Source: Ignavibacteriota bacterium (GTDB lineage Bacteria > Bacteroidota > Ignavibacteria > Kapaibacteriales > UBA2268). From it: a DNA stretch of 52,799 nucleotides. Positions within the stretch are counted from its first letter, which is position 1; each line of letters begins with the position of its first letter. The DNA is taken from positions 1-52,799 of the forward strand of contig JAGXGG010000089.1 in the NCBI GenBank assembly GCA_024636855.1, read 5' to 3'. Of the stretch, positions 1-52,799 are shown piece after piece. The notes below the pieces were generated by a model, which did not search any database, was not told the DNA's origin, and was given only the letters and a program-made list of their open reading frames with translations. Position numbers and translations under genes: made by a program.

Positions 1-685
1 CATCAGTATTAGCAACTGAACCCTCAGGGGGTATTTGCGCATATCCGTCTAGCCAATCTGTTGTAAGTATATGATATGAAGCATGGACACCAAGAGATAA
101 ATTTCTGTAAAGAAATACATCTATACCCATACCACCAACGGGATGAAAATCAATCTCATCTTGAACTTTGAATTCAGGATAGTGGATTCTGTCTCCACCT
201 GGGTCTAAGGGACTCTCTTGTATATCTTGATTTTGAAATGAAAGGATAGAAAAACCACCAAATATATAGTAGTTAATTTGAGAGCGAGGTAATAGATTCA
301 CAAATAAAAGAAAATCAACGGTAGTTATTTTTGTATTTCGCTCATAAGATCTTTTATCAGCATCAAGGAAGTATTCACGTGGGAATTGTCTGTAGAAATC
401 TTCGCCTAATCTATTGATATATCGGCGTTCGTATTTTAAATAACCTGTGCCAGCTCTAGCCCCTATAGCAAACTCTGGGACGTAAGGAATGAAATATCGC
501 GTAAAAAAGCCACCTGCATAACCAACATTATTATCTGTAAATTCACCGAAGTACTTAGTCAAATAACCGGTAGCTCCAACTTCTAGTCGCCCATCAGCAT
601 ATATACCTTCTTTAACGAAAGTTTGCGCATGTATAGAAATTGTTAAAGCTAAAAAGACTAGGGCAATTGTGTTTATCAACTTCAT
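1..685 (-). CDS. Outer-membrane beta-barrel protein (OmpA-like barrel), C-terminus cut by window edge
   Basis: An open frame runs from an ATG at 685 down to position 2 with no stop, so the protein continues beyond the window; about 228 residues are visible. It opens with a clear signal peptide (MKLINTIALVFLALTISIHA, probably cleaved before QTF). Alternating aromatic/polar strands rich in Gly and Tyr follow, such as GYAGGFFTRYFIPYVPEF and GGMGIDVFLYRNLSLGVHAS, which is typical of a membrane barrel. An in-frame ATG at 703 would add six residues, and neither start has a good Shine-Dalgarno. It lies 35 bases downstream of the purA stop on the same strand, so it may be cotranscribed. Family membership beyond 'outer-membrane barrel' is inference. 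Many such proteins carry a C-terminal OmpA peptidoglycan-binding domain, but that part is not visible. Confidence 0.7.
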   Translation of the reverse strand, partial: MKLINTIALVFLALTISIHAQTFVKEGIYADGRLEVGATGYLTKYFGEFTDNNVGYAGGFFTRYFIPYVPEFAIGARAGTGYLKYERRYINRLGEDFYRQFPREYFLDADKRSYERNTKITTVDFLLFVNLLPRSQINYYIFGGFSILSFQNQDIQESPLDPGGDRIHYPEFKVQDEIDFHPVGGMGIDVFLYRNLSLGVHASYHILTTDWLDGYAQIPPEGSVANTD

Positions 686-720
686 ATTATATAAACACTT
701 CATTTGTTATTTGGTTACTT

Positions 721-2402
<1,682 letters not shown>

Positions 2403-2404
2403 AA

Positions 2405-3340
2405 TTATGCTGTTATTGTTTTGACATCATTTTCGCCAATGTCAGTTTTCTTAACATTAGAGAAATACCATAATGCAAATGGAGTTGCAATAAATATAGA
2501 TGAATAAGTACCAACTATAAATCCTACAAGCATAGTAAATGCAAAACCTTCAAGAGTTGGACCACCGAAGAATAATAGTACTAATAGAACTATCTCAGTT
2601 GTCAAAGTAGTATTAACAGATCTAGAAAGAGTCTCGTTTATACTTCTATTGAATATACTTACTAATGATTTACCTTTCATCAAATCTCTATTCTCTCTTA
2701 CCCTATCAAAGATGATAACGGTATCATTAATTGAATAACCAACAACAGTTAACATAGCGGCTAGTATTGTTTGGTCTATTTCTAAACTAAATAACCCTGT
2801 TTGTTGAAATATAATAACAATTAGGAATGTAACCATTATATCATGAACTAAAGCAACTAGGGCAGCTAATCCAAAACTAAATTCAAATCTAAATGCTAAA
2901 TATAATAATATTACCATTGAAGAAAACAATATAGCCAAGAATGCTTGAGTTCGCATCTCATTACCAATCTTTGGACCAATTTTATCTACTTTCAATACCT
3001 CATGAGGATTATCAGAAAATTTGTTATTTAGTCCATTCTTTAATATTTCAGGTGCATTATCAGAATCTTTAATACGAATTAAAAAAGAACCTTCCGAACC
3101 GAATGTTTTAATCTCACTAGATTCGAATCCAATTTCACTAACAGCAGTTCTTAATTCTGATGTTGACATTGTCTTAGCAAATTTAACACCTACTTCAGTA
3201 CCACCTGTAAAGTCAATACCGAATTTAGGAGGAAAAACTAAAGCTATAATTAATCCAAATACTATTGTGCTAAGAGATACTGTTAAAAGTATCTTTCTTT
3301 TAGCTACGAAATCTATGTTTGTTTTATCAAAAAATTGCAT
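2405..3340 (-). CDS. secF: Protein translocase subunit SecF
   Basis: SecF pairs with SecD in the inner membrane, using the proton gradient to pull proteins out of the SecYEG channel. The 311-residue product shows an N-terminal membrane segment, the FGIDFTGGTEV signature near residue 40, a small periplasmic domain (about 50-120), then a five-helix RND-type bundle with the conserved VGYSINDTVIIFDRVREN motif (residues about 200-217). The ATG follows an AAGGAAG ribosome site and lies 18 bases after the secD stop. Unlike the single-chain SecDF of many Bacteroidota, SecD and SecF are separate here. Confidence 0.95.
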   Translation of the reverse strand: MQFFDKTNIDFVAKRKILLTVSLSTIVFGLIIALVFPPKFGIDFTGGTEVGVKFAKTMSTSELRTAVSEIGFESSEIKTFGSEGSFLIRIKDSDNAPEILKNGLNNKFSDNPHEVLKVDKIGPKIGNEMRTQAFLAILFSSMVILLYLAFRFEFSFGLAALVALVHDIMVTFLIVIIFQQTGLFSLEIDQTILAAMLTVVGYSINDTVIIFDRVRENRDLMKGKSLVSIFNRSINETLSRSVNTTLTTEIVLLVLLFFGGPTLEGFAFTMLVGFIVGTYSSIFIATPFALWYFSNVKKTDIGENDVKTITA

Positions 3341-3358
3341 TTTTTCTTCCTTTTCAGA

Positions 3359-5494
3359 TTAAGAATTTTTAGATTGACCAAAACTAAATGATGAATCTTT
3401 TCCATCAGAAAGTTGTAGTTCAATAAGTGAACGAGAAACCATTATAGCAGTAAATAAAGTACTAAGTATACCAATCATCAATGTAAGAGCAAATCCTCTA
3501 ATCAAACCAGTACCTACATAATAAAGTATCAAACCAGTCATAAATGTAGTAATGTTAGAGTCAAAGATTGCAGACATAGCTTTACTAAATCCTTCATCTA
3601 TTGCTGATCTCAAGGAACGTCCTTTATTTAGTTCTTCTCTTACCCTTTCAAATATTAGGATATTCGCATCTACGGCCATACCGAGTGTAAGTACTATACC
3701 AGCTATACCAGGTAATGACAAAGTACCACCAAGTGAAGCAAGAATAGTGAAAATAACCATGATATTAATAAGAAGTGAAATATCTGCAACTATACCAGCT
3801 CTAGAATAGTAAATAATCATAAATAATATTACTAAAGCAAATGCAAATAACGTTGAATTAACACCGCTAGAAATAGAGTCATCACCAAGTGAAGCACCTA
3901 CCACTTTCTCTTCAATGATTTTAACAGGAGCCTTCAAAGCACCTGCTTTTAATACGATTTCAAGTAAGCTTGCTTCTTTTGCATTAGCCATTCCTGAAAT
4001 TTGAGAACTACCACCAGAAATTTTTGAATTAACATTAGGTGCAGAATAAACATTACCATCTAAAACGATTGCTATTCTCTTACCAACATTAGCACCAGTA
4101 ATAGAGGCCCATTTGTCAGAACCATCTGAGTTCATAGACATATTCACAACCCAAGAGTTTGAAGTTGGATCTACATTTTTACCTGCATCTACAATCACAT
4201 CACCTGTTAATTCTGGTTCAGATTTTAAACCATAGAAATCAAGGAATTGACCTGTGATTTTCTCAGCATCTGAAGCTTCTGATTTTGCTTGGAAAGCAAG
4301 TTCAGTATCAAAAGGTAATAAAGATTTAATCTTAGGATTATTTAACATAATTTTAAGTTTAGCCAAAGAATCCTCATGAATTCTGAAATAGTAGTTTCCT
4401 TGTTGAGGGAAGCTATTAATATCATAACTTACGGGTTGCATTTGGCCATCTTTACTATCACCTACCCAGAATGTAGCAAACATTCTAGTGAATGGGTGTT
4501 TAGATGCGTATAAGTTTTGAGCAGCTTTTTCTGATAATCCTTCATAAGGATTAGAAGTGTCAGCTTTTGCAACATCTTCTTTCTTATTAGTATCCGTAGT
4601 ATTAACTACATCGCTATTTTCTACAGTAGAATCAGTTGATTTCAATTCAGCAGTTGCATCTGGAGCAGGTACTACTTGTTCAGTTACATTTGCTGTATCT
4701 GTTTGTTCCATATTAGTAGCATCAGGTGATTTACTATTATTAGAAGCTAGCATTTTATCAATCTTTTGAAAAGACTGAACTAATTCAGCATTACTTCTAA
4801 CTAATTTGAATTCAAGTCGAGCAGTTGTTTCCAATAAACTTCTGATTTGTGATTCATCAGTAACACCTGGTAGTTCAAGAAGAATTCTTCTGCTACCTTG
4901 TTTTTGTATATTTGGCTCAGAAACACCATATTTATCAATACGTTGTCTGATAACTTCTTGAGCTTGATTGATAGCTCCATCAGCATTATTAGTTAATTCT
5001 TCTAGAATTGCTTCTTCTGATGCATTACTAATATCACCTAAATCGAAGTATGAGATTAAGCTTTTGCCTTCAGGCTTTGCTATTTCATTGAATTTTCTTG
5101 AGAAAATATCTACTACAGACTCATCTGATGTTTGTGATTCTTTTTCAGTCGCTTCTAAAACTCTATCAAAAGTATCGTCAATAGCTTCTTTTTGAGCAGT
5201 TTCTCTAAGAAGTTTAACAACGTCAACTTCCATAGTTACATACATACCACCCTTCAAGTCTAGGCCTAGTTGCAAAGAATTCTCTTTTGCACTTTGGTAT
5301 TCTTGACCATAGTTCTTTTTGAATTCATTCATTATAGCTAACGAATCTGCCGGGTTAGCTGCTTTGTTTGCCCTTTGCAAATAATCAGCTCTAGTGGATT
5401 CCAATTGGGAATAGTTATACGTAGGATAAAGTGCGAATATCGCAGCTATTATAGGAATAACTATTAACGCTATTTTACCAATTTTCGATTTCAA
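3359..5494 (-). CDS. secD: Protein translocase subunit SecD, with a long low-complexity insert
   Basis: SecD is the larger partner of SecF in post-translocation pulling and folding of exported proteins. It has an N-terminal helix (7-24), the LGLDLKGGMYVTMEVD motif (76-91), a periplasmic P1 region, and a C-terminal RND bundle with LTLGMAVDANILIFERVREE. At 711 residues it is longer than typical SecD. The extra length includes a Thr/Asp/Asn/Ala-rich, apparently disordered insert at about 250-318 within the periplasmic part. The start is TTG at 5494: an in-frame TAA lies immediately upstream and GGAGG sits six bases before the TTG, so this start is well determined. It is the first gene of the secD-secF-STAS operon. 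Confidence 0.95.
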   Translation of the reverse strand: MKSKIGKIALIVIPIIAAIFALYPTYNYSQLESTRADYLQRANKAANPADSLAIMNEFKKNYGQEYQSAKENSLQLGLDLKGGMYVTMEVDVVKLLRETAQKEAIDDTFDRVLEATEKESQTSDESVVDIFSRKFNEIAKPEGKSLISYFDLGDISNASEEAILEELTNNADGAINQAQEVIRQRIDKYGVSEPNIQKQGSRRILLELPGVTDESQIRSLLETTARLEFKLVRSNAELVQSFQKIDKMLASNNSKSPDATNMEQTDTANVTEQVVPAPDATAELKSTDSTVENSDVVNTTDTNKKEDVAKADTSNPYEGLSEKAAQNLYASKHPFTRMFATFWVGDSKDGQMQPVSYDINSFPQQGNYYFRIHEDSLAKLKIMLNNPKIKSLLPFDTELAFQAKSEASDAEKITGQFLDFYGLKSEPELTGDVIVDAGKNVDPTSNSWVVNMSMNSDGSDKWASITGANVGKRIAIVLDGNVYSAPNVNSKISGGSSQISGMANAKEASLLEIVLKAGALKAPVKIIEEKVVGASLGDDSISSGVNSTLFAFALVILFMIIYYSRAGIVADISLLINIMVIFTILASLGGTLSLPGIAGIVLTLGMAVDANILIFERVREELNKGRSLRSAIDEGFSKAMSAIFDSNITTFMTGLILYYVGTGLIRGFALTLMIGILSTLFTAIMVSRSLIELQLSDGKDSSFSFGQSKNS

Positions 5495-5637
5495 TTAATG
5501 CCTCCGAGTATTTATCTCGATAATCTCTTATTATGAAAAATTGTGAAAAGTACAAGCACGAATATAAGGCATTGGATTTAAAATTCAAATGAATTAAAAT
5601 CATTTTTTTTCAACTATGTCTAATTTGTGTCTAATTC

Positions 5638-7149
5638 TTACCTCAGAAAGAACGAAACATTTGGTCCAATCTGAAAACTAAATAAGTACCAAATGCCTAA
5701 TAACAGTGTCCATGCAACGAATAAAGCTATTGAAAATGGTAGTAAAGATGAGATTAATTCTCCCATGCTAACATCTTTTTTAAATTTTTGTGCAAATACA
5801 ATTAATAATGGAAAATAAGGTAATAATGGAGTAATCATATTTGTAGTGCTATCCCCTATTCTATATACTAACTGCGTAGCCTCTGGAGTAATTCCTAATA
5901 TCATAAACATTGGTACGAATACCGGAGCAAGTATAGCCCACTTGGCAGAAGCGCTTGATATAGAAAGATTAAGCAACATACTAAATACAAGAAATGTCAA
6001 AAATAATGGTAAACCAGATAGTCCTATATTTGAGATAAACCCAGCTCCTTTTACTGCTATTATCATATCCAGCTCCGACCAGTTGAAATAATGGAGGAAT
6101 TGACCTGCTGCAAAGGCAATCACGATATATGATGCCATTGTTCCCATTCCTGAGTTCAACATCTCTACTATATCGCTAGATGATTTTATAGTTCCAGAGA
6201 TTTTCCCATAAACTAGACCTGGGAAAAAGAATAACAGTATAATTATAGGTATTATGCTTTTGAAAAGATATGTCAGTTCCCCATTATCATCTCTGAAAAA
6301 AGCATTTTCTGGAATTGATAAGACTGCTATGATAACGAGTATTGCAAAAAACAATAAATATGAATATAAAAGAGCTTTTTTATGTATTGTAAATGTACTC
6401 TCAATAATATCATCACTACCTAAATCTGGTTTATACTTTCCTAATCTAGGTTCTACAATTCTGTTGTTTACTATTGTACATACTATTGCAACAAGGAAAG
6501 TAGAAACTATCATGAAGTAATAATTAGCTGTTGGATATACATTATAACTACTATCTATTGTTTGTGCAGCTTGATGAGTTAAACCCGACAACAAAGGATC
6601 AAGAGCGGTTATCAATAAATTCGCTGAAAACCCACCATTTATCGCTGCAAAAGAAGTGATAACACCTGCTAATGGATTCTTCCCAATAGCTCTGTATGTC
6701 AAACCAGCAAGTGGCGGAACAACAATAAGCCCTGCATCAGCTATCAAACTACTATTGACTGATACAAATACAATTGTAAATACTACCAAATTATCAGGCA
6801 CTTTGGAAATAGTATATTTGAGTGTTGCTTCAAAAAGGCCAGATTTTTCTGCAATTATAATCCCAAACATAGTGGCTAAGACCACGCCTAGTGGGGGGAA
6901 ATTGATGAAATTCTTTACTGCTGAGGTAAGTACTTCTCTGAGTCCTTCTAATGATAAAATGCTTTTTACGACAATCGTTTCATTAGTAACAGGATGTACA
7001 ACTGATGTACCTATTAAGCTAAAAATAACAGAAAGTATTATAGTGAAAAGTGCAAGAATTAAGAAAAGAAAGAAAGGATTTGGTAATTTGTCCGATACTT
7101 TCTCAACAGTTTTGAGAAAACTAAATATTAAATTTTTGTTATTTTTCAT
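5638..7149 (-). CDS. AbgT-family transporter
   Basis: A 503-residue inner-membrane protein with roughly a dozen hydrophobic segments, matching the AbgT family in length and in conserved patches: an N-terminal KVSDKLPNPFFLFLIL, the hairpin-loop region SSLIADAGLIVVPPLAGL, and a C-terminal GDSTTNMITPLLPYFPLLI. Characterised members take up p-aminobenzoyl-glutamate or export sulfonamides and p-aminobenzoate; the substrate here cannot be read from sequence. No AbgA/AbgB-type peptidase lies beside it. The start is 29 bases from a divergent glycosyltransferase gene, so its promoter must overlap coding sequence. It is separated from the downstream secD by 143 bases. Confidence 0.88.
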   Translation of the reverse strand: MKNNKNLIFSFLKTVEKVSDKLPNPFFLFLILALFTIILSVIFSLIGTSVVHPVTNETIVVKSILSLEGLREVLTSAVKNFINFPPLGVVLATMFGIIIAEKSGLFEATLKYTISKVPDNLVVFTIVFVSVNSSLIADAGLIVVPPLAGLTYRAIGKNPLAGVITSFAAINGGFSANLLITALDPLLSGLTHQAAQTIDSSYNVYPTANYYFMIVSTFLVAIVCTIVNNRIVEPRLGKYKPDLGSDDIIESTFTIHKKALLYSYLLFFAILVIIAVLSIPENAFFRDDNGELTYLFKSIIPIIILLFFFPGLVYGKISGTIKSSSDIVEMLNSGMGTMASYIVIAFAAGQFLHYFNWSELDMIIAVKGAGFISNIGLSGLPLFLTFLVFSMLLNLSISSASAKWAILAPVFVPMFMILGITPEATQLVYRIGDSTTNMITPLLPYFPLLIVFAQKFKKDVSMGELISSLLPFSIALFVAWTLLLGIWYLFSFQIGPNVSFFLR

Positions 7150-7178
7150 TTCGTCAATATATCAAATTCTGGAAATAA

Positions 7179-8090
7179 ATGAACGAGAATATCTCAGTTA
7201 TTATCATCTCTTATAATTGTAAGCAATATGTAGAGGATTGTATAAAATCAATCATATTCACATGCTACGAAGCAATTCCTGAGATTATAATAGTTGATAA
7301 TAATTCGAGTGATGATACTGTTAAGTATATAACGAATATGTATCCTAAAGTGAAAATAATAGAAAATAATGTTAATAAGGGTTATGCTGCTGCTATCAAT
7401 ATTGGTGTAGAAGTATCTTCTGGTGATTATCTAATACTATCTAATGCAGATATTGTATATAAAAAGAATACAATTTATGGTTTAGTAGATAGACTGAAGT
7501 CTTATGATAATAAAGCAATTATTGGGCCTCAACAATTATATAATAATGGTAATTATCAGCGTTCGTACGGATATTTCCCGACTGTCAAAAGGGGTTTGTA
7601 CGACTTACTTGGAATCACGAGATTAAAGCTTGCATTGAAAAAGAAATCCTTTGTAGGTGGAACTAGAAAAGACTATAAGGTAGAGTATCTAGACGGAGCT
7701 GTACTTTGTACTACTAGACATATTTTAAATCAGTTAAATGGTTTTGATGAGAGATTTTTCTTTTACTCAGAAGAAGCCGATTTCTGCTACAGAGCTAAGA
7801 AAGAATATATAGAGTCAGTTTTAGTATCTGAATATCAAGTGATTCACCACAGAGGTGGCTCCCAAGAAAATAAAGGAATGAATGATGAAAGTATAAATAT
7901 GATTATAGAATCAGAAGCTAAATTCATACATTTACATCATAAATCCTTTAATGTAAAGATATACTTTACATTACAACTCATTTTCTTTAAGCTATTGCTC
8001 GTGTTAAGTAGAACAACAAAAGATACTACTCGTACTGAGAATAACAAGAAATATATAAAAGCAATAAAATCGGTTTTAAATGGAAACTAA
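7179..8090 (+). CDS. Family 2 glycosyltransferase (rhamnosyltransferase-like)
   Basis: A cytoplasmic or membrane-associated GT-A enzyme that moves a sugar from a nucleotide sugar to a glycan acceptor. The 303 residues begin with the classic IIISYNCKQYVEDCIKSI strand-helix. IIVDNNSSDDT (38-48), the metal-binding SNAD at 88-91, and the acceptor-side block LDGAVLC...GFDERFFFYSEEADFCYRAK (171-207) with its Glu-Asp pair then follow. This arrangement is typical of the RfbF/WcaA-like GT2 branch acting on O-antigen, capsule or cell-wall polymers. A hydrophobic segment near 255-272 may attach it to the membrane. Its 3' end overlaps the next gene by 11 bases, implying coupled translation. Confidence 0.88.
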   Translation: MNENISVIIISYNCKQYVEDCIKSIIFTCYEAIPEIIIVDNNSSDDTVKYITNMYPKVKIIENNVNKGYAAAINIGVEVSSGDYLILSNADIVYKKNTIYGLVDRLKSYDNKAIIGPQQLYNNGNYQRSYGYFPTVKRGLYDLLGITRLKLALKKKSFVGGTRKDYKVEYLDGAVLCTTRHILNQLNGFDERFFFYSEEADFCYRAKKEYIESVLVSEYQVIHHRGGSQENKGMNDESINMIIESEAKFIHLHHKSFNVKIYFTLQLIFFKLLLVLSRTTKDTTRTENNKKYIKAIKSVLNGN

Positions 8091-8913
8091 ATATGATTTG
8101 GCAATAGCCTACAGGATATATCCCAAAGTATCGAAAGTGCCTGCTATACACACTGATAATAAGTATGAGCTCTCAAGAGTTTGTCTTGAGTCTTTCTATA
8201 ATTCTGTAAAACATGTAAAGGCATACATCTATATAATATTAGATGGATGTCCAGATGAGTACAAAGAACTATTTGAGAAGACTCTTATTGGAATAGATTA
8301 CGAATTCATTGATAAAGATGGAGTTGGCAATGCACAAACATTTAGCTTGCAAATGGATTTATTGCTCAATCAAGACAAAAGCGAAATAATTTACTTTGCA
8401 GAAGATGATTATTACTATCTTGAAAATGCTTTTACAGAGCTAATTAAAGCAGTCAATGACCCAAGAGTTGATTTTCTTACTCCTTATGATCATCCAGATA
8501 CTTACAACACGGATTTCCATAATTATAAAAAAGAGTATTTAGAGATAGCAGGTCGCAAATGGGGAATAATGTCGAGCACTACTATGACATTTATGACTAC
8601 TAAAAAGATTCTCCGAGAAACTAAGCATATATTTGATACTTATACAATTAGAAATTATGATGCTTCGCTATGGTTATCCCTCACAAAACTTAATGCTTTT
8701 AACTTTGCTTTGATGATAAAGTTCATGTTTACAAATATACCATACTTCAAAATATACTTGAAACTAATCTATTTCACCCTCTCACAGGTACTATTTGGCA
8801 AGAAAAGGATATTAGTTCAAGCAGTACCAGCTTTGGCTACACACATGGAAGTTGCATTTCTATCGCATAATATTGATTGGTATAAAGAGTTTGAGAAACA
8901 TGAAACCAAATAA
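8080..8913 (+). CDS. Putative glycosyltransferase (GT2-like, divergent)
   Basis: A 277-residue protein without signal peptide. The fold looks like a GT-A transferase: an early SRVCLESFYNSVKH helix, a strand ending IILDGCPDEY (52-61), and an acidic metal-site-like motif YFAEDDYYYLENAF (105-118), where many family 2 enzymes carry DxD. A semi-hydrophobic stretch at about 205-240 could be a membrane-contacting helix. The classic C-terminal ED motif is not obvious, so this is a divergent member and the sugar is unknown. It overlaps the upstream glycosyltransferase by 11 bases and the downstream amidohydrolase by 14, so the three are almost certainly made together. Confidence 0.65.
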   Translation: METKYDLAIAYRIYPKVSKVPAIHTDNKYELSRVCLESFYNSVKHVKAYIYIILDGCPDEYKELFEKTLIGIDYEFIDKDGVGNAQTFSLQMDLLLNQDKSEIIYFAEDDYYYLENAFTELIKAVNDPRVDFLTPYDHPDTYNTDFHNYKKEYLEIAGRKWGIMSSTTMTFMTTKKILRETKHIFDTYTIRNYDASLWLSLTKLNAFNFALMIKFMFTNIPYFKIYLKLIYFTLSQVLFGKKRILVQAVPALATHMEVAFLSHNIDWYKEFEKHETK

Positions 8914-10390
8914 GTTAAGTATTAGTATTATGAATGGATTAATTGAATCTATTGATAACTCGGATATTTCTGAGATAATAATTGATGGAACTTCTAGCTG
9001 TTTTGAAAATGCTTATATAATTCCAGGTATAGTAGATGCTCACGCACATATAATTGGATTAGGTGAAAATCTAAATACTATAAGACTAGAGAAAGCAAAA
9101 TCTAAAAGTGAGTTAATTCAACTAATAAAAAAGATTGATACAATAGAAGGATGGATCACTGGTCGAGGTTGGAATGAAGAGAACTGGGATGATAAAGACT
9201 TGCATAGATTAGATTTAGATTCAATTAGTTCAGAAACCCCTATATTCTTAGTTCGAGTAGATGGACACGCAGCTTGGGTTAATTCTAAAGCATTAGAAGT
9301 ATCAGGGATTAATAATCTTACAGCTAACCCCAAAGGTGGGAGTATCCAAAAAGATACAGAAGGCAACCCGACAGGGATATTAATAGACAATGCAATTGAG
9401 CTAGTTCGAGATAATATACCCAAAGTGAGTAATGAGCGAATTAAAAAGTATATTCTTGATGCTTGTTACGAGTGTCTGAGAAATGGAATTACTGAAGTTC
9501 ATGATATGGATGTTCATTTAAATCATTTACAAGCTTATAAAGAGTTAGATAACGATAATCTATTACCTATTAGACTTGTGCAATATATCAGAGGATTTGA
9601 CGGCGAGTATAAGCAATTACAACCTCGGCCCTACTTCGGAAATAATCTACAAATTATAGGCCTGAAGTTCTATGCAGATGGAGCATTAGGTAGCCGAGGT
9701 GCATTGATGATAGATAAGTATAATGATGCTGAAACTTACGGATTAGAGTTGATCAGTAGTGATGAATTATCTGAGAGAGCATCAGAGGGTTGTGATAATG
9801 GTTGGGACATAGCAGTTCATGCCATAGGTGATAAAGCTAATAGAAATGTACTCGATGTATATCAAAAACTTAGAAACGATAACTACAAAAATATATTAAG
9901 AATTGAACACTCTCAACTAGTACACCCTGAAGATATAAAAAGATTCTCAGACCTAAACGTGTTTGCTTCAGTACAGCCAATCCATTGCACATCTGACAAG
10001 AACATGGCAATAAAAAGATTAGGTGAAGATTACAAGTTTGCATACCCTTGGAAAACCTTATTAGATTTCAACACAATATTGATTGCTGGTTCGGACTTCC
10101 CTATCGAGGCACATAATCCTTTCTTTGGGCTTGATTCGTTTATAAATCGTAAAGCATTGAATGAAGAAGAAACTTGGCAAAAGCAAGAGACGTTAACACT
10201 CGAAGATGCTTTAAATTCATATTGTTACACCCCTCACTTAGCAACTAGAAATTCAAACTCTGGTTCATTAGAAATCGGCAACAGAGCTGATATAACTATC
10301 ATAGACAATGACTTAAACCAATCAAATAACATCAAAAATACTAAAGTACTAGCCACTGTTTCCAATGGAACCTTAACTAAACACTTATAA
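8900..10390 (+). CDS. YtcJ-like amidohydrolase (amidohydrolase family 3)
   Basis: A cytoplasmic metal-dependent hydrolase of the amidohydrolase superfamily, 496 residues from the chosen start. Visible motifs are the metal site GIVDAHAH (43-50), GRGWNEENW (88-96), DGHAAWVNSKAL (121-132), ITEVHDMD, IAVHAIGDKAN, an IEHSQLVHPEDI strand, and the catalytic-aspartate strand IAGSDFPIEAHNPF near the end. This combination is characteristic of YtcJ-type proteins, whose natural substrates are mostly unknown. The frame is open back to 8852, but the ATG at 8900 is preferred: it gives a normal N-terminus and only a 14-base overlap with the upstream gene. Co-translation with two glycosyltransferases is the only clue to function. 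Confidence 0.85.
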   Translation: MKPNKLSISIMNGLIESIDNSDISEIIIDGTSSCFENAYIIPGIVDAHAHIIGLGENLNTIRLEKAKSKSELIQLIKKIDTIEGWITGRGWNEENWDDKDLHRLDLDSISSETPIFLVRVDGHAAWVNSKALEVSGINNLTANPKGGSIQKDTEGNPTGILIDNAIELVRDNIPKVSNERIKKYILDACYECLRNGITEVHDMDVHLNHLQAYKELDNDNLLPIRLVQYIRGFDGEYKQLQPRPYFGNNLQIIGLKFYADGALGSRGALMIDKYNDAETYGLELISSDELSERASEGCDNGWDIAVHAIGDKANRNVLDVYQKLRNDNYKNILRIEHSQLVHPEDIKRFSDLNVFASVQPIHCTSDKNMAIKRLGEDYKFAYPWKTLLDFNTILIAGSDFPIEAHNPFFGLDSFINRKALNEEETWQKQETLTLEDALNSYCYTPHLATRNSNSGSLEIGNRADITIIDNDLNQSNNIKNTKVLATVSNGTLTKHL

Positions 10391-10392
10391 TA

Positions 10393-10423
10393 TTTGTAAT
10401 TAAATAATTTTTTTGTAATTTTG
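10393..10423 (+). promoter_or_regulatory. Bacteroidetes-type promoter for rpsA
   Basis: A -33-like TTTG at 10393-10396 and a -7-like TAATTTTG at 10416-10423 are separated by 19 bases. This matches the known Bacteroidetes consensus TTTG-(17-23)-TAnnTTTG. A start of transcription would fall near 10428-10430, giving rpsA a leader of about 90 bases. It is the clearest promoter of this type that I found in the window. Confidence 0.6.
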
Positions 10424-10425
10424 TG

Positions 10426-10453
10426 TCCTTTGCTAAAGCAAAGATTTAAAGGA
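10426..10453 (+). promoter_or_regulatory. Leader hairpin with two alternative pairings at the 5' end of rpsA mRNA
   Basis: CTTTGC (10428-10433) can pair perfectly with GCAAAG (10438-10443) around a four-base loop. Alternatively TCCTTT (10426-10431) can pair with AAAGGA (10448-10453); the two overlap and exclude each other. No T-run follows, so it is not a terminator. It sits at or next to the predicted transcription start. Ribosomal protein S1 autoregulates through its leader in some bacteria, so a regulatory or mRNA-stability role is possible but unproven here. Confidence 0.3.
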
Positions 10454-10519
10454 TGCAATTATATTTAAACTATTGACATCCATATTGTTAAACTAAATTA
10501 ATTTTTTTTGGAGAGCTAA

Positions 10520-12754
10520 ATGGCAGATACTGCTGTGAACGAATCACAAAAAAACGAAGAAGAAGTAAATACTGTAAAAGCTACAGTTGCTTCTGCACCA
10601 AAGCAAAGTAGCAAACCTACTGTTACTGAACTTATGGAAAAAGGATTTGATAGTTTCTTGAACTTAGATGATGATGCCTATGCCCAAATGGCTATAGGCT
10701 CAGTAATTGAAATTAAAGAAGATGAACTTGTTGAAGGTAAAATTGTAAATATTACCAAAGACGAAGTTCATGTTGATATTGGATTCAAGTCAATTGGTAT
10801 AATTCCAAGAGCAGAACTAATCGGTTCTGAAAACTACGAAGTTGGTCAAAAACTTGATGTATTCATCGAGAATATCGAAGATTCAAGCGGACACATGATA
10901 TTGTCTAGAAGACGTGCAGATTTCATGAAAATCTGGGATGATATTATGGATATGTTCGAGAATAGTAAAGTTACTACAGTTAACATACTACGTAGAATTA
11001 AAGGTGGTATGGTAGTAGATTTAATGGGTATCGAAGCATTCTTGCCTGGCTCACAAATAGACGTTAGACCAGTAAGAGATTTCGATGCATGGGTTGGAAA
11101 TGATATCGAAGTAAAAGTAGTAAAAGTTAATCATCCGAACGAAAACGTAGTCGTATCTCACAAAGTGTTGCTAGAAGAGCAGTTAGCTGAGCAACGCGAC
11201 GAAATCATGTCTAACCTTGAGAAAGGATTAGTACTAGAAGGTACTGTAAAAGCTATCTCAGATTTCGGTGTATTCGTTGATTTGGGTGGAGTAGATGGTC
11301 TAGTTCACATAACTGACTTATCTTGGGGACGTGTTTCACATCCTTCGGAAGTAGTTGATTTGGACGAAACTGTTAAAGTTGTAATCTTAGATTACGATCA
11401 AGAAAGAAAGAGAATTTCACTAGGGATGAAACAGCTTACTGAGCATCCTTGGGAAAGTATCGGTGCTAAATACGAAGAAGGCACTAAAGTAACTGGTAAA
11501 GTTGTTAGCTTGACAGATTACGGAGCTTTCATCGAAATAGAAAAAGGTATCGAAGGTTTGATTCACATTAGTGAAATGAGCTGGACTCAGCACATCAAAC
11601 ATCCTTCACAAATGGTATCTATGGGTCAAGACGTGGAAGCTGTAGTTCTAAACATAGACAAAGATGATAAGAAATTAGCTTTGGGTATGAAACAATTAGA
11701 GCCAGATCCATGGGAAGATTTGATGAAGAAATACCCTGTAGATTCTAAGCACGAAGGTATTGTTAGAAATCTAACTAACTTTGGTGTATTCGTAGAATTG
11801 GAGCCAGGTGTAGATGGATTAGTTCACATAAGTGATTTATCATGGACTAAGAAAATCCGCCACCCTGGTGAATTTGTTAAGAAAAACGACAGATTAGATG
11901 TTGTAGTTCTTAGCATAGATTCAGACCAAAGAAGAATAGCATTAGGACACAAACAAGTATTAGACAACCCTTGGGATACTTTCGAGAATTCTTATGGTGT
12001 TGATTCTGAAACAGAAGCTAAAATCGAAAGAATCATTGAGAAAGGTGTTATCGTTGAATTGCCTGATGGCGTTGACGGTTTCGTGCCAGTATCTCAACTT
12101 TCATTCGCACCTGTTAAGAACATAAGTGATTACTTCAAACCAGGTGATACATTACCTCTAAGAGTAGTTGAATTTGATAAAGAATCTAAGAAAATTGTAT
12201 TGTCTGTAGTAGAAGCTCTAAGACATAAATCAGCTGAAGATATTGAAGCTTACAACAAGAAGCATCAAGTTCCTAATGCTGAGAAATATACTTTAGAGTC
12301 AGTACAACAAGCTACTCCTGAAGAAATCGAAGATTTTCTCAGAGAAACTAGTGTACTAAACAGCAATACTGTTGCTCCTAAAAAAGAAAAAGTAGAAGCT
12401 CCAAAGGAAAAAGCTACTGAAGAACCTAAAGCAGAAGAAACTACTGAAGAAGTAGCAGAAGCAGCAAAAGAGACTAAAGAAGAAAAACCTAAGAAAGCTA
12501 AAGCAACTAAAAAGAAAGAAGAAGCTCCAAAGGAAGAAGCTACTGAGGAAACTAAAGCAGAAGAAACTACTGAAGAAGTAGCAGAAGCAGCTGAAGTGAC
12601 TAAAGAAGAAAAACCTAAGAAAGCAAAAACTACTAAAAAGAAAGCTGAAGCTCCAAAGGAAGAAGCTACTGAGGAAACTAAAGCAGAAGAAACTACTGAA
12701 GATGTAGCAGAAGCTGTTGAAGAGACTAAAGAAGAAAATTCTGAAGAAGAATAA
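10520..12754 (+). CDS. rpsA: 30S ribosomal protein S1 with repeat-built C-terminal tail
   Basis: S1 binds mRNA on the small ribosomal subunit and helps initiation, especially on messages with weak Shine-Dalgarno sites. Six S1 (OB-fold) domains are visible at about 66-133, 150-214, 235-304, 320-392, 407-478 and 493-565. Domains 3-5 are the most canonical (FGVFVDLGGVDGLVHITDLS and close copies), linked by PW-containing spacers. The product is 744 residues against roughly 560-600 for six-domain S1 proteins. The excess is a tail from about 600 onward, rich in Lys, Glu, Ala and Thr, made of three copies of a 42-residue unit. The ATG follows GGAGAG. It has its own promoter and terminator. Confidence 0.95.
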   Translation: MADTAVNESQKNEEEVNTVKATVASAPKQSSKPTVTELMEKGFDSFLNLDDDAYAQMAIGSVIEIKEDELVEGKIVNITKDEVHVDIGFKSIGIIPRAELIGSENYEVGQKLDVFIENIEDSSGHMILSRRRADFMKIWDDIMDMFENSKVTTVNILRRIKGGMVVDLMGIEAFLPGSQIDVRPVRDFDAWVGNDIEVKVVKVNHPNENVVVSHKVLLEEQLAEQRDEIMSNLEKGLVLEGTVKAISDFGVFVDLGGVDGLVHITDLSWGRVSHPSEVVDLDETVKVVILDYDQERKRISLGMKQLTEHPWESIGAKYEEGTKVTGKVVSLTDYGAFIEIEKGIEGLIHISEMSWTQHIKHPSQMVSMGQDVEAVVLNIDKDDKKLALGMKQLEPDPWEDLMKKYPVDSKHEGIVRNLTNFGVFVELEPGVDGLVHISDLSWTKKIRHPGEFVKKNDRLDVVVLSIDSDQRRIALGHKQVLDNPWDTFENSYGVDSETEAKIERIIEKGVIVELPDGVDGFVPVSQLSFAPVKNISDYFKPGDTLPLRVVEFDKESKKIVLSVVEALRHKSAEDIEAYNKKHQVPNAEKYTLESVQQATPEEIEDFLRETSVLNSNTVAPKKEKVEAPKEKATEEPKAEETTEEVAEAAKETKEEKPKKAKATKKKEEAPKEEATEETKAEETTEEVAEAAEVTKEEKPKKAKTTKKKAEAPKEEATEETKAEETTEDVAEAVEETKEENSEEE
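12398..12754 (+). repeat. In-frame 126-bp tandem repeats in the rpsA tail
   Basis: Three head-to-tail units begin at 12398, 12524 and 12650, each with GCTCCAAAGGAA; the first two are exactly 126 bases and the third is cut at about 105 by the stop codon. Units differ by scattered substitutions but keep the frame and encode APKE-TEE-KAEETTEE-VAEA-TKEEKPKKAK-TKKK. The high nucleotide identity suggests recent duplication or continuing unequal exchange. Two long antisense frames over this stretch are by-products of the repeat. Confidence 0.92.
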
Positions 12755-12782
12755 TCCAAAAGTACTTTTAGTATAGAATTGA

Positions 12783-12817
12783 AAAGGCTGTCTTTTAATT
12801 AAGACAGCCTTTTTTTG
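12783..12817 (+). terminator. Strong rho-independent terminator of rpsA
   Basis: AAAGGCTGTCTT (12783-12794) pairs with AAGACAGCCTTT (12801-12812) around a six-base loop and is followed by a run of T. On the opposite strand the stem is followed by only four T, so it may also partly stop transcription of the convergent gene ending at 12864. Confidence 0.9.
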
Positions 12818-12863
12818 TACTATTATCAACAGTTATTTACTTGCATTCTGAAAGTAAGCGAAT

Positions 12864-14279
12864 CTATTTCTGAATAATTAATGGTGAAATATAATTATCT
12901 ATATCAGTTTTAACAGCAATAAAGTAATTGCCGGATGGTAGATTAGGAACTTCTAAACTCATTAAGCCAACTATACTGCTTTGTAAATTGCTAAACTCAT
13001 ATACTTCTGTACCTTCGATATTATAAATTACAATTCTATTTATATCTTTGATTTCTGTTGACTCGATTGTTATGTTATTTGTACTTCCCGTTATTATATT
13101 CGGATAGACATCTAAGCCAATATCTACTTTAGAAATATTAATATTGGTGGTAGAAGTAAAATCATCACTATATATAAGCCCCACATTTGTAGATATATAC
13201 ATTGTATTTCCAACAATGTTCACATTTTCAGATCTTAGATATTGAAGAAAAACACTAGGAATTTCATCAAGAAAATCTGAAAACACATCTACATATTTTA
13301 ATTCATTATTGCTATATTCATATAATCCAATATCAGAAGATATATAAATTACATTATTATCAATAATCATATTTGTAAAACCACTTGGACTAATCAAAGT
13401 CTTTCCATCTGCATAAGATGTCATATCAGGGAATTTAAACTTTTCGGATTTACCGTTTGTCTTGTCATATCTTACAAGAAAAGATTCTATATTTTTGGTA
13501 CCGGTATTAGTACGCTGCTTTAAAAGATAAATATAGTCTTTATCAACATCCATTTTTATCATAATTGCATTATCATCAAAATCTAATAGCTTATTAATAT
13601 CAATTGAGTCCTTAATTTCACCATCTTCATATCTAAGTAATTTTGAAGAAGAAATCCAAAGTGATTTGCCATCTGAAACTATATCATAGAATCTCTCTCC
13701 TGAAGGTGAGACAATAGAGTATTCTAATTTAAGATTCTCATCTTGAATTGAAATTAATTCATTATATTTTGCATCTAAAACAATTGCAATAGCCCCACCT
13801 GCATTAGTGTCGATAAATTTGACATCTTGTGCTTCTGATAAGCAATATAACTTTTTATCATAGTCAATTACTTTTTTCATTATTCTTCTGAATTTATCAT
13901 CCTGTTGATTATATTTATCGTCCAGTTCTAGAGTTTTCCAGTTGTATTTATCATCTAGTTTCAGAATTGAGTTTTTACCTGTGGCTACATAAATATAATC
14001 TTCAAAAGAAAACAATTGTGATTGAATATCTATTTTTAGTTCAATCTCTGTAGTTGATATTTTATTAAAATTATTATTATCAAGTTCAACAAGACTATAT
14101 CCTTTCCCCTTACTATCCATTAACTTCAAAATTGTCTTGTTTCCAATTTCACCTGTCTCCATAAAACGATTTCCACTTATTTCTGCATTTGGAATTAACT
14201 TCCATGTTACAGAATATAAATTAATTGCACCTAAACTAATTACTAGATTAGCAAAAATAATAGCTATTATTCTATTCAT
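12864..14279 (-). CDS. Secreted protein with type IX secretion (Por) C-terminal sorting domain
   Basis: A 471-residue exported protein of unknown function. It has an N-terminal signal peptide (MNRIIAIIFANLVISLGAIN). The middle contains repeated short strands such as DDYIYVATGKNSILKLDD, SDGKSLWISSSKLLRYEDG and DNNVIYISSDIGLYEYSN, suggesting a beta-propeller. The last ~85 residues (GLDVYPNIITG, RIVIYNIEGTEVYEF, VPNLPSGNYFIAV) match the type A sorting domain recognised by the type IX secretion system. That implies the host has a T9SS and that the protein ends up on the cell surface or outside. The ATG at 14279 follows a good GGAGG. It is convergent with rpsA. Confidence 0.82.
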   Translation of the reverse strand: MNRIIAIIFANLVISLGAINLYSVTWKLIPNAEISGNRFMETGEIGNKTILKLMDSKGKGYSLVELDNNNFNKISTTEIELKIDIQSQLFSFEDYIYVATGKNSILKLDDKYNWKTLELDDKYNQQDDKFRRIMKKVIDYDKKLYCLSEAQDVKFIDTNAGGAIAIVLDAKYNELISIQDENLKLEYSIVSPSGERFYDIVSDGKSLWISSSKLLRYEDGEIKDSIDINKLLDFDDNAIMIKMDVDKDYIYLLKQRTNTGTKNIESFLVRYDKTNGKSEKFKFPDMTSYADGKTLISPSGFTNMIIDNNVIYISSDIGLYEYSNNELKYVDVFSDFLDEIPSVFLQYLRSENVNIVGNTMYISTNVGLIYSDDFTSTTNINISKVDIGLDVYPNIITGSTNNITIESTEIKDINRIVIYNIEGTEVYEFSNLQSSIVGLMSLEVPNLPSGNYFIAVKTDIDNYISPLIIQK

Positions 14280-14364
14280 AAATCCTCCAAAGATCTAAAT
14301 TGAAAAAACATTTCTTTACAAGACAAATATCTATTTAAAAAGTTACAAAATAAATGAACTTTTT

Positions 14365-14514
14365 TTGGGGGAGTCTGAGACGTGTAATTTTATCTCTACA
14401 ATCCGTGGAATCATAAAATCTGTCTAGTCCGTGATTCTGACAGGATAGAGAAAACCCATACCTTAGCTTGGCAAGCACGTTTCAGGTCTTAGTGATGACA
14501 ACGTTTTATAAGGC
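14365..14514. other. Intergenic block with nested inverted repeats, richer in GC than its flanks
   Basis: The 235-base gap at 14280-14514 holds no gene. Its upstream-facing part contains overlapping self-complementary segments: GAATCA (14408-14413) with TGATTC (14432-14437); CTGTC (14420-14424) with GACAG (14439-14443); and ACCT...AGGT (14460-14463 with 14484-14487) enclosing GCTT...AAGC (14466-14469 with 14473-14476). TCCGTGGAATC at 14402-14412 is echoed by TCCGTGATTC at 14428-14437. It could be the 3' region of the DUF4956 operon, the leader of the secreted-protein gene, a small RNA, or a degenerate dispersed repeat. No second copy is in the window. Confidence 0.35.
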
Positions 14515-15201
14515 TTAATAAGCAGCAGGAGCATTTGTATCATCATCATCAAAGTAGATATTGATATCACGAACATCATCATAGTTTTTTAATTTGCGGA
14601 TTAGGAGTTCTTTTTCCACACCTTTTTTGAGTTTCATATTGTAGTAAACTTCTATAAAGTCTTTTTCATCTAAGGCTCTTACATTTACTACTTTTAGAGA
14701 ATTTGTATTTGATTTTAATAGTTTTTTCACTTCGTCATTAATTTCATTAGGCTTATAAGTGATGTGTATCAGATAATTAACATCGGATGTCTGGAAGACA
14801 TTAGTATTAGAAAGAATAAGTATGACTACACAAATGAATATAGTTCCAATTACTGCAACTAAATATAATCCTACTCCCGATGCCATTCCTATACCAAGAG
14901 AAAAGAAGATAAATACAATATCTTGTACATCACGCACAGCGGTTCTAAATCTGATAATTGACATAGCCCCAACTAAACCAAACGCAGTAGCTAAATTATT
15001 CCCTATCACTAGTAATACAAGAGATGTGATAATAGTCAGTAATATTAAAGAACTAACAAAAGTTCTAGAATAGTTAGGCCCTTTATAAGTCACACGATAT
15101 ACAATAGAAATAAGAACACCACAGATGAAAGATATACTCAATGAGTAGATTATCTCAAGCGCTGTAACTGGGAAAAGCTCTATGTATTGAAATTCATTCA
15201 T
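14515..15201 (-). CDS. DUF4956 membrane protein, partner of the VTC-domain protein
   Basis: A 228-residue inner-membrane protein with about four transmembrane segments in the first half, containing the family's conserved GNNLATAFGLVGAMSIIRFR (charged RFRTAVRD just after it), then a soluble C-terminal domain of about 85 residues. The chosen ATG at 15201 is one base past the VTC stop, with GGAG about ten bases upstream. A longer frame to 15231 would overlap the VTC gene by 29 bases and start inside its coding sequence, so it is less likely. DUF4956 genes commonly sit beside VTC-domain genes, which suggests a shared role in polyphosphate-related membrane work, but the biochemical role is not established. 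It is last in the HlyD-VTC-DUF4956 operon. Confidence 0.85.
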   Translation of the reverse strand: MNEFQYIELFPVTALEIIYSLSISFICGVLISIVYRVTYKGPNYSRTFVSSLILLTIITSLVLLVIGNNLATAFGLVGAMSIIRFRTAVRDVQDIVFIFFSLGIGMASGVGLYLVAVIGTIFICVVILILSNTNVFQTSDVNYLIHITYKPNEINDEVKKLLKSNTNSLKVVNVRALDEKDFIEVYYNMKLKKGVEKELLIRKLKNYDDVRDINIYFDDDDTNAPAAY

Positions 15202-15202
15202 A

Positions 15203-15931
15203 TTATATTTGCTCCGCACGAAAATAAGCAAATCGTGATTGTTTTACTATTTCTTTATGACTATCTATACATATTATGTACTTAGAAGCCGATTCTCTAT
15301 TTAATGAAAGTGATTCTGACATATTCCTTACCCAACTAGGTAAGAAATTATCAAACTTTATTTCTAAAATAAAATTATCCCTCATAGCTATCTTAACATC
15401 ATCATCTACAAATAGTTGATCAATTTTAGGATAGGCAACACTTCTTAGATTTTTATCAAAAGTAATTCTAAGATTGTTGTTTGTTGGAAATATTTCAGTA
15501 TATGGTTCCCTATCATATATTACATTGACAATTGGTCGAAGATTATAAGACATGACTTGGTAAAAAAATTTGTTCAAATCATCATCATCAGTAGTAATAG
15601 TTCTTTCATTAATCATTCTAAGTGATTCAAAATATTTGGTTGAATATCTATTTTTCATACCTGGTTCTTCGAACTTTCTCTTCACTTCGAAAAATACTGT
15701 CGAATCAGGGTTGTAATCATATCCTCTTAGTCGTACTTTTTTTCGATGTTTTAATCCAGATATTTTCTCATAATAATGTTTTAAATCTATAGAGTCGAAA
15801 TATATACTTCTTACAGTGTAATGCTTTCTATTTGGGTCAACATGATCATCTATTCTTAGCTTCGTTGATATAATATTACGAAGAAGAGGTATTTTGCTTC
15901 TATGAACATAGAATTTATACTCAAATCTCAA
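15203..15931 (-). CDS. VTC-domain (polyphosphate polymerase-like) protein
   Basis: A 242-residue tunnel-fold (CYTH-like) protein of the VTC domain family, whose yeast founder Vtc4 makes polyphosphate from ATP. Basic and acidic residues expected to line the tunnel are visible: EYKFYV (4-9), RSIYFDS (41-47), HRKKVRLRGY (62-71), FFEVKRKF (80-87) and a late FILEIKFDNFLPSWV with its conserved Glu. No membrane segment or signal peptide is present, so it is cytoplasmic, presumably docked to the neighbouring DUF4956 protein. It starts two bases after the HlyD-like gene and ends one base before DUF4956. Whether it makes polyphosphate or uses another triphosphate is unknown. Confidence 0.83.
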   Translation of the reverse strand: MRFEYKFYVHRSKIPLLRNIISTKLRIDDHVDPNRKHYTVRSIYFDSIDLKHYYEKISGLKHRKKVRLRGYDYNPDSTVFFEVKRKFEEPGMKNRYSTKYFESLRMINERTITTDDDDLNKFFYQVMSYNLRPIVNVIYDREPYTEIFPTNNNLRITFDKNLRSVAYPKIDQLFVDDDVKIAMRDNFILEIKFDNFLPSWVRNMSESLSLNRESASKYIICIDSHKEIVKQSRFAYFRAEQI

Positions 15932-15933
15932 AT

Positions 15934-16968
15934 TTAGAATCCCAATTTTCTTTTAGCATATGTATAAAGTGGAACTTTTTCTGAGTAGATTGACGCTCTA
16001 CAGATCATTCCTGGTCTGATGAATTTGTCTGGATTTGTTACTCTAGCAGTTACTAAAAAGAATTGATCACGTCCTCTGATACGAATTTCATCCTCGATAT
16101 TAGTTATAACAGCGTTATATATATTATCAGTTTTGTCAATTGAAAGTTCAACTTTGTCATCTAGATCAACATAGCCGATTTCATATACTTTTACAGGTAT
16201 CTTAACTATAAAATCAGAAGGGTCTTTGATTTTTATCAAATCTATACTGTCTTGATAATAATTTATAATACCTCTAAATGGAGCTTTTATTATATACTTG
16301 TCTTTCTTTTGTTCTAGGTTGGCTATCCTTTCTTGAAGAGTTTTTATCTGGGATTTTATTACATCAAGAATCTCTGATTTTTCACCAGTAGAAACTGTTT
16401 CTAAACTCTTTTGAGCAAGTTGCAAATTGATTTTGGCTAAGTTATTGGCATTTTTGAATCGATCATATTCTAGTTGTGGAATCAAATCTTCTTTGACCAT
16501 TTTCTCTGCACGTTCGAGTTGAATAGTAGTAAACTCTACATTACTTTTTGCAATTCTTAACTTGTCATCAAACTCTTTAATAATAGAAGCTTTTTGACCT
16601 GTAACTTTATCTTGGTATTCCGCTTTTGCAACTTCTAATTGGGATTGAAGAGTTATGATTTGCTCATTTATAACATCTGAATTAATCACTGCAATTGTAT
16701 CATCTTCATTAATTCTTTTATTGTGACTATAGAAATTAATCTTAGCTACATCTCCCCTGTCGAATATATAATCTGTCTTAGAAGTAGAGAAGTTACGGTC
16801 ATTATCTATAATCATTGAACTCAATTCACCATTATTATCTCGTGTCAATCGCCATTCTTTTGCAGAATATACAAGAGAATTTGCCTCAATCAAGTAATTA
16901 ACTTCAAAAGGGGCAAGGATAAATAGCGGTGCTATAAATAATAATATGACTGAATATTTTCTTATCAT
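15934..16968 (-). CDS. HlyD-like membrane fusion (periplasmic adaptor) protein
   Basis: A 344-residue protein anchored by one N-terminal hydrophobic segment (about 5-23). A lipoyl/biotinyl-like half-motif, a long coiled coil rich in Gln, Lys and Glu (about 85-220), the returning half-motif YIIKAPFRGIINY, and beta-barrel-like domains to the C-terminus then follow. Such proteins normally bridge an inner-membrane pump to an outer-membrane channel, yet no ABC, MFS or RND pump or TolC gene is adjacent. Instead it is tightly linked to VTC and DUF4956 genes. An isolated TAATTTTG (16974-16981, minus strand) ends six bases before the ATG, hinting at a very short or absent leader. Confidence 0.8.
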   Translation of the reverse strand: MIRKYSVILLFIAPLFILAPFEVNYLIEANSLVYSAKEWRLTRDNNGELSSMIIDNDRNFSTSKTDYIFDRGDVAKINFYSHNKRINEDDTIAVINSDVINEQIITLQSQLEVAKAEYQDKVTGQKASIIKEFDDKLRIAKSNVEFTTIQLERAEKMVKEDLIPQLEYDRFKNANNLAKINLQLAQKSLETVSTGEKSEILDVIKSQIKTLQERIANLEQKKDKYIIKAPFRGIINYYQDSIDLIKIKDPSDFIVKIPVKVYEIGYVDLDDKVELSIDKTDNIYNAVITNIEDEIRIRGRDQFFLVTARVTNPDKFIRPGMICRASIYSEKVPLYTYAKRKLGF

Positions 16969-17065
16969 TGTAACAAAATTAACACAATTTTAACAATTTA
17001 TTGAGTAGTTCTAATAGTTAGATACATTTAATTATAATATCCTTTGTTAGTTTATAGAATTTATG

Positions 17066-17824
17066 CTATTTCAATATTTTATATTCTGAATTGAAGTATG
17101 CTTTTTCGAAAAAAAGCCCATTTGCTGGCGCAATAGTAGAACATAAACTCCTGTCTTTTTTCAATAATGAGTTCTTTAGATAATCTACTCCCATTTTTCC
17201 AGAGCCTATATCTACTAAAGTTCCCACTAAACTCCTAACCATAGAATATACGAATCTATTAGACTTAATGTTCAGTTTTATGTCTGTTTCATTGATTTTT
17301 ATCCAATCACATTTCTCTAATATGCACTCATAATGATTAAGATCATTATTAACTTTGGAATAGGTAGTAAAATCATGCTTACCTATAATCGATGCTGATG
17401 CCTCATTCATCAAATTAATATCTAACTGCTCTTTATAATGAGCAAAGTATCTTCTTTTGAATACAGAGTAATCATTAGTTATATAATAGCTATACTCCCT
17501 TGATATAGCATCGAAACGAGCATTATAGTCCTGTTCTATTATCTGAGCCTCTAATAGCTGTATATCATTTGGTAGTACAGTATTAATGGCAGGAACAATC
17601 TTATCTTCTGGGATTCTGAAATCATCAACTTTTATAGTAGCAATTTGACTAATACCATGTACACCAGTATCGGTTCTACCAGCTGCTATTATTTTATACT
17701 CATTTCCAGTTTTCAATTCGAATGCTTTGGTTAATTCTCCTTGTAATGATCTTTGACCCGGTTGCATTTGCCAACCACAAAAATCCGTTCCATCAAATTG
17801 AAATTTAATTATTAATGTTTTCAC
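17066..17824 (-). CDS. truA: tRNA pseudouridine(38-40) synthase
   Basis: TruA converts uridines 38-40 of the anticodon stem-loop of many tRNAs to pseudouridine. The 252-residue protein carries the catalytic motif AAGRTDTGVHG (47-57), with the nucleophile Asp52, plus QFDGTDFCGWQMQ near the start and the C-terminal NRFVYSMVRSLVGTLVDIG block that contacts tRNA. Length is normal. Its ATG overlaps the upstream glycosylase stop by four bases (ATGA), so the two are translationally coupled. Confidence 0.96.
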   Translation of the reverse strand: MKTLIIKFQFDGTDFCGWQMQPGQRSLQGELTKAFELKTGNEYKIIAAGRTDTGVHGISQIATIKVDDFRIPEDKIVPAINTVLPNDIQLLEAQIIEQDYNARFDAISREYSYYITNDYSVFKRRYFAHYKEQLDINLMNEASASIIGKHDFTTYSKVNNDLNHYECILEKCDWIKINETDIKLNIKSNRFVYSMVRSLVGTLVDIGSGKMGVDYLKNSLLKKDRSLCSTIAPANGLFFEKAYFNSEYKILK

Positions 17825-18450
17825 TTTAGTATCACCCCCGCTTCTTCAGCCCAAAAGAGCAAATCTAATTCATCCATTGGTATTCCAACTTTATTTGAAA
17901 ACTCTAAGAACTGTTTAGAGACAGAATCATATCTTGATTTAGTTGAAATATTAGGTACTTCAGTAAACACTCCGCAGGTGACTAGATGCTTTAGTATATG
18001 CCTATCAAGTATTGCTAGGTTCAAATATCCTATATTCCTCAAATAATGAGCAGATTCTTTTCTTCCTATACCATTTATATTGTTATTTAGCCATTCCCTC
18101 TTCTCTTCACCAGATAAATTTGAATCTAATACTGCTTTTATATCAATCCATTGTTCCTTAATGAGAACCAATCTTTTTGATTTTTGATTGTGAAACCTTA
18201 TATAATTAGAATTATTGCGTAGTATAGGAGTTGGATCCAAATCATTATTTAGAAATCCAAGTTTTTCCAATTCTAACTGTACAGCCATAGCTGAGCTAGC
18301 TCTACTTTGTGGGGTACAAATACAAAAACACAATTCATAAAAGTATTTGGACTCTGATACGTTTTTGAAATCATCTAACCTTTGTCTAATCAAAGGTTTT
18401 AATTTTTCATATTTTTCCTGAAAAATATCAGGCAATTGTATGGAAATCAT
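17821..18450 (-). CDS. N-glycosylase/DNA lyase, OGG2 family
   Basis: A 209-residue helix-hairpin-helix DNA repair enzyme that removes 8-oxoguanine and nicks the abasic site. Diagnostic patches are ELCFCICTPQSRA (39-51), the hairpin NGIGRKESAHYLRNIG (126-141) with catalytic Lys131, AILDRHILKHL (146-156) with catalytic Asp149, and the C-terminal LDLLFWAEEAGVI. OGG2 proteins are best known from archaea and some bacteria, and lack the long N-terminal domain of eukaryotic OGG1. It is the first gene of a pair with truA and is divergent from the M24 peptidase gene across a 56-base gap. Confidence 0.88.
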   Translation of the reverse strand: MISIQLPDIFQEKYEKLKPLIRQRLDDFKNVSESKYFYELCFCICTPQSRASSAMAVQLELEKLGFLNNDLDPTPILRNNSNYIRFHNQKSKRLVLIKEQWIDIKAVLDSNLSGEEKREWLNNNINGIGRKESAHYLRNIGYLNLAILDRHILKHLVTCGVFTEVPNISTKSRYDSVSKQFLEFSNKVGIPMDELDLLFWAEEAGVILK

Positions 18451-18506
18451 AATAATAAATTTTATATTTAATTTTTACTAATTTAAAAATTTAAGCTGGA
18501 TAAATA

Positions 18507-19685
18507 ATGCAAATTGAAAAGATACAAGAAGAGTTGAGAGAAATGGGAGTCGATGGTTGGTTATTTTATGATTTTCATGGAAGAGATCACATCGCTGCTA
18601 GAATTTTAGAATTACCTTCCGGACACATGGCTACTAGAAGATGGTTTTATTATATACCTGCTAATGGAACTCCTATAAAACTCAATCATAAGATAGAGCC
18701 CAATTACTTAAAACACCTACCTGGTGATAAAGAATTATATCTTCCTTGGCAACAACTTTCCTCAAAATTGAAAGACATATTGAAAGATGCGAAGAGTATA
18801 GCTATGCAGTACTCACCTAATAATGATATACCTTATGTCTCGATAGTTGATGCTGGTACTATCGAGCTAATACGAGGGTTTGGAGTTGAAGTAGTTAGCA
18901 GTGGTAATCTTGTAAGTATTTTTGAATCACATTTAACAGATGAAGAAATAGAAGATCACAGAAAATGTGGTGATGTAATGCAGATGATTAAGGATAATGC
19001 ATTCAAATATATAAGAGATAGAATTGAGAATGAGAGCCCTGCTACAGAATATGAAGTACAACAATATATGCATCAGCAATTTAGAGATAATGGTATATTT
19101 TGGGATCATGGACCAATTGTTGGAATAAATGAACATGCTGGAGACCCTCACTTCGAACCAACGCCAGAAAATAGCCATAAAATCAATGATGGCGATTTGG
19201 TACTAATTGACTTATTTGCACGATTTGAGAAAGAAGGAAGCATTTATTATGATGTCACCTGGATGGGTTTTGTTGGAAATGATGTACCGGAAAGAGTTAA
19301 AAATATATTTAAAATAGTCGCAGATGCAAGAGATGCTGGCCATAACTTAGTTAAAGAAAGATACTCTGCTAATCAGGAGTTATCTGGAGCTGAAGTTGAT
19401 GATGCCGTTCGAAAAGTAATAATAGATGCTGGGTATGGAGAATATTATTGGCATAGAACTGGGCATAATATAGCAACTGATTGTCATGGTAATGGTGCTC
19501 ATATTGATAATCTAGAAACCAAAGATGATAGATTACTAATTAAAGGCACTATCTTTTCTATTGAACCTGGAATCTATATACCTGAAGAAAAACTTGGGTT
19601 TAGAACTGAGATAGATGTAATAATCGATAATGAAGGGAATATAGATGTAGCAGGAGCTATACAACAAGAATTAGTAATTATATAA
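18507..19685 (+). CDS. M24 family metallopeptidase (Xaa-Pro aminopeptidase-like)
   Basis: A 392-residue cytoplasmic pita-bread metallopeptidase, probably releasing N-terminal residues before proline. The dinuclear metal site is complete by inspection: Asp235 in LVLIDLFARF, Asp249 in IYYDVTWMG, His320 in WHRTGHNI, Glu353 in FSIEPGIYIP and Glu368 in GFRTEIDVI. The N-terminal creatinase-like domain spans about 1-145. The substrate could equally be another imidodipeptide or a small molecule, since M24 members vary. It stands alone, with a strong terminator right after it. Confidence 0.9.
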   Translation: MQIEKIQEELREMGVDGWLFYDFHGRDHIAARILELPSGHMATRRWFYYIPANGTPIKLNHKIEPNYLKHLPGDKELYLPWQQLSSKLKDILKDAKSIAMQYSPNNDIPYVSIVDAGTIELIRGFGVEVVSSGNLVSIFESHLTDEEIEDHRKCGDVMQMIKDNAFKYIRDRIENESPATEYEVQQYMHQQFRDNGIFWDHGPIVGINEHAGDPHFEPTPENSHKINDGDLVLIDLFARFEKEGSIYYDVTWMGFVGNDVPERVKNIFKIVADARDAGHNLVKERYSANQELSGAEVDDAVRKVIIDAGYGEYYWHRTGHNIATDCHGNGAHIDNLETKDDRLLIKGTIFSIEPGIYIPEEKLGFRTEIDVIIDNEGNIDVAGAIQQELVII

Positions 19686-19709
19686 TTTTTGAATACCTAC
19701 TAAACTAAA

Positions 19710-19738
19710 AATGCCACTCTTTTGAGTGGCATTTTTTT
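19710..19738 (+). terminator. Bidirectional rho-independent terminator between the M24 gene and the oxidase operon
   Basis: AATGCCACTC (19710-19719) pairs with GAGTGGCATT (19723-19732), with a run of T after it on the plus strand and TTTTTAG after it on the minus strand. It therefore serves both the M24 peptidase gene and the long respiratory operon ending at 19760. Confidence 0.9.
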
Positions 19739-19759
19739 TACTATTTTTTTTTTAATATA

Positions 19760-21181
19760 TCATTTAGAAGCAGTTGCTTCTTCAGCTGGTTTCTCAGCAG
19801 ATGGTTCAGCTTCTTTGTCGCCTTCACCTAGTACTTTACCTAGCAACCATTTAGCCATTGCTTTACTTTCAGCAGGAGTTAACCCTTGGTTAGCCATACC
19901 TGCAGGATAATCTTTAGTGTTCTGAGGATAAGGGTTTAGTATAAATTTAACTAGTTCAGCTTCCTTACCTTCATACTTTGGAATAACATCATTATATGCA
20001 GGTGCTGTTAATTGTTTCTTATCAAATTTGTGGCAAGCTATACATCGAGTATCATAAATTGCTTGTGCATCTACAACAGGTGCTTCTTCAGAACTAGCAT
20101 AACCTGCATGTCTTTCTTCTTCTGCTTTAGTATGAATCTCTGATATACTATTTAAATTTTCTGCCACACTAATATGAAAAGCTTGTTGATCTTGTGCAGC
20201 AAACATTGCAAAAGATATCATTATAAACATAAAACCATACTTAATTCCAGAAGAATGTTCTTCTGCTTTTGTCAAATAAATTGATTGAGCAAAGAAAACA
20301 ACAAAAAGTAAAGATAATAAACCAAATACAAACATCAAACCTGAAAGTGCATTATTAGGAATACTTACTATTTGGAAAGCATACAATAGAGGAATTAATA
20401 AAGCAGAATTCAAACCAAATTTTCTAACAAAATTCTTAGATAGATTTTTTACTTCTTCATTAGCAAATTTATACCCACCTTGCCATGAAAATGCATAGAA
20501 CATATATACAGCTGATGCAAAAGCAGTACCCATTGCTAATATTAATAATGTCTTAAAAGTTGTATTAGCACTGAACAACATTTCAAATATTGATTGTCCC
20601 CACATAGAATTATCATAAGCATAAGTAGTAGCACCAGATAAGAACCAAGTAGCAACTATAAGCAATAAGATACCCCATATACCAGTGAATGCACCAGTGT
20701 TTTCAATATCTTCATCTAAATCATGATAATCTTCGACTATCGATTCACTCTTAGAACGAACATTAGTCTTGAAAGAGTAAAACACTGATTTAAAGTTTAA
20801 TGAGTTCTTGTAAACATAGATAGAAGCAACAGCCATCGAAAATACTAATAGGCCTACAATTATATATCCAACAACATCACCCTCAGTACCTGCAAGTAAT
20901 TGAGGATAGCCTAATATAAAGCTGAGGAAAGGAACAATCCCAAGACCAAACCACATACCTGTAATACCAGTACCAACTTTGATTAAATCTTGAGCCAACT
21001 TTTGATATCTGAAGTCATTATCTTTCTTTGCTTTACTAGCAGCTCTATAAGAAAGAAATACAGACCCAAACAACAAACCTGTATAGGCGAAAAGAAAAGA
21101 TGCTGATATATATAGCATCAATCTGATTAACGTCAAATGACTAGAACCAACGGGAATAACCAAGTCATTAAATAGTTCCAT
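19760..21181 (-). CDS. Polytopic membrane protein with C-terminal cytochrome c domain
   Basis: A 473-residue protein in two parts. Residues 1-330 contain about eight membrane helices (roughly 17-43, 72-92, 104-124, 165-184, 208-230, 260-275, 281-302, 315-330) with a charged loop at 135-162. Residues 365-450 form a mono-heme cytochrome c with the heme site CIACH (380-384) and a probable axial Met429 in YPAGMANQG. A short Ala/Glu-rich tail follows. I do not recognise the membrane part. It lacks oxidase subunit I histidine motifs, but His15 at the first helix leaves a distant cytochrome bd-like relationship possible. As last gene of the ACIII-oxidase operon it may pass electrons to the oxidase or act as an accessory subunit. 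Confidence 0.75.
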   Translation of the reverse strand: MELFNDLVIPVGSSHLTLIRLMLYISASFLFAYTGLLFGSVFLSYRAASKAKKDNDFRYQKLAQDLIKVGTGITGMWFGLGIVPFLSFILGYPQLLAGTEGDVVGYIIVGLLVFSMAVASIYVYKNSLNFKSVFYSFKTNVRSKSESIVEDYHDLDEDIENTGAFTGIWGILLLIVATWFLSGATTYAYDNSMWGQSIFEMLFSANTTFKTLLILAMGTAFASAVYMFYAFSWQGGYKFANEEVKNLSKNFVRKFGLNSALLIPLLYAFQIVSIPNNALSGLMFVFGLLSLLFVVFFAQSIYLTKAEEHSSGIKYGFMFIMISFAMFAAQDQQAFHISVAENLNSISEIHTKAEEERHAGYASSEEAPVVDAQAIYDTRCIACHKFDKKQLTAPAYNDVIPKYEGKEAELVKFILNPYPQNTKDYPAGMANQGLTPAESKAMAKWLLGKVLGEGDKEAEPSAEKPAEEATASK

Positions 21182-21195
21182 TACTTTGCCTTTTT

Positions 21196-22080
21196 CTAAA
21201 TTATTTTATCAATTATTATTAAAATTAGAATCAAAAGTACATATATATTAATAAACATAAATGTCTTTCTAATTCGTTTTCTGTCTAATTCTCGTTCAAG
21301 AAGATACCTAGCACTATAAACTAATGCTAACTCACTTATAAAAAATATTATTTGAGTACTGCTATTATCAATTACTCCATAAAATGGAATTATAAGAGCC
21401 AGTGACGCAAGTGAAACAATCCAAACGAAAGTAACCCTTCCTATTTGTGCTTTGTTCAACCATCTATTAAGCATTACAAATCCAGCCTTATCATATTGAT
21501 CATCAAACAACAATAATAACAACCAAAAATGTGGCATTTGCCATAAAAATAAGAATAGAGCTAAAGCCCAAATAACAGGAGCACCTATATATCCACCAGC
21601 TGCAACCCAACCAATAAGGGGAGGTAGTCCTCCAACAATGGCACCAGGCAAAACTGCTAGATTAGAAACTCTTTTCATAGGAGTATATACTAAGTTATAA
21701 ATTAGTAAAGTAACTAATCCAACTAGCATAGGAGCTATTTCTCCAGTCCCTAAAAGCAATAACATACCTAATAAAGATAATATACTAGATATAGCAAAAC
21801 CGATACTAGAGTTTATTCTACCTGAAGCAAGGGGTCTATTCCTAGTTCTATCCATCATTGGGTCAATTTTTCTTTCTTGCCAATGATTATAAGAAGCAGA
21901 ACCCATCGACATCAACATAGTACCAAAGAAAACTAGTACTAGATTAACATCAAATTTAACTTCATAAAGTAGATAACCCACAATAGCTGTAATAGCAACT
22001 GAAATCGATATTCTATATTTACCAAGGTCAAATAAATCTTTTATGATATTTGTATCTTCTATTTTCACAGAACTATTCAC
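21196..22080 (-). CDS. ctaB: Heme o synthase (protoheme IX farnesyltransferase)
   Basis: An inner-membrane UbiA-superfamily prenyltransferase that adds a farnesyl chain to heme b, making the heme o precursor of heme a. The 294-residue protein has about eight to nine hydrophobic segments and the metal-diphosphate motif SYNHWQERKIDPMMDRTRNR (63-82), in which Asn65, Asp73 and Asp77 fit NxxxDxxxD-type spacing. A second conserved loop, YTPMKR, is present near residue 130. It lies between subunit II and the membrane cytochrome gene, as expected for an oxidase assembly enzyme. Heme A synthase (CtaA), needed if the oxidase uses heme a, is not in the window. Confidence 0.94.
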   Translation of the reverse strand: MNSSVKIEDTNIIKDLFDLGKYRISISVAITAIVGYLLYEVKFDVNLVLVFFGTMLMSMGSASYNHWQERKIDPMMDRTRNRPLASGRINSSIGFAISSILSLLGMLLLLGTGEIAPMLVGLVTLLIYNLVYTPMKRVSNLAVLPGAIVGGLPPLIGWVAAGGYIGAPVIWALALFLFLWQMPHFWLLLLLFDDQYDKAGFVMLNRWLNKAQIGRVTFVWIVSLASLALIIPFYGVIDNSSTQIIFFISELALVYSARYLLERELDRKRIRKTFMFINIYVLLILILIIIDKII

Positions 22081-22110
22081 TAAATCCTCTCATATTAGAA
22101 AGGACTCAAA

Positions 22111-22800
22111 TTAGTTTTCTTTATTCTCTGACATCTCATTCGAATCAGATTCAGCAGATTTTTCTTCAGTTGTATTTACTTCTTCTTTATCTTTACCACC
22201 TTGCGACTCAACCCAAGCATAGTATTCATCTTGTTCCATAACAATAAATTTTTTGTACATATTCCAGTGGTTTAGACCACAGTATTCAGCACATGCTATG
22301 TCATATTCTCCAGTTTTCTCAGGAGTTATAACTACAAAACCGTTGCTACCTGGAACAGCATCTTCTTTTATTCTGAAAGCAGGAATATAGAAACTATGTA
22401 ATACATCTAAAGAAGTAATATTGAATTTAAGGGTTTTCCCAACGGGCACAAAAAGTGTATCCGTCACTGTACCATTTTCGTATTTAAAATCCCAATTCCA
22501 CATTTTAGCAGTTACAAAGTATTCCTCATCAAATTTTTCAGTGTTTCTTAAATCAGAGAAATCTTTATAACCGTAATAGAACATAGACATTACTAGTAAA
22601 GTAGGAATTATAATCCAAGTAACTTCTATAGCAACATTACCATGATATTGAGTAGGTATCGGGTTCTTACTAGCCCGATATTTAATAACGAAATAAATCA
22701 TTGCTACAGTTATCAGCAGCAGCATAAGTACCGATATAACAGTAATATAGAGCATTGCACTATCAACTGTACTTGAGTATCTAGAAGTTTGTTCAAACAT
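22111..22800 (-). CDS. coxB: Cytochrome c oxidase subunit II (CuA, no heme c domain)
   Basis: Subunit II takes electrons from cytochrome c through its binuclear CuA centre. The 229-residue protein has two membrane helices (about 16-38 and 57-77) and a periplasmic cupredoxin domain with all CuA ligands: His135 in DVLHSFYIP, Cys170, Cys174, His178 and Met181 in CAEYCGLNHWNM. Unlike classical caa3 subunit II there is no fused cytochrome c. The chain ends in an acidic Glu/Asn/Ser-rich tail. Cytochrome c modules are instead on separate genes at 26291 and 19760. Its position after subunits I, III and IV departs from the common II-I-III order. Confidence 0.95.
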   Translation of the reverse strand: MFEQTSRYSSTVDSAMLYITVISVLMLLLITVAMIYFVIKYRASKNPIPTQYHGNVAIEVTWIIIPTLLVMSMFYYGYKDFSDLRNTEKFDEEYFVTAKMWNWDFKYENGTVTDTLFVPVGKTLKFNITSLDVLHSFYIPAFRIKEDAVPGSNGFVVITPEKTGEYDIACAEYCGLNHWNMYKKFIVMEQDEYYAWVESQGGKDKEEVNTTEEKSAESDSNEMSENKEN

Positions 22801-22803
22801 TTT

Positions 22804-23121
22804 CTATCCAGTATATCTATTGAATAAATCAAATGAATACATTATAAATATAACTGTGAATACTAACCCGCAGGCCAATAATATACTTTTCATAAGTATG
22901 TCGTCATATTTTATATGCATAAATATATTAATTACAAGCATCGCCTTAATAGATGCTATAAGCATTGCTACAAAAAACGTATAATTCCCTAAATCAACAC
23001 TTGCAACGGTAACCGTCAAAGCAGTTAATGCAACAAGTACTAGCCAAATCATGACGTTTTTTCCGTAACTTGGTAAGTGTTCGTGTGTATCGACACTTGT
23101 ATGTTCGTTATGTCCGCTCAT
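22804..23121 (-). CDS. Cytochrome c oxidase subunit IV (prokaryotic, CtaF-like)
   Basis: A 105-residue membrane protein with three hydrophobic segments and a His-rich N-terminus (MSGHNEHTSVDTHEHLP). It matches the small prokaryotic subunit IV family in size and in the VLVALTALTVTVAS and INIFMHIKYDD patches. The subunit packs against I and III and is thought to stabilise the complex. It sits ten bases after subunit III and two before subunit II. Confidence 0.85.
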   Translation of the reverse strand: MSGHNEHTSVDTHEHLPSYGKNVMIWLVLVALTALTVTVASVDLGNYTFFVAMLIASIKAMLVINIFMHIKYDDILMKSILLACGLVFTVIFIMYSFDLFNRYTG

Positions 23122-23131
23122 TTTTAACCTT

Positions 23132-23812
23132 TTAATGTAATAGATAGAACAATGGAAATAAGAAAATCCAAATTAAATCAACTAAGTGCCAATATAATCC
23201 CGCATTTTCTAAAACGATATATTTATCTGAGTTTATAGTCCCCGTTCTAATAAAAATAAAACAGAATACCATAACTACCATCCCAACTATAACGTGGAAT
23301 GTATGTAACCCTGTCATTAAATAATACAGTCCAAAGAATACAACTTCTCCAGCAGGTCTAGTTTCTCTTAGTTCCATTGATCCAGGAAAAATACCATGGT
23401 GGATTTTAGCAGACCACTCAAAGTATTTATTAACACAGAATGTAGCACCAAATCCAAAAGTAACTATAAGATAAAAGAGAGAAGTTTTAATACTTTTCCT
23501 ACGTAGAGCAACAATTGAAAGTACCATTGTCAAAGAACTTGTCAAAAGAACAAGTGTATTAACAGCTCCCATAACAATATTAAGCTCCATTGCCGCATTA
23601 TGATAGTCATGAGGATAAGCAATTCTATATCCATAATACAAGACAAATAACCCACCAAATAGTAACACTTCTGTAAAGAGAAATAACCACATTCCAAATT
23701 TGGAACCGTAATCATCTCTATGAAAATGTACGTATAATTGATTGTTGTCACCATAACCGTGCCCGGCATGATTATTTGAATGCCCGTGAGCATCAACAGA
23801 TGTAGTACTCAA
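23132..23812 (-). CDS. coxC: Cytochrome c oxidase subunit III
   Basis: A 226-residue inner-membrane subunit with about five helices, consistent with the shorter bacterial form. Family patches include [20 protein letters not shown] (residues 38-57), [16 protein letters not shown], and the C-terminal [18 protein letters not shown]. Subunit III stabilises the proton-pumping core of subunit I. The N-terminus is His-rich ([13 protein letters not shown]). It starts one base after the subunit I stop, so translation is coupled. Confidence 0.95.
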
Positions 23813-23813
23813 T

Positions 23814-25496
23814 TTAGCTATTCTCCTGATTTATAATATCATTTTCTTTGTTTTCTATATATTTTACGTCTTCAAAATTTCTTTCATCATGACCGTGATA
23901 ATCATATGGATCATGACTAGGCACTGGTGTTTCTATAAAATTCAACAATGGTGGTGGAGATGGCATAGTCCATTCCAAAGTCTTAGCACCCCACGGATTT
24001 GAACCAACTGGTTTACCTTTAAAGATTGCTATCAATAAATTAGTAAACATTAGCAATATCGAAGCTATTAATATCCAAGAACCTACAGTCGAAATCACAT
24101 GATAAATTTGAAACTCAGGTAAGTAATCAAAATATCTTCTAGGCATTCCCATATATCCCATAATAAACATTGGGAAATATAGAACATTTGCTCCAATAAA
24201 ATACAATACTACGCCAATTTTTGCAACTTTTTCGTTGTGCATTTTTCCAAACATCTTAGGAAACCAAAAATGCATTGCTGCTATAAACATAGATAGAATA
24301 CCACCAATAATCACATAGTGAAAGTGTGCTATTACAAAATAAGTATCGTGTAAGTGAATATCAGTCGAAATTGAACCTAAGTGTAATCCGGTTAATCCAC
24401 CAATAGAGAACAAGAAAATAGCACTTAAAGCCATTAACATAGGTGATGATAGAACTATTGTTCCTCTCCATAATGTAGCAACCCAGTTAAATACTTTAAC
24501 TCCCGTAGGGATAGCAACAAAGAATGTTAAGAAAGAGAAAACAGTTCTTGCAGTATCACTCATACCGCTTGTAAACATATGGTGTGCCCAAACTACATAG
24601 CCAATAAAAGCAATTGCTATAGTCGAATATGCCATTACTTTATACCCGAATACAGACTTTCTAGAGAAAGTAGCAATAATGTCAGATATAACTCCAAATG
24701 CAGGTATCGCCATTATATAAACTGCTGGATGCGAATATATCCAGAATAAATGCTGATAGAGTACAGGATCACCACCAATTGTGGGATCAAATATACCAAA
24801 TCCAAATGATCTTTCTAATAAGACAAGTACGATTGTAATACCAATTATAGGTGTTGCAACTACTTGAATCCAAGCAGTTGAATATAAAGCCCAAGTAAAT
24901 AATGGCATCTCAAACATTTTCATTCCTTTAACTCTCATCCTATGGCACGTAGTAACAAAGTTGAGACCAGTCAAAATCGAGGAGAATCCAAGAATAAAAG
25001 CTGCCATTAGCGGTAATGTGACATCTGTACCTGTCCTTAAGCTATAAGGTACATAAAAAGTCCATCCAGTATCTATATGTGTTTGGAATATCAATGAATA
25101 AAGTGCTAAAAATGCACCTGTCAAATATAAATGATAAGAAAAGAGATTCAATCTAGGAAAAGCAACATCTTCAGCTCCTATTTGTAAAGGAAGGAAGAAA
25201 TTACCAAATACAGCAGGAATACCTGGTATAATGAATAGGAATACCATTATCATACCATGCAGAGTAAAGAATGAATTATATGTCTGAGCATCAACAATTG
25301 TTGGCCCAGGAGTTAACATTTCTAATCTCATCAAAAAGGCAAAAGTTAATCCTACCAAGAAAAAAGATAGAATTGAAATCAAATACATAATTCCGATTCG
25401 CTTATGGTCTGTTGTTAATAACCATGCAAGCAAGCCTTTATGTTTTGTTTTAACTTGATAAAAGTTCGTATAATTTGTGTTAGTTGTATTGTTCAT
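23814..25496 (-). CDS. coxA: Cytochrome c oxidase subunit I (A2-type heme-copper oxidase)
   Basis: The catalytic, proton-pumping subunit, 560 residues with about twelve helices. Ligands are visible: His80 (low-spin heme) in TLHGMIMVF; the CuB site with His256-Tyr260 in YSHPAVY and the His305-His306 pair in [10 protein letters not shown]; and His390 and His392 in VIAHFHYV. The helix VI motif is YSHPAVY rather than GHPEVY: the D-channel glutamate is replaced and the Tyr-Ser pair is present. This is the hallmark of A2 oxidases such as that of Rhodothermus marinus. The start overlaps the SCO gene's end by four bases. It belongs to the long ACIII-oxidase operon. Confidence 0.96.
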
Positions 25497-26281
25497 TTTA
25501 CAACCGTCTCCTTTTTATTTTTTTCTTTTCTGGAAGAAAATATTAAATATCCAATAAATATAAGTAACGTTAAAGTTACAGTTCCCCCTACTATAGGGAG
25601 TAAATTAAGAACATAAGATTTTCCTTTCGGATCATATTTAAAGCACAGTTCCAAAAAATTATTAATGGTTGGTTGTGCTAAACCTTTACTTGCTTCAATA
25701 ATTGACATTTTAAAATTAAATGGCAAAAATTCGGTTCCATTGTGATATCTAGTTATTTTGCCATCTGGTGATAATACAACTAAGATTGCACTATGAAGAT
25801 AATCTTTTTCACCTTCCTTAGAAAAATTGAAGCCAAGTGCTTTTGTCAATTTTCTAATTTGTACACTATCGCCAGTCATAAACTTCCAGCCATTCGGATC
25901 AATATTTCTGTTTAATCCAGCCAAATAGTTCTTTTTCCACTTTGAAGATATTTTAGAATCTTCATTATGGTCAAAACTAATTGAAAAGGCATTGTAATCT
26001 TGACCCGGAATCAAATCTGTTGATTCGATTACCTCTGCAAAACCTTCTAATAAGGGACTGCAAATACCAGGACAATTGAAGTAAACCATAGATATTACTG
26101 CTGGTTTACCATCTAACTGATCGAAGAGATTTACTTCTTCCCCGTCAGAGTTTGTGAAAACTACATTCTTAGGAATGTATTCTCCAAGTTTTTCTTCAAC
26201 ACCTACTTTTTCGTTTGCTTCTTTTTGTGCAAATAATAGTGTAGGTAATAGTAAACAAAGAACTAATCTTTTAATAAACAT
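25493..26281 (-). CDS. SCO1/SenC-family copper chaperone
   Basis: An exported thioredoxin-fold protein that helps load copper into the CuA site of subunit II. The 262 residues include a signal peptide (MFIKRLVLCLLLPTLLFA), the copper-binding CPGIC (Cys70, Cys74), and His163 in DYLHSAILVVL, the three expected copper ligands. Unlike many SCO proteins it also has a C-terminal membrane helix (about 228-248) followed by a basic tail, so it is anchored at that end. It lies between the membrane cytochrome c and subunit I, and overlaps the latter by four bases. Confidence 0.93.
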   Translation of the reverse strand: MFIKRLVLCLLLPTLLFAQKEANEKVGVEEKLGEYIPKNVVFTNSDGEEVNLFDQLDGKPAVISMVYFNCPGICSPLLEGFAEVIESTDLIPGQDYNAFSISFDHNEDSKISSKWKKNYLAGLNRNIDPNGWKFMTGDSVQIRKLTKALGFNFSKEGEKDYLHSAILVVLSPDGKITRYHNGTEFLPFNFKMSIIEASKGLAQPTINNFLELCFKYDPKGKSYVLNLLPIVGGTVTLTLLIFIGYLIFSSRKEKNKKETVVK

Positions 26282-26290
26282 TTTAATACG

Positions 26291-27214
26291 TTAGTTAACT
26301 GAATATAAACCAACTAATTTTGAGTGTAATTGTGACCACTCTTCGTCTGTTAAGTTTACCACTTTAGTGTTAAAACCATTTTGTGGTAAATCACTTAATA
26401 TTAACTTTTTAAATTTGCTCATATCAGTTTTCCAATCATTAGAATTGTTTAGAGAGTATAACGCTCTATCAACGTCTATAGTGTTATTTGTTACTATTGC
26501 AACATCACTAGATTGACTGAAATTAGCTTTTACATTTTTAAAGTTTGTTGTCTTATCTTTTGCAACCAATTTTGTCGCTTTTTCTAAAGAAATTTGATTT
26601 TTTGTAGTTCTACCATCAGCTAGAGAATATGTTAGATCTAAGTTTGACAATTCATCTTCACTAACTTCTGGAAAATCGGCGAAAGTTCTTACATAATGAA
26701 TAAGACCAAATCTTTCCTTAACAGTTAGTTGATTATATGAATTCATACCATTAGCAACTATACCTTCTTCTAGTGTCTTGTACATATCAGCAAAAGAGCG
26801 TCCATTTGTCCAGCCATCTTCTGCATGAAAGTTACGAGGTGGAGGATTAAGCCCACCACCAGCGGGACCATCACCTTTACCATTCTCACCATGACAAGAA
26901 ACACAGTTCGCTTGAAATAGTTCTTTACCTGTAGCTATCAATTCTGGTGAAGGATTATTACCCAATTCTGAAACATCTATTCCTTCTTGTAATTGACCTT
27001 TTTGTTCTACTACATCATTTTGTCTTTCTACATTTATAGAGTTAATAAACTTAGTATCATTATCAGAAATATAATCCTGATGTTGAACATAATACTTTCC
27101 TGCTATAATTATAGATACAAGTACAACTAAGTAAACTAATCCCATCCATCTAGACGGAGTAGAGAATATTTGCTTAAAGTCAACTTCTGTTTGATATTTT
27201 TTATTATCTGACAT
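26291..27214 (-). CDS. Membrane-anchored mono-heme cytochrome c
   Basis: A 307-residue protein with a single N-terminal membrane helix (about 24-40) and a periplasmic cytochrome c domain (about 90-180). The heme site is CVSCH (104-108) and the probable axial Met is in ANGMNSYNQ (about 157). The remaining ~125 residues have no cysteine and no motif I recognise. The heme domain (ELFQANCVSCHGENGKGDG) resembles the ActE cytochrome. Lying between actF and the oxidase genes, it is a good candidate for the carrier that hands electrons from Alternative Complex III to CuA. An accessory ACIII subunit is the alternative. Confidence 0.82.
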   Translation of the reverse strand: MSDNKKYQTEVDFKQIFSTPSRWMGLVYLVVLVSIIIAGKYYVQHQDYISDNDTKFINSINVERQNDVVEQKGQLQEGIDVSELGNNPSPELIATGKELFQANCVSCHGENGKGDGPAGGGLNPPPRNFHAEDGWTNGRSFADMYKTLEEGIVANGMNSYNQLTVKERFGLIHYVRTFADFPEVSEDELSNLDLTYSLADGRTTKNQISLEKATKLVAKDKTTNFKNVKANFSQSSDVAIVTNNTIDVDRALYSLNNSNDWKTDMSKFKKLILSDLPQNGFNTKVVNLTDEEWSQLHSKLVGLYSVN

Positions 27215-27234
27215 TTCTTACTCTATAAAATTAA

Positions 27235-28437
27235 TTATATTCTAAAATCTAAAGCTCTATTCAACTTAGGATCGCCAATCGGGATATGATTTTTCTTATT
27301 AGCAGCCAAATAGTAAAATACTAGTATAATACCCGCTGAAAGAGAAATAAATCCTAATTCTATCCAACCAAATACTGGCCCTTCAGTTCCACTCATTCTA
27401 TTATAAGTAGGCATAACTAACCAATACATATCATATATATGTGCACCTATTATCCAAAATGCAGCTAGTTTTAGTCTACTTGGATTCATCTTAGAATTAC
27501 GGTTCAAGAGTAAACCGAAAGGGATTATAAATTTAATAAATATTAAGCCTATTGAAAGATACTCCCAGCCATTTTCCATTCTTGGTAAGAACCAAAATGT
27601 TTCTTCAGGAATGTTAGCATACCATATCAACATATATTGTGAGAATGCCATGTACATCCAAAAAGCTGTGAATGCAAACATCAATCCACCCATGCTATAG
27701 TAATGATTACCATTAATCTCTTTTAATAGATTACCATTACTTTTTAATTTCAATGTTAGCAACGTAAGTACAGCCATAGCCGTAGCAAATGTACCAGCAA
27801 AATAGTATACACCAAATATTGTAGAGAACCAATGTGGTTCCAAACTCATAGCATAATCTATAGCAACCATAGTAATACTTATAGCAAATAATGGCATGAA
27901 TACAGCTGAAATCAATGCATTTATTTTCGTTGTTTTTTGGCTTTGAGTAGTATCTTGTCTAGTTGAGTTTCTTAAGTAAGTAAATAGAAAGATAGACATA
28001 ACTACAAAAATACCTATAGAACGAGCATAAAAGAATTCTGTATTCAAATATGGTGATTTCTGATATAGAATAGGGTCATTCACTACAACGTTTAAATGAG
28101 TCCATTCATATATGTCATGCATATTGAATAATATAGGTAAAGCAAGCAATGGCGTAGCTAAAAATATAAATCCTTGATGCTCTGCAATTCTTCTAAAAGG
28201 TACGCTCCAAACTGCACCAGCAATATGTTCTAGAGCAACTAAAAATATAGCACCCAAACCAACACTGACAATAAGCAGTAATGATATTATATTGTTGAAA
28301 GAAGCTCTCATTGGATCAACTTGATACGCTATAAATGCGGATACTATTCCAATTATTAAAAGAGGTAAACCAAATTTTAGAAAACCTTTTGGTAAATCTT
28401 TCTTAATGTAGTTTATTTTTGTTTCGTGGTTACTCAT
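27235..28437 (-). CDS. actF: Alternative Complex III subunit ActF
   Basis: A 400-residue inner-membrane protein with about ten helices. It shows ActF/NrfD-like patches such as ALEHIAGAVWSVPFRRIAEH (residues 69-88), the periplasmic SLEPHWFSTIFGVYYFAG and SQYMLIWYANIPEETFW. In the known complex ActC and ActF form the two-sided membrane core, with ActC holding the quinol site; ActF is thought to contribute to proton handling. Its start overlaps the actD-actE stop by four bases, and the next gene, a cytochrome c, begins 20 bases later. Confidence 0.92.
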   Translation of the reverse strand: MSNHETKINYIKKDLPKGFLKFGLPLLIIGIVSAFIAYQVDPMRASFNNIISLLLIVSVGLGAIFLVALEHIAGAVWSVPFRRIAEHQGFIFLATPLLALPILFNMHDIYEWTHLNVVVNDPILYQKSPYLNTEFFYARSIGIFVVMSIFLFTYLRNSTRQDTTQSQKTTKINALISAVFMPLFAISITMVAIDYAMSLEPHWFSTIFGVYYFAGTFATAMAVLTLLTLKLKSNGNLLKEINGNHYYSMGGLMFAFTAFWMYMAFSQYMLIWYANIPEETFWFLPRMENGWEYLSIGLIFIKFIIPFGLLLNRNSKMNPSRLKLAAFWIIGAHIYDMYWLVMPTYNRMSGTEGPVFGWIELGFISLSAGIILVFYYLAANKKNHIPIGDPKLNRALDFRI

Positions 28438-29567
28438 TGCATATCCTCCTCTTTTGCGTCTAACGCTCTTTGCAATTTTCTAACATAATTCACTATAGCC
28501 CATCTTTCTTTTCTTGTTACAGTTTTCTTATAACCAGGCATTACGTTTTGTCCTTCAGTGATTACGTGATAAATCCTTCCATCAGTCCAAGACAACAATT
28601 TGTCCGAATGAAGTGTAGGGCCATTAGGGAATTGACCGTTAAGTCTAGAATCACCTTTAGCCAAATCTCCGTGACAAGGACTACAGTATGTTAGATATTT
28701 TTTCTTTCCTAATGCTATATTCTCTTCATCGGCTACGAATGGGTTTACCAAATTATCGGAAGCACCGTCTGGGTCTTCACTATAAAGGTAAGGCATAAAT
28801 CCTCTTGCTACCGTACCTTCAACAGGCTCTCTTGAACTAATTCCATTTTTAAAGAAATCTGAATGATCTTGAGCAGTAACTTTATGTTGTAATAACATCC
28901 AATCAAATGGAGGTAAATACAATGCTTTATTCATATGTAAATAAACGCTTATAGAAGTAAAGCCTGCAATCAGAAACATTCCAATTACAAATTTAGAATC
29001 TAAAATTTTATGTTTTGTATTTACTTCTTCTTCATCGAAATAAATCTCATCTATTTGATAAGCACCAATAGATGCTAAAAATGCTTTCACTTTATCTAAA
29101 TCAAATTTAGGATCAACTGCTTCTATATTAACACCAAATTTATCAGACGAAACAGCTTTCATATAACTACTATCGTGTAGAGGATGTGCATTATTCGGAA
29201 ATTTGAAATAGAATATTAACATAACAGCTACTGTTAGTACTGCACCAGTCAATATTGTGATTTCAAACATAATTGGTACGAATGCTGGTAAAGGAAATAA
29301 TGGTTTACCACCAATTACTTGAGGATAATCAATATTGTATACCCAATACATAAAGAACAGCATCAGTGACATACAAGTCAAACCAATAGTTATAGTATAG
29401 TAACCCATTTTAGAGGATTTCAACTTCATAGCGCCATCCATTCCGTGTATCGGATAAGGCGTATTTACATCATATTTTTCGTATCCTGCATCTGCTACTT
29501 TCGAAGCTGCATGCATGATATCATCTGGCGTTTTAAACAACGCTGCTACTGAATATAATTTACTCAT
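28434..29567 (-). CDS. actD: ActD-ActE fusion: DUF3341 membrane subunit with cytochrome c domain
   Basis: A 377-residue protein joining two usually separate Alternative Complex III subunits. Residues 1-185 are ActD (DUF3341): [20 protein letters not shown] at the start, then two membrane helices (about 58-78 and 97-121). Another hydrophobic segment (about 193-210) leads into an ActE-like mono-heme cytochrome c (about 275-375) with CSPCH (295-299) and likely axial Met343 in NVMPGYK. The start was set at the ATG at 29567: GGAGGTG lies six bases before it, whereas the in-frame ATG at 29582 would put that Shine-Dalgarno inside the protein. It overlaps actC by eight bases and actF by four. Confidence 0.92.
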
Positions 29568-30942
29568 GGTCTTCACCTCCATGATGAGATGGTTGTGCCC
29601 CTTCAGATACTGCTTTTATTTCAGCAATAGCTATAGAAGGTAAGAATCTTGTGAAAAGTAATGTCAAAGTAAAGAACAATCCAAAACTTCCTAATAAAAT
29701 GGCAAAGTCAGTAATTGTAGGTCTATAATAAGCCCAACTTGAAGGTAAGAAATCTCTTGATAGTGATGTAACAACAATCACAAATCTCTCAAACCACATA
29801 CCAACGTTTACAAATATTGCAATTATAAACATAGGTACTATACTTGTTCTGATTTTCTTTATCCAGAATAGTTGAGGAATAAATACGTTACAACTAAACA
29901 TAGTCCAATAAGCCCAGGCATATGGTCCAAAAGCTCTATTCACAAAAGTGAAATATTCAGGTTGACTTCCAGAATACCAGGCTATGAAAAACTCCATAGA
30001 GTAAGCATAACCAACCATTGTACCTGTCAGTAATATAATCTTATTCATTGTTTCAAGAGTTTTCAAGGGAATCAAATCATCCATATCAAACACTTTTCTA
30101 ATAACAATTAATGAATTCTGTACCATAGCAAATCCAGAGAAAATCGCTCCCGCAACGAAATAAGGCGGGAAGATAGTTGTATGCCATCCAGGTAGGATAG
30201 ATACAGCGAAGTCAAAGGATACAATTGTGTGTACAGAAAGTACTAAAGGAGTTGCTAAACCAGCAAGTATCAAATAAGTCATTTCATAATGTTGCCAATG
30301 TCTATTTGAGAATCTCCATCCTAAACTAAAGATTGAATATATAACTTTTTTAATTTTACCAGTAGCTCTATCTCTAAGAAGCGCGAAATCGGGGATAAGT
30401 CCTACATACCAGAATACTAACGATACTGTAAAGTATGTAGAAACGGCGAACACATCCCATAACAATGGCGAATTGAAGTTCACCCAAACTGCATGTTGGT
30501 TCGGATATGGTAGCAGATAAACAGCTGCAACCCAAGGTCGCCCAGTATGTATAATTGGGAATATCAAAGCCGTAATAACGGCAAATATCGTCATGGCTTC
30601 TGCAAATCGAGCAATACCGTTTCTCCATCTTTGTCTTAGAAGGAATAAAATTGCTGAAATCAAAGTTCCTGCGTGACCGATACCAACCCAGAATACGAAA
30701 TTAACAATTGGAAACGCCCAACCTACTGGGTTATTATTACCCCAAAGACCAGTACCATAATAAAATGATAATGCAATCCCAATTGTTCCTATTAATAGCA
30801 AAGTGGATGTAAATCCTATCGCTATGAAAAACTTTTTGTTAGGTATTCTGTCTAAAGGTGCAACGATCAGATCGTCAATCTCTTTCAGAGACCTTGTACC
30901 TTTGACATTTACTTCATTTTTTGTATAATCAATGGTGCTCAC
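29560..30942 (-). CDS. actC: Alternative Complex III quinol-binding membrane subunit ActC (NrfD-like)
   Basis: A 460-residue polytopic inner-membrane protein with about ten helices, related to NrfD/PsrC. In the known complex it binds menaquinol near the ActB iron-sulfur clusters. Characteristic patches are [40 protein letters not shown], and [20 protein letters not shown] with its helix histidine. A His/Glu-rich C-terminus (SHHGGEDHE) follows. The start overlaps actB by 14 bases and the end overlaps actD-actE by eight, so the subunits are probably made in step. Confidence 0.94.
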
Positions 30943-33900
30943 TATTCACTCCCAATGAATCTGAATTCCGTAATTTTGCTAAATATGTTACGTTCGGCTT
31001 AACATTCAAGTAATCTAATACATGATAACCAAGATTGTGTTCTCTCATCATTGCTACTCTTGAATCTTTGTCATTTGCATTTCCAAATTCAATAGCGTTA
31101 GCAGGACAAGCGTCTTGACAAGCTGTAGTTACATCAGAACCTTTTAATGTTCTTCCATCTTCTTTTGCATTTTGTCTAGCTAGTGATATTCTTTGTACAC
31201 AGAAAGTACATTTTTCCATAACCCCTCTAGCACGTATAGTAACTTCAGGATTCATCATTATCTTAGTAGATTCTGTTTTATAATATCCATTAGCTAAATT
31301 GTTTCTAAAGTCAAAGAAATTAAATCTTCTTACTTTATAAGGACAGTTATTACCACAGTAGCGAGTCCCTACACAACGGTTATATACCATCTGGTTAAGT
31401 CCGTCTTTACTATGGGTAGTTGCTACTACTGGGCATACATTCTCACAAGGTGCATTATCACAATGTTGGCAAAGCATTGGTTGATTACTCATAATAGGAT
31501 CTTCAGGAGTACCTGCGAAATACCTATCTATTCTCATCCAACCCATTTCACGTCCAATACCAACTTCTTCTTTACCTACTACAGGTATATTATTCTCAAC
31601 ATAACAAGCAATACTACAAGCATTACAACCGATACATTTATTCATATCAATTGACATCGCCCATTTCATGTTGTTATATTCAAAGTCTTTTGTGATACTG
31701 AATATTTCGTGTTCGTGTTCTTTCAATATTTTAGGATTTTCTAAGTACTCTGATACTGTTGCTTCTTGGATTATACTTCTAGCTCTAGCGAAAGTCTCAC
31801 CACCACCAGTAACTTCTCCTTCAGCATTCTTTCTTATATCAGTTCTTAAAAAGTCATCATCTAACGCATGATGCTCTTGAGTTGCAACTAAATTGTATTT
31901 GTTGCCAGTTGGTTTTACAGTTGCACCTGTATAAATCCATTTTGATAGACCTTTACTAGTCATAAATGGTGTTACATCAAATCCAACTCCGTTCCCAATA
32001 GCACCGCTGTTAGTTCTTCCATATCCTAAGTCAACAGCTATAACTTTTTCAGCCATTCCTGGTTGAATTAACACTGGTAAATCAATAGCTTTGCCGTTAA
32101 GTGCAACTTCTAACATATCCCCTATTTCAACATTCAGCTCTTTAGCTGTAGCTGGGGATATCATAGCACAATTATCCCAAGTAATCTTAGTTATAGGGTG
32201 AGCAGATTCTTGTAAAAATCCATTTCCAGCATATCTACCATCTCTAATAAAATAGTTTTCTTGTAAAATAACACTATAATTAGATTTGTTAGTAGGTTTG
32301 ATTCCAGATATTGAACTAGAGTTTACATCAGTTGAAACTATAGATGTTTCATTGAATGTTGTAACTCCATCATGTAGAGTAGCAAACCAAAATTCTTTGA
32401 AAGGTACAGATCTATTTAGTGATGGGTAAATGTTTGTTTCCCAATTACTTTGTAGATATTTGTGATAAATATCTTCAGAATAATTTTCTCCGCCGTTCAT
32501 CCAATTAAGTAGAATTGCTTCCTTTTGTCTAGTATCGTAAAGAGGAGCTATAACTGGTTGTTGTGTCGAGATAACACCAGTTCTGATTTTAGCATCTCCC
32601 CATGATTCTATGTCATGATTGATACCTAGAACATAATTACTATTAGTAGTTGTTTCATTCTCGAATTCACTTAAAGAAACAACTGTTTTTACTTTCTTTA
32701 AATTCTCTGCAGTAAAGTGGTATGGCAAATGATATGTAGGATTAACATCTACATTAATTAATACAGCAACTTTACCAGATTTAACATCATTAGCCAATGA
32801 ATCAATTTCTTCATCAGTTGATAATTTAATAGCGCTATAGTTTGATTCACTTTTTCTATAAAGTTCACTAGCACCTATTAAATCATTCAAATAGTTAATA
32901 GCAACATGCAAATCAACTGGTAATTGCTTACCACCAATCACGATTGCTTTTCCACGATTGCTTTCCAAATCACTAAGTAACTTAGATGCTGCTTCGTGTT
33001 TCCATTTATTTTCTTTTGCTAACGATTCAAGTGATTTAAAACCAGATATTGTAGGTTTACCTTGCTTAGATGCAAAGTGATTAACTAATGAAGCCACTAC
33101 ATCTAGGTAGTTTTCAGGAGTCAATCTTAATCTATAATCTGCATTAGAACCTGATAAACTATAAGAGCCTTCTATTTGGTAGAATCGGCTATAACTAGTT
33201 GGATTTTCGAAGTCTCTATTAGTTGCAAATTGTCTGATATTCTCATTGACGTTACCGTCGGTACCAAGAAAATCTGAATCAATAGACAAAATAATAGACG
33301 CCTTATCCAAATCTATAAGAGGATAATTATTACCACCTGTAGATTTATTCCAAGCTATTTGCTTATTGTTATCATTGAATAGTTCAAAGCTATAAACTTT
33401 AGTAGTAGGATATTTAACTTTGAAATCTTCAATTAGCTTAGCATAAGTAGGAGAAACTATTTTTCCTGTAAAAATAGCAATCTCTTTTCCAGAACTAGAA
33501 GCAGAGTTAAGAGATTGGATTATCTCTTTATCAATAACTTTCCAATCTGAATCAACAAGCTTTGAACCTTGAATTTTTCTAGGTCTTTGCAAACGACTAG
33601 GGTCATACATATCTAATATTCTAGCAATTCCATTAGAATCCAATTTGCCTTTTGAAATCGGATGTTGAGGATTACCTTCTATTAGTATTGGTCTACCTTC
33701 TCTCGCCTTAACTAATATTCCTTGTCCAGAGCCATCACTAGTAAGTGAAGAAGCATAGTAATTAGCTATACCAGGTATCACTTCTTCTGGTTTAACTGCA
33801 TAAGGTACTATCTCACCTTTATCACGGTAATCCGTACAAGCAGCCATAACCATAGCAGATGAAGCAGACATAAGAGCCATGAACTTTCTTCTAGAAACTT

Positions 33901-34084
33901 TTGATTTTGAACCAATGTCAAAATTCTCAGCCCCTTCAGCAAATTCATTTGCTTTTACTTTTAATTGATTATCAGTGCTAGTATTGTTATATTCATCTAA
34001 GCTTCTCCAGTGTGAGGGCTTTGATTCTGACTTAACAACTGGTAAATCAATTTGGTTTTTATTTTTATCCACTGAGTTATTCAT
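30929..34084 (-). CDS. actB: Alternative Complex III subunit ActB (molybdopterin-oxidoreductase-like plus iron-sulfur domain)
   Basis: A 1051-residue periplasm-facing subunit. It begins with the ACIII-specific extension (HWRSLDEY, 25-32), then a TAT signal ([20 protein letters not shown], 64-83), where Cys83 could be a lipobox cysteine. A large molybdopterin-superfamily domain follows, in ActB thought to carry no cofactor. A ferredoxin-like C-terminal domain from about residue 815 has four cysteine groups: [38 protein letters not shown], and CTFC paired with CQDACP. In known ActB these hold three [4Fe-4S] clusters and one [3Fe-4S] that carry electrons from quinol to the heme subunits. It starts five bases after the small TAT-like gene. 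Confidence 0.96.
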
Positions 34085-34089
34085 TTAGC

Positions 34090-34275
34090 TTAACCCTTTT
34101 TTGTTCTTTTAACAGATTGTGGGTGAATTTTTACTTCTATTTTAGAGTTATCTTTATTTGTATTGTCAGAGATAACATTTGCAATCATATTCTTAGGGGA
34201 AGCCAAAGAAGCAAGAGTGACACCAACGGCGCCAGCACCAAACATCTTAAAGAATTTTCTTTTATTATTATTCAT
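34090..34275 (-). CDS. Small TAT-signal-like protein in the ACIII operon
   Basis: A 61-residue product squeezed between actA and actB with gaps of 14 and 5 bases. It opens MNNNKRKFFKMFGAGAVGVT, a near twin-arginine pattern (Lys-Arg-Lys-Phe-Phe-Lys instead of Arg-Arg-x-Phe-Leu-Lys) followed by a weakly hydrophobic Gly/Ala stretch. The tail of about 35 residues is basic and ends KIHPQSVKRTKKG. The ATG at 34275 is preferred; an in-frame TTG at 34287 would add four residues. Small TAT-targeted proteins of similar size occur beside formate dehydrogenase genes, so a maturation or assembly role for ActB is a reasonable guess. No family is recognised with confidence. Confidence 0.7.
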   Translation of the reverse strand: MNNNKRKFFKMFGAGAVGVTLASLASPKNMIANVISDNTNKDNSKIEVKIHPQSVKRTKKG

Positions 34276-34289
34276 GATTTTTTCCAAAA

Positions 34290-34862
34290 TTATCTATGAC
34301 AAGAACTACAATCTTCAGGACCTTTCTTAACTTTACCAGCTAGATACGGCATCTTTTCGTGAGGAGCTCTGTGGCAACTCAAACAATTGGCCATATTAAA
34401 AGCATGTACCTGCTCAACTTTATCCATCGATGCAACATCTCCATGGCAAGAAGCACATTCGATATCAGCATTTATATGAGCACTATGATTAAAATAAGCA
34501 TATTCAGGTACTTGGTGAACTCTCTTCCAAGGAATTGCTTCTCCTGACTCGTAGTATTTTGTTAATTTTTTGATTTCGGGTTTGTCCGTTCTCGCCATTG
34601 TATGACAATTCATACATGTACTCGCCTGAGGAACAACCGCGTGACGCGACTTTTCTACTCCAACGTGGCAATATTGACAATCAATCCCCATCTCCCCAGC
34701 ATGTAGTTTATGCGAGAAGTTAATAGGTTGATCAGGTTTGTACCCAACACCATCTCGCTCAGAACGAGATACGTAGAATGTGATTGCGTACGAAATAAGA
34801 ATCACCAAAATTGTAATTGGTAATCTGACTCTTAGTCCGTAGTCCAGAACTGATTTTTTCAC
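34290..34862 (-). CDS. actA: Alternative Complex III pentaheme cytochrome ActA
   Basis: A 190-residue periplasmic multiheme cytochrome c with one N-terminal membrane helix (about 15-32). Five CxxCH sites are present: CQYCH, CMNCH, CASCH, CLSCH and CSSCH, the last at the very C-terminus. This is the expected ActA heme count. ActA takes electrons from the ActB clusters and passes them to ActE or an external cytochrome c. It is the first gene of the ACIII-oxidase operon. The 237 bases upstream, to the glmM-like gene, contain only AT-rich sequence; a promoter must be there but I could not pick one confidently. Confidence 0.95.
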   Translation of the reverse strand: MKKSVLDYGLRVRLPITILVILISYAITFYVSRSERDGVGYKPDQPINFSHKLHAGEMGIDCQYCHVGVEKSRHAVVPQASTCMNCHTMARTDKPEIKKLTKYYESGEAIPWKRVHQVPEYAYFNHSAHINADIECASCHGDVASMDKVEQVHAFNMANCLSCHRAPHEKMPYLAGKVKKGPEDCSSCHR

Positions 34863-35099
34863 GTTATTCCTAATGACTATTAAAAATAATTCTGCGCTGC
34901 CCTGTTTATCAACTAATAAACTTTTTCATACAGCGTATTTATAACAACTGTAAAATTAAAATAATATATTTGAATATAAAATCTTTTATCTAAAATTATT
35001 CATTTTAATAAATAAGACTCTAAGTACCCTATTTACGAACATAATTGTATTATATAAAGATAAGCCTTATTTGTAGGTATTAAATAATTTTCAACAAAT

Positions 35100-36482
35100 C
35101 TATAAATAATCATGTAAAATAGATTCAAACTGTTCGAATAACTTTCCCGATTTTAATTCTGTGTTACTTTCAGCTATAATTCTGACTATTGGCTCAGTAT
35201 TAGAAGCTCTTATATGAACCCAATCATTTTCATTGAGAACTATACGAATACCATCTTCTGTGTTTATATCTGACTCTTTATATTTTTCAGCCAATTTATC
35301 AATTATCGAAGAAGGGTTAGTACTAACTTCTACTTTTCCTTTTACAATGTAAACGGTTGGGAAGGAACTCGATAACTCACTTATACTAACTTTTAATTTA
35401 TAAATTAAATCTAAAAGAAGAGCAATACCTACCAACGAATCTCTTCCATAGTGAATATGTGGAAGTATAACACCACCACTACCTTCCCCACCAATAATAG
35501 ATTTATTTGCCTTCATTTTATCAACTACATTAATCTCACCAACTGATGATCGTTCGACCATTACATTATATTCAGCGGCTATCTTTTCTATCATTCCACT
35601 AGTACTAAGATTAACGGTCACTACATTCTTATAATCATCAATATTGAACTTTTCATTTTCTAAAACTGACTTAACAGCAATTGCAATTGTTTTCACTTCA
35701 CCTATTGGTAAACCATTTTCATCTATTATGACTAGTCTATCTGCGTCGGGGTCTACTGCTATACCCAAGTCAGCTTTTGTCTCTAATACCGCTTGTGATA
35801 ATTGTGATAGATTCTCTGTTATTGGTTCGGGTGTGTGTGGGAACTTACCACTATTGTCAGTAAATAATTCAACAACTTCGCATCCTAATTCTCTTAATAG
35901 TTTTGGTACAAATAGTGAACCTGATGCATTCACTGCATCTACTACTATCTTATATTTTTTTGATTGAAAGTAGGCTCTAATCGCAGCAATATCAAAATAT
36001 CCAGAATTAATGATAGAGTCTATATGGACTTGTACCGCATTAATCCTTTCTAATTTTGAAATATTATTTGGGTTTTCTGAATAATCTATATCATCAACAT
36101 CAAAGAGGATCCAGAATTTTTCATTTTCCTCTTTATTTAGAAATACACCTTCACTATTCAAGAATTTCAAGCCATTCCACATTTCCGGATTATGAGAAGC
36201 AGTAATTGATATTCCTCCTATAGCTTCAGTTTTCTCGGTCAATAATTGAACTGTTGGTGTGGGACAAATATCTAAATATTTGACATTTCTACCACATGCT
36301 ATAATAGTAGAACAGACTAAATCAGCTATCCATCTACCCGAAGGTCTCCCGTCTCTACCAACTACTATATCACCTTTGGGTAAAGAATTGCAATAAGCAG
36401 CAACGTATTTAGTCAATATATCAGGTCTCAGACCATCGTTCAATGTTGCTCTGATTCCAGAAATCGATCTTATTATTGGCAT
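35100..36482 (-). CDS. glmM: Phosphoglucosamine mutase-like phosphohexomutase
   Basis: A 460-residue alpha-D-phosphohexomutase. Motifs in order: MPIIRSISGIRATL at the start; the catalytic phosphoserine loop GGISITASHNPEMWNGLKF with Ser96; the magnesium loop AVDPDADRLVIID near 242; the sugar-binding GGEGSGGVILPHIHYGRD; and the phosphate-binding WVHIRASNTEPIVRIIAE. The SISGIR opening is common in Bacteroidota GlmM, which makes glucosamine-1-phosphate for peptidoglycan and LPS. A phosphoglucomutase or phosphomannomutase role cannot be excluded from sequence. A lone TAACTTTG (36515-36522, minus strand) could be a -7 element, without a well-spaced partner. Confidence 0.85.
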   Translation of the reverse strand: MPIIRSISGIRATLNDGLRPDILTKYVAAYCNSLPKGDIVVGRDGRPSGRWIADLVCSTIIACGRNVKYLDICPTPTVQLLTEKTEAIGGISITASHNPEMWNGLKFLNSEGVFLNKEENEKFWILFDVDDIDYSENPNNISKLERINAVQVHIDSIINSGYFDIAAIRAYFQSKKYKIVVDAVNASGSLFVPKLLRELGCEVVELFTDNSGKFPHTPEPITENLSQLSQAVLETKADLGIAVDPDADRLVIIDENGLPIGEVKTIAIAVKSVLENEKFNIDDYKNVVTVNLSTSGMIEKIAAEYNVMVERSSVGEINVVDKMKANKSIIGGEGSGGVILPHIHYGRDSLVGIALLLDLIYKLKVSISELSSSFPTVYIVKGKVEVSTNPSSIIDKLAEKYKESDINTEDGIRIVLNENDWVHIRASNTEPIVRIIAESNTELKSGKLFEQFESILHDYL

Positions 36483-36550
36483 TTGATTTTTAAGTTTATT
36501 ATTTATAATTTACTCAAAGTTACCACATACAAATCAAAGTAAAAAAAGTT

Positions 36551-36988
36551 ATGAGAAAATTAGTAGACAACCCTATTTTAATATTAGTGATTAGAACTTT
36601 TATAGGTATTATCTTTATATTCTTCGGAGTAGCAAAGATAGCAGACCCATCCCAATTTGCAAATGAAATAGGCAATTATGGGATGACTCCTGACTTTATT
36701 ACCCACCTAATGGCCTTGATATTACCTTGGGCTGAAATGATTGTAGGAGTATTATTATTGTTTGGTATTTATCAAAATGAGAATGGTCTCTTGGCTACAC
36801 TAATGTTAGTTATGTTCACTTTTGGAGTAATAGTTGCTTTTGCTAGTGGTTTAGATATTAATTGCGGCTGCTCTGGAGGAAATGCTCAACAAAAAGTTGG
36901 ATGGCTAAAAATATTAGAGAATATAGGTTTAATAATTTTAACTACTATAGTTACAATTACTAATTCTAAGAAATTCATATTAAAGTAA
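36551..36988 (+). CDS. MauE/DoxX-family membrane protein
   Basis: A 145-residue inner-membrane protein with four hydrophobic segments, matching the DoxX/MauE redox-associated family: VIRTFIGIIFIFFGVAKIAD near the start, ILPWAEMIVGVLLLFG in the middle, and a cysteine cluster LDINCGCSGG (about residues 100-109). Members with this cysteine pair are proposed to support disulfide or thiol chemistry at the membrane. The specific role here is unknown. The gene precedes a ComF-family gene by eight bases. Confidence 0.82.
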   Translation: MRKLVDNPILILVIRTFIGIIFIFFGVAKIADPSQFANEIGNYGMTPDFITHLMALILPWAEMIVGVLLLFGIYQNENGLLATLMLVMFTFGVIVAFASGLDINCGCSGGNAQQKVGWLKILENIGLIILTTIVTITNSKKFILK

Positions 36989-36996
36989 AGGCGAAA

Positions 36997-37683
36997 ATGT
37001 CGGGTATTTTGGATAAGCTACTAAATATAATAAATCCTGATGAATGCTTGATATCAGGAGAGGTTCTGCCTGAAGATAGAGAATATAGATATATTAGTAC
37101 AGAGAGGTTATTAGAGCTGTCTCCTCCACCACATCCACTGATTATCAAGGATAGATTACTTTCCGAATATAAAGCTGATGAACTTGCAATTAGTAAAATT
37201 ATTTCTTTATTCAAGATAAACGAAAACGACAATGTTTTAAACCCAATTCATAAGTTCAAATATATGGGGATTACTCAGATTGGAATCGAATTTGGTAATA
37301 TGCTATCCAAATTAATAGTTCCAAATGAACATGATTTGATTATTCCTATACCTATACATCATGCGAGGAAGAGAGAAAGAGGATTCAATCAATCAGAGAT
37401 AATGGGTCATAGTATAAGCGATAAAACAACCATTCCTCTTTGCTTAGATGCGTTAATAAGGGCAAAGTATACCTATTCACAAGCTAAACTCAACCGCGAA
37501 GAACGTATGACTAATCTTTCAGAAAAATTCAACGTTAAAGAAAAGGATAAGGTATTTGATAAACGTATATTGCTTATCGACGACGTATTAACTACTGGCA
37601 CAACAGCTAACCATTGTGCCGAGCTATTATTAAAAGCTGGAGCCAGAAGAGTAGATTTAGCAGTAATTGCAGTATCTTATTGA
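36997..37683 (+). CDS. ComF-family phosphoribosyltransferase-like protein
   Basis: A 228-residue cytoplasmic protein of the ComF/GntX class. It is recognised by PIPIHHARKRERGFNQSEIM (about 117-136) and the PRPP-binding loop ILLIDDVLTTGTTANHCAEL (about 190-209). ComF proteins are linked to DNA uptake and to a helicase-primase interaction in some bacteria. The usual N-terminal zinc finger of paired cysteines is missing: the N-terminal part shows a single Cys in NPDECLISGE. The 3' end overlaps the convergent pentapeptide lipoprotein gene by seven bases, leaving no room for a terminator. Confidence 0.85.
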   Translation: MSGILDKLLNIINPDECLISGEVLPEDREYRYISTERLLELSPPPHPLIIKDRLLSEYKADELAISKIISLFKINENDNVLNPIHKFKYMGITQIGIEFGNMLSKLIVPNEHDLIIPIPIHHARKRERGFNQSEIMGHSISDKTTIPLCLDALIRAKYTYSQAKLNREERMTNLSEKFNVKEKDKVFDKRILLIDDVLTTGTTANHCAELLLKAGARRVDLAVIAVSY

Positions 37684-38744
37684 ATCTTTATTCCTCTTGC
37701 TGAGTCAGGCACACAGAGAGTGGTTTCATCACCAATTGTTTTAAGGAAAGATGCATCTTTTAAATCTGAATCGCAGAATGTTGTTCCCGTAATATCTGCA
37801 TAATCAAATCTACACCATTCAAAACCATTATTAGAGAAATTATTATTTCTAAGTATAGAGTTTGAAAGGTTACAAGCAAACATTTCACCTTTATTGAATT
37901 GACAATCTTCAATAACACTGTATGATAAATCACAATCATAAAAATTTGTGAAATTCAAATTTGCGTTATTAATTCTAATACCTCTAGCTTTAGTTAAATT
38001 AAAGCTAGCGTGTCTCAAATCTCTAGGAGAATCAAATAAGGCATAAGACATATCAGCTGTGTCCGCTTTAGTCGATAAGAAGCTAGCATAATTCAAAACA
38101 CTGTACTTGAGATTTGCTCCTTGTAGATTAGCATTTTGAAAATCAGCGCTAGTAAAATCAATACTATCTAATTGGAAATCAGTAAAGTCTCCATCTATCA
38201 ATCTACATTCTCTACATTCATCTTCAGTAATGATAGAGAAAATAACATCATTATTAGCATTGAAAATCGCTAAAGTTCTAATAGTATCATAGTCAGGCTT
38301 ATAAAATATCTTTCTCACCCCTCTTTTATACTTCAAATTTTTAACACTAAGAGTATAAGTACCTGGCTCTGCTACAAAAGTGATAGATTCAAACGGACGA
38401 GTCAAACTAAATACTTCATTATTAGTAGGATTGAATAATTTAACTTCTATAGAATCAACATCACCTAATCTATATGTGTAGGTATATTTCTCTAAAAATT
38501 CAATTTTAGTTTTATCAGTTCCTTTTATATCTGAATCATAGTAAGTAACGTTATCATCATTTACAGATTCTAATTGGAATAAATATACTCCCTTCTTTTC
38601 TATATTTCTGTCTGGAGTATTATAATCCATTAACTCATTTCCAGCTCTTTCGTTGTAATTGATTTTACCAACTCCTGCTACATCACACGAATTAGCCATT
38701 ACAACGAATAAAAATACGGTCAATATTTTTAGTAGCGTTTCCAA
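37677..38744 (-). CDS. Pentapeptide-repeat lipoprotein
   Basis: A 355-residue protein with a lipoprotein signal (LLKILTVFLFVVMANSC, acylated Cys20). A beta-rich middle domain spans about 45-160 and pentapeptide repeats run from about 195 to 335, for example ADFQNANLQGANLKYSVLNY and NNANLNFTNFYDCDLSYSVI. Such repeats fold as a right-handed quadrilateral beta-helix, probably in the periplasm here. A CRECR motif just before the repeats adds a cysteine pair. The start lies within the 3' end of the upstream parvulin gene (16-base overlap), so it is coupled to folding-factor genes. Its function is unknown. Confidence 0.82.
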   Translation of the reverse strand: METLLKILTVFLFVVMANSCDVAGVGKINYNERAGNELMDYNTPDRNIEKKGVYLFQLESVNDDNVTYYDSDIKGTDKTKIEFLEKYTYTYRLGDVDSIEVKLFNPTNNEVFSLTRPFESITFVAEPGTYTLSVKNLKYKRGVRKIFYKPDYDTIRTLAIFNANNDVIFSIITEDECRECRLIDGDFTDFQLDSIDFTSADFQNANLQGANLKYSVLNYASFLSTKADTADMSYALFDSPRDLRHASFNLTKARGIRINNANLNFTNFYDCDLSYSVIEDCQFNKGEMFACNLSNSILRNNNFSNNGFEWCRFDYADITGTTFCDSDLKDASFLKTIGDETTLCVPDSARGIKIQ

Positions 38745-40030
38745 TATATTTCATCTCTTAATTTTATAAAAAAGTCTTTCATCGAATCTTGTCTTTTCTT
38801 GTTTGAGGCATAATTTTGCAACAATTCATAATCTTCTTCCAAAGAAGGTTTATGAGGAGCAATTACCCTTTTCTTCATGATGATATGGAATGATGTTTTA
38901 GTAGGATCTGCACTATAAGCAATTGGCTCACTAACTTCACCCTCTTTCATATTCTCTATTTTAGTACGAATATTTGCAGGTATATTTTCAATAGTAAGTT
39001 TACCAATTAATCCACCGAAACCTTTGGTTTCTTTATCATCAGAGTAAATCTTCGCTAATTTCTCAAAAGATTCTCCATCTTCTACTTTCTTTTTTAAATC
39101 CAATAATAACTCTTTTACTTTAGTATTGTCTTCTTCTGTTGTTTTTATTGAAAATACAATATGCCTTGTTTTGATTGAGTTTTCTTTTTTCTCTAAAGTC
39201 TGAATTATATGGTAACCAAAAGGTGTTTCTACTGGCAAAGAAAGCTCGTCTTCTTGGAGTTGGAAGGCTGCATTTTCAAATTCTGGTACTAATTTACCTT
39301 TATTAAACCACCCCAAATTACCACCGTCGTTCTTAGTAGCTACATCAGCACTATATCTTTGTGCGGCTAAATTAAAGTCTAGCTCACCTTTTAATATTGA
39401 ATCCCTAACCTGCCTAGCTAACTGCAAAGTTTGATCCTTTTTACCTTCATTAGAAGAAACATTTTTTACTATATGATATATTTCTATTCTTTGTGGTATA
39501 GTTTCTATAGAGTCTTTATACTCTTTATAGAACTTTTCTACTTCAGAAGGACCTGCCTTAACATCCATAAACTCTTGCTGTTGAAGCTTTTGGATTAAAA
39601 GATTCTTTCTAATCTGATCCGAGTATTCGAATTTTAACCTACTAATTGATTTACCATAAACATCTTCTATTCTTTTTTCTGACCCATATCTTCTAACTAG
39701 ATTATTGAGAGCTGTTTCCCATGCAGTATTCAAATCTTCATCAGAAATCGTTAAAGAATCTTCCAATGCTTTAGTTACCATTAGATTCTGATTAATAAGA
39801 TTATCTAATACCTTATCATAAAGCTCATCGTCACTAAAAGTATTGCTTGGTTCCATTTGCTTGAATGTCATTACTTCAGCTCTGACTTCAGCATCTGTGA
39901 TAAGCTGCTTTCCTACTACCGCAGCGATACCATTCAGCTTCTCACCGTCTTTTATTTGTGCAGCACCTATGTAACTCAGAACAAATATTAAAAATACTAT
40001 CTTACTTAGATTTGTTTGCATAAATCTCAT
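38729..40030 (-). CDS. SurA-like periplasmic peptidyl-prolyl isomerase (PpiC domains)
   Basis: A 433-residue exported chaperone/isomerase. A signal peptide (about 1-23) precedes a SurA N-terminal-like helical region (LNGIAAVVGKQLITDAEVRA), then two parvulin domains. The first contains IYHIVKNVSS ... GGNLGWFNKGKLVPEFENAA ... VETPFGYHIIQTL (about 185-285). The second contains TRHIVFSIKT ... GFGGLIGKLTI ... SFHIIMKKR (about 287-390). SurA-type proteins escort outer-membrane proteins to the BAM complex. The start overlaps the upstream parvulin gene by 29 bases; an ATG three codons in (40021) is an alternative. Confidence 0.9.
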   Translation of the reverse strand: MRFMQTNLSKIVFLIFVLSYIGAAQIKDGEKLNGIAAVVGKQLITDAEVRAEVMTFKQMEPSNTFSDDELYDKVLDNLINQNLMVTKALEDSLTISDEDLNTAWETALNNLVRRYGSEKRIEDVYGKSISRLKFEYSDQIRKNLLIQKLQQQEFMDVKAGPSEVEKFYKEYKDSIETIPQRIEIYHIVKNVSSNEGKKDQTLQLARQVRDSILKGELDFNLAAQRYSADVATKNDGGNLGWFNKGKLVPEFENAAFQLQEDELSLPVETPFGYHIIQTLEKKENSIKTRHIVFSIKTTEEDNTKVKELLLDLKKKVEDGESFEKLAKIYSDDKETKGFGGLIGKLTIENIPANIRTKIENMKEGEVSEPIAYSADPTKTSFHIIMKKRVIAPHKPSLEEDYELLQNYASNKKRQDSMKDFFIKLRDEIYWKRY

Positions 40031-42032
40031 TTATTGTTTTTTCATTTATTTCAACTTTATGTCTTTCCCTTACTTCTTTCAACCAGTTTTTCACTAATTG
40101 TTTCTGTTTCAATTGTTGCACGGCAGGAGCCAAATCTGGAATAGCCTCTTCAAAAGACTTTTCTTTTGGCTTTATAACTTTGTTTATCTTGATAATAGAG
40201 TATCCACTTTGATAAACTTTAGGAGCAATTATAGTTCCATCTTTTATTTCTTCACCTTTTAATTGGCGAGAAAACTTATTGTCATATGCATCCAGCTCAC
40301 CATGATATCCAGATAATTCTCTATATCCTTGTCTAACTGTGAACTTAGCTGCTAGTTCTGCGAAATCTTCACCAACTTTAGCACGCTTATAAAGGCTTTG
40401 CGCAAGAGAATCTTGGATTACAAAAATCTCACTTAAATCATATTTCTCATTTGTTAAGAATTTCTTTCCTGAAGTTTTGAAATAATCTAATGCCATAGCA
40501 GTATCTAGTTGCAATTTATCCCATACTTCAATTGCTTCAACTTTGAAAAGTAAAATACCATCATGGAACTCATTTAATAAGTTTTTAAACTCAAGGTCTT
40601 CTTTCTCTAATTCTTCTTGCCACAAAGATATAACCTGTGGTTTAACTACTTTATATATAGCACTTACTATTCCTTCTCGGTTCAAAGGAGTTGCTCTAAA
40701 TTCTGTTTTTGATTTATCACTTAATAATTCTACAAAATCACCTAAGGTCCAAGAGTTCTTTTGGAATGAGAATAGTTTATCTTTGTACTTATCATTTGGA
40801 ATCTCTTCAGCCCAATTGCTATCTAAATTTGTCTTTGTATAATTCACATTAGATATCAAAGTATTCATTGTCGCATTTTCTATGTTCAATCCATTAGTTC
40901 TAATATAATTCTCGTAAAATTCTTTTTTATCCCTATCATATCCACTTTTCTTGTAGTATTCTTTTACATCCTTCTCATCAGTTTCTCTATCTGGAGATTT
41001 TGAATCTAATCTTTTTATAATATGAATACCATAAGAAGTATGGATAGTATCAGAGATTTCTCCATCTTTTAGATTCATAAAAGCTTCGATAAAGTTCATA
41101 TCTAGGAAAGAGTGTGTTTTAACGAATCCAGTAGCTAAATCATAGTAATCACCAAGTGACCCACCATTAATAGCGCTAGCATGATCTGCAGAATTAAGTT
41201 CAGCTAACTTCTCAAAGCTAGCACCTTTACGAAGTAATTTCAAAAGAGAATCAGCTTTCTTATGCTCTACATCTGATAATTGCTCTTGTTTATTACTTAT
41301 TAAGATATGACTTACTAATACTTGTTTACGTGGTTGTTTTTCAACTAATTTTAGAAGAAAATATCCGTAAGATGTTTCTAATAAAGTAGGATAGATTTGA
41401 TTTACATTGATAGTGAATAATGCTTCTTCAATTGGTTTTTGTATTGTCCCAGATATCAAATATCTATCTACTACTCCACCATTATCAGCTAATGTTTTTT
41501 CTTTAGCATGGTTTTTTGCTGCCTGTGCAAATGTAATTTTCTTACTAAGAACACTATCCAGCACACTTTGAGCTAGGTCTTTAGGATCAGTTTGAGTTTG
41601 TCCTTCTGCTTCTTGTGTGTAAGGAAAAAGTACATAAGCAAATTTGATATAATACTGTCTTCTGTCCAATAATTTATCTACTACAGGTTGGAATACTTTT
41701 TTATCATAATAATATGATTCTGTAAGTAATCGATTATTCTGCTGTATCTCTTTGACAACTTCTGCTTCTTTATCAAAACCTCTATCTATTGCATCTTTGA
41801 CTTTTAATCTATAATCAATGAATAAATTTAGAAATTGATGTAAGGAGTCTTTATCAAGTTCAAATAGTCTTTTCTTTTCCCCTGACATATTCTTTTGGAA
41901 TGCGGCTTCTAATCTATCATAGGTGACATTTTCATTACCCACTTTAGCTAAGACCTTATTATCCAATGACTGTGAATTAGAAACGGAAAATGCGAAAACA
42001 AAGAAAGCGATTATTAAAATTATATTTTTCAT
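40002..42032 (-). CDS. Large PpiC-type peptidyl-prolyl isomerase / periplasmic chaperone
   Basis: A 676-residue exported protein with a signal peptide (MKNIILIIAFFVFAFSVSNS), a helical chaperone-like N-terminal region, and tandem parvulin domains. The first runs about 115-230 (FAYVLFPYT ... NGGVVDRYLISG ... LETSYGYFLLKLVEK). The second runs about 235-350 (VSHILISNKQ ... NGGSLGDYYDLATG ... HTSYGIHIIKRL). A degenerate third region (about 520-630) contains YRELSGYHGELDAYDNK and QSGYSIIKINKV. It is first in an operon with a second parvulin and a pentapeptide lipoprotein. A role in outer-membrane protein folding is inferred from the family. Confidence 0.88.
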   Translation of the reverse strand: MKNIILIIAFFVFAFSVSNSQSLDNKVLAKVGNENVTYDRLEAAFQKNMSGEKKRLFELDKDSLHQFLNLFIDYRLKVKDAIDRGFDKEAEVVKEIQQNNRLLTESYYYDKKVFQPVVDKLLDRRQYYIKFAYVLFPYTQEAEGQTQTDPKDLAQSVLDSVLSKKITFAQAAKNHAKEKTLADNGGVVDRYLISGTIQKPIEEALFTINVNQIYPTLLETSYGYFLLKLVEKQPRKQVLVSHILISNKQEQLSDVEHKKADSLLKLLRKGASFEKLAELNSADHASAINGGSLGDYYDLATGFVKTHSFLDMNFIEAFMNLKDGEISDTIHTSYGIHIIKRLDSKSPDRETDEKDVKEYYKKSGYDRDKKEFYENYIRTNGLNIENATMNTLISNVNYTKTNLDSNWAEEIPNDKYKDKLFSFQKNSWTLGDFVELLSDKSKTEFRATPLNREGIVSAIYKVVKPQVISLWQEELEKEDLEFKNLLNEFHDGILLFKVEAIEVWDKLQLDTAMALDYFKTSGKKFLTNEKYDLSEIFVIQDSLAQSLYKRAKVGEDFAELAAKFTVRQGYRELSGYHGELDAYDNKFSRQLKGEEIKDGTIIAPKVYQSGYSIIKINKVIKPKEKSFEEAIPDLAPAVQQLKQKQLVKNWLKEVRERHKVEINEKTINEIYANKSK

Positions 42033-42052
42033 GTTATATCTAATTTATTGTT

Positions 42053-43423
42053 TTACTTACTATTAACTAATAATTCAGCAAATTTAAAAATATTGCCAGC
42101 ACCAACGGTTAGAATAACGTATTCATCGTCGATAAGTTTATCTAAAACAGATTTTAAATTGTCTTTATCAGGTACATACTCTACATTTCTATGCCCGTAA
42201 TTTTTTGCAGCATTTGCAATTAATTCACCAGTTACACCTTCAATAGGCAATTCACGAGCTGGATAAACATCAGTAACTATCAGTTTGTCAGCATTATCGA
42301 AGGACATCCCGAACTCTTCTGCCATATCTTGTGTGCGAGTATAAGTATGTGGTTGGAATATACAAATAACTTTCTTTCCCCATCCCTTCTGAGCCGCTTC
42401 TAATGTTGCTTTAACTTCTGATGGATGGTGTCCATAATCGTCTACAACTAAGCAGTTTCGATAAGTACCTTTACTTTCAAATCTTCTGAAAACTCCATTG
42501 AACTGCTTCAGAGCTTTTTGGATTACAGCAAACTCAATATCCATTTGCAATGCGACCGTAACAGCAGCTAAGGCATTAGTAAGGTTATGCATACCAGGCA
42601 TACCAATTTCTATTATACCTAGTAACTCATCACCCCTATAGACCTTACACGAGCTTTTTCTTTCGTTAAATTCAGGATCTTCTCCTCGTATCATAGAATG
42701 ACGAGAAAAACCATAAGTAGCAATCTTTTTATTTATGGAAGAGTATATCTCTTTACATCCATAATCATCTAAACAAAGTGCAACTAATCCATAAAAAGGG
42801 ACTTTGTTAGCAAAGTCTTTAAAAGTATCATAGATATCATTAATATCTGAGTATATATCTAAGTGGTCTGATTCAATATTATTAATTACAGCAATAGTTG
42901 GAGTAAGTTGTAAAAATGATCTATCATATTCATCAGCTTCTACTACTATCCATTGACCTTTACCTAACCTTGCATTCGTTCCACCAAAATCTTGTAATCG
43001 ACCACCCACTAAAACCGTTGGATCAACTCCAGCTTCTATAAGTATCAAACTAACCATAGAAGTAGTTGTAGTCTTACCATGAGTACCAGCTATTCCAATA
43101 CAATAATTGAGTCTAGATAATTCGGCAAGCATCTCTGCCCTTCTTATAACAGGTATATTATTATCTAAAGCGAGTTTAGTCTCAGGATTCTCGAGAGGTT
43201 TAACGGCACTAGAGTATACTACTACTTCAGCTCCTTCTATATTAGATTCTGCGTGTCCAATGTGTACCTCTGCACCTATTCTAACCAAATAGTCAGTATT
43301 CTCGGATTGATTCATATCTGAACCACTAACGTTAAATCCTTGTGATAAAAGTATCTCGGCTATGCCGCTCATACCTATACCACCAATACCTACAAAATGG
43401 ATTTTTTTAACTGTTGAAAACAT
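42053..43423 (-). CDS. murC: UDP-N-acetylmuramate--L-alanine ligase
   Basis: MurC adds the first amino acid, L-alanine, to UDP-MurNAc in cytoplasmic peptidoglycan synthesis. The 456-residue protein has the N-terminal UDP-binding GIGGIGMSGIAEILL (12-26) and SGSDMNQSENTDYL, the ATP loop GIAGTHGKTTTTSM (about 109-122), EADEYDRSFL, NIESDHLDIY, and the C-terminal domain with DDYGHHPSEVKATLEA and IFQPHTYTRT. Length and order are normal. It is not in a classical mur/fts cluster here: it stands between the large parvulin gene and a nitrilase-family gene on the same strand. Confidence 0.97.
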   Translation of the reverse strand: MFSTVKKIHFVGIGGIGMSGIAEILLSQGFNVSGSDMNQSENTDYLVRIGAEVHIGHAESNIEGAEVVVYSSAVKPLENPETKLALDNNIPVIRRAEMLAELSRLNYCIGIAGTHGKTTTTSMVSLILIEAGVDPTVLVGGRLQDFGGTNARLGKGQWIVVEADEYDRSFLQLTPTIAVINNIESDHLDIYSDINDIYDTFKDFANKVPFYGLVALCLDDYGCKEIYSSINKKIATYGFSRHSMIRGEDPEFNERKSSCKVYRGDELLGIIEIGMPGMHNLTNALAAVTVALQMDIEFAVIQKALKQFNGVFRRFESKGTYRNCLVVDDYGHHPSEVKATLEAAQKGWGKKVICIFQPHTYTRTQDMAEEFGMSFDNADKLIVTDVYPARELPIEGVTGELIANAAKNYGHRNVEYVPDKDNLKSVLDKLIDDEYVILTVGAGNIFKFAELLVNSK

Positions 43424-43507
43424 AAATTATAATATTTGTATTTGCGATAATCCGAAAGTTAATAATTTTAAAACTTAATATTTAAAATTCTTTAGAAAGC
43501 AGTATAA

Positions 43508-44293
43508 TTACTTATAATATTGAGGTCTTCTATCTTTAAAAATATCATTTATTTCATTGAAAGATTTGTCTCTGGTTTTCTCTGGATATATTTCAGTAGA
43601 AATTACTTCCTCTTTATCATTACTTGCATTTGCTAGATAAGACCCATTGTATGAGTAGATAGCCGATTCACCATTAAACTTTAGTTCATCATCTCCATCT
43701 GATTCTGTTCCTATTTTATGTGAAACAGCTATATAAACTTTATTTTCAAGAGCTCTTGCACTCATTACATTTTGCCAAACACCAGTCACTAGATTAGAAG
43801 GACAAACTATCAAATCAGCTCCTTCCAATGATAATGCTCTTGCTGCTTCAGGAAAACGCCAATCATAACAAATCATAGTTCCTAATTTCAAACCATTGAA
43901 ATCTATAACATTGAAACCTGTATTTCCCTCTTCAAAGACGAATCGTTCTTTATAGAACAAATGAGTTTTTCTATATACAGAACTTAATTCTGGATTTGGG
44001 AAAATAATAGCTGCAGAATTGTAAATCCTACCTTCATAAATCTCTGGAAACCCATAAACTATAATTTTTCCTAAATCTGTTGATAACTTTTGAACTATTT
44101 TTCTCGTATCCCCATCAAATTCTTCAGCTATTTTTGATAGTTGATTTTTATCGGTAAAATAATATCCTGAAGTTGCTAGCTCAGGAAATACCAATATATC
44201 TGAGTCAATATCGTTAATGTAGCTTAATATTTTTGAAGTATTATCTACTTTATTATTGAAAAGACTTTCAAATTGAATGACTGATAAGTTCAT
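43508..44293 (-). CDS. Nitrilase-superfamily (carbon-nitrogen hydrolase) protein
   Basis: A 261-residue cytoplasmic hydrolase with the full catalytic triad: Glu38 in LVFPELATSGYYF, Lys109 in VYRKTHLFYKERF and Cys142 in GTMICYDWRFPEAARAL. The family cleaves amides or nitriles. The closest-looking branches are omega-amidases and predicted amidohydrolases, including enzymes repairing deaminated glutathione, but the substrate is not readable from sequence. It lies 84 bases upstream of murC on the same strand and is divergent from the NlpC/P60 gene. Confidence 0.88.
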   Translation of the reverse strand: MNLSVIQFESLFNNKVDNTSKILSYINDIDSDILVFPELATSGYYFTDKNQLSKIAEEFDGDTRKIVQKLSTDLGKIIVYGFPEIYEGRIYNSAAIIFPNPELSSVYRKTHLFYKERFVFEEGNTGFNVIDFNGLKLGTMICYDWRFPEAARALSLEGADLIVCPSNLVTGVWQNVMSARALENKVYIAVSHKIGTESDGDDELKFNGESAIYSYNGSYLANASNDKEEVISTEIYPEKTRDKSFNEINDIFKDRRPQYYK

Positions 44294-44378
44294 ATTTATT
44301 CTTGTATTAAGTAAATTAAATAATTAAGTTGCAGGATATTATTTTCAATATATCAAAAAACTAAATCAAAGCGAAAAA

Positions 44379-45218
44379 ATGAAAATAACCATTAATATGA
44401 ATTTTATGTCTAAGTTTATTATTATACTAGCTATTACTGTCTTATCTACTTCACAACTCTCCGCTCGAAGACACTACAATCCCGAACTAACAAAAAAGAA
44501 AGCAATAGAAATGATCAGAGCAAATTCAGAAGAAGTTTCTGAAATTGCTGGTTTAGAGCCATTGATTGCTGATTCTAACTTATTAAAAGAAATGCATGAA
44601 GATTCTGAACTTTTAAGTGATGCTGACTTGGATGAAGAAGAGTCTAAAGAACTAGATGCAATGGAAGCAGAAGATGAGAACTACGAAGACGTTGATGTGA
44701 ATATTAATAATTTCGAAAAGCAATGGTTATCATTTGTATCTGATGGTGAAGCAAGCACTTTTACAGAAAATGGTATTAAAAAAGATCAAATTATGGAAGC
44801 TATATTAGGTTGGTTAGGAACACCTTATAGATTTGGTGGAACTTCAAGAAAATCAATCGACTGTTCAGCTTTTACTCAAAGTATTTTCGTAGAAGCTGCT
44901 GAAGTTAAATTACCTAGAACTGCAAGATGGCAATACACACTTGGTGAAAAGATAGAAAATCTAGAAGAATTGCAATTTGGTGATTTGATATTCTTCCACA
45001 CTCGTTCTTATGCTCGTGCTTCGCACTGTGGTATATACCTAGGTGATAATCTATTCGCTCATGCTAGTTCTAGATACGGAGTTACTGTTTCTTCTTTGGA
45101 AAGTGGGTACTACAACAAACGTTTTATCGGTGGTCGTAGATTAACTGATGAAGAGATATTACAAATGAGTATCAACAAAGAAAAAGACGAACAACCAGAA
45201 ACTAAGTTTGGTGGATAG
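44379..45218 (+). CDS. NlpC/P60-family cell-wall hydrolase
   Basis: A 279-residue exported peptidase. A signal peptide (residues about 1-29, ending QLSA) leads to an acidic linker (about 65-110, rich in Asp and Glu) and then a C-terminal NlpC/P60 domain. The triad candidates are Cys162 in IDCSAFTQSIF, His216 in ASHCGIYLGD and His228 in LFAHASSRYG. GWLGTPYRFGG and LPRTARWQ are family hallmarks. It probably cuts peptide cross-links in peptidoglycan. Two later in-frame ATGs (residues 7 and 10) are possible starts. Its 3' end overlaps the convergent ABC-F gene by 17 bases. Confidence 0.9.
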   Translation: MKITINMNFMSKFIIILAITVLSTSQLSARRHYNPELTKKKAIEMIRANSEEVSEIAGLEPLIADSNLLKEMHEDSELLSDADLDEEESKELDAMEAEDENYEDVDVNINNFEKQWLSFVSDGEASTFTENGIKKDQIMEAILGWLGTPYRFGGTSRKSIDCSAFTQSIFVEAAEVKLPRTARWQYTLGEKIENLEELQFGDLIFFHTRSYARASHCGIYLGDNLFAHASSRYGVTVSSLESGYYNKRFIGGRRLTDEEILQMSINKEKDEQPETKFGG

Positions 45219-47172
45219 AAATTTCTTCTAAAGTTTCTTCTAGTTCAATACTCAGATCTGTCCATTTATCCATTGATAACTGTAGCTTATTTTCCAAGTC
45301 TTTATACTCAAACTTCAATTGAGCTATTTTTTCAGAATCATTATATATTTCTGGATCCGTAAAGCTTTCATCTAAATCACGCATTTTAGCTTCGAAATTA
45401 CTGATATTTGCTTCAGTTTCCTCAATCTCTCTTTCTATTCTTCTTTTTTCTTTCTCTAATTCTTTTAGTCTAATTCTTCTTTGTTGTGAATCACTTTTAT
45501 CTTTAGTACCATCATTAGCATACCCTTTAGGTACTTTTTCCAGATCAATTTCTGAAATATCAACTATATTTCTCTTATCTAGATAATAATCGATATCTCC
45601 TAAATACTCTTTGGTCCCTTCATCTGTAAACTCAATTGTCTTTTTAGTGATACCTTGTAGGAAATCTCTATCATGAGAAACTAATATAAGAGCTCCACTG
45701 AAGCTAGTTAAAGCATCTTTTAGAATCTCTTTAGATGAAATATCCAAATGGTTTGTAGGTTCATCCATCACAAGAAAATTAGTAGGTTCTAATAGTAAAC
45801 GAGCAATAGATAATCTAGCTCTTTCACCGCCTGATAGTACTTTTACTTTCTTTTGGACATCATCACCAGAGAAAAGAAAAGCTCCAAGTAAATCACGTAC
45901 ATAAGGTCTCATATCCTCATTTGCTACATTGGATATAGTATCTAAGACAGTAAGTTCTTCATTTAGTAACTGTGATTGTTCCTGACGGAAATATCCGAGT
46001 TTAACATTACTGCCGTACTTTAAATCACCCAAATCACTACTTATATGTTCTGTTATGATTTTGGTAAATGTTGATTTACCCGTACCATTCTTACCTATAA
46101 AGGATACTTTTTCACCCCTTTCTAAAGCAAAGTCGATACCTTTTAATACATGTTTATGACCAAAGCTCTTATGGATTCCTTTTGTTTCCACAACTAATTT
46201 AGCTGACCGAGGAGGTTCTGGGAATTTGAAACGAATTCTTTTATCTTCAAAATCATCTATTTCGATTTTATCAAGCTTATCTAATTGTTTTAGTTTTGAT
46301 TGTGCTCTTGATGCGTGACGTGCTTTTGCTCGGTATTTTTCTACGTATTGTTCTACGCTTTTTATGTGACGTTCTTGATTAATTTGGGCTTTTTTCTGTA
46401 ACTCTATATCTCCCCTACGTTCTTCTATGAAACGGCTATAAGAGAATTTCTTATCAAATATCTTCCCGTTGAATATTTCTATTGTCCTATTTGTAACATT
46501 GTTCAAAAAACGTTTATCATGGGAAACAATTACTACTGCGCCGTAGTAATCCTTCAGAAATGATTCTAACCACATTATAGATTCAATATCCAAATGGTTT
46601 GTAGGCTCATCTAGTAGTATAAGATCTGGCTTACTAAGTAATATTTTTGCAAGTTCAATACGCATCTGCCAACCACCAGAAAATTGATTGCAGAATTTCT
46701 CAAACTCATCCCTTTTGAAGCCAAGCCCAAGTAATACTCTTTCAATTTTTGCTTCAATAGAACCAGAATCTAAAATATTGAGATCGTCATTTAATTCTGA
46801 TAATTTCTGAATTAGGTTATGATAATCTTGTGAATGATAATCTTCACGTTCACCGATTTCATTTGTAACTTGTTCTATTTTCTCAACTAATTCATTCTGT
46901 GCAGAAAAAGCTTTCTTTACTTCATCAAAAAGTGTCAAATCAGATTTTGCTCCACCTTCTTGCGGCAAATATCCCATGTCATATTCTTTTGGATGAGAAA
47001 TACTACCATCATTAGGTTTTGTCAATCCAAATAGAATTTTCAATAAAGTAGATTTACCTTGACCATTACGACCGATTAGTCCTACTCTTTCTTTAGGATT
47101 AATAACAAATGTTATTTCATCTAGTAATGTACGTCCACCAAAAGATAGTGTTAAATTTGAAACATTAATCAT
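45202..47172 (-). CDS. ABC-F family ATPase
   Basis: A 656-residue soluble protein with two ATP-binding cassettes and no membrane segment. The first has [30 protein letters not shown] and [16 protein letters not shown]. The second has [29 protein letters not shown] and [14 protein letters not shown] basic inter-domain linker (about 240-305) and a C-terminal coiled coil (about 560-650, [20 protein letters not shown]) follow the Uup/YdiF pattern. ABC-F proteins act on ribosomes, in translation quality control or antibiotic resistance, or in DNA-related roles; the subgroup cannot be settled by eye. It starts within the last eight bases of the MalK-type ATPase gene. Confidence 0.92.
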
Positions 47173-48187
47173 TAATCAACTGGCCTTTTTCATCATATTG
47201 TAATATATTATAAGCATTAATTCCAATTCCTACTTCATTTCCGAGAGTTAATTCAAGTCTGTTTCTCGAACGAGATATAAACCTAGATGAGTTTACATCT
47301 AAATGATATAAAAATTCATGTCCTAGATTTTCAATGTTCGCAATTTTAGCACCTACTCCGTTACAATCAATAACCATATCATCAGGTCTAATAGCTAAAG
47401 TAACTGTACTGCTATCCAATTTTGGTAGATTGATTATATAATTAAGTTCTGATTTACTAAAAAAGTTAATTTTAGGACTACCAATAAATTCAGCAGTAAA
47501 TAGGTTTTCTGGTTTATTATAGATTTCGTCAGGAGTTCCGATTTGCATTATCTCGCCATTATTCATCAGTACTATTCTATCCCCCATTGTCATTGCTTCT
47601 GTTTGGTCGTGAGTGACATAAACAGCTGTAACCTTTAACTTCCGTTGTAAGGAAATTATTTCATTTCTCATTTGAGTTCTTAACTTTGCATCTAAATTAG
47701 ATAGTGGTTCATCGAATAAAAATACTTTTGGTTTGCGTATTATAGCTCTCCCTAGTGCTACTCTTTGTCTTTGACCACCAGATAATTGTTTTGGATATCG
47801 TTTTAATAAACTGCTTAACTCAACTAAATCTGAAATTTCATTTACTCTTTCAGCAATGATTCTTTTTTCAATTTTTTTAACTTTTAGAGGGAATGCAAGA
47901 TTTTCTTCAACGGTCATGTGAGGATATAGAGCATAATTTTGAAACACCATCCCAATATCTCTTTTCCCTGGTGGTAAATCATTTACTACTACATCATCTA
48001 TCATAATACTTCCAGAAGTGATATCTTCTAAACCTGCAATCATTCGAAGTGTAGTAGATTTACCACATCCTGAAGGACCTACTAAGACTAAAAATTCTCC
48101 ATCGTGAACGGTAATTGATAAATCTTTTATTGCAAAATCTTCGCCATCATAGCTTTTTGAGATGTTTTTTAAATTAATAATTGACAT
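47165..48187 (-). CDS. MalK/UgpC-type ABC transporter ATP-binding protein
   Basis: A 340-residue ATPase subunit of an importer. It shows Walker [14 protein letters not shown] (36-48), the Q-loop [18 protein letters not shown], signature [15 protein letters not shown], Walker [18 protein letters not shown] and switch [15 protein letters not shown], then a C-terminal TOBE regulatory region (about 235-335). This architecture is the sugar-importer (CUT1) ATPase type. No permease or binding protein gene is in the window, so it probably serves permeases encoded elsewhere. It is operonic with ABC-F (eight-base overlap) and lies 16 bases after the phosphodiester glycosidase gene. Confidence 0.9.
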
Positions 48188-48203
48188 ATTACTTAGTATT
48201 CAT

Positions 48204-49463
48204 TTAGTCTTTTTTGAAAATGCTAATACCTGTTGAGACTTTCCTATTATAGTTAGGACTATAAGGAAAAGCTAGATTCTGCTTATTAATAACAAAACTA
48301 GTAGATCCACCACCATCCAAATTAATAGCATCAGTAGCACCTATAGTATTCATAATCCAAGCTAACTCTAGTAATGTTGCTCCTTTTACACTTCTACCTT
48401 GATTAGGCTCTATAGCTACTATGAAGTAGTAATCTTTGTTATAACCAAATGCAGATCGAGAGAGGTGGTGAGAATTAAATCTTCTTGAAGTTGCGCCTTC
48501 ATACTTTGAGTTAACAAATACTTTACCATTCTTCATTAAAATAGGTGTAGTAGAAATAATATGTCTAATCGAATCCTCTCCAATGTTCATTTTGGTATCT
48601 ATACTTATAGTATCATTGTTGAACAAAGGAAACTTTATTTTTGATTCAATAAGTATTTCACCTTTCGCTATATCTACAGGTAGGTTCTCAATGCTTTGTA
48701 CTCTATATTTTTTCTGATCGCCTAACCCAATTGCTTCTATTGGAATAGCTTTAAAATAATTAAAATCATGAGTTGAATCAAAATCCATAGTATTCATATA
48801 AATATCTTTAAACTCAGAAAATGACATTAGCTCCTCGGTCTCATCACCAGCGATTGTATTATAACTATTATCAATTAAAAAATTAATATATAAGCTATCT
48901 ACTTCATTATCATTCACTTTCGGATACTGAGAATTATAAAAGCTATTATAAACAACAATTTGTGCTGTATCTGTTCTATAATTAAATCTGTCTATTTCGA
49001 CAAAGGAATTCCCAAATTTGATTGAAGCAGATGCATCAAGCTCCGTAAATGAAACATCATTATCTGTGAATACTATAGAACTCCATTTCTTATATTTTCT
49101 TAGTTGTAAAATCTCTTTATTTATAACTGTAATACCTACAGGCAAATGAGTACCACCTTGAAAAAATGAAGCATTTAAAGATACCAATGAATTATTATGT
49201 GTACTGTCATATTCTATTAATGAACCTAATTGTCTGCCCGTTTCTCCAACTAAGTGTGGCTCTAAAATTAAATTTTTGGAATTTCTAGACATTTTTGCAA
49301 CATGAACTTTTAACTTTTTAGAACGGCTGCCCATCTCGTAATATTGATATACTAGACCTTCTTGGATAGTATCAGAAGTAATTAGTTTATGTTCAATCTG
49401 CTTCGAAAAAGCAGTCGAAAATATAAAAAATGAGAATATGTAAATATAAATTCTAATAATAAT
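48204..49463 (-). CDS. Phosphodiester glycosidase (NAGPA-like) family protein, probably exported; start codon uncertain
   Basis: The C-terminal half carries the phosphodiester glycosidase family signature: RSAFGYNKDYYFIVAIEPNQ, then ATDAINLDGGGSTSFVINKQ and STGISIF at the end. Members remove sugar groups from phosphodiesters, such as GlcNAc-1-phosphodiesters. The first ATG (49334) would give 376 residues but leaves out an in-frame upstream stretch that reads as a signal peptide: positive start, IYIYIFSFFIFSTAFS, then a soluble link ending VYQYYE. The frame is open up to a TAA at 49479-49481, but between there and 49334 there is no ATG, GTG or TTG. The coordinates use the first of three ATT codons (49463), the most upstream plausible initiator. 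Confidence 0.75.
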   Translation of the reverse strand: MIIRIYIYIFSFFIFSTAFSKQIEHKLITSDTIQEGLVYQYYEMGSRSKKLKVHVAKMSRNSKNLILEPHLVGETGRQLGSLIEYDSTHNNSLVSLNASFFQGGTHLPVGITVINKEILQLRKYKKWSSIVFTDNDVSFTELDASASIKFGNSFVEIDRFNYRTDTAQIVVYNSFYNSQYPKVNDNEVDSLYINFLIDNSYNTIAGDETEELMSFSEFKDIYMNTMDFDSTHDFNYFKAIPIEAIGLGDQKKYRVQSIENLPVDIAKGEILIESKIKFPLFNNDTISIDTKMNIGEDSIRHIISTTPILMKNGKVFVNSKYEGATSRRFNSHHLSRSAFGYNKDYYFIVAIEPNQGRSVKGATLLELAWIMNTIGATDAINLDGGGSTSFVINKQNLAFPYSPNYNRKVSTGISIFKKD

Positions 49464-49516
49464 CTTTGTTTTAGTATATTAGGTAATAATATGTTGCATT
49501 TTTAAATGGAAATAAG

Positions 49517-50296
49517 TTGGAATTTACAACAATAAAGTTTGAGAAAAAAGCTGGATATGCTATTATAACACTTAATAGGCCAGACAAATTAAATGCGTTG
49601 AACAATCAGCTATTCACTGATCTAGATAACGTAATAACAGCAATAGAATTGGATTCAGATATAAGGGCATTACTACTCACTGGTGAAGGTAAAGCATTCG
49701 CTGCTGGTGCTGATATAAAAGAACTAAACGCATGTGATAGCCGATCTGGAAAACACTTCTCTGAATTTGGAAGTAATGTAATGGCAAGATTAGAAGCTAT
49801 GAAAATCCCTGTTCTTGCTGCTGTGAATGGTTTTGCTTTAGGTGGAGGTTGCGAATTGGCCATGGCATGTCATATAAGATATGCAAGTAATTTTGCTAAA
49901 ATGGGACAACCAGAGGTTAATCTAGGTATTTTACCAGGATATGGAGGAACTCAACGATTAACTAGATTAGTTGGAGTTGCCAAATCTATGGAACTCAATT
50001 TAACTGGCGATATAGTAAATGCTGAGGAAGCAAAAAGAATTGGGCTCGTTAATGAGGTTTTCGATGAATCAGAACTTATGGAAAAATCTATTTCGTTCAT
50101 AGAAAAGGTAATAACTAAAAGTCCTATTGCAGTTACTGCAATAATAGATGCTGTAAGAGCCTCTACTAAACTCTCTTTGAAAGAAGGTCTAGAGTATGAA
50201 TCACAAAAATTTGGAGAAGTTTGTGGCTCACAAGATTTCAAAGAAGGTACTTTGGCATTTTTAGAAAAAAGAAAAGCAAATTTCATTGGTAAATAA
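49517..50296 (+). CDS. Enoyl-CoA hydratase/isomerase (crotonase) family protein
   Basis: A 259-residue crotonase-fold enzyme, most likely a short-chain enoyl-CoA hydratase. Visible are ITLNRPDKLNALN (17-29), the oxyanion-hole region AFAAGADIKEL (60-70), GFALGGGCELAMACHIRYAS (105-124) with catalytic Glu113, and MGQPEVNLGILPGYGGTQRL (129-148) with catalytic Glu133. Both glutamates needed for hydration are present. The start is TTG at 49517, with GGA about six bases upstream and no better in-frame codon. Its last base is shared with the start of waaA, so the two genes are coupled despite unrelated functions. Confidence 0.92.
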   Translation: MEFTTIKFEKKAGYAIITLNRPDKLNALNNQLFTDLDNVITAIELDSDIRALLLTGEGKAFAAGADIKELNACDSRSGKHFSEFGSNVMARLEAMKIPVLAAVNGFALGGGCELAMACHIRYASNFAKMGQPEVNLGILPGYGGTQRLTRLVGVAKSMELNLTGDIVNAEEAKRIGLVNEVFDESELMEKSISFIEKVITKSPIAVTAIIDAVRASTKLSLKEGLEYESQKFGEVCGSQDFKEGTLAFLEKRKANFIGK

Positions 50297-51543
50297 TGCA
50301 GTTATTTCTAAAACTAATTTATAATTTATTAGCACTTCCTCTCTTGTTTATTTATTCAAAGCTTATGTCTTTGATGAATGATAAAGTCAAACAAAGAGAG
50401 GAATTAGCTAATAATTATCTAGATATACCTCCCAAAAAGAACAAACGTGTATTAATACACACTTCATCTATGGGTGAATATGAACAAATTAAGTACTTAG
50501 TTGAATTAGTAAGAGAATCCGAACCAGACACTGAAATAATAGCATCATTCTTTTCACCTTCTGGTTATAACAACCTCAATGATAAGCTATATTATGACTT
50601 CAAAGTTTATTTGCCATTAGATTTCAAAACTAGAGTAAAAAAATTCATTGACCACTTAGAGCCAGACATTGTTCTAGTTGTAAGATATGATTTGTGGTAT
50701 AACTTTGTACGTTACCTAAACAAAAATAATACCCCAGTATATCTAATAAACGCTACTTACACTATAAGTAAATCATTAGGTAAAAAATTCTTAGGTGTAA
50801 AGTTTTATAAGATGTTATTGAAGAGACTTTCTGGTATATACTGTGTAAATGAATATCATAAAAGAAAATTTGAGTCAATAAATCTCAATGTACCTATAGA
50901 ATTAGTACAAGACACTAGGTATGATAGAATCATATCAAGGGTTGAACACGCTAGTAAAAATGAGTTACTAAACATTGTAGAAGGTAAAAAGATATTAGTA
51001 GTAGGTAGTAGTTGGAAAATGGACATAAGATTATTATCAGATGTAATTAAAAAGATAAAGAAAAAATATCCTTTATTAGTTATCTATGTACCTCATGAAA
51101 TAGATGATAAGACTATAGAGCATCTGAAAAATAGAATTGGAGAGCATTATTTATACTCAGAAATAACTAAAAACCAACTAATAGATAAAGATTTGATTGT
51201 AAATGAAATAGGACTACTTTTAGACTTATACAAATTTGCAGATTTAGCTTATGTTGGTGGGGCTTTCGGTTCTGGTGTTCATTCAGTTACAGAGCCCGCT
51301 GGATATGGAGTACCTATATTTTGTGGGAACCAACACTACAAGAACTCAGAAGATGCTAGAAAATTAGTTGAGATTGGAGGATTGATACCAATGGGTAGCA
51401 CGAAACAATTTTATGATAAATTAAAAGATTTACTTGAAGATGAAAATGAAAGAAAGATGATAGGGCTTATGAATAAGGAATTCGTCTATTCACATAGTGG
51501 ATCTTCACAAATAGTTTATAACAATCTTATAAAACCACTCTAA
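50296..51543 (+). CDS. waaA: 3-deoxy-D-manno-octulosonic acid (Kdo) transferase
   Basis: WaaA (KdtA) transfers Kdo from CMP-Kdo to lipid A precursors at the inner membrane, marking a Gram-negative LPS maker. The 415-residue product has an N-terminal membrane segment (about 6-25), the GT30 signature HTSSMGEYEQIKYLVE (55-70) with probable catalytic Glu61, LVVRYDLWYNFV (about 136), the GT-B second domain strand ILVVGSSWKMD, and the donor-binding AYVGGAFGSGVHSVTEPAGY near 316. Whether it adds one or two Kdo residues cannot be read. It ends overlapping the convergent DUF2141 gene by four bases. Confidence 0.95.
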   Translation: MQLFLKLIYNLLALPLLFIYSKLMSLMNDKVKQREELANNYLDIPPKKNKRVLIHTSSMGEYEQIKYLVELVRESEPDTEIIASFFSPSGYNNLNDKLYYDFKVYLPLDFKTRVKKFIDHLEPDIVLVVRYDLWYNFVRYLNKNNTPVYLINATYTISKSLGKKFLGVKFYKMLLKRLSGIYCVNEYHKRKFESINLNVPIELVQDTRYDRIISRVEHASKNELLNIVEGKKILVVGSSWKMDIRLLSDVIKKIKKKYPLLVIYVPHEIDDKTIEHLKNRIGEHYLYSEITKNQLIDKDLIVNEIGLLLDLYKFADLAYVGGAFGSGVHSVTEPAGYGVPIFCGNQHYKNSEDARKLVEIGGLIPMGSTKQFYDKLKDLLEDENERKMIGLMNKEFVYSHSGSSQIVYNNLIKPL

Positions 51544-51992
51544 TCCATATTAATAGTTATAGTTGTAGATTTACTATCAACCTTGAATGAGGCATCTTCG
51601 AAACTTGGTGGCCCCATAAATCCCTTAGCATCATTTGAAGCTCCAAAGTCCTCACTAGGTATTCCCAAGAAATTTGTATCTACTTTATCATTTCCATTTT
51701 CATCGTGATGTATAGCAATAGCATATACTCCAGAGGGGACATTGATAAAACTTACTTCGGCCTTATTATTCTTTATTTTAGTTTTTAGAACCTTGAACGC
51801 TTTTTCTTTAGCTTTAGGATAATACTCTGATTTGTCGAATAGGTAAACAACTAATTGTCCACTATTGCTTTCGGTATTTATAATCTTAACATCTATTTTG
51901 TTATTTTCAGAGCCAAGAGAATTCTGAGATAGGAGACATAGTACAAAAATAAAAGCCCCTATTAATAGAGGCTTTGAAAAATTCAATTTCAT
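51540..51992 (-). CDS. DUF2141-family exported protein
   Basis: A 150-residue protein with a signal peptide (MKLNFSKPLLIGAFIFVLCL onward, cleavage near residue 27) and one DUF2141 domain, a small beta-sandwich. Family hallmarks are GQLVVYLFDKSEYYP, VPSGVYAIAIHHDENGNDKV and LGIPSEDFGASNDA. The location is probably periplasm or cell surface; the function is unknown in the family. It follows the secreted protein at 51996 by three bases, so the pair is cotranscribed, and is convergent with waaA. Confidence 0.88.
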   Translation of the reverse strand: MKLNFSKPLLIGAFIFVLCLLSQNSLGSENNKIDVKIINTESNSGQLVVYLFDKSEYYPKAKEKAFKVLKTKIKNNKAEVSFINVPSGVYAIAIHHDENGNDKVDTNFLGIPSEDFGASNDAKGFMGPPSFEDASFKVDSKSTTITINMD

Positions 51993-51995
51993 TTC

Positions 51996-52631
51996 TTACT
52001 TTCCAACTTTCTTTTTAACTCTATAAAGTAAATCAGTCTCAAACCAACCATTAGATTCCCAGAAATGTACTTCATTAGTCACGTTTTCTTCAGAACCGCT
52101 AAGTTCACCAGTTATATTTATAGAAGTACCTTCACCTTCATTTATCTCTTCTAGTATAATCTTATATTGGATACGACCATTCATCCATATACCACCACGA
52201 ATTACAGGCATTTTTACACTGTAAAGCCTAAGTGCATCGAAAGTTGTTTCATCATTTACGAAGACACAGAATTCTGATTTCATTACTCCTTTCAAGAAAC
52301 CTTCATTATTAGTTTTCTGAACTTTAGTCATAAGTTCACAACCTTGATCAGACAAAGAAGTAACTACAGCATTCCATAAATCTTCGAAATAAACACCATC
52401 TAACTCAGCTTTATACTCTTCTCTATAGTATTTCATTGCTTCGTCATGGTCTTTAGGTCTCTCTAATGAACCATCAGCTTTTTGAATAATTTCTAATTCT
52501 GTTTCTGGCTCTGCTAAGTCTTGTAATCCAGACCCACCTTCCTCTTGCTGACCACCTAAGTCTTGCATCTGAGAAAATGTGTAGCTATATGACAATAGCA
52601 AAAATAATATTAAGTACTTTACTTGCTTCAT
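51996..52631 (-). CDS. Exported protein of unknown function
   Basis: A 211-residue product with a signal peptide (MKQVKYLILFLLLSYSYTFS), a short Gln/Gly/Glu-rich linker, and a compact mixed alpha/beta domain of about 150 residues (YFEDLWNAVVTSLSDQGCEL ... GIWMNGRIQYKIILEEINEG). The domain has two cysteines about 24 residues apart (in QGCELM and SEFCVF) that could form a disulfide in the periplasm. I recognise no family, although the overall layout resembles small periplasmic domains made of a helix plus a sheet. It is first in an operon with the DUF2141 gene; about 145 bases without a gene separate it from the next terminator. Confidence 0.75.
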   Translation of the reverse strand: MKQVKYLILFLLLSYSYTFSQMQDLGGQQEEGGSGLQDLAEPETELEIIQKADGSLERPKDHDEAMKYYREEYKAELDGVYFEDLWNAVVTSLSDQGCELMTKVQKTNNEGFLKGVMKSEFCVFVNDETTFDALRLYSVKMPVIRGGIWMNGRIQYKIILEEINEGEGTSINITGELSGSEENVTNEVHFWESNGWFETDLLYRVKKKVGK

Positions 52632-52776
52632 AATTATCTCTGTTTAATTTATAGAATTTCGTCCTTTTTCAAGTTTACGGAAACTATTTTAGAAATCCCA
52701 ACTTCTTGTTGAGTTATTCTCAGGCACTTTATGAATTTGAGTACAAAGATTTAAGTTTCGAGACCTTTTTAAACTA

Positions 52777-52799
52777 GAAAAAGACCCGCAATTAGCGGG
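52777..52799 (-). terminator. Terminator of a gene lying beyond the right edge
   Basis: On the minus strand CCCGC (52795-52799) pairs with GCGGG (52785-52789) around TAATT, followed by TCTTTTTC. The window ends at the outer edge of the stem, which may be longer. It indicates that a minus-strand gene ends just outside the window and that the gene at 51996 has its own promoter in 52632-52776. Confidence 0.6.

Follow-up and report, generated by a model that had tools for sequence, protein, structure and literature searches.

An adaptor-VTC-DUF4956 operon recurs in CotH-carrying genomes and may form a unit for making and exporting a phosphate polymer

What would a polyphosphate-polymerase-like enzyme do in one operon with a periplasmic adaptor that has no pump beside it? 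The question arose from a 52,799-nucleotide stretch of DNA from an Ignavibacteriota bacterium (contig JAGXGG010000089.1), here called the window. The first-pass annotation, made from the sequence alone, had described a three-gene operon with spacings of two bases and one base, and this is correct. All three genes are on the minus strand, the adaptor first, then VTC, then DUF4956, with a gap of 2 bases (15932-15933) between the first two and of 1 base (15202) between the last two. DUF4956 is taken to start with the ATG at 15201; its longest open reading frame opens at an upstream TTG (15231). The trio and the gene downstream of it are as follows.

15934..16968, minus strand: HlyD/MacA-type periplasmic adaptor P0001 (344 aa, ATG start; Pfam HlyD_3, E = 2.1e-6)
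15203..15931, minus strand: VTC (polyphosphate-polymerase-like, triphosphate tunnel) protein P0002 (242 aa, TTG start; Pfam VTC, E = 6.3e-39)
14515..15201, minus strand: DUF4956 membrane protein P0003 (228 aa, ATG start; Pfam DUF4956, E = 1.3e-19)
12864..14279, minus strand: secreted protein with a T9SS tail P0004 (471 aa; T9SS tail, E = 6.5e-6)

P0004 adjoins the trio and is probably not part of the system. It was rejected as a fourth member since the trio of genome G002 sits directly at an S1 gene, with P0004 absent. The assembly has a single VTC gene, and a repeat search found only short repeats inside the trio. By Pfam, the genes neighboring the window trio include no transporter and no glycosyltransferase family.

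The first-pass annotation had proposed surveying genomes for the triplet, and had named its absence in relatives as grounds for doubt. We searched the phylum with the genus VTC profile, which listed 46 places besides the window, picked by VTC similarity alone. An adaptor was in the same operon at 42 of them, in three gene orders (28 adaptor-VTC-DUF4956, 13 VTC-DUF4956-adaptor, and 1 DUF4956-adaptor-TolC-VTC). The four places where no adaptor was detected (L236, L237, L238, and L239) were the four weakest VTC matches; at L238, VTC itself is unconfirmed. The adaptor was also in the operon at 68 of 74 further nonduplicate named loci, and it was not detected at three (L133, L184, and L193). Genes beneath antisense open reading frames at L093, L102, L103, L104, and L126 were recovered by a six-frame HMM search. 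The trio is thus present in relatives inside and beyond the genus: two of the three other genus genomes carry it, it is absent as a block from G003, and the arrangement is also found far outside. The adaptor is not universal: in the family and order to which the window belongs, DUF2490 usually fills the third slot (VTC-DUF4956-DUF2490), and VTC itself occurs patchily in the family. The distance matrices of the three proteins agreed (Spearman 0.71-0.80, against 0.28 at most in 500 permutations) for the 87 intact trios of 115 loci (the window and 114 others), the remaining loci having a gene missing, short, or not called. These data support a real unit, and the pairing of VTC with DUF4956 was rightly recognized from the start. 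Adaptor-VTC-DUF4956 is a widespread unit and apparently an undescribed one; none of the literature searched had a version with the adaptor.

The Pfam VTC profile (PF09359) covers the whole domain (residues 2-224; profile 2-233 of 235), and the protein matches yeast Vtc4 structures (best E = 3.1e-7). In the numbering derived in the present analysis, K6, R67, R69, K84, and R141 align to Vtc4 K200, R264, R266, K281, and R361 (PDB 3g3q), the conserved basic residues of the tunnel. All five were invariant in 30 of 30 aligned VTC proteins, so the nonfunctional tunnel that had been raised as a possible objection is not what the alignment shows. The excerpt of PMC9911596 reports impaired catalysis for a complex with Vtc4 R264A/R266A/E426N. 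The window protein may be a polymerase. The VTC treated in the excerpt of PMC10657179 is eukaryotic, and no assay of a bacterial VTC for ATP-dependent polyphosphate synthesis was among the literature matches listed. The window genome also encodes a PPK1-type kinase, which rules out VTC as the sole polyphosphate maker.

The AlphaFold2 model of the adaptor (pLDDT 86.7) has an N-terminal transmembrane-like helix, beta parts, a long alpha hairpin, a further beta domain, and a C-terminal helix. No solved sequence relative was found; by Foldseek, the top matches of the model were MacA (5.6e-15) and EmrA (1.7e-14). Hairpins that dock on TolC carry the tip motif R-x3-L-x6-S. The window tip (R153, M157, and P164) departs from this strict form at two of three positions, and fits a pattern R-x3-[LM]-x6-[SAPT] that holds widely: among 82 adaptors, R was found in 74, L or M in 79, and S in 44 (S, A, P, or T in 82). 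The likeness to MacA and EmrA, adaptors of TolC tripartite pumps, extends over predicted fold, hairpin, and, in this relaxed form, tip pattern. Unlike these, the window adaptor has no cognate ABC, MFS, or RND pump beside it, in line with the first description of the locus. In related loci, 67 same-strand flanking genes gave 57 Pfam families, and the 25 commonest of these include one MFS and one cation-efflux protein and neither an RND nor an ABC pump.

Each arm of the hairpin (98-159 and 165-223) is broken at a G-x-K motif (K126 and K197). Adaptors of the VTC-first order have Arg for K126 in 5 of 5 aligned and keep K197 in none; in 12 generic adaptors, W39 and K126 of the adaptor-first proteins were never found and K197 was found once. 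In a tree built with the adaptors of the same 87 intact trios, those of the adaptor-first order formed one group (82 tips; node support, 0.36), and the five VTC-first adaptors were placed elsewhere with generic adaptors in between. It is possible that the adaptor was recruited separately in the two gene orders.

A TolC-family gene has been added to two related operons, at L111 and on a Hymenobacter plasmid. The plasmid order is adaptor-DUF4956-TolC with VTC not beside, and its adaptor was named from tblastn (7e-30) and the trio HMM, Pfam giving no family at E 0.01. With HMMs built from few seeds, TolC was detected in the operon at 1 of 120 loci, plus this one plasmid. TolC-family genes are encoded in the window genome, and the adaptor would presumably use such a channel. 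At L107, two more TolC-like genes lie in a 19-kb stretch outside the VTC operon, beside another, opposite-strand adaptor gene or far away.

The DUF4956 match (PF16316) scored 71 bits against a cutoff of 30.6. MgtC (PF02308) scored 24 bits (E = 5.4e-5) against a curated cutoff of 31.4, which is a likeness only. P0003 has five predicted transmembrane helices, a C-terminal ACT/ferredoxin-like domain, and invariant AFGLVGA and RFRT stretches. The AlphaFold2 model was of moderate confidence (pLDDT 76.7), and no solved sequence relative of weight was found (one match, E = 1.2). In a PDB structure comparison, the matches were taken up by the C-terminal domain, which resembled that of MgtC as well as ACT domains; they have no bearing on the fold of the membrane part.

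The strongest partner of the VTC trio, overlooked by the first-pass annotation, is CotH, a predicted extracellular kinase. Among 193 genomes sampled, CotH was present in 47 of 47 with VTC versus 34 of 146 without (19 of 19 versus 7 of 27 at the genus level), a co-occurrence that is new here; CotH is also common without VTC. The three CotH matches of the window genome are on contigs other than that of the trio. In related loci, CotH was within three genes of VTC at 9 of 38 and 16 of 74, counts that predate the six-frame HMM correction of gene calls. The window genome has a 755-aa LTD-CotH-T9SS gene that is matched at 74% in both of the other genus genomes with the trio; outside these orthologues, no match exceeds 31%, and G003 reaches at best 29%. 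G003 is nearest to the window genome by TruA identity (90%, versus 87% and 85% for the other two) yet lacks both, so the trio and this CotH gene look lost together, a contrast made by one genome among four. We know of no phosphoryl donor supply for extracellular kinase-like proteins such as CotH, and a literature search on CotH and a phosphoryl donor returned nothing of use.

The absence of a described system of this composition held in the literature searched, with one qualification: CotH, a polyphosphate polymerase, and DUF4956 appear in the excerpt of PMC7112168 as accessory genes of Gram-positive Pel clusters. In the excerpts of PMC2879425 and PMC11677781, VTC of Clostridium perfringens NELoc-2 adjoins a small membrane protein and CotH. 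The window system resembles these modules in having VTC beside a small membrane protein, with CotH in the same genome. It differs in that an adaptor is in the operon, CotH is neither in nor beside it, no Pel genes are adjacent, and the relatives are diderm. VTC-DUF4956 is present on four monoderm plasmid stretches (three Bacillota and one Actinomycetota); three of the four also have CotH, and HMMs detected an adaptor on none (PLSDB gene tables are incomplete, and one Bacillota and the Actinomycetota stretch are unannotated). The yeast VTC complex (Vtc1/Vtc3/Vtc4), for which the excerpt of PMC9911596 gives a model of cytosolic synthesis coupled to membrane transit, shares the catalytic domain family and the matching tunnel residues. 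Unlike it, the 242-aa window protein lacks both an SPX and a membrane domain, and its partners are an adaptor and a distinct MgtC-like membrane protein. No bacterial route moving polyphosphate across the envelope was among the literature matches listed. The VTC-DUF4956-DUF2490 operons of the window's order share the VTC-DUF4956 core but have DUF2490 as the third gene and a VTC only distantly related to that of the window. A Bacteroides thetaiotaomicron DUF4956/DUF2490 gene pair is listed in an iron table (-7.6; second figure, 0.175) with no function given in the excerpt of PMC10434189.

Taken together, we propose that the trio is a unit that makes a phosphate polymer and exports it across the envelope, a reading to which we give nearly an even chance. 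VTC at the cytoplasmic face would use nucleotide triphosphate to make polyphosphate or some closely related phosphoryl product, and DUF4956 would be its inner-membrane partner, as conduit or anchor. The adaptor would span the periplasm, its hairpin tip docking on an outer-membrane channel of the TolC type whose gene lies elsewhere. The product would then arrive at the cell surface, and CotH kinase-like proteins secreted through T9SS could use, bind, or modify it there. We favor export because the adaptor is kept in most operons of both surveys, the three distance matrices agree, TolC joins two operons and is encoded in the genome, and the adaptor model is nearest to MacA and EmrA. The invariant tunnel, the constant presence of CotH with VTC, the joint loss in G003, and the adaptor-less monoderm stretches point the same way. 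Counting against it are PPK1, the rarity of TolC in the operon, the loci without an adaptor, the prevalence of DUF2490 in the family and order, and the plasmid trio without VTC beside it. So do the hairpin lysines not kept in VTC-first adaptors, the MgtC-like DUF4956 with its moderate model, CotH without VTC, and a genus contrast of one genome among four. If export is true, DUF4956 would gain a function, as would a class of adaptors that lack a pump. With a polyphosphate-polymerase-like enzyme and a possible envelope conduit joined in one conserved operon of CotH-carrying genomes, polyphosphate transit across the envelope and the CotH phosphoryl donor become testable in cultivable Bacteroidota. 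In a bolder and decidedly improbable version, VTC-DUF4956-adaptor-TolC would export high-energy phosphate chains through both membranes, the adaptor-first hairpin lysines would line the polyanion path, and T9SS-secreted CotH kinases would phosphorylate external targets where ATP is scarce.

Among the alternatives, an envelope sensor or regulator, although unlikely, has the best claim. Here, VTC would be a phosphate-ligand switch, DUF4956 would be MgtC-like, and the adaptor-like protein would sense the periplasm with no export. Known MgtC members are regulators, and ACT-like domains belong to a class of small-ligand binders; the weak MgtC matches and ACT-like ending of DUF4956, the absence of a pump, and the availability of PPK1 for polyphosphate all fit, as do a histidine kinase and response regulator after VTC at L133. 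However, a switch leaves the invariant tunnel, the TolC-docking-like tip, and the two TolC-bearing operons poorly accommodated. The first-pass annotation had offered both an envelope route and a sensor; the two TolC operons and the adaptor-less monoderm stretches now favor the route, while transport itself is something we infer.

Rather unlikely is that VTC and CotH together modify an exported matrix of polysaccharide or protein, with the adaptor and DUF4956 exporting a glycan or activated precursor instead of polyphosphate. The Gram-positive CotH-VTC-DUF4956 module sits with Pel genes (PMC7112168, excerpt) or glycosyltransferases, nucleotidyltransferases make up 8 of the 67 flanking genes, and Cthe_2159 carbohydrate-binding proteins are found beside the trio in relatives. 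However, the 25 commonest of the 57 families flanking the adaptor form include no glycosyltransferases, and none lies beside the window trio.

We consider very doubtful a new kind of pump for the efflux or uptake of small molecules, with DUF4956 as the transporter and VTC driving it by hydrolysis of NTP or triphosphate. An adaptor, TolC, and an integral membrane protein do look pump-like, and VTC shares a fold class with triphosphatases, but DUF4956 has just five predicted transmembrane helices and the CotH association would be left unexplained. Finally, a chance neighborhood of unrelated genes, for which the sole argument is that VTC occurs patchily in the family, deserves virtually no credence: the arrangement recurs in the genus and far beyond it, the adaptor persists through rearranged gene orders, and in G003 the genes are missing as a block.

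The first-pass annotation had read three genes here as an operon with spacers of two bases and one base, and both the coordinates and the Pfam matches agree with that reading. The genes are tightly packed on the minus strand.

15934-16968, minus strand: HlyD-type adaptor, 344 aa (Pfam HlyD_3, 2.1e-6)
15203-15931, minus strand: VTC protein (polyphosphate-polymerase-like), 242 aa, TTG start (Pfam VTC, 6.3e-39)
14515-15201, minus strand: DUF4956 membrane protein, 228 aa (Pfam DUF4956, 1.3e-19)

On one side of the trio lie genes for tRNA pseudouridine synthase and 8-oxoguanine glycosylase, on the other those for a T9SS-tailed protein and an S1-domain protein. Its VTC gene is the only one in the assembly. 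The C-terminal tail of the S1-domain gene holds a 126-bp tandem repeat (12389-12738; 2.8 copies, 92% matches) coding for a Lys/Glu-rich repeat, and the long antisense ORFs over it are probably a by-product. A respiratory cluster at 21196-34084 resembles an alternative complex III locus joined to an oxidase; it comprises COX1, a UbiA-family gene, NrfD, ActD with cytochrome c, and a gene for an Fe-S/molybdopterin-binding protein.

Three of the four genomes of the genus carry the trio. In the fourth, G003, the sequence is collinear on both sides of the trio site (84% and 89% nucleotide identity), and the block that separates the pseudouridine synthase gene from the S1 gene is missing entirely. 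Because G002 carries the trio at this site without the T9SS gene, the trio alone is the unit. Since G003 is nearest to the window genome by TruA (90% identity, with 87% for G002 and 85% for G001), loss in G003 would be the simpler reading, as judged from this one marker.

VTC was found in 31 of 100 relatives of the window genome. Among 27 family loci outside the genus, a DUF2490 gene lay near VTC in 25 and DUF4956 in 26, and no adaptor was found in the stretches of about 1.5 kb on each side or in six larger stretches. The VTCs of these loci match the window VTC weakly; trio-locus VTCs of other groups share 27 to 41% identity with it over the alignment. The simplest reading is that the genus gained the adaptor version horizontally. 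VTC-DUF4956-DUF2490 operons occur in the window's own order (loci L112-L117 and L004-L030). DUF2490 looks like a beta-rich envelope protein with a signal peptide, and it may be the adaptor's counterpart there.

The triplet had been open to dismissal as chance adjacency should it be absent in relatives; instead, it recurs in several orders. The genus VTC profile, run against 395 genomes of the phylum, had matches in 42 of them and gave 46 places besides the window, all retrieved with about 9 kb on each side, contig permitting. Scanning named genomes with 30 VTC queries gave 499 relatives; of the best 80, which were kept, 6 duplicated loci already fetched, leaving 74. The adaptor gene was in the operon at 42/46 phylum places and at 68/74 named loci (66 directly upstream, two more by six-frame search), figures that describe the subfamily of the trio-type VTC queries, not VTCs overall. 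The 42 comprise 28 adaptor-VTC-DUF4956, 13 VTC-DUF4956-adaptor and one DUF4956-adaptor-TolC-VTC arrangement; in L095 the adaptor is divided between two ORFs. Adaptor-bearing records include Ignavibacteriae, Saprospiraceae, Bacteroidales, Chlorobiota, KSB1, Calditrichia, Latescibacterota, Zixibacteria and Krumholzibacteriota. Across 87 intact trios, protein distances correlated with Spearman coefficients of 0.71, 0.80 and 0.74 (permutation maxima 0.18, 0.28 and 0.20), to which shared species history contributes. The gene unit is conserved in rearranged orders.

The four adaptor-less phylum places are the four weakest VTC profile matches. No adaptor was found in L237 (VTC-DUF4956), in L239 (VTC-DUF4956 with a DUF2490-like gene), in L238, where VTC itself is unconfirmed, or in L236, where DUF4956, a CotH-like gene and VTC stand in a row (8926-13039); the L236 genome, G118, carries two adaptor-type VTC loci besides. 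Among the named loci without an adaptor, L158 and L176 are interrupted by contig ends, and none was found in L133, L184 and L193 (Anaerolineae); in L178, where the contig ends, we read the C-terminal part of an adaptor-like protein. In L133 (5696-10647), with neither adaptor nor DUF4956 detected, CotH-VTC is followed by what we read as histidine kinase and response regulator genes, a possible regulatory variant. SdiA-regulated/phytase-like secreted proteins, possible phosphate-handling partners, follow DUF4956 in L083, L090, L194 and others; their genes lie within three genes of the trio in 4/38 and 4/74 loci.

Loss of function in the VTC tunnel had been a further possible objection. The positions aligned with Vtc4 K200, R264, R266, K281 and R361 (numbers counted by hand along the alignment) were invariant in 30/30, and the tunnel residues are intact; a Vtc4 R264A/R266A/E426N complex has been described as impaired in catalysis (PMC9911596). 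The AlphaFold2 model of the adaptor (pLDDT 86.7) best matched MacA and EmrA in TolC assemblies, a likeness of predicted fold. Adaptors of adaptor-first loci differ from 12 generic adaptors in conserved W39 (79 of 82 vs 0), K126 (82 vs 0) and K197 (76 vs 1, with Arg in 4 more of the 82). At the hairpin tip, the 82 have R in 74, L/M in 79 and S/A/P/T in all. A G-x-K motif breaks each modeled hairpin arm at similar distances from the tip, and we speculate that the two motifs line a polyanion path. VTC-first adaptors speak against this as a general rule; in five of these, position 126 was Arg in all, and W39 and K197 in none. The DUF4956 model (pLDDT 76.7) has five transmembrane helices and an ACT-like domain, with R84, F85, R86, T87 and D94 invariant in 62/62; its likeness to MgtC scores below the Pfam cut-off.

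VTC also co-occurs with CotH, a predicted surface kinase. CotH was the commonest Pfam family among flanking genes (13 of 67) and lay within three genes of VTC in 9/38 and 16/74 loci. The comparison across genomes is given below; its p-values take genomes as independent and are optimistic.

CotH in genomes with VTC vs without VTC
100 relatives: 31/31 vs 13/69
99 phylum-wide genomes: 18/18 vs 21/81
193 distinct genomes combined: 47/47 vs 34/146
Genus level: 19/19 vs 7/27
Inside the family: 26/26 vs 8/28
Relatives of at least 3 Mb: 22/22 vs 7/24 (p 2e-7)

The association is looser among 14 control genomes, of which three matched VTC and three CotH, with Corynebacterium glutamicum and Methanosarcina acetivorans common to both. 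Because Bacteroides ihuae has a VTC match without a CotH match, the rule is not absolute outside our sample. In the window genome, CotH genes and trio lie on different contigs. One 755-aa protein there has LTD, CotH and T9SS domains, with a tandem paralogue in this genome and G002. It has 74% matches in G002 and in G001, the latter covering part of the protein (447 residues) where the contig ends or breaks; the best match in G003, which lacks the trio, was 29%, a contrast that is one case among four genomes.

We propose that VTC would polymerise phosphate, that a DUF4956-adaptor-TolC path would take the polymer outward, and that CotH might use or handle the exported product. The unit may instead act as a sensor or in exopolysaccharide modification. 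A CotH-polyphosphate polymerase-DUF4956 set is known from Gram-positive Pel clusters (PMC7112168), and VTC genes occur with CotH in C. perfringens NELoc-2 (PMC2879425). We found no description of the adaptor form, its spread or the VTC-CotH dependence in the literature searched, which covered few subscription papers or preprints.

Four monoderm stretches with VTC-DUF4956 (Pseudobutyrivibrio, Planococcus, Paenibacillus and Nonomuraea) had CotH adjoining in three and no adaptor in any by HMM search, which, for these four, is what an outer-membrane role of the adaptor would predict. The window genome contains several genes of the TolC family, with 13 stretches matching. TolC was found in the VTC operon at 1/120 loci (46 + 74) with HMMs built from few seeds; in L111, it sits between adaptor and VTC. 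A Hymenobacter volaticus plasmid (NZ_CP095062.1; L229, 5920-9160) carries adaptor, DUF4956 and TolC genes, in that order, as an operon that no VTC gene adjoins. The adaptor, annotated solely as a hypothetical protein, reaches 1.7e-97 against the trio HMM.
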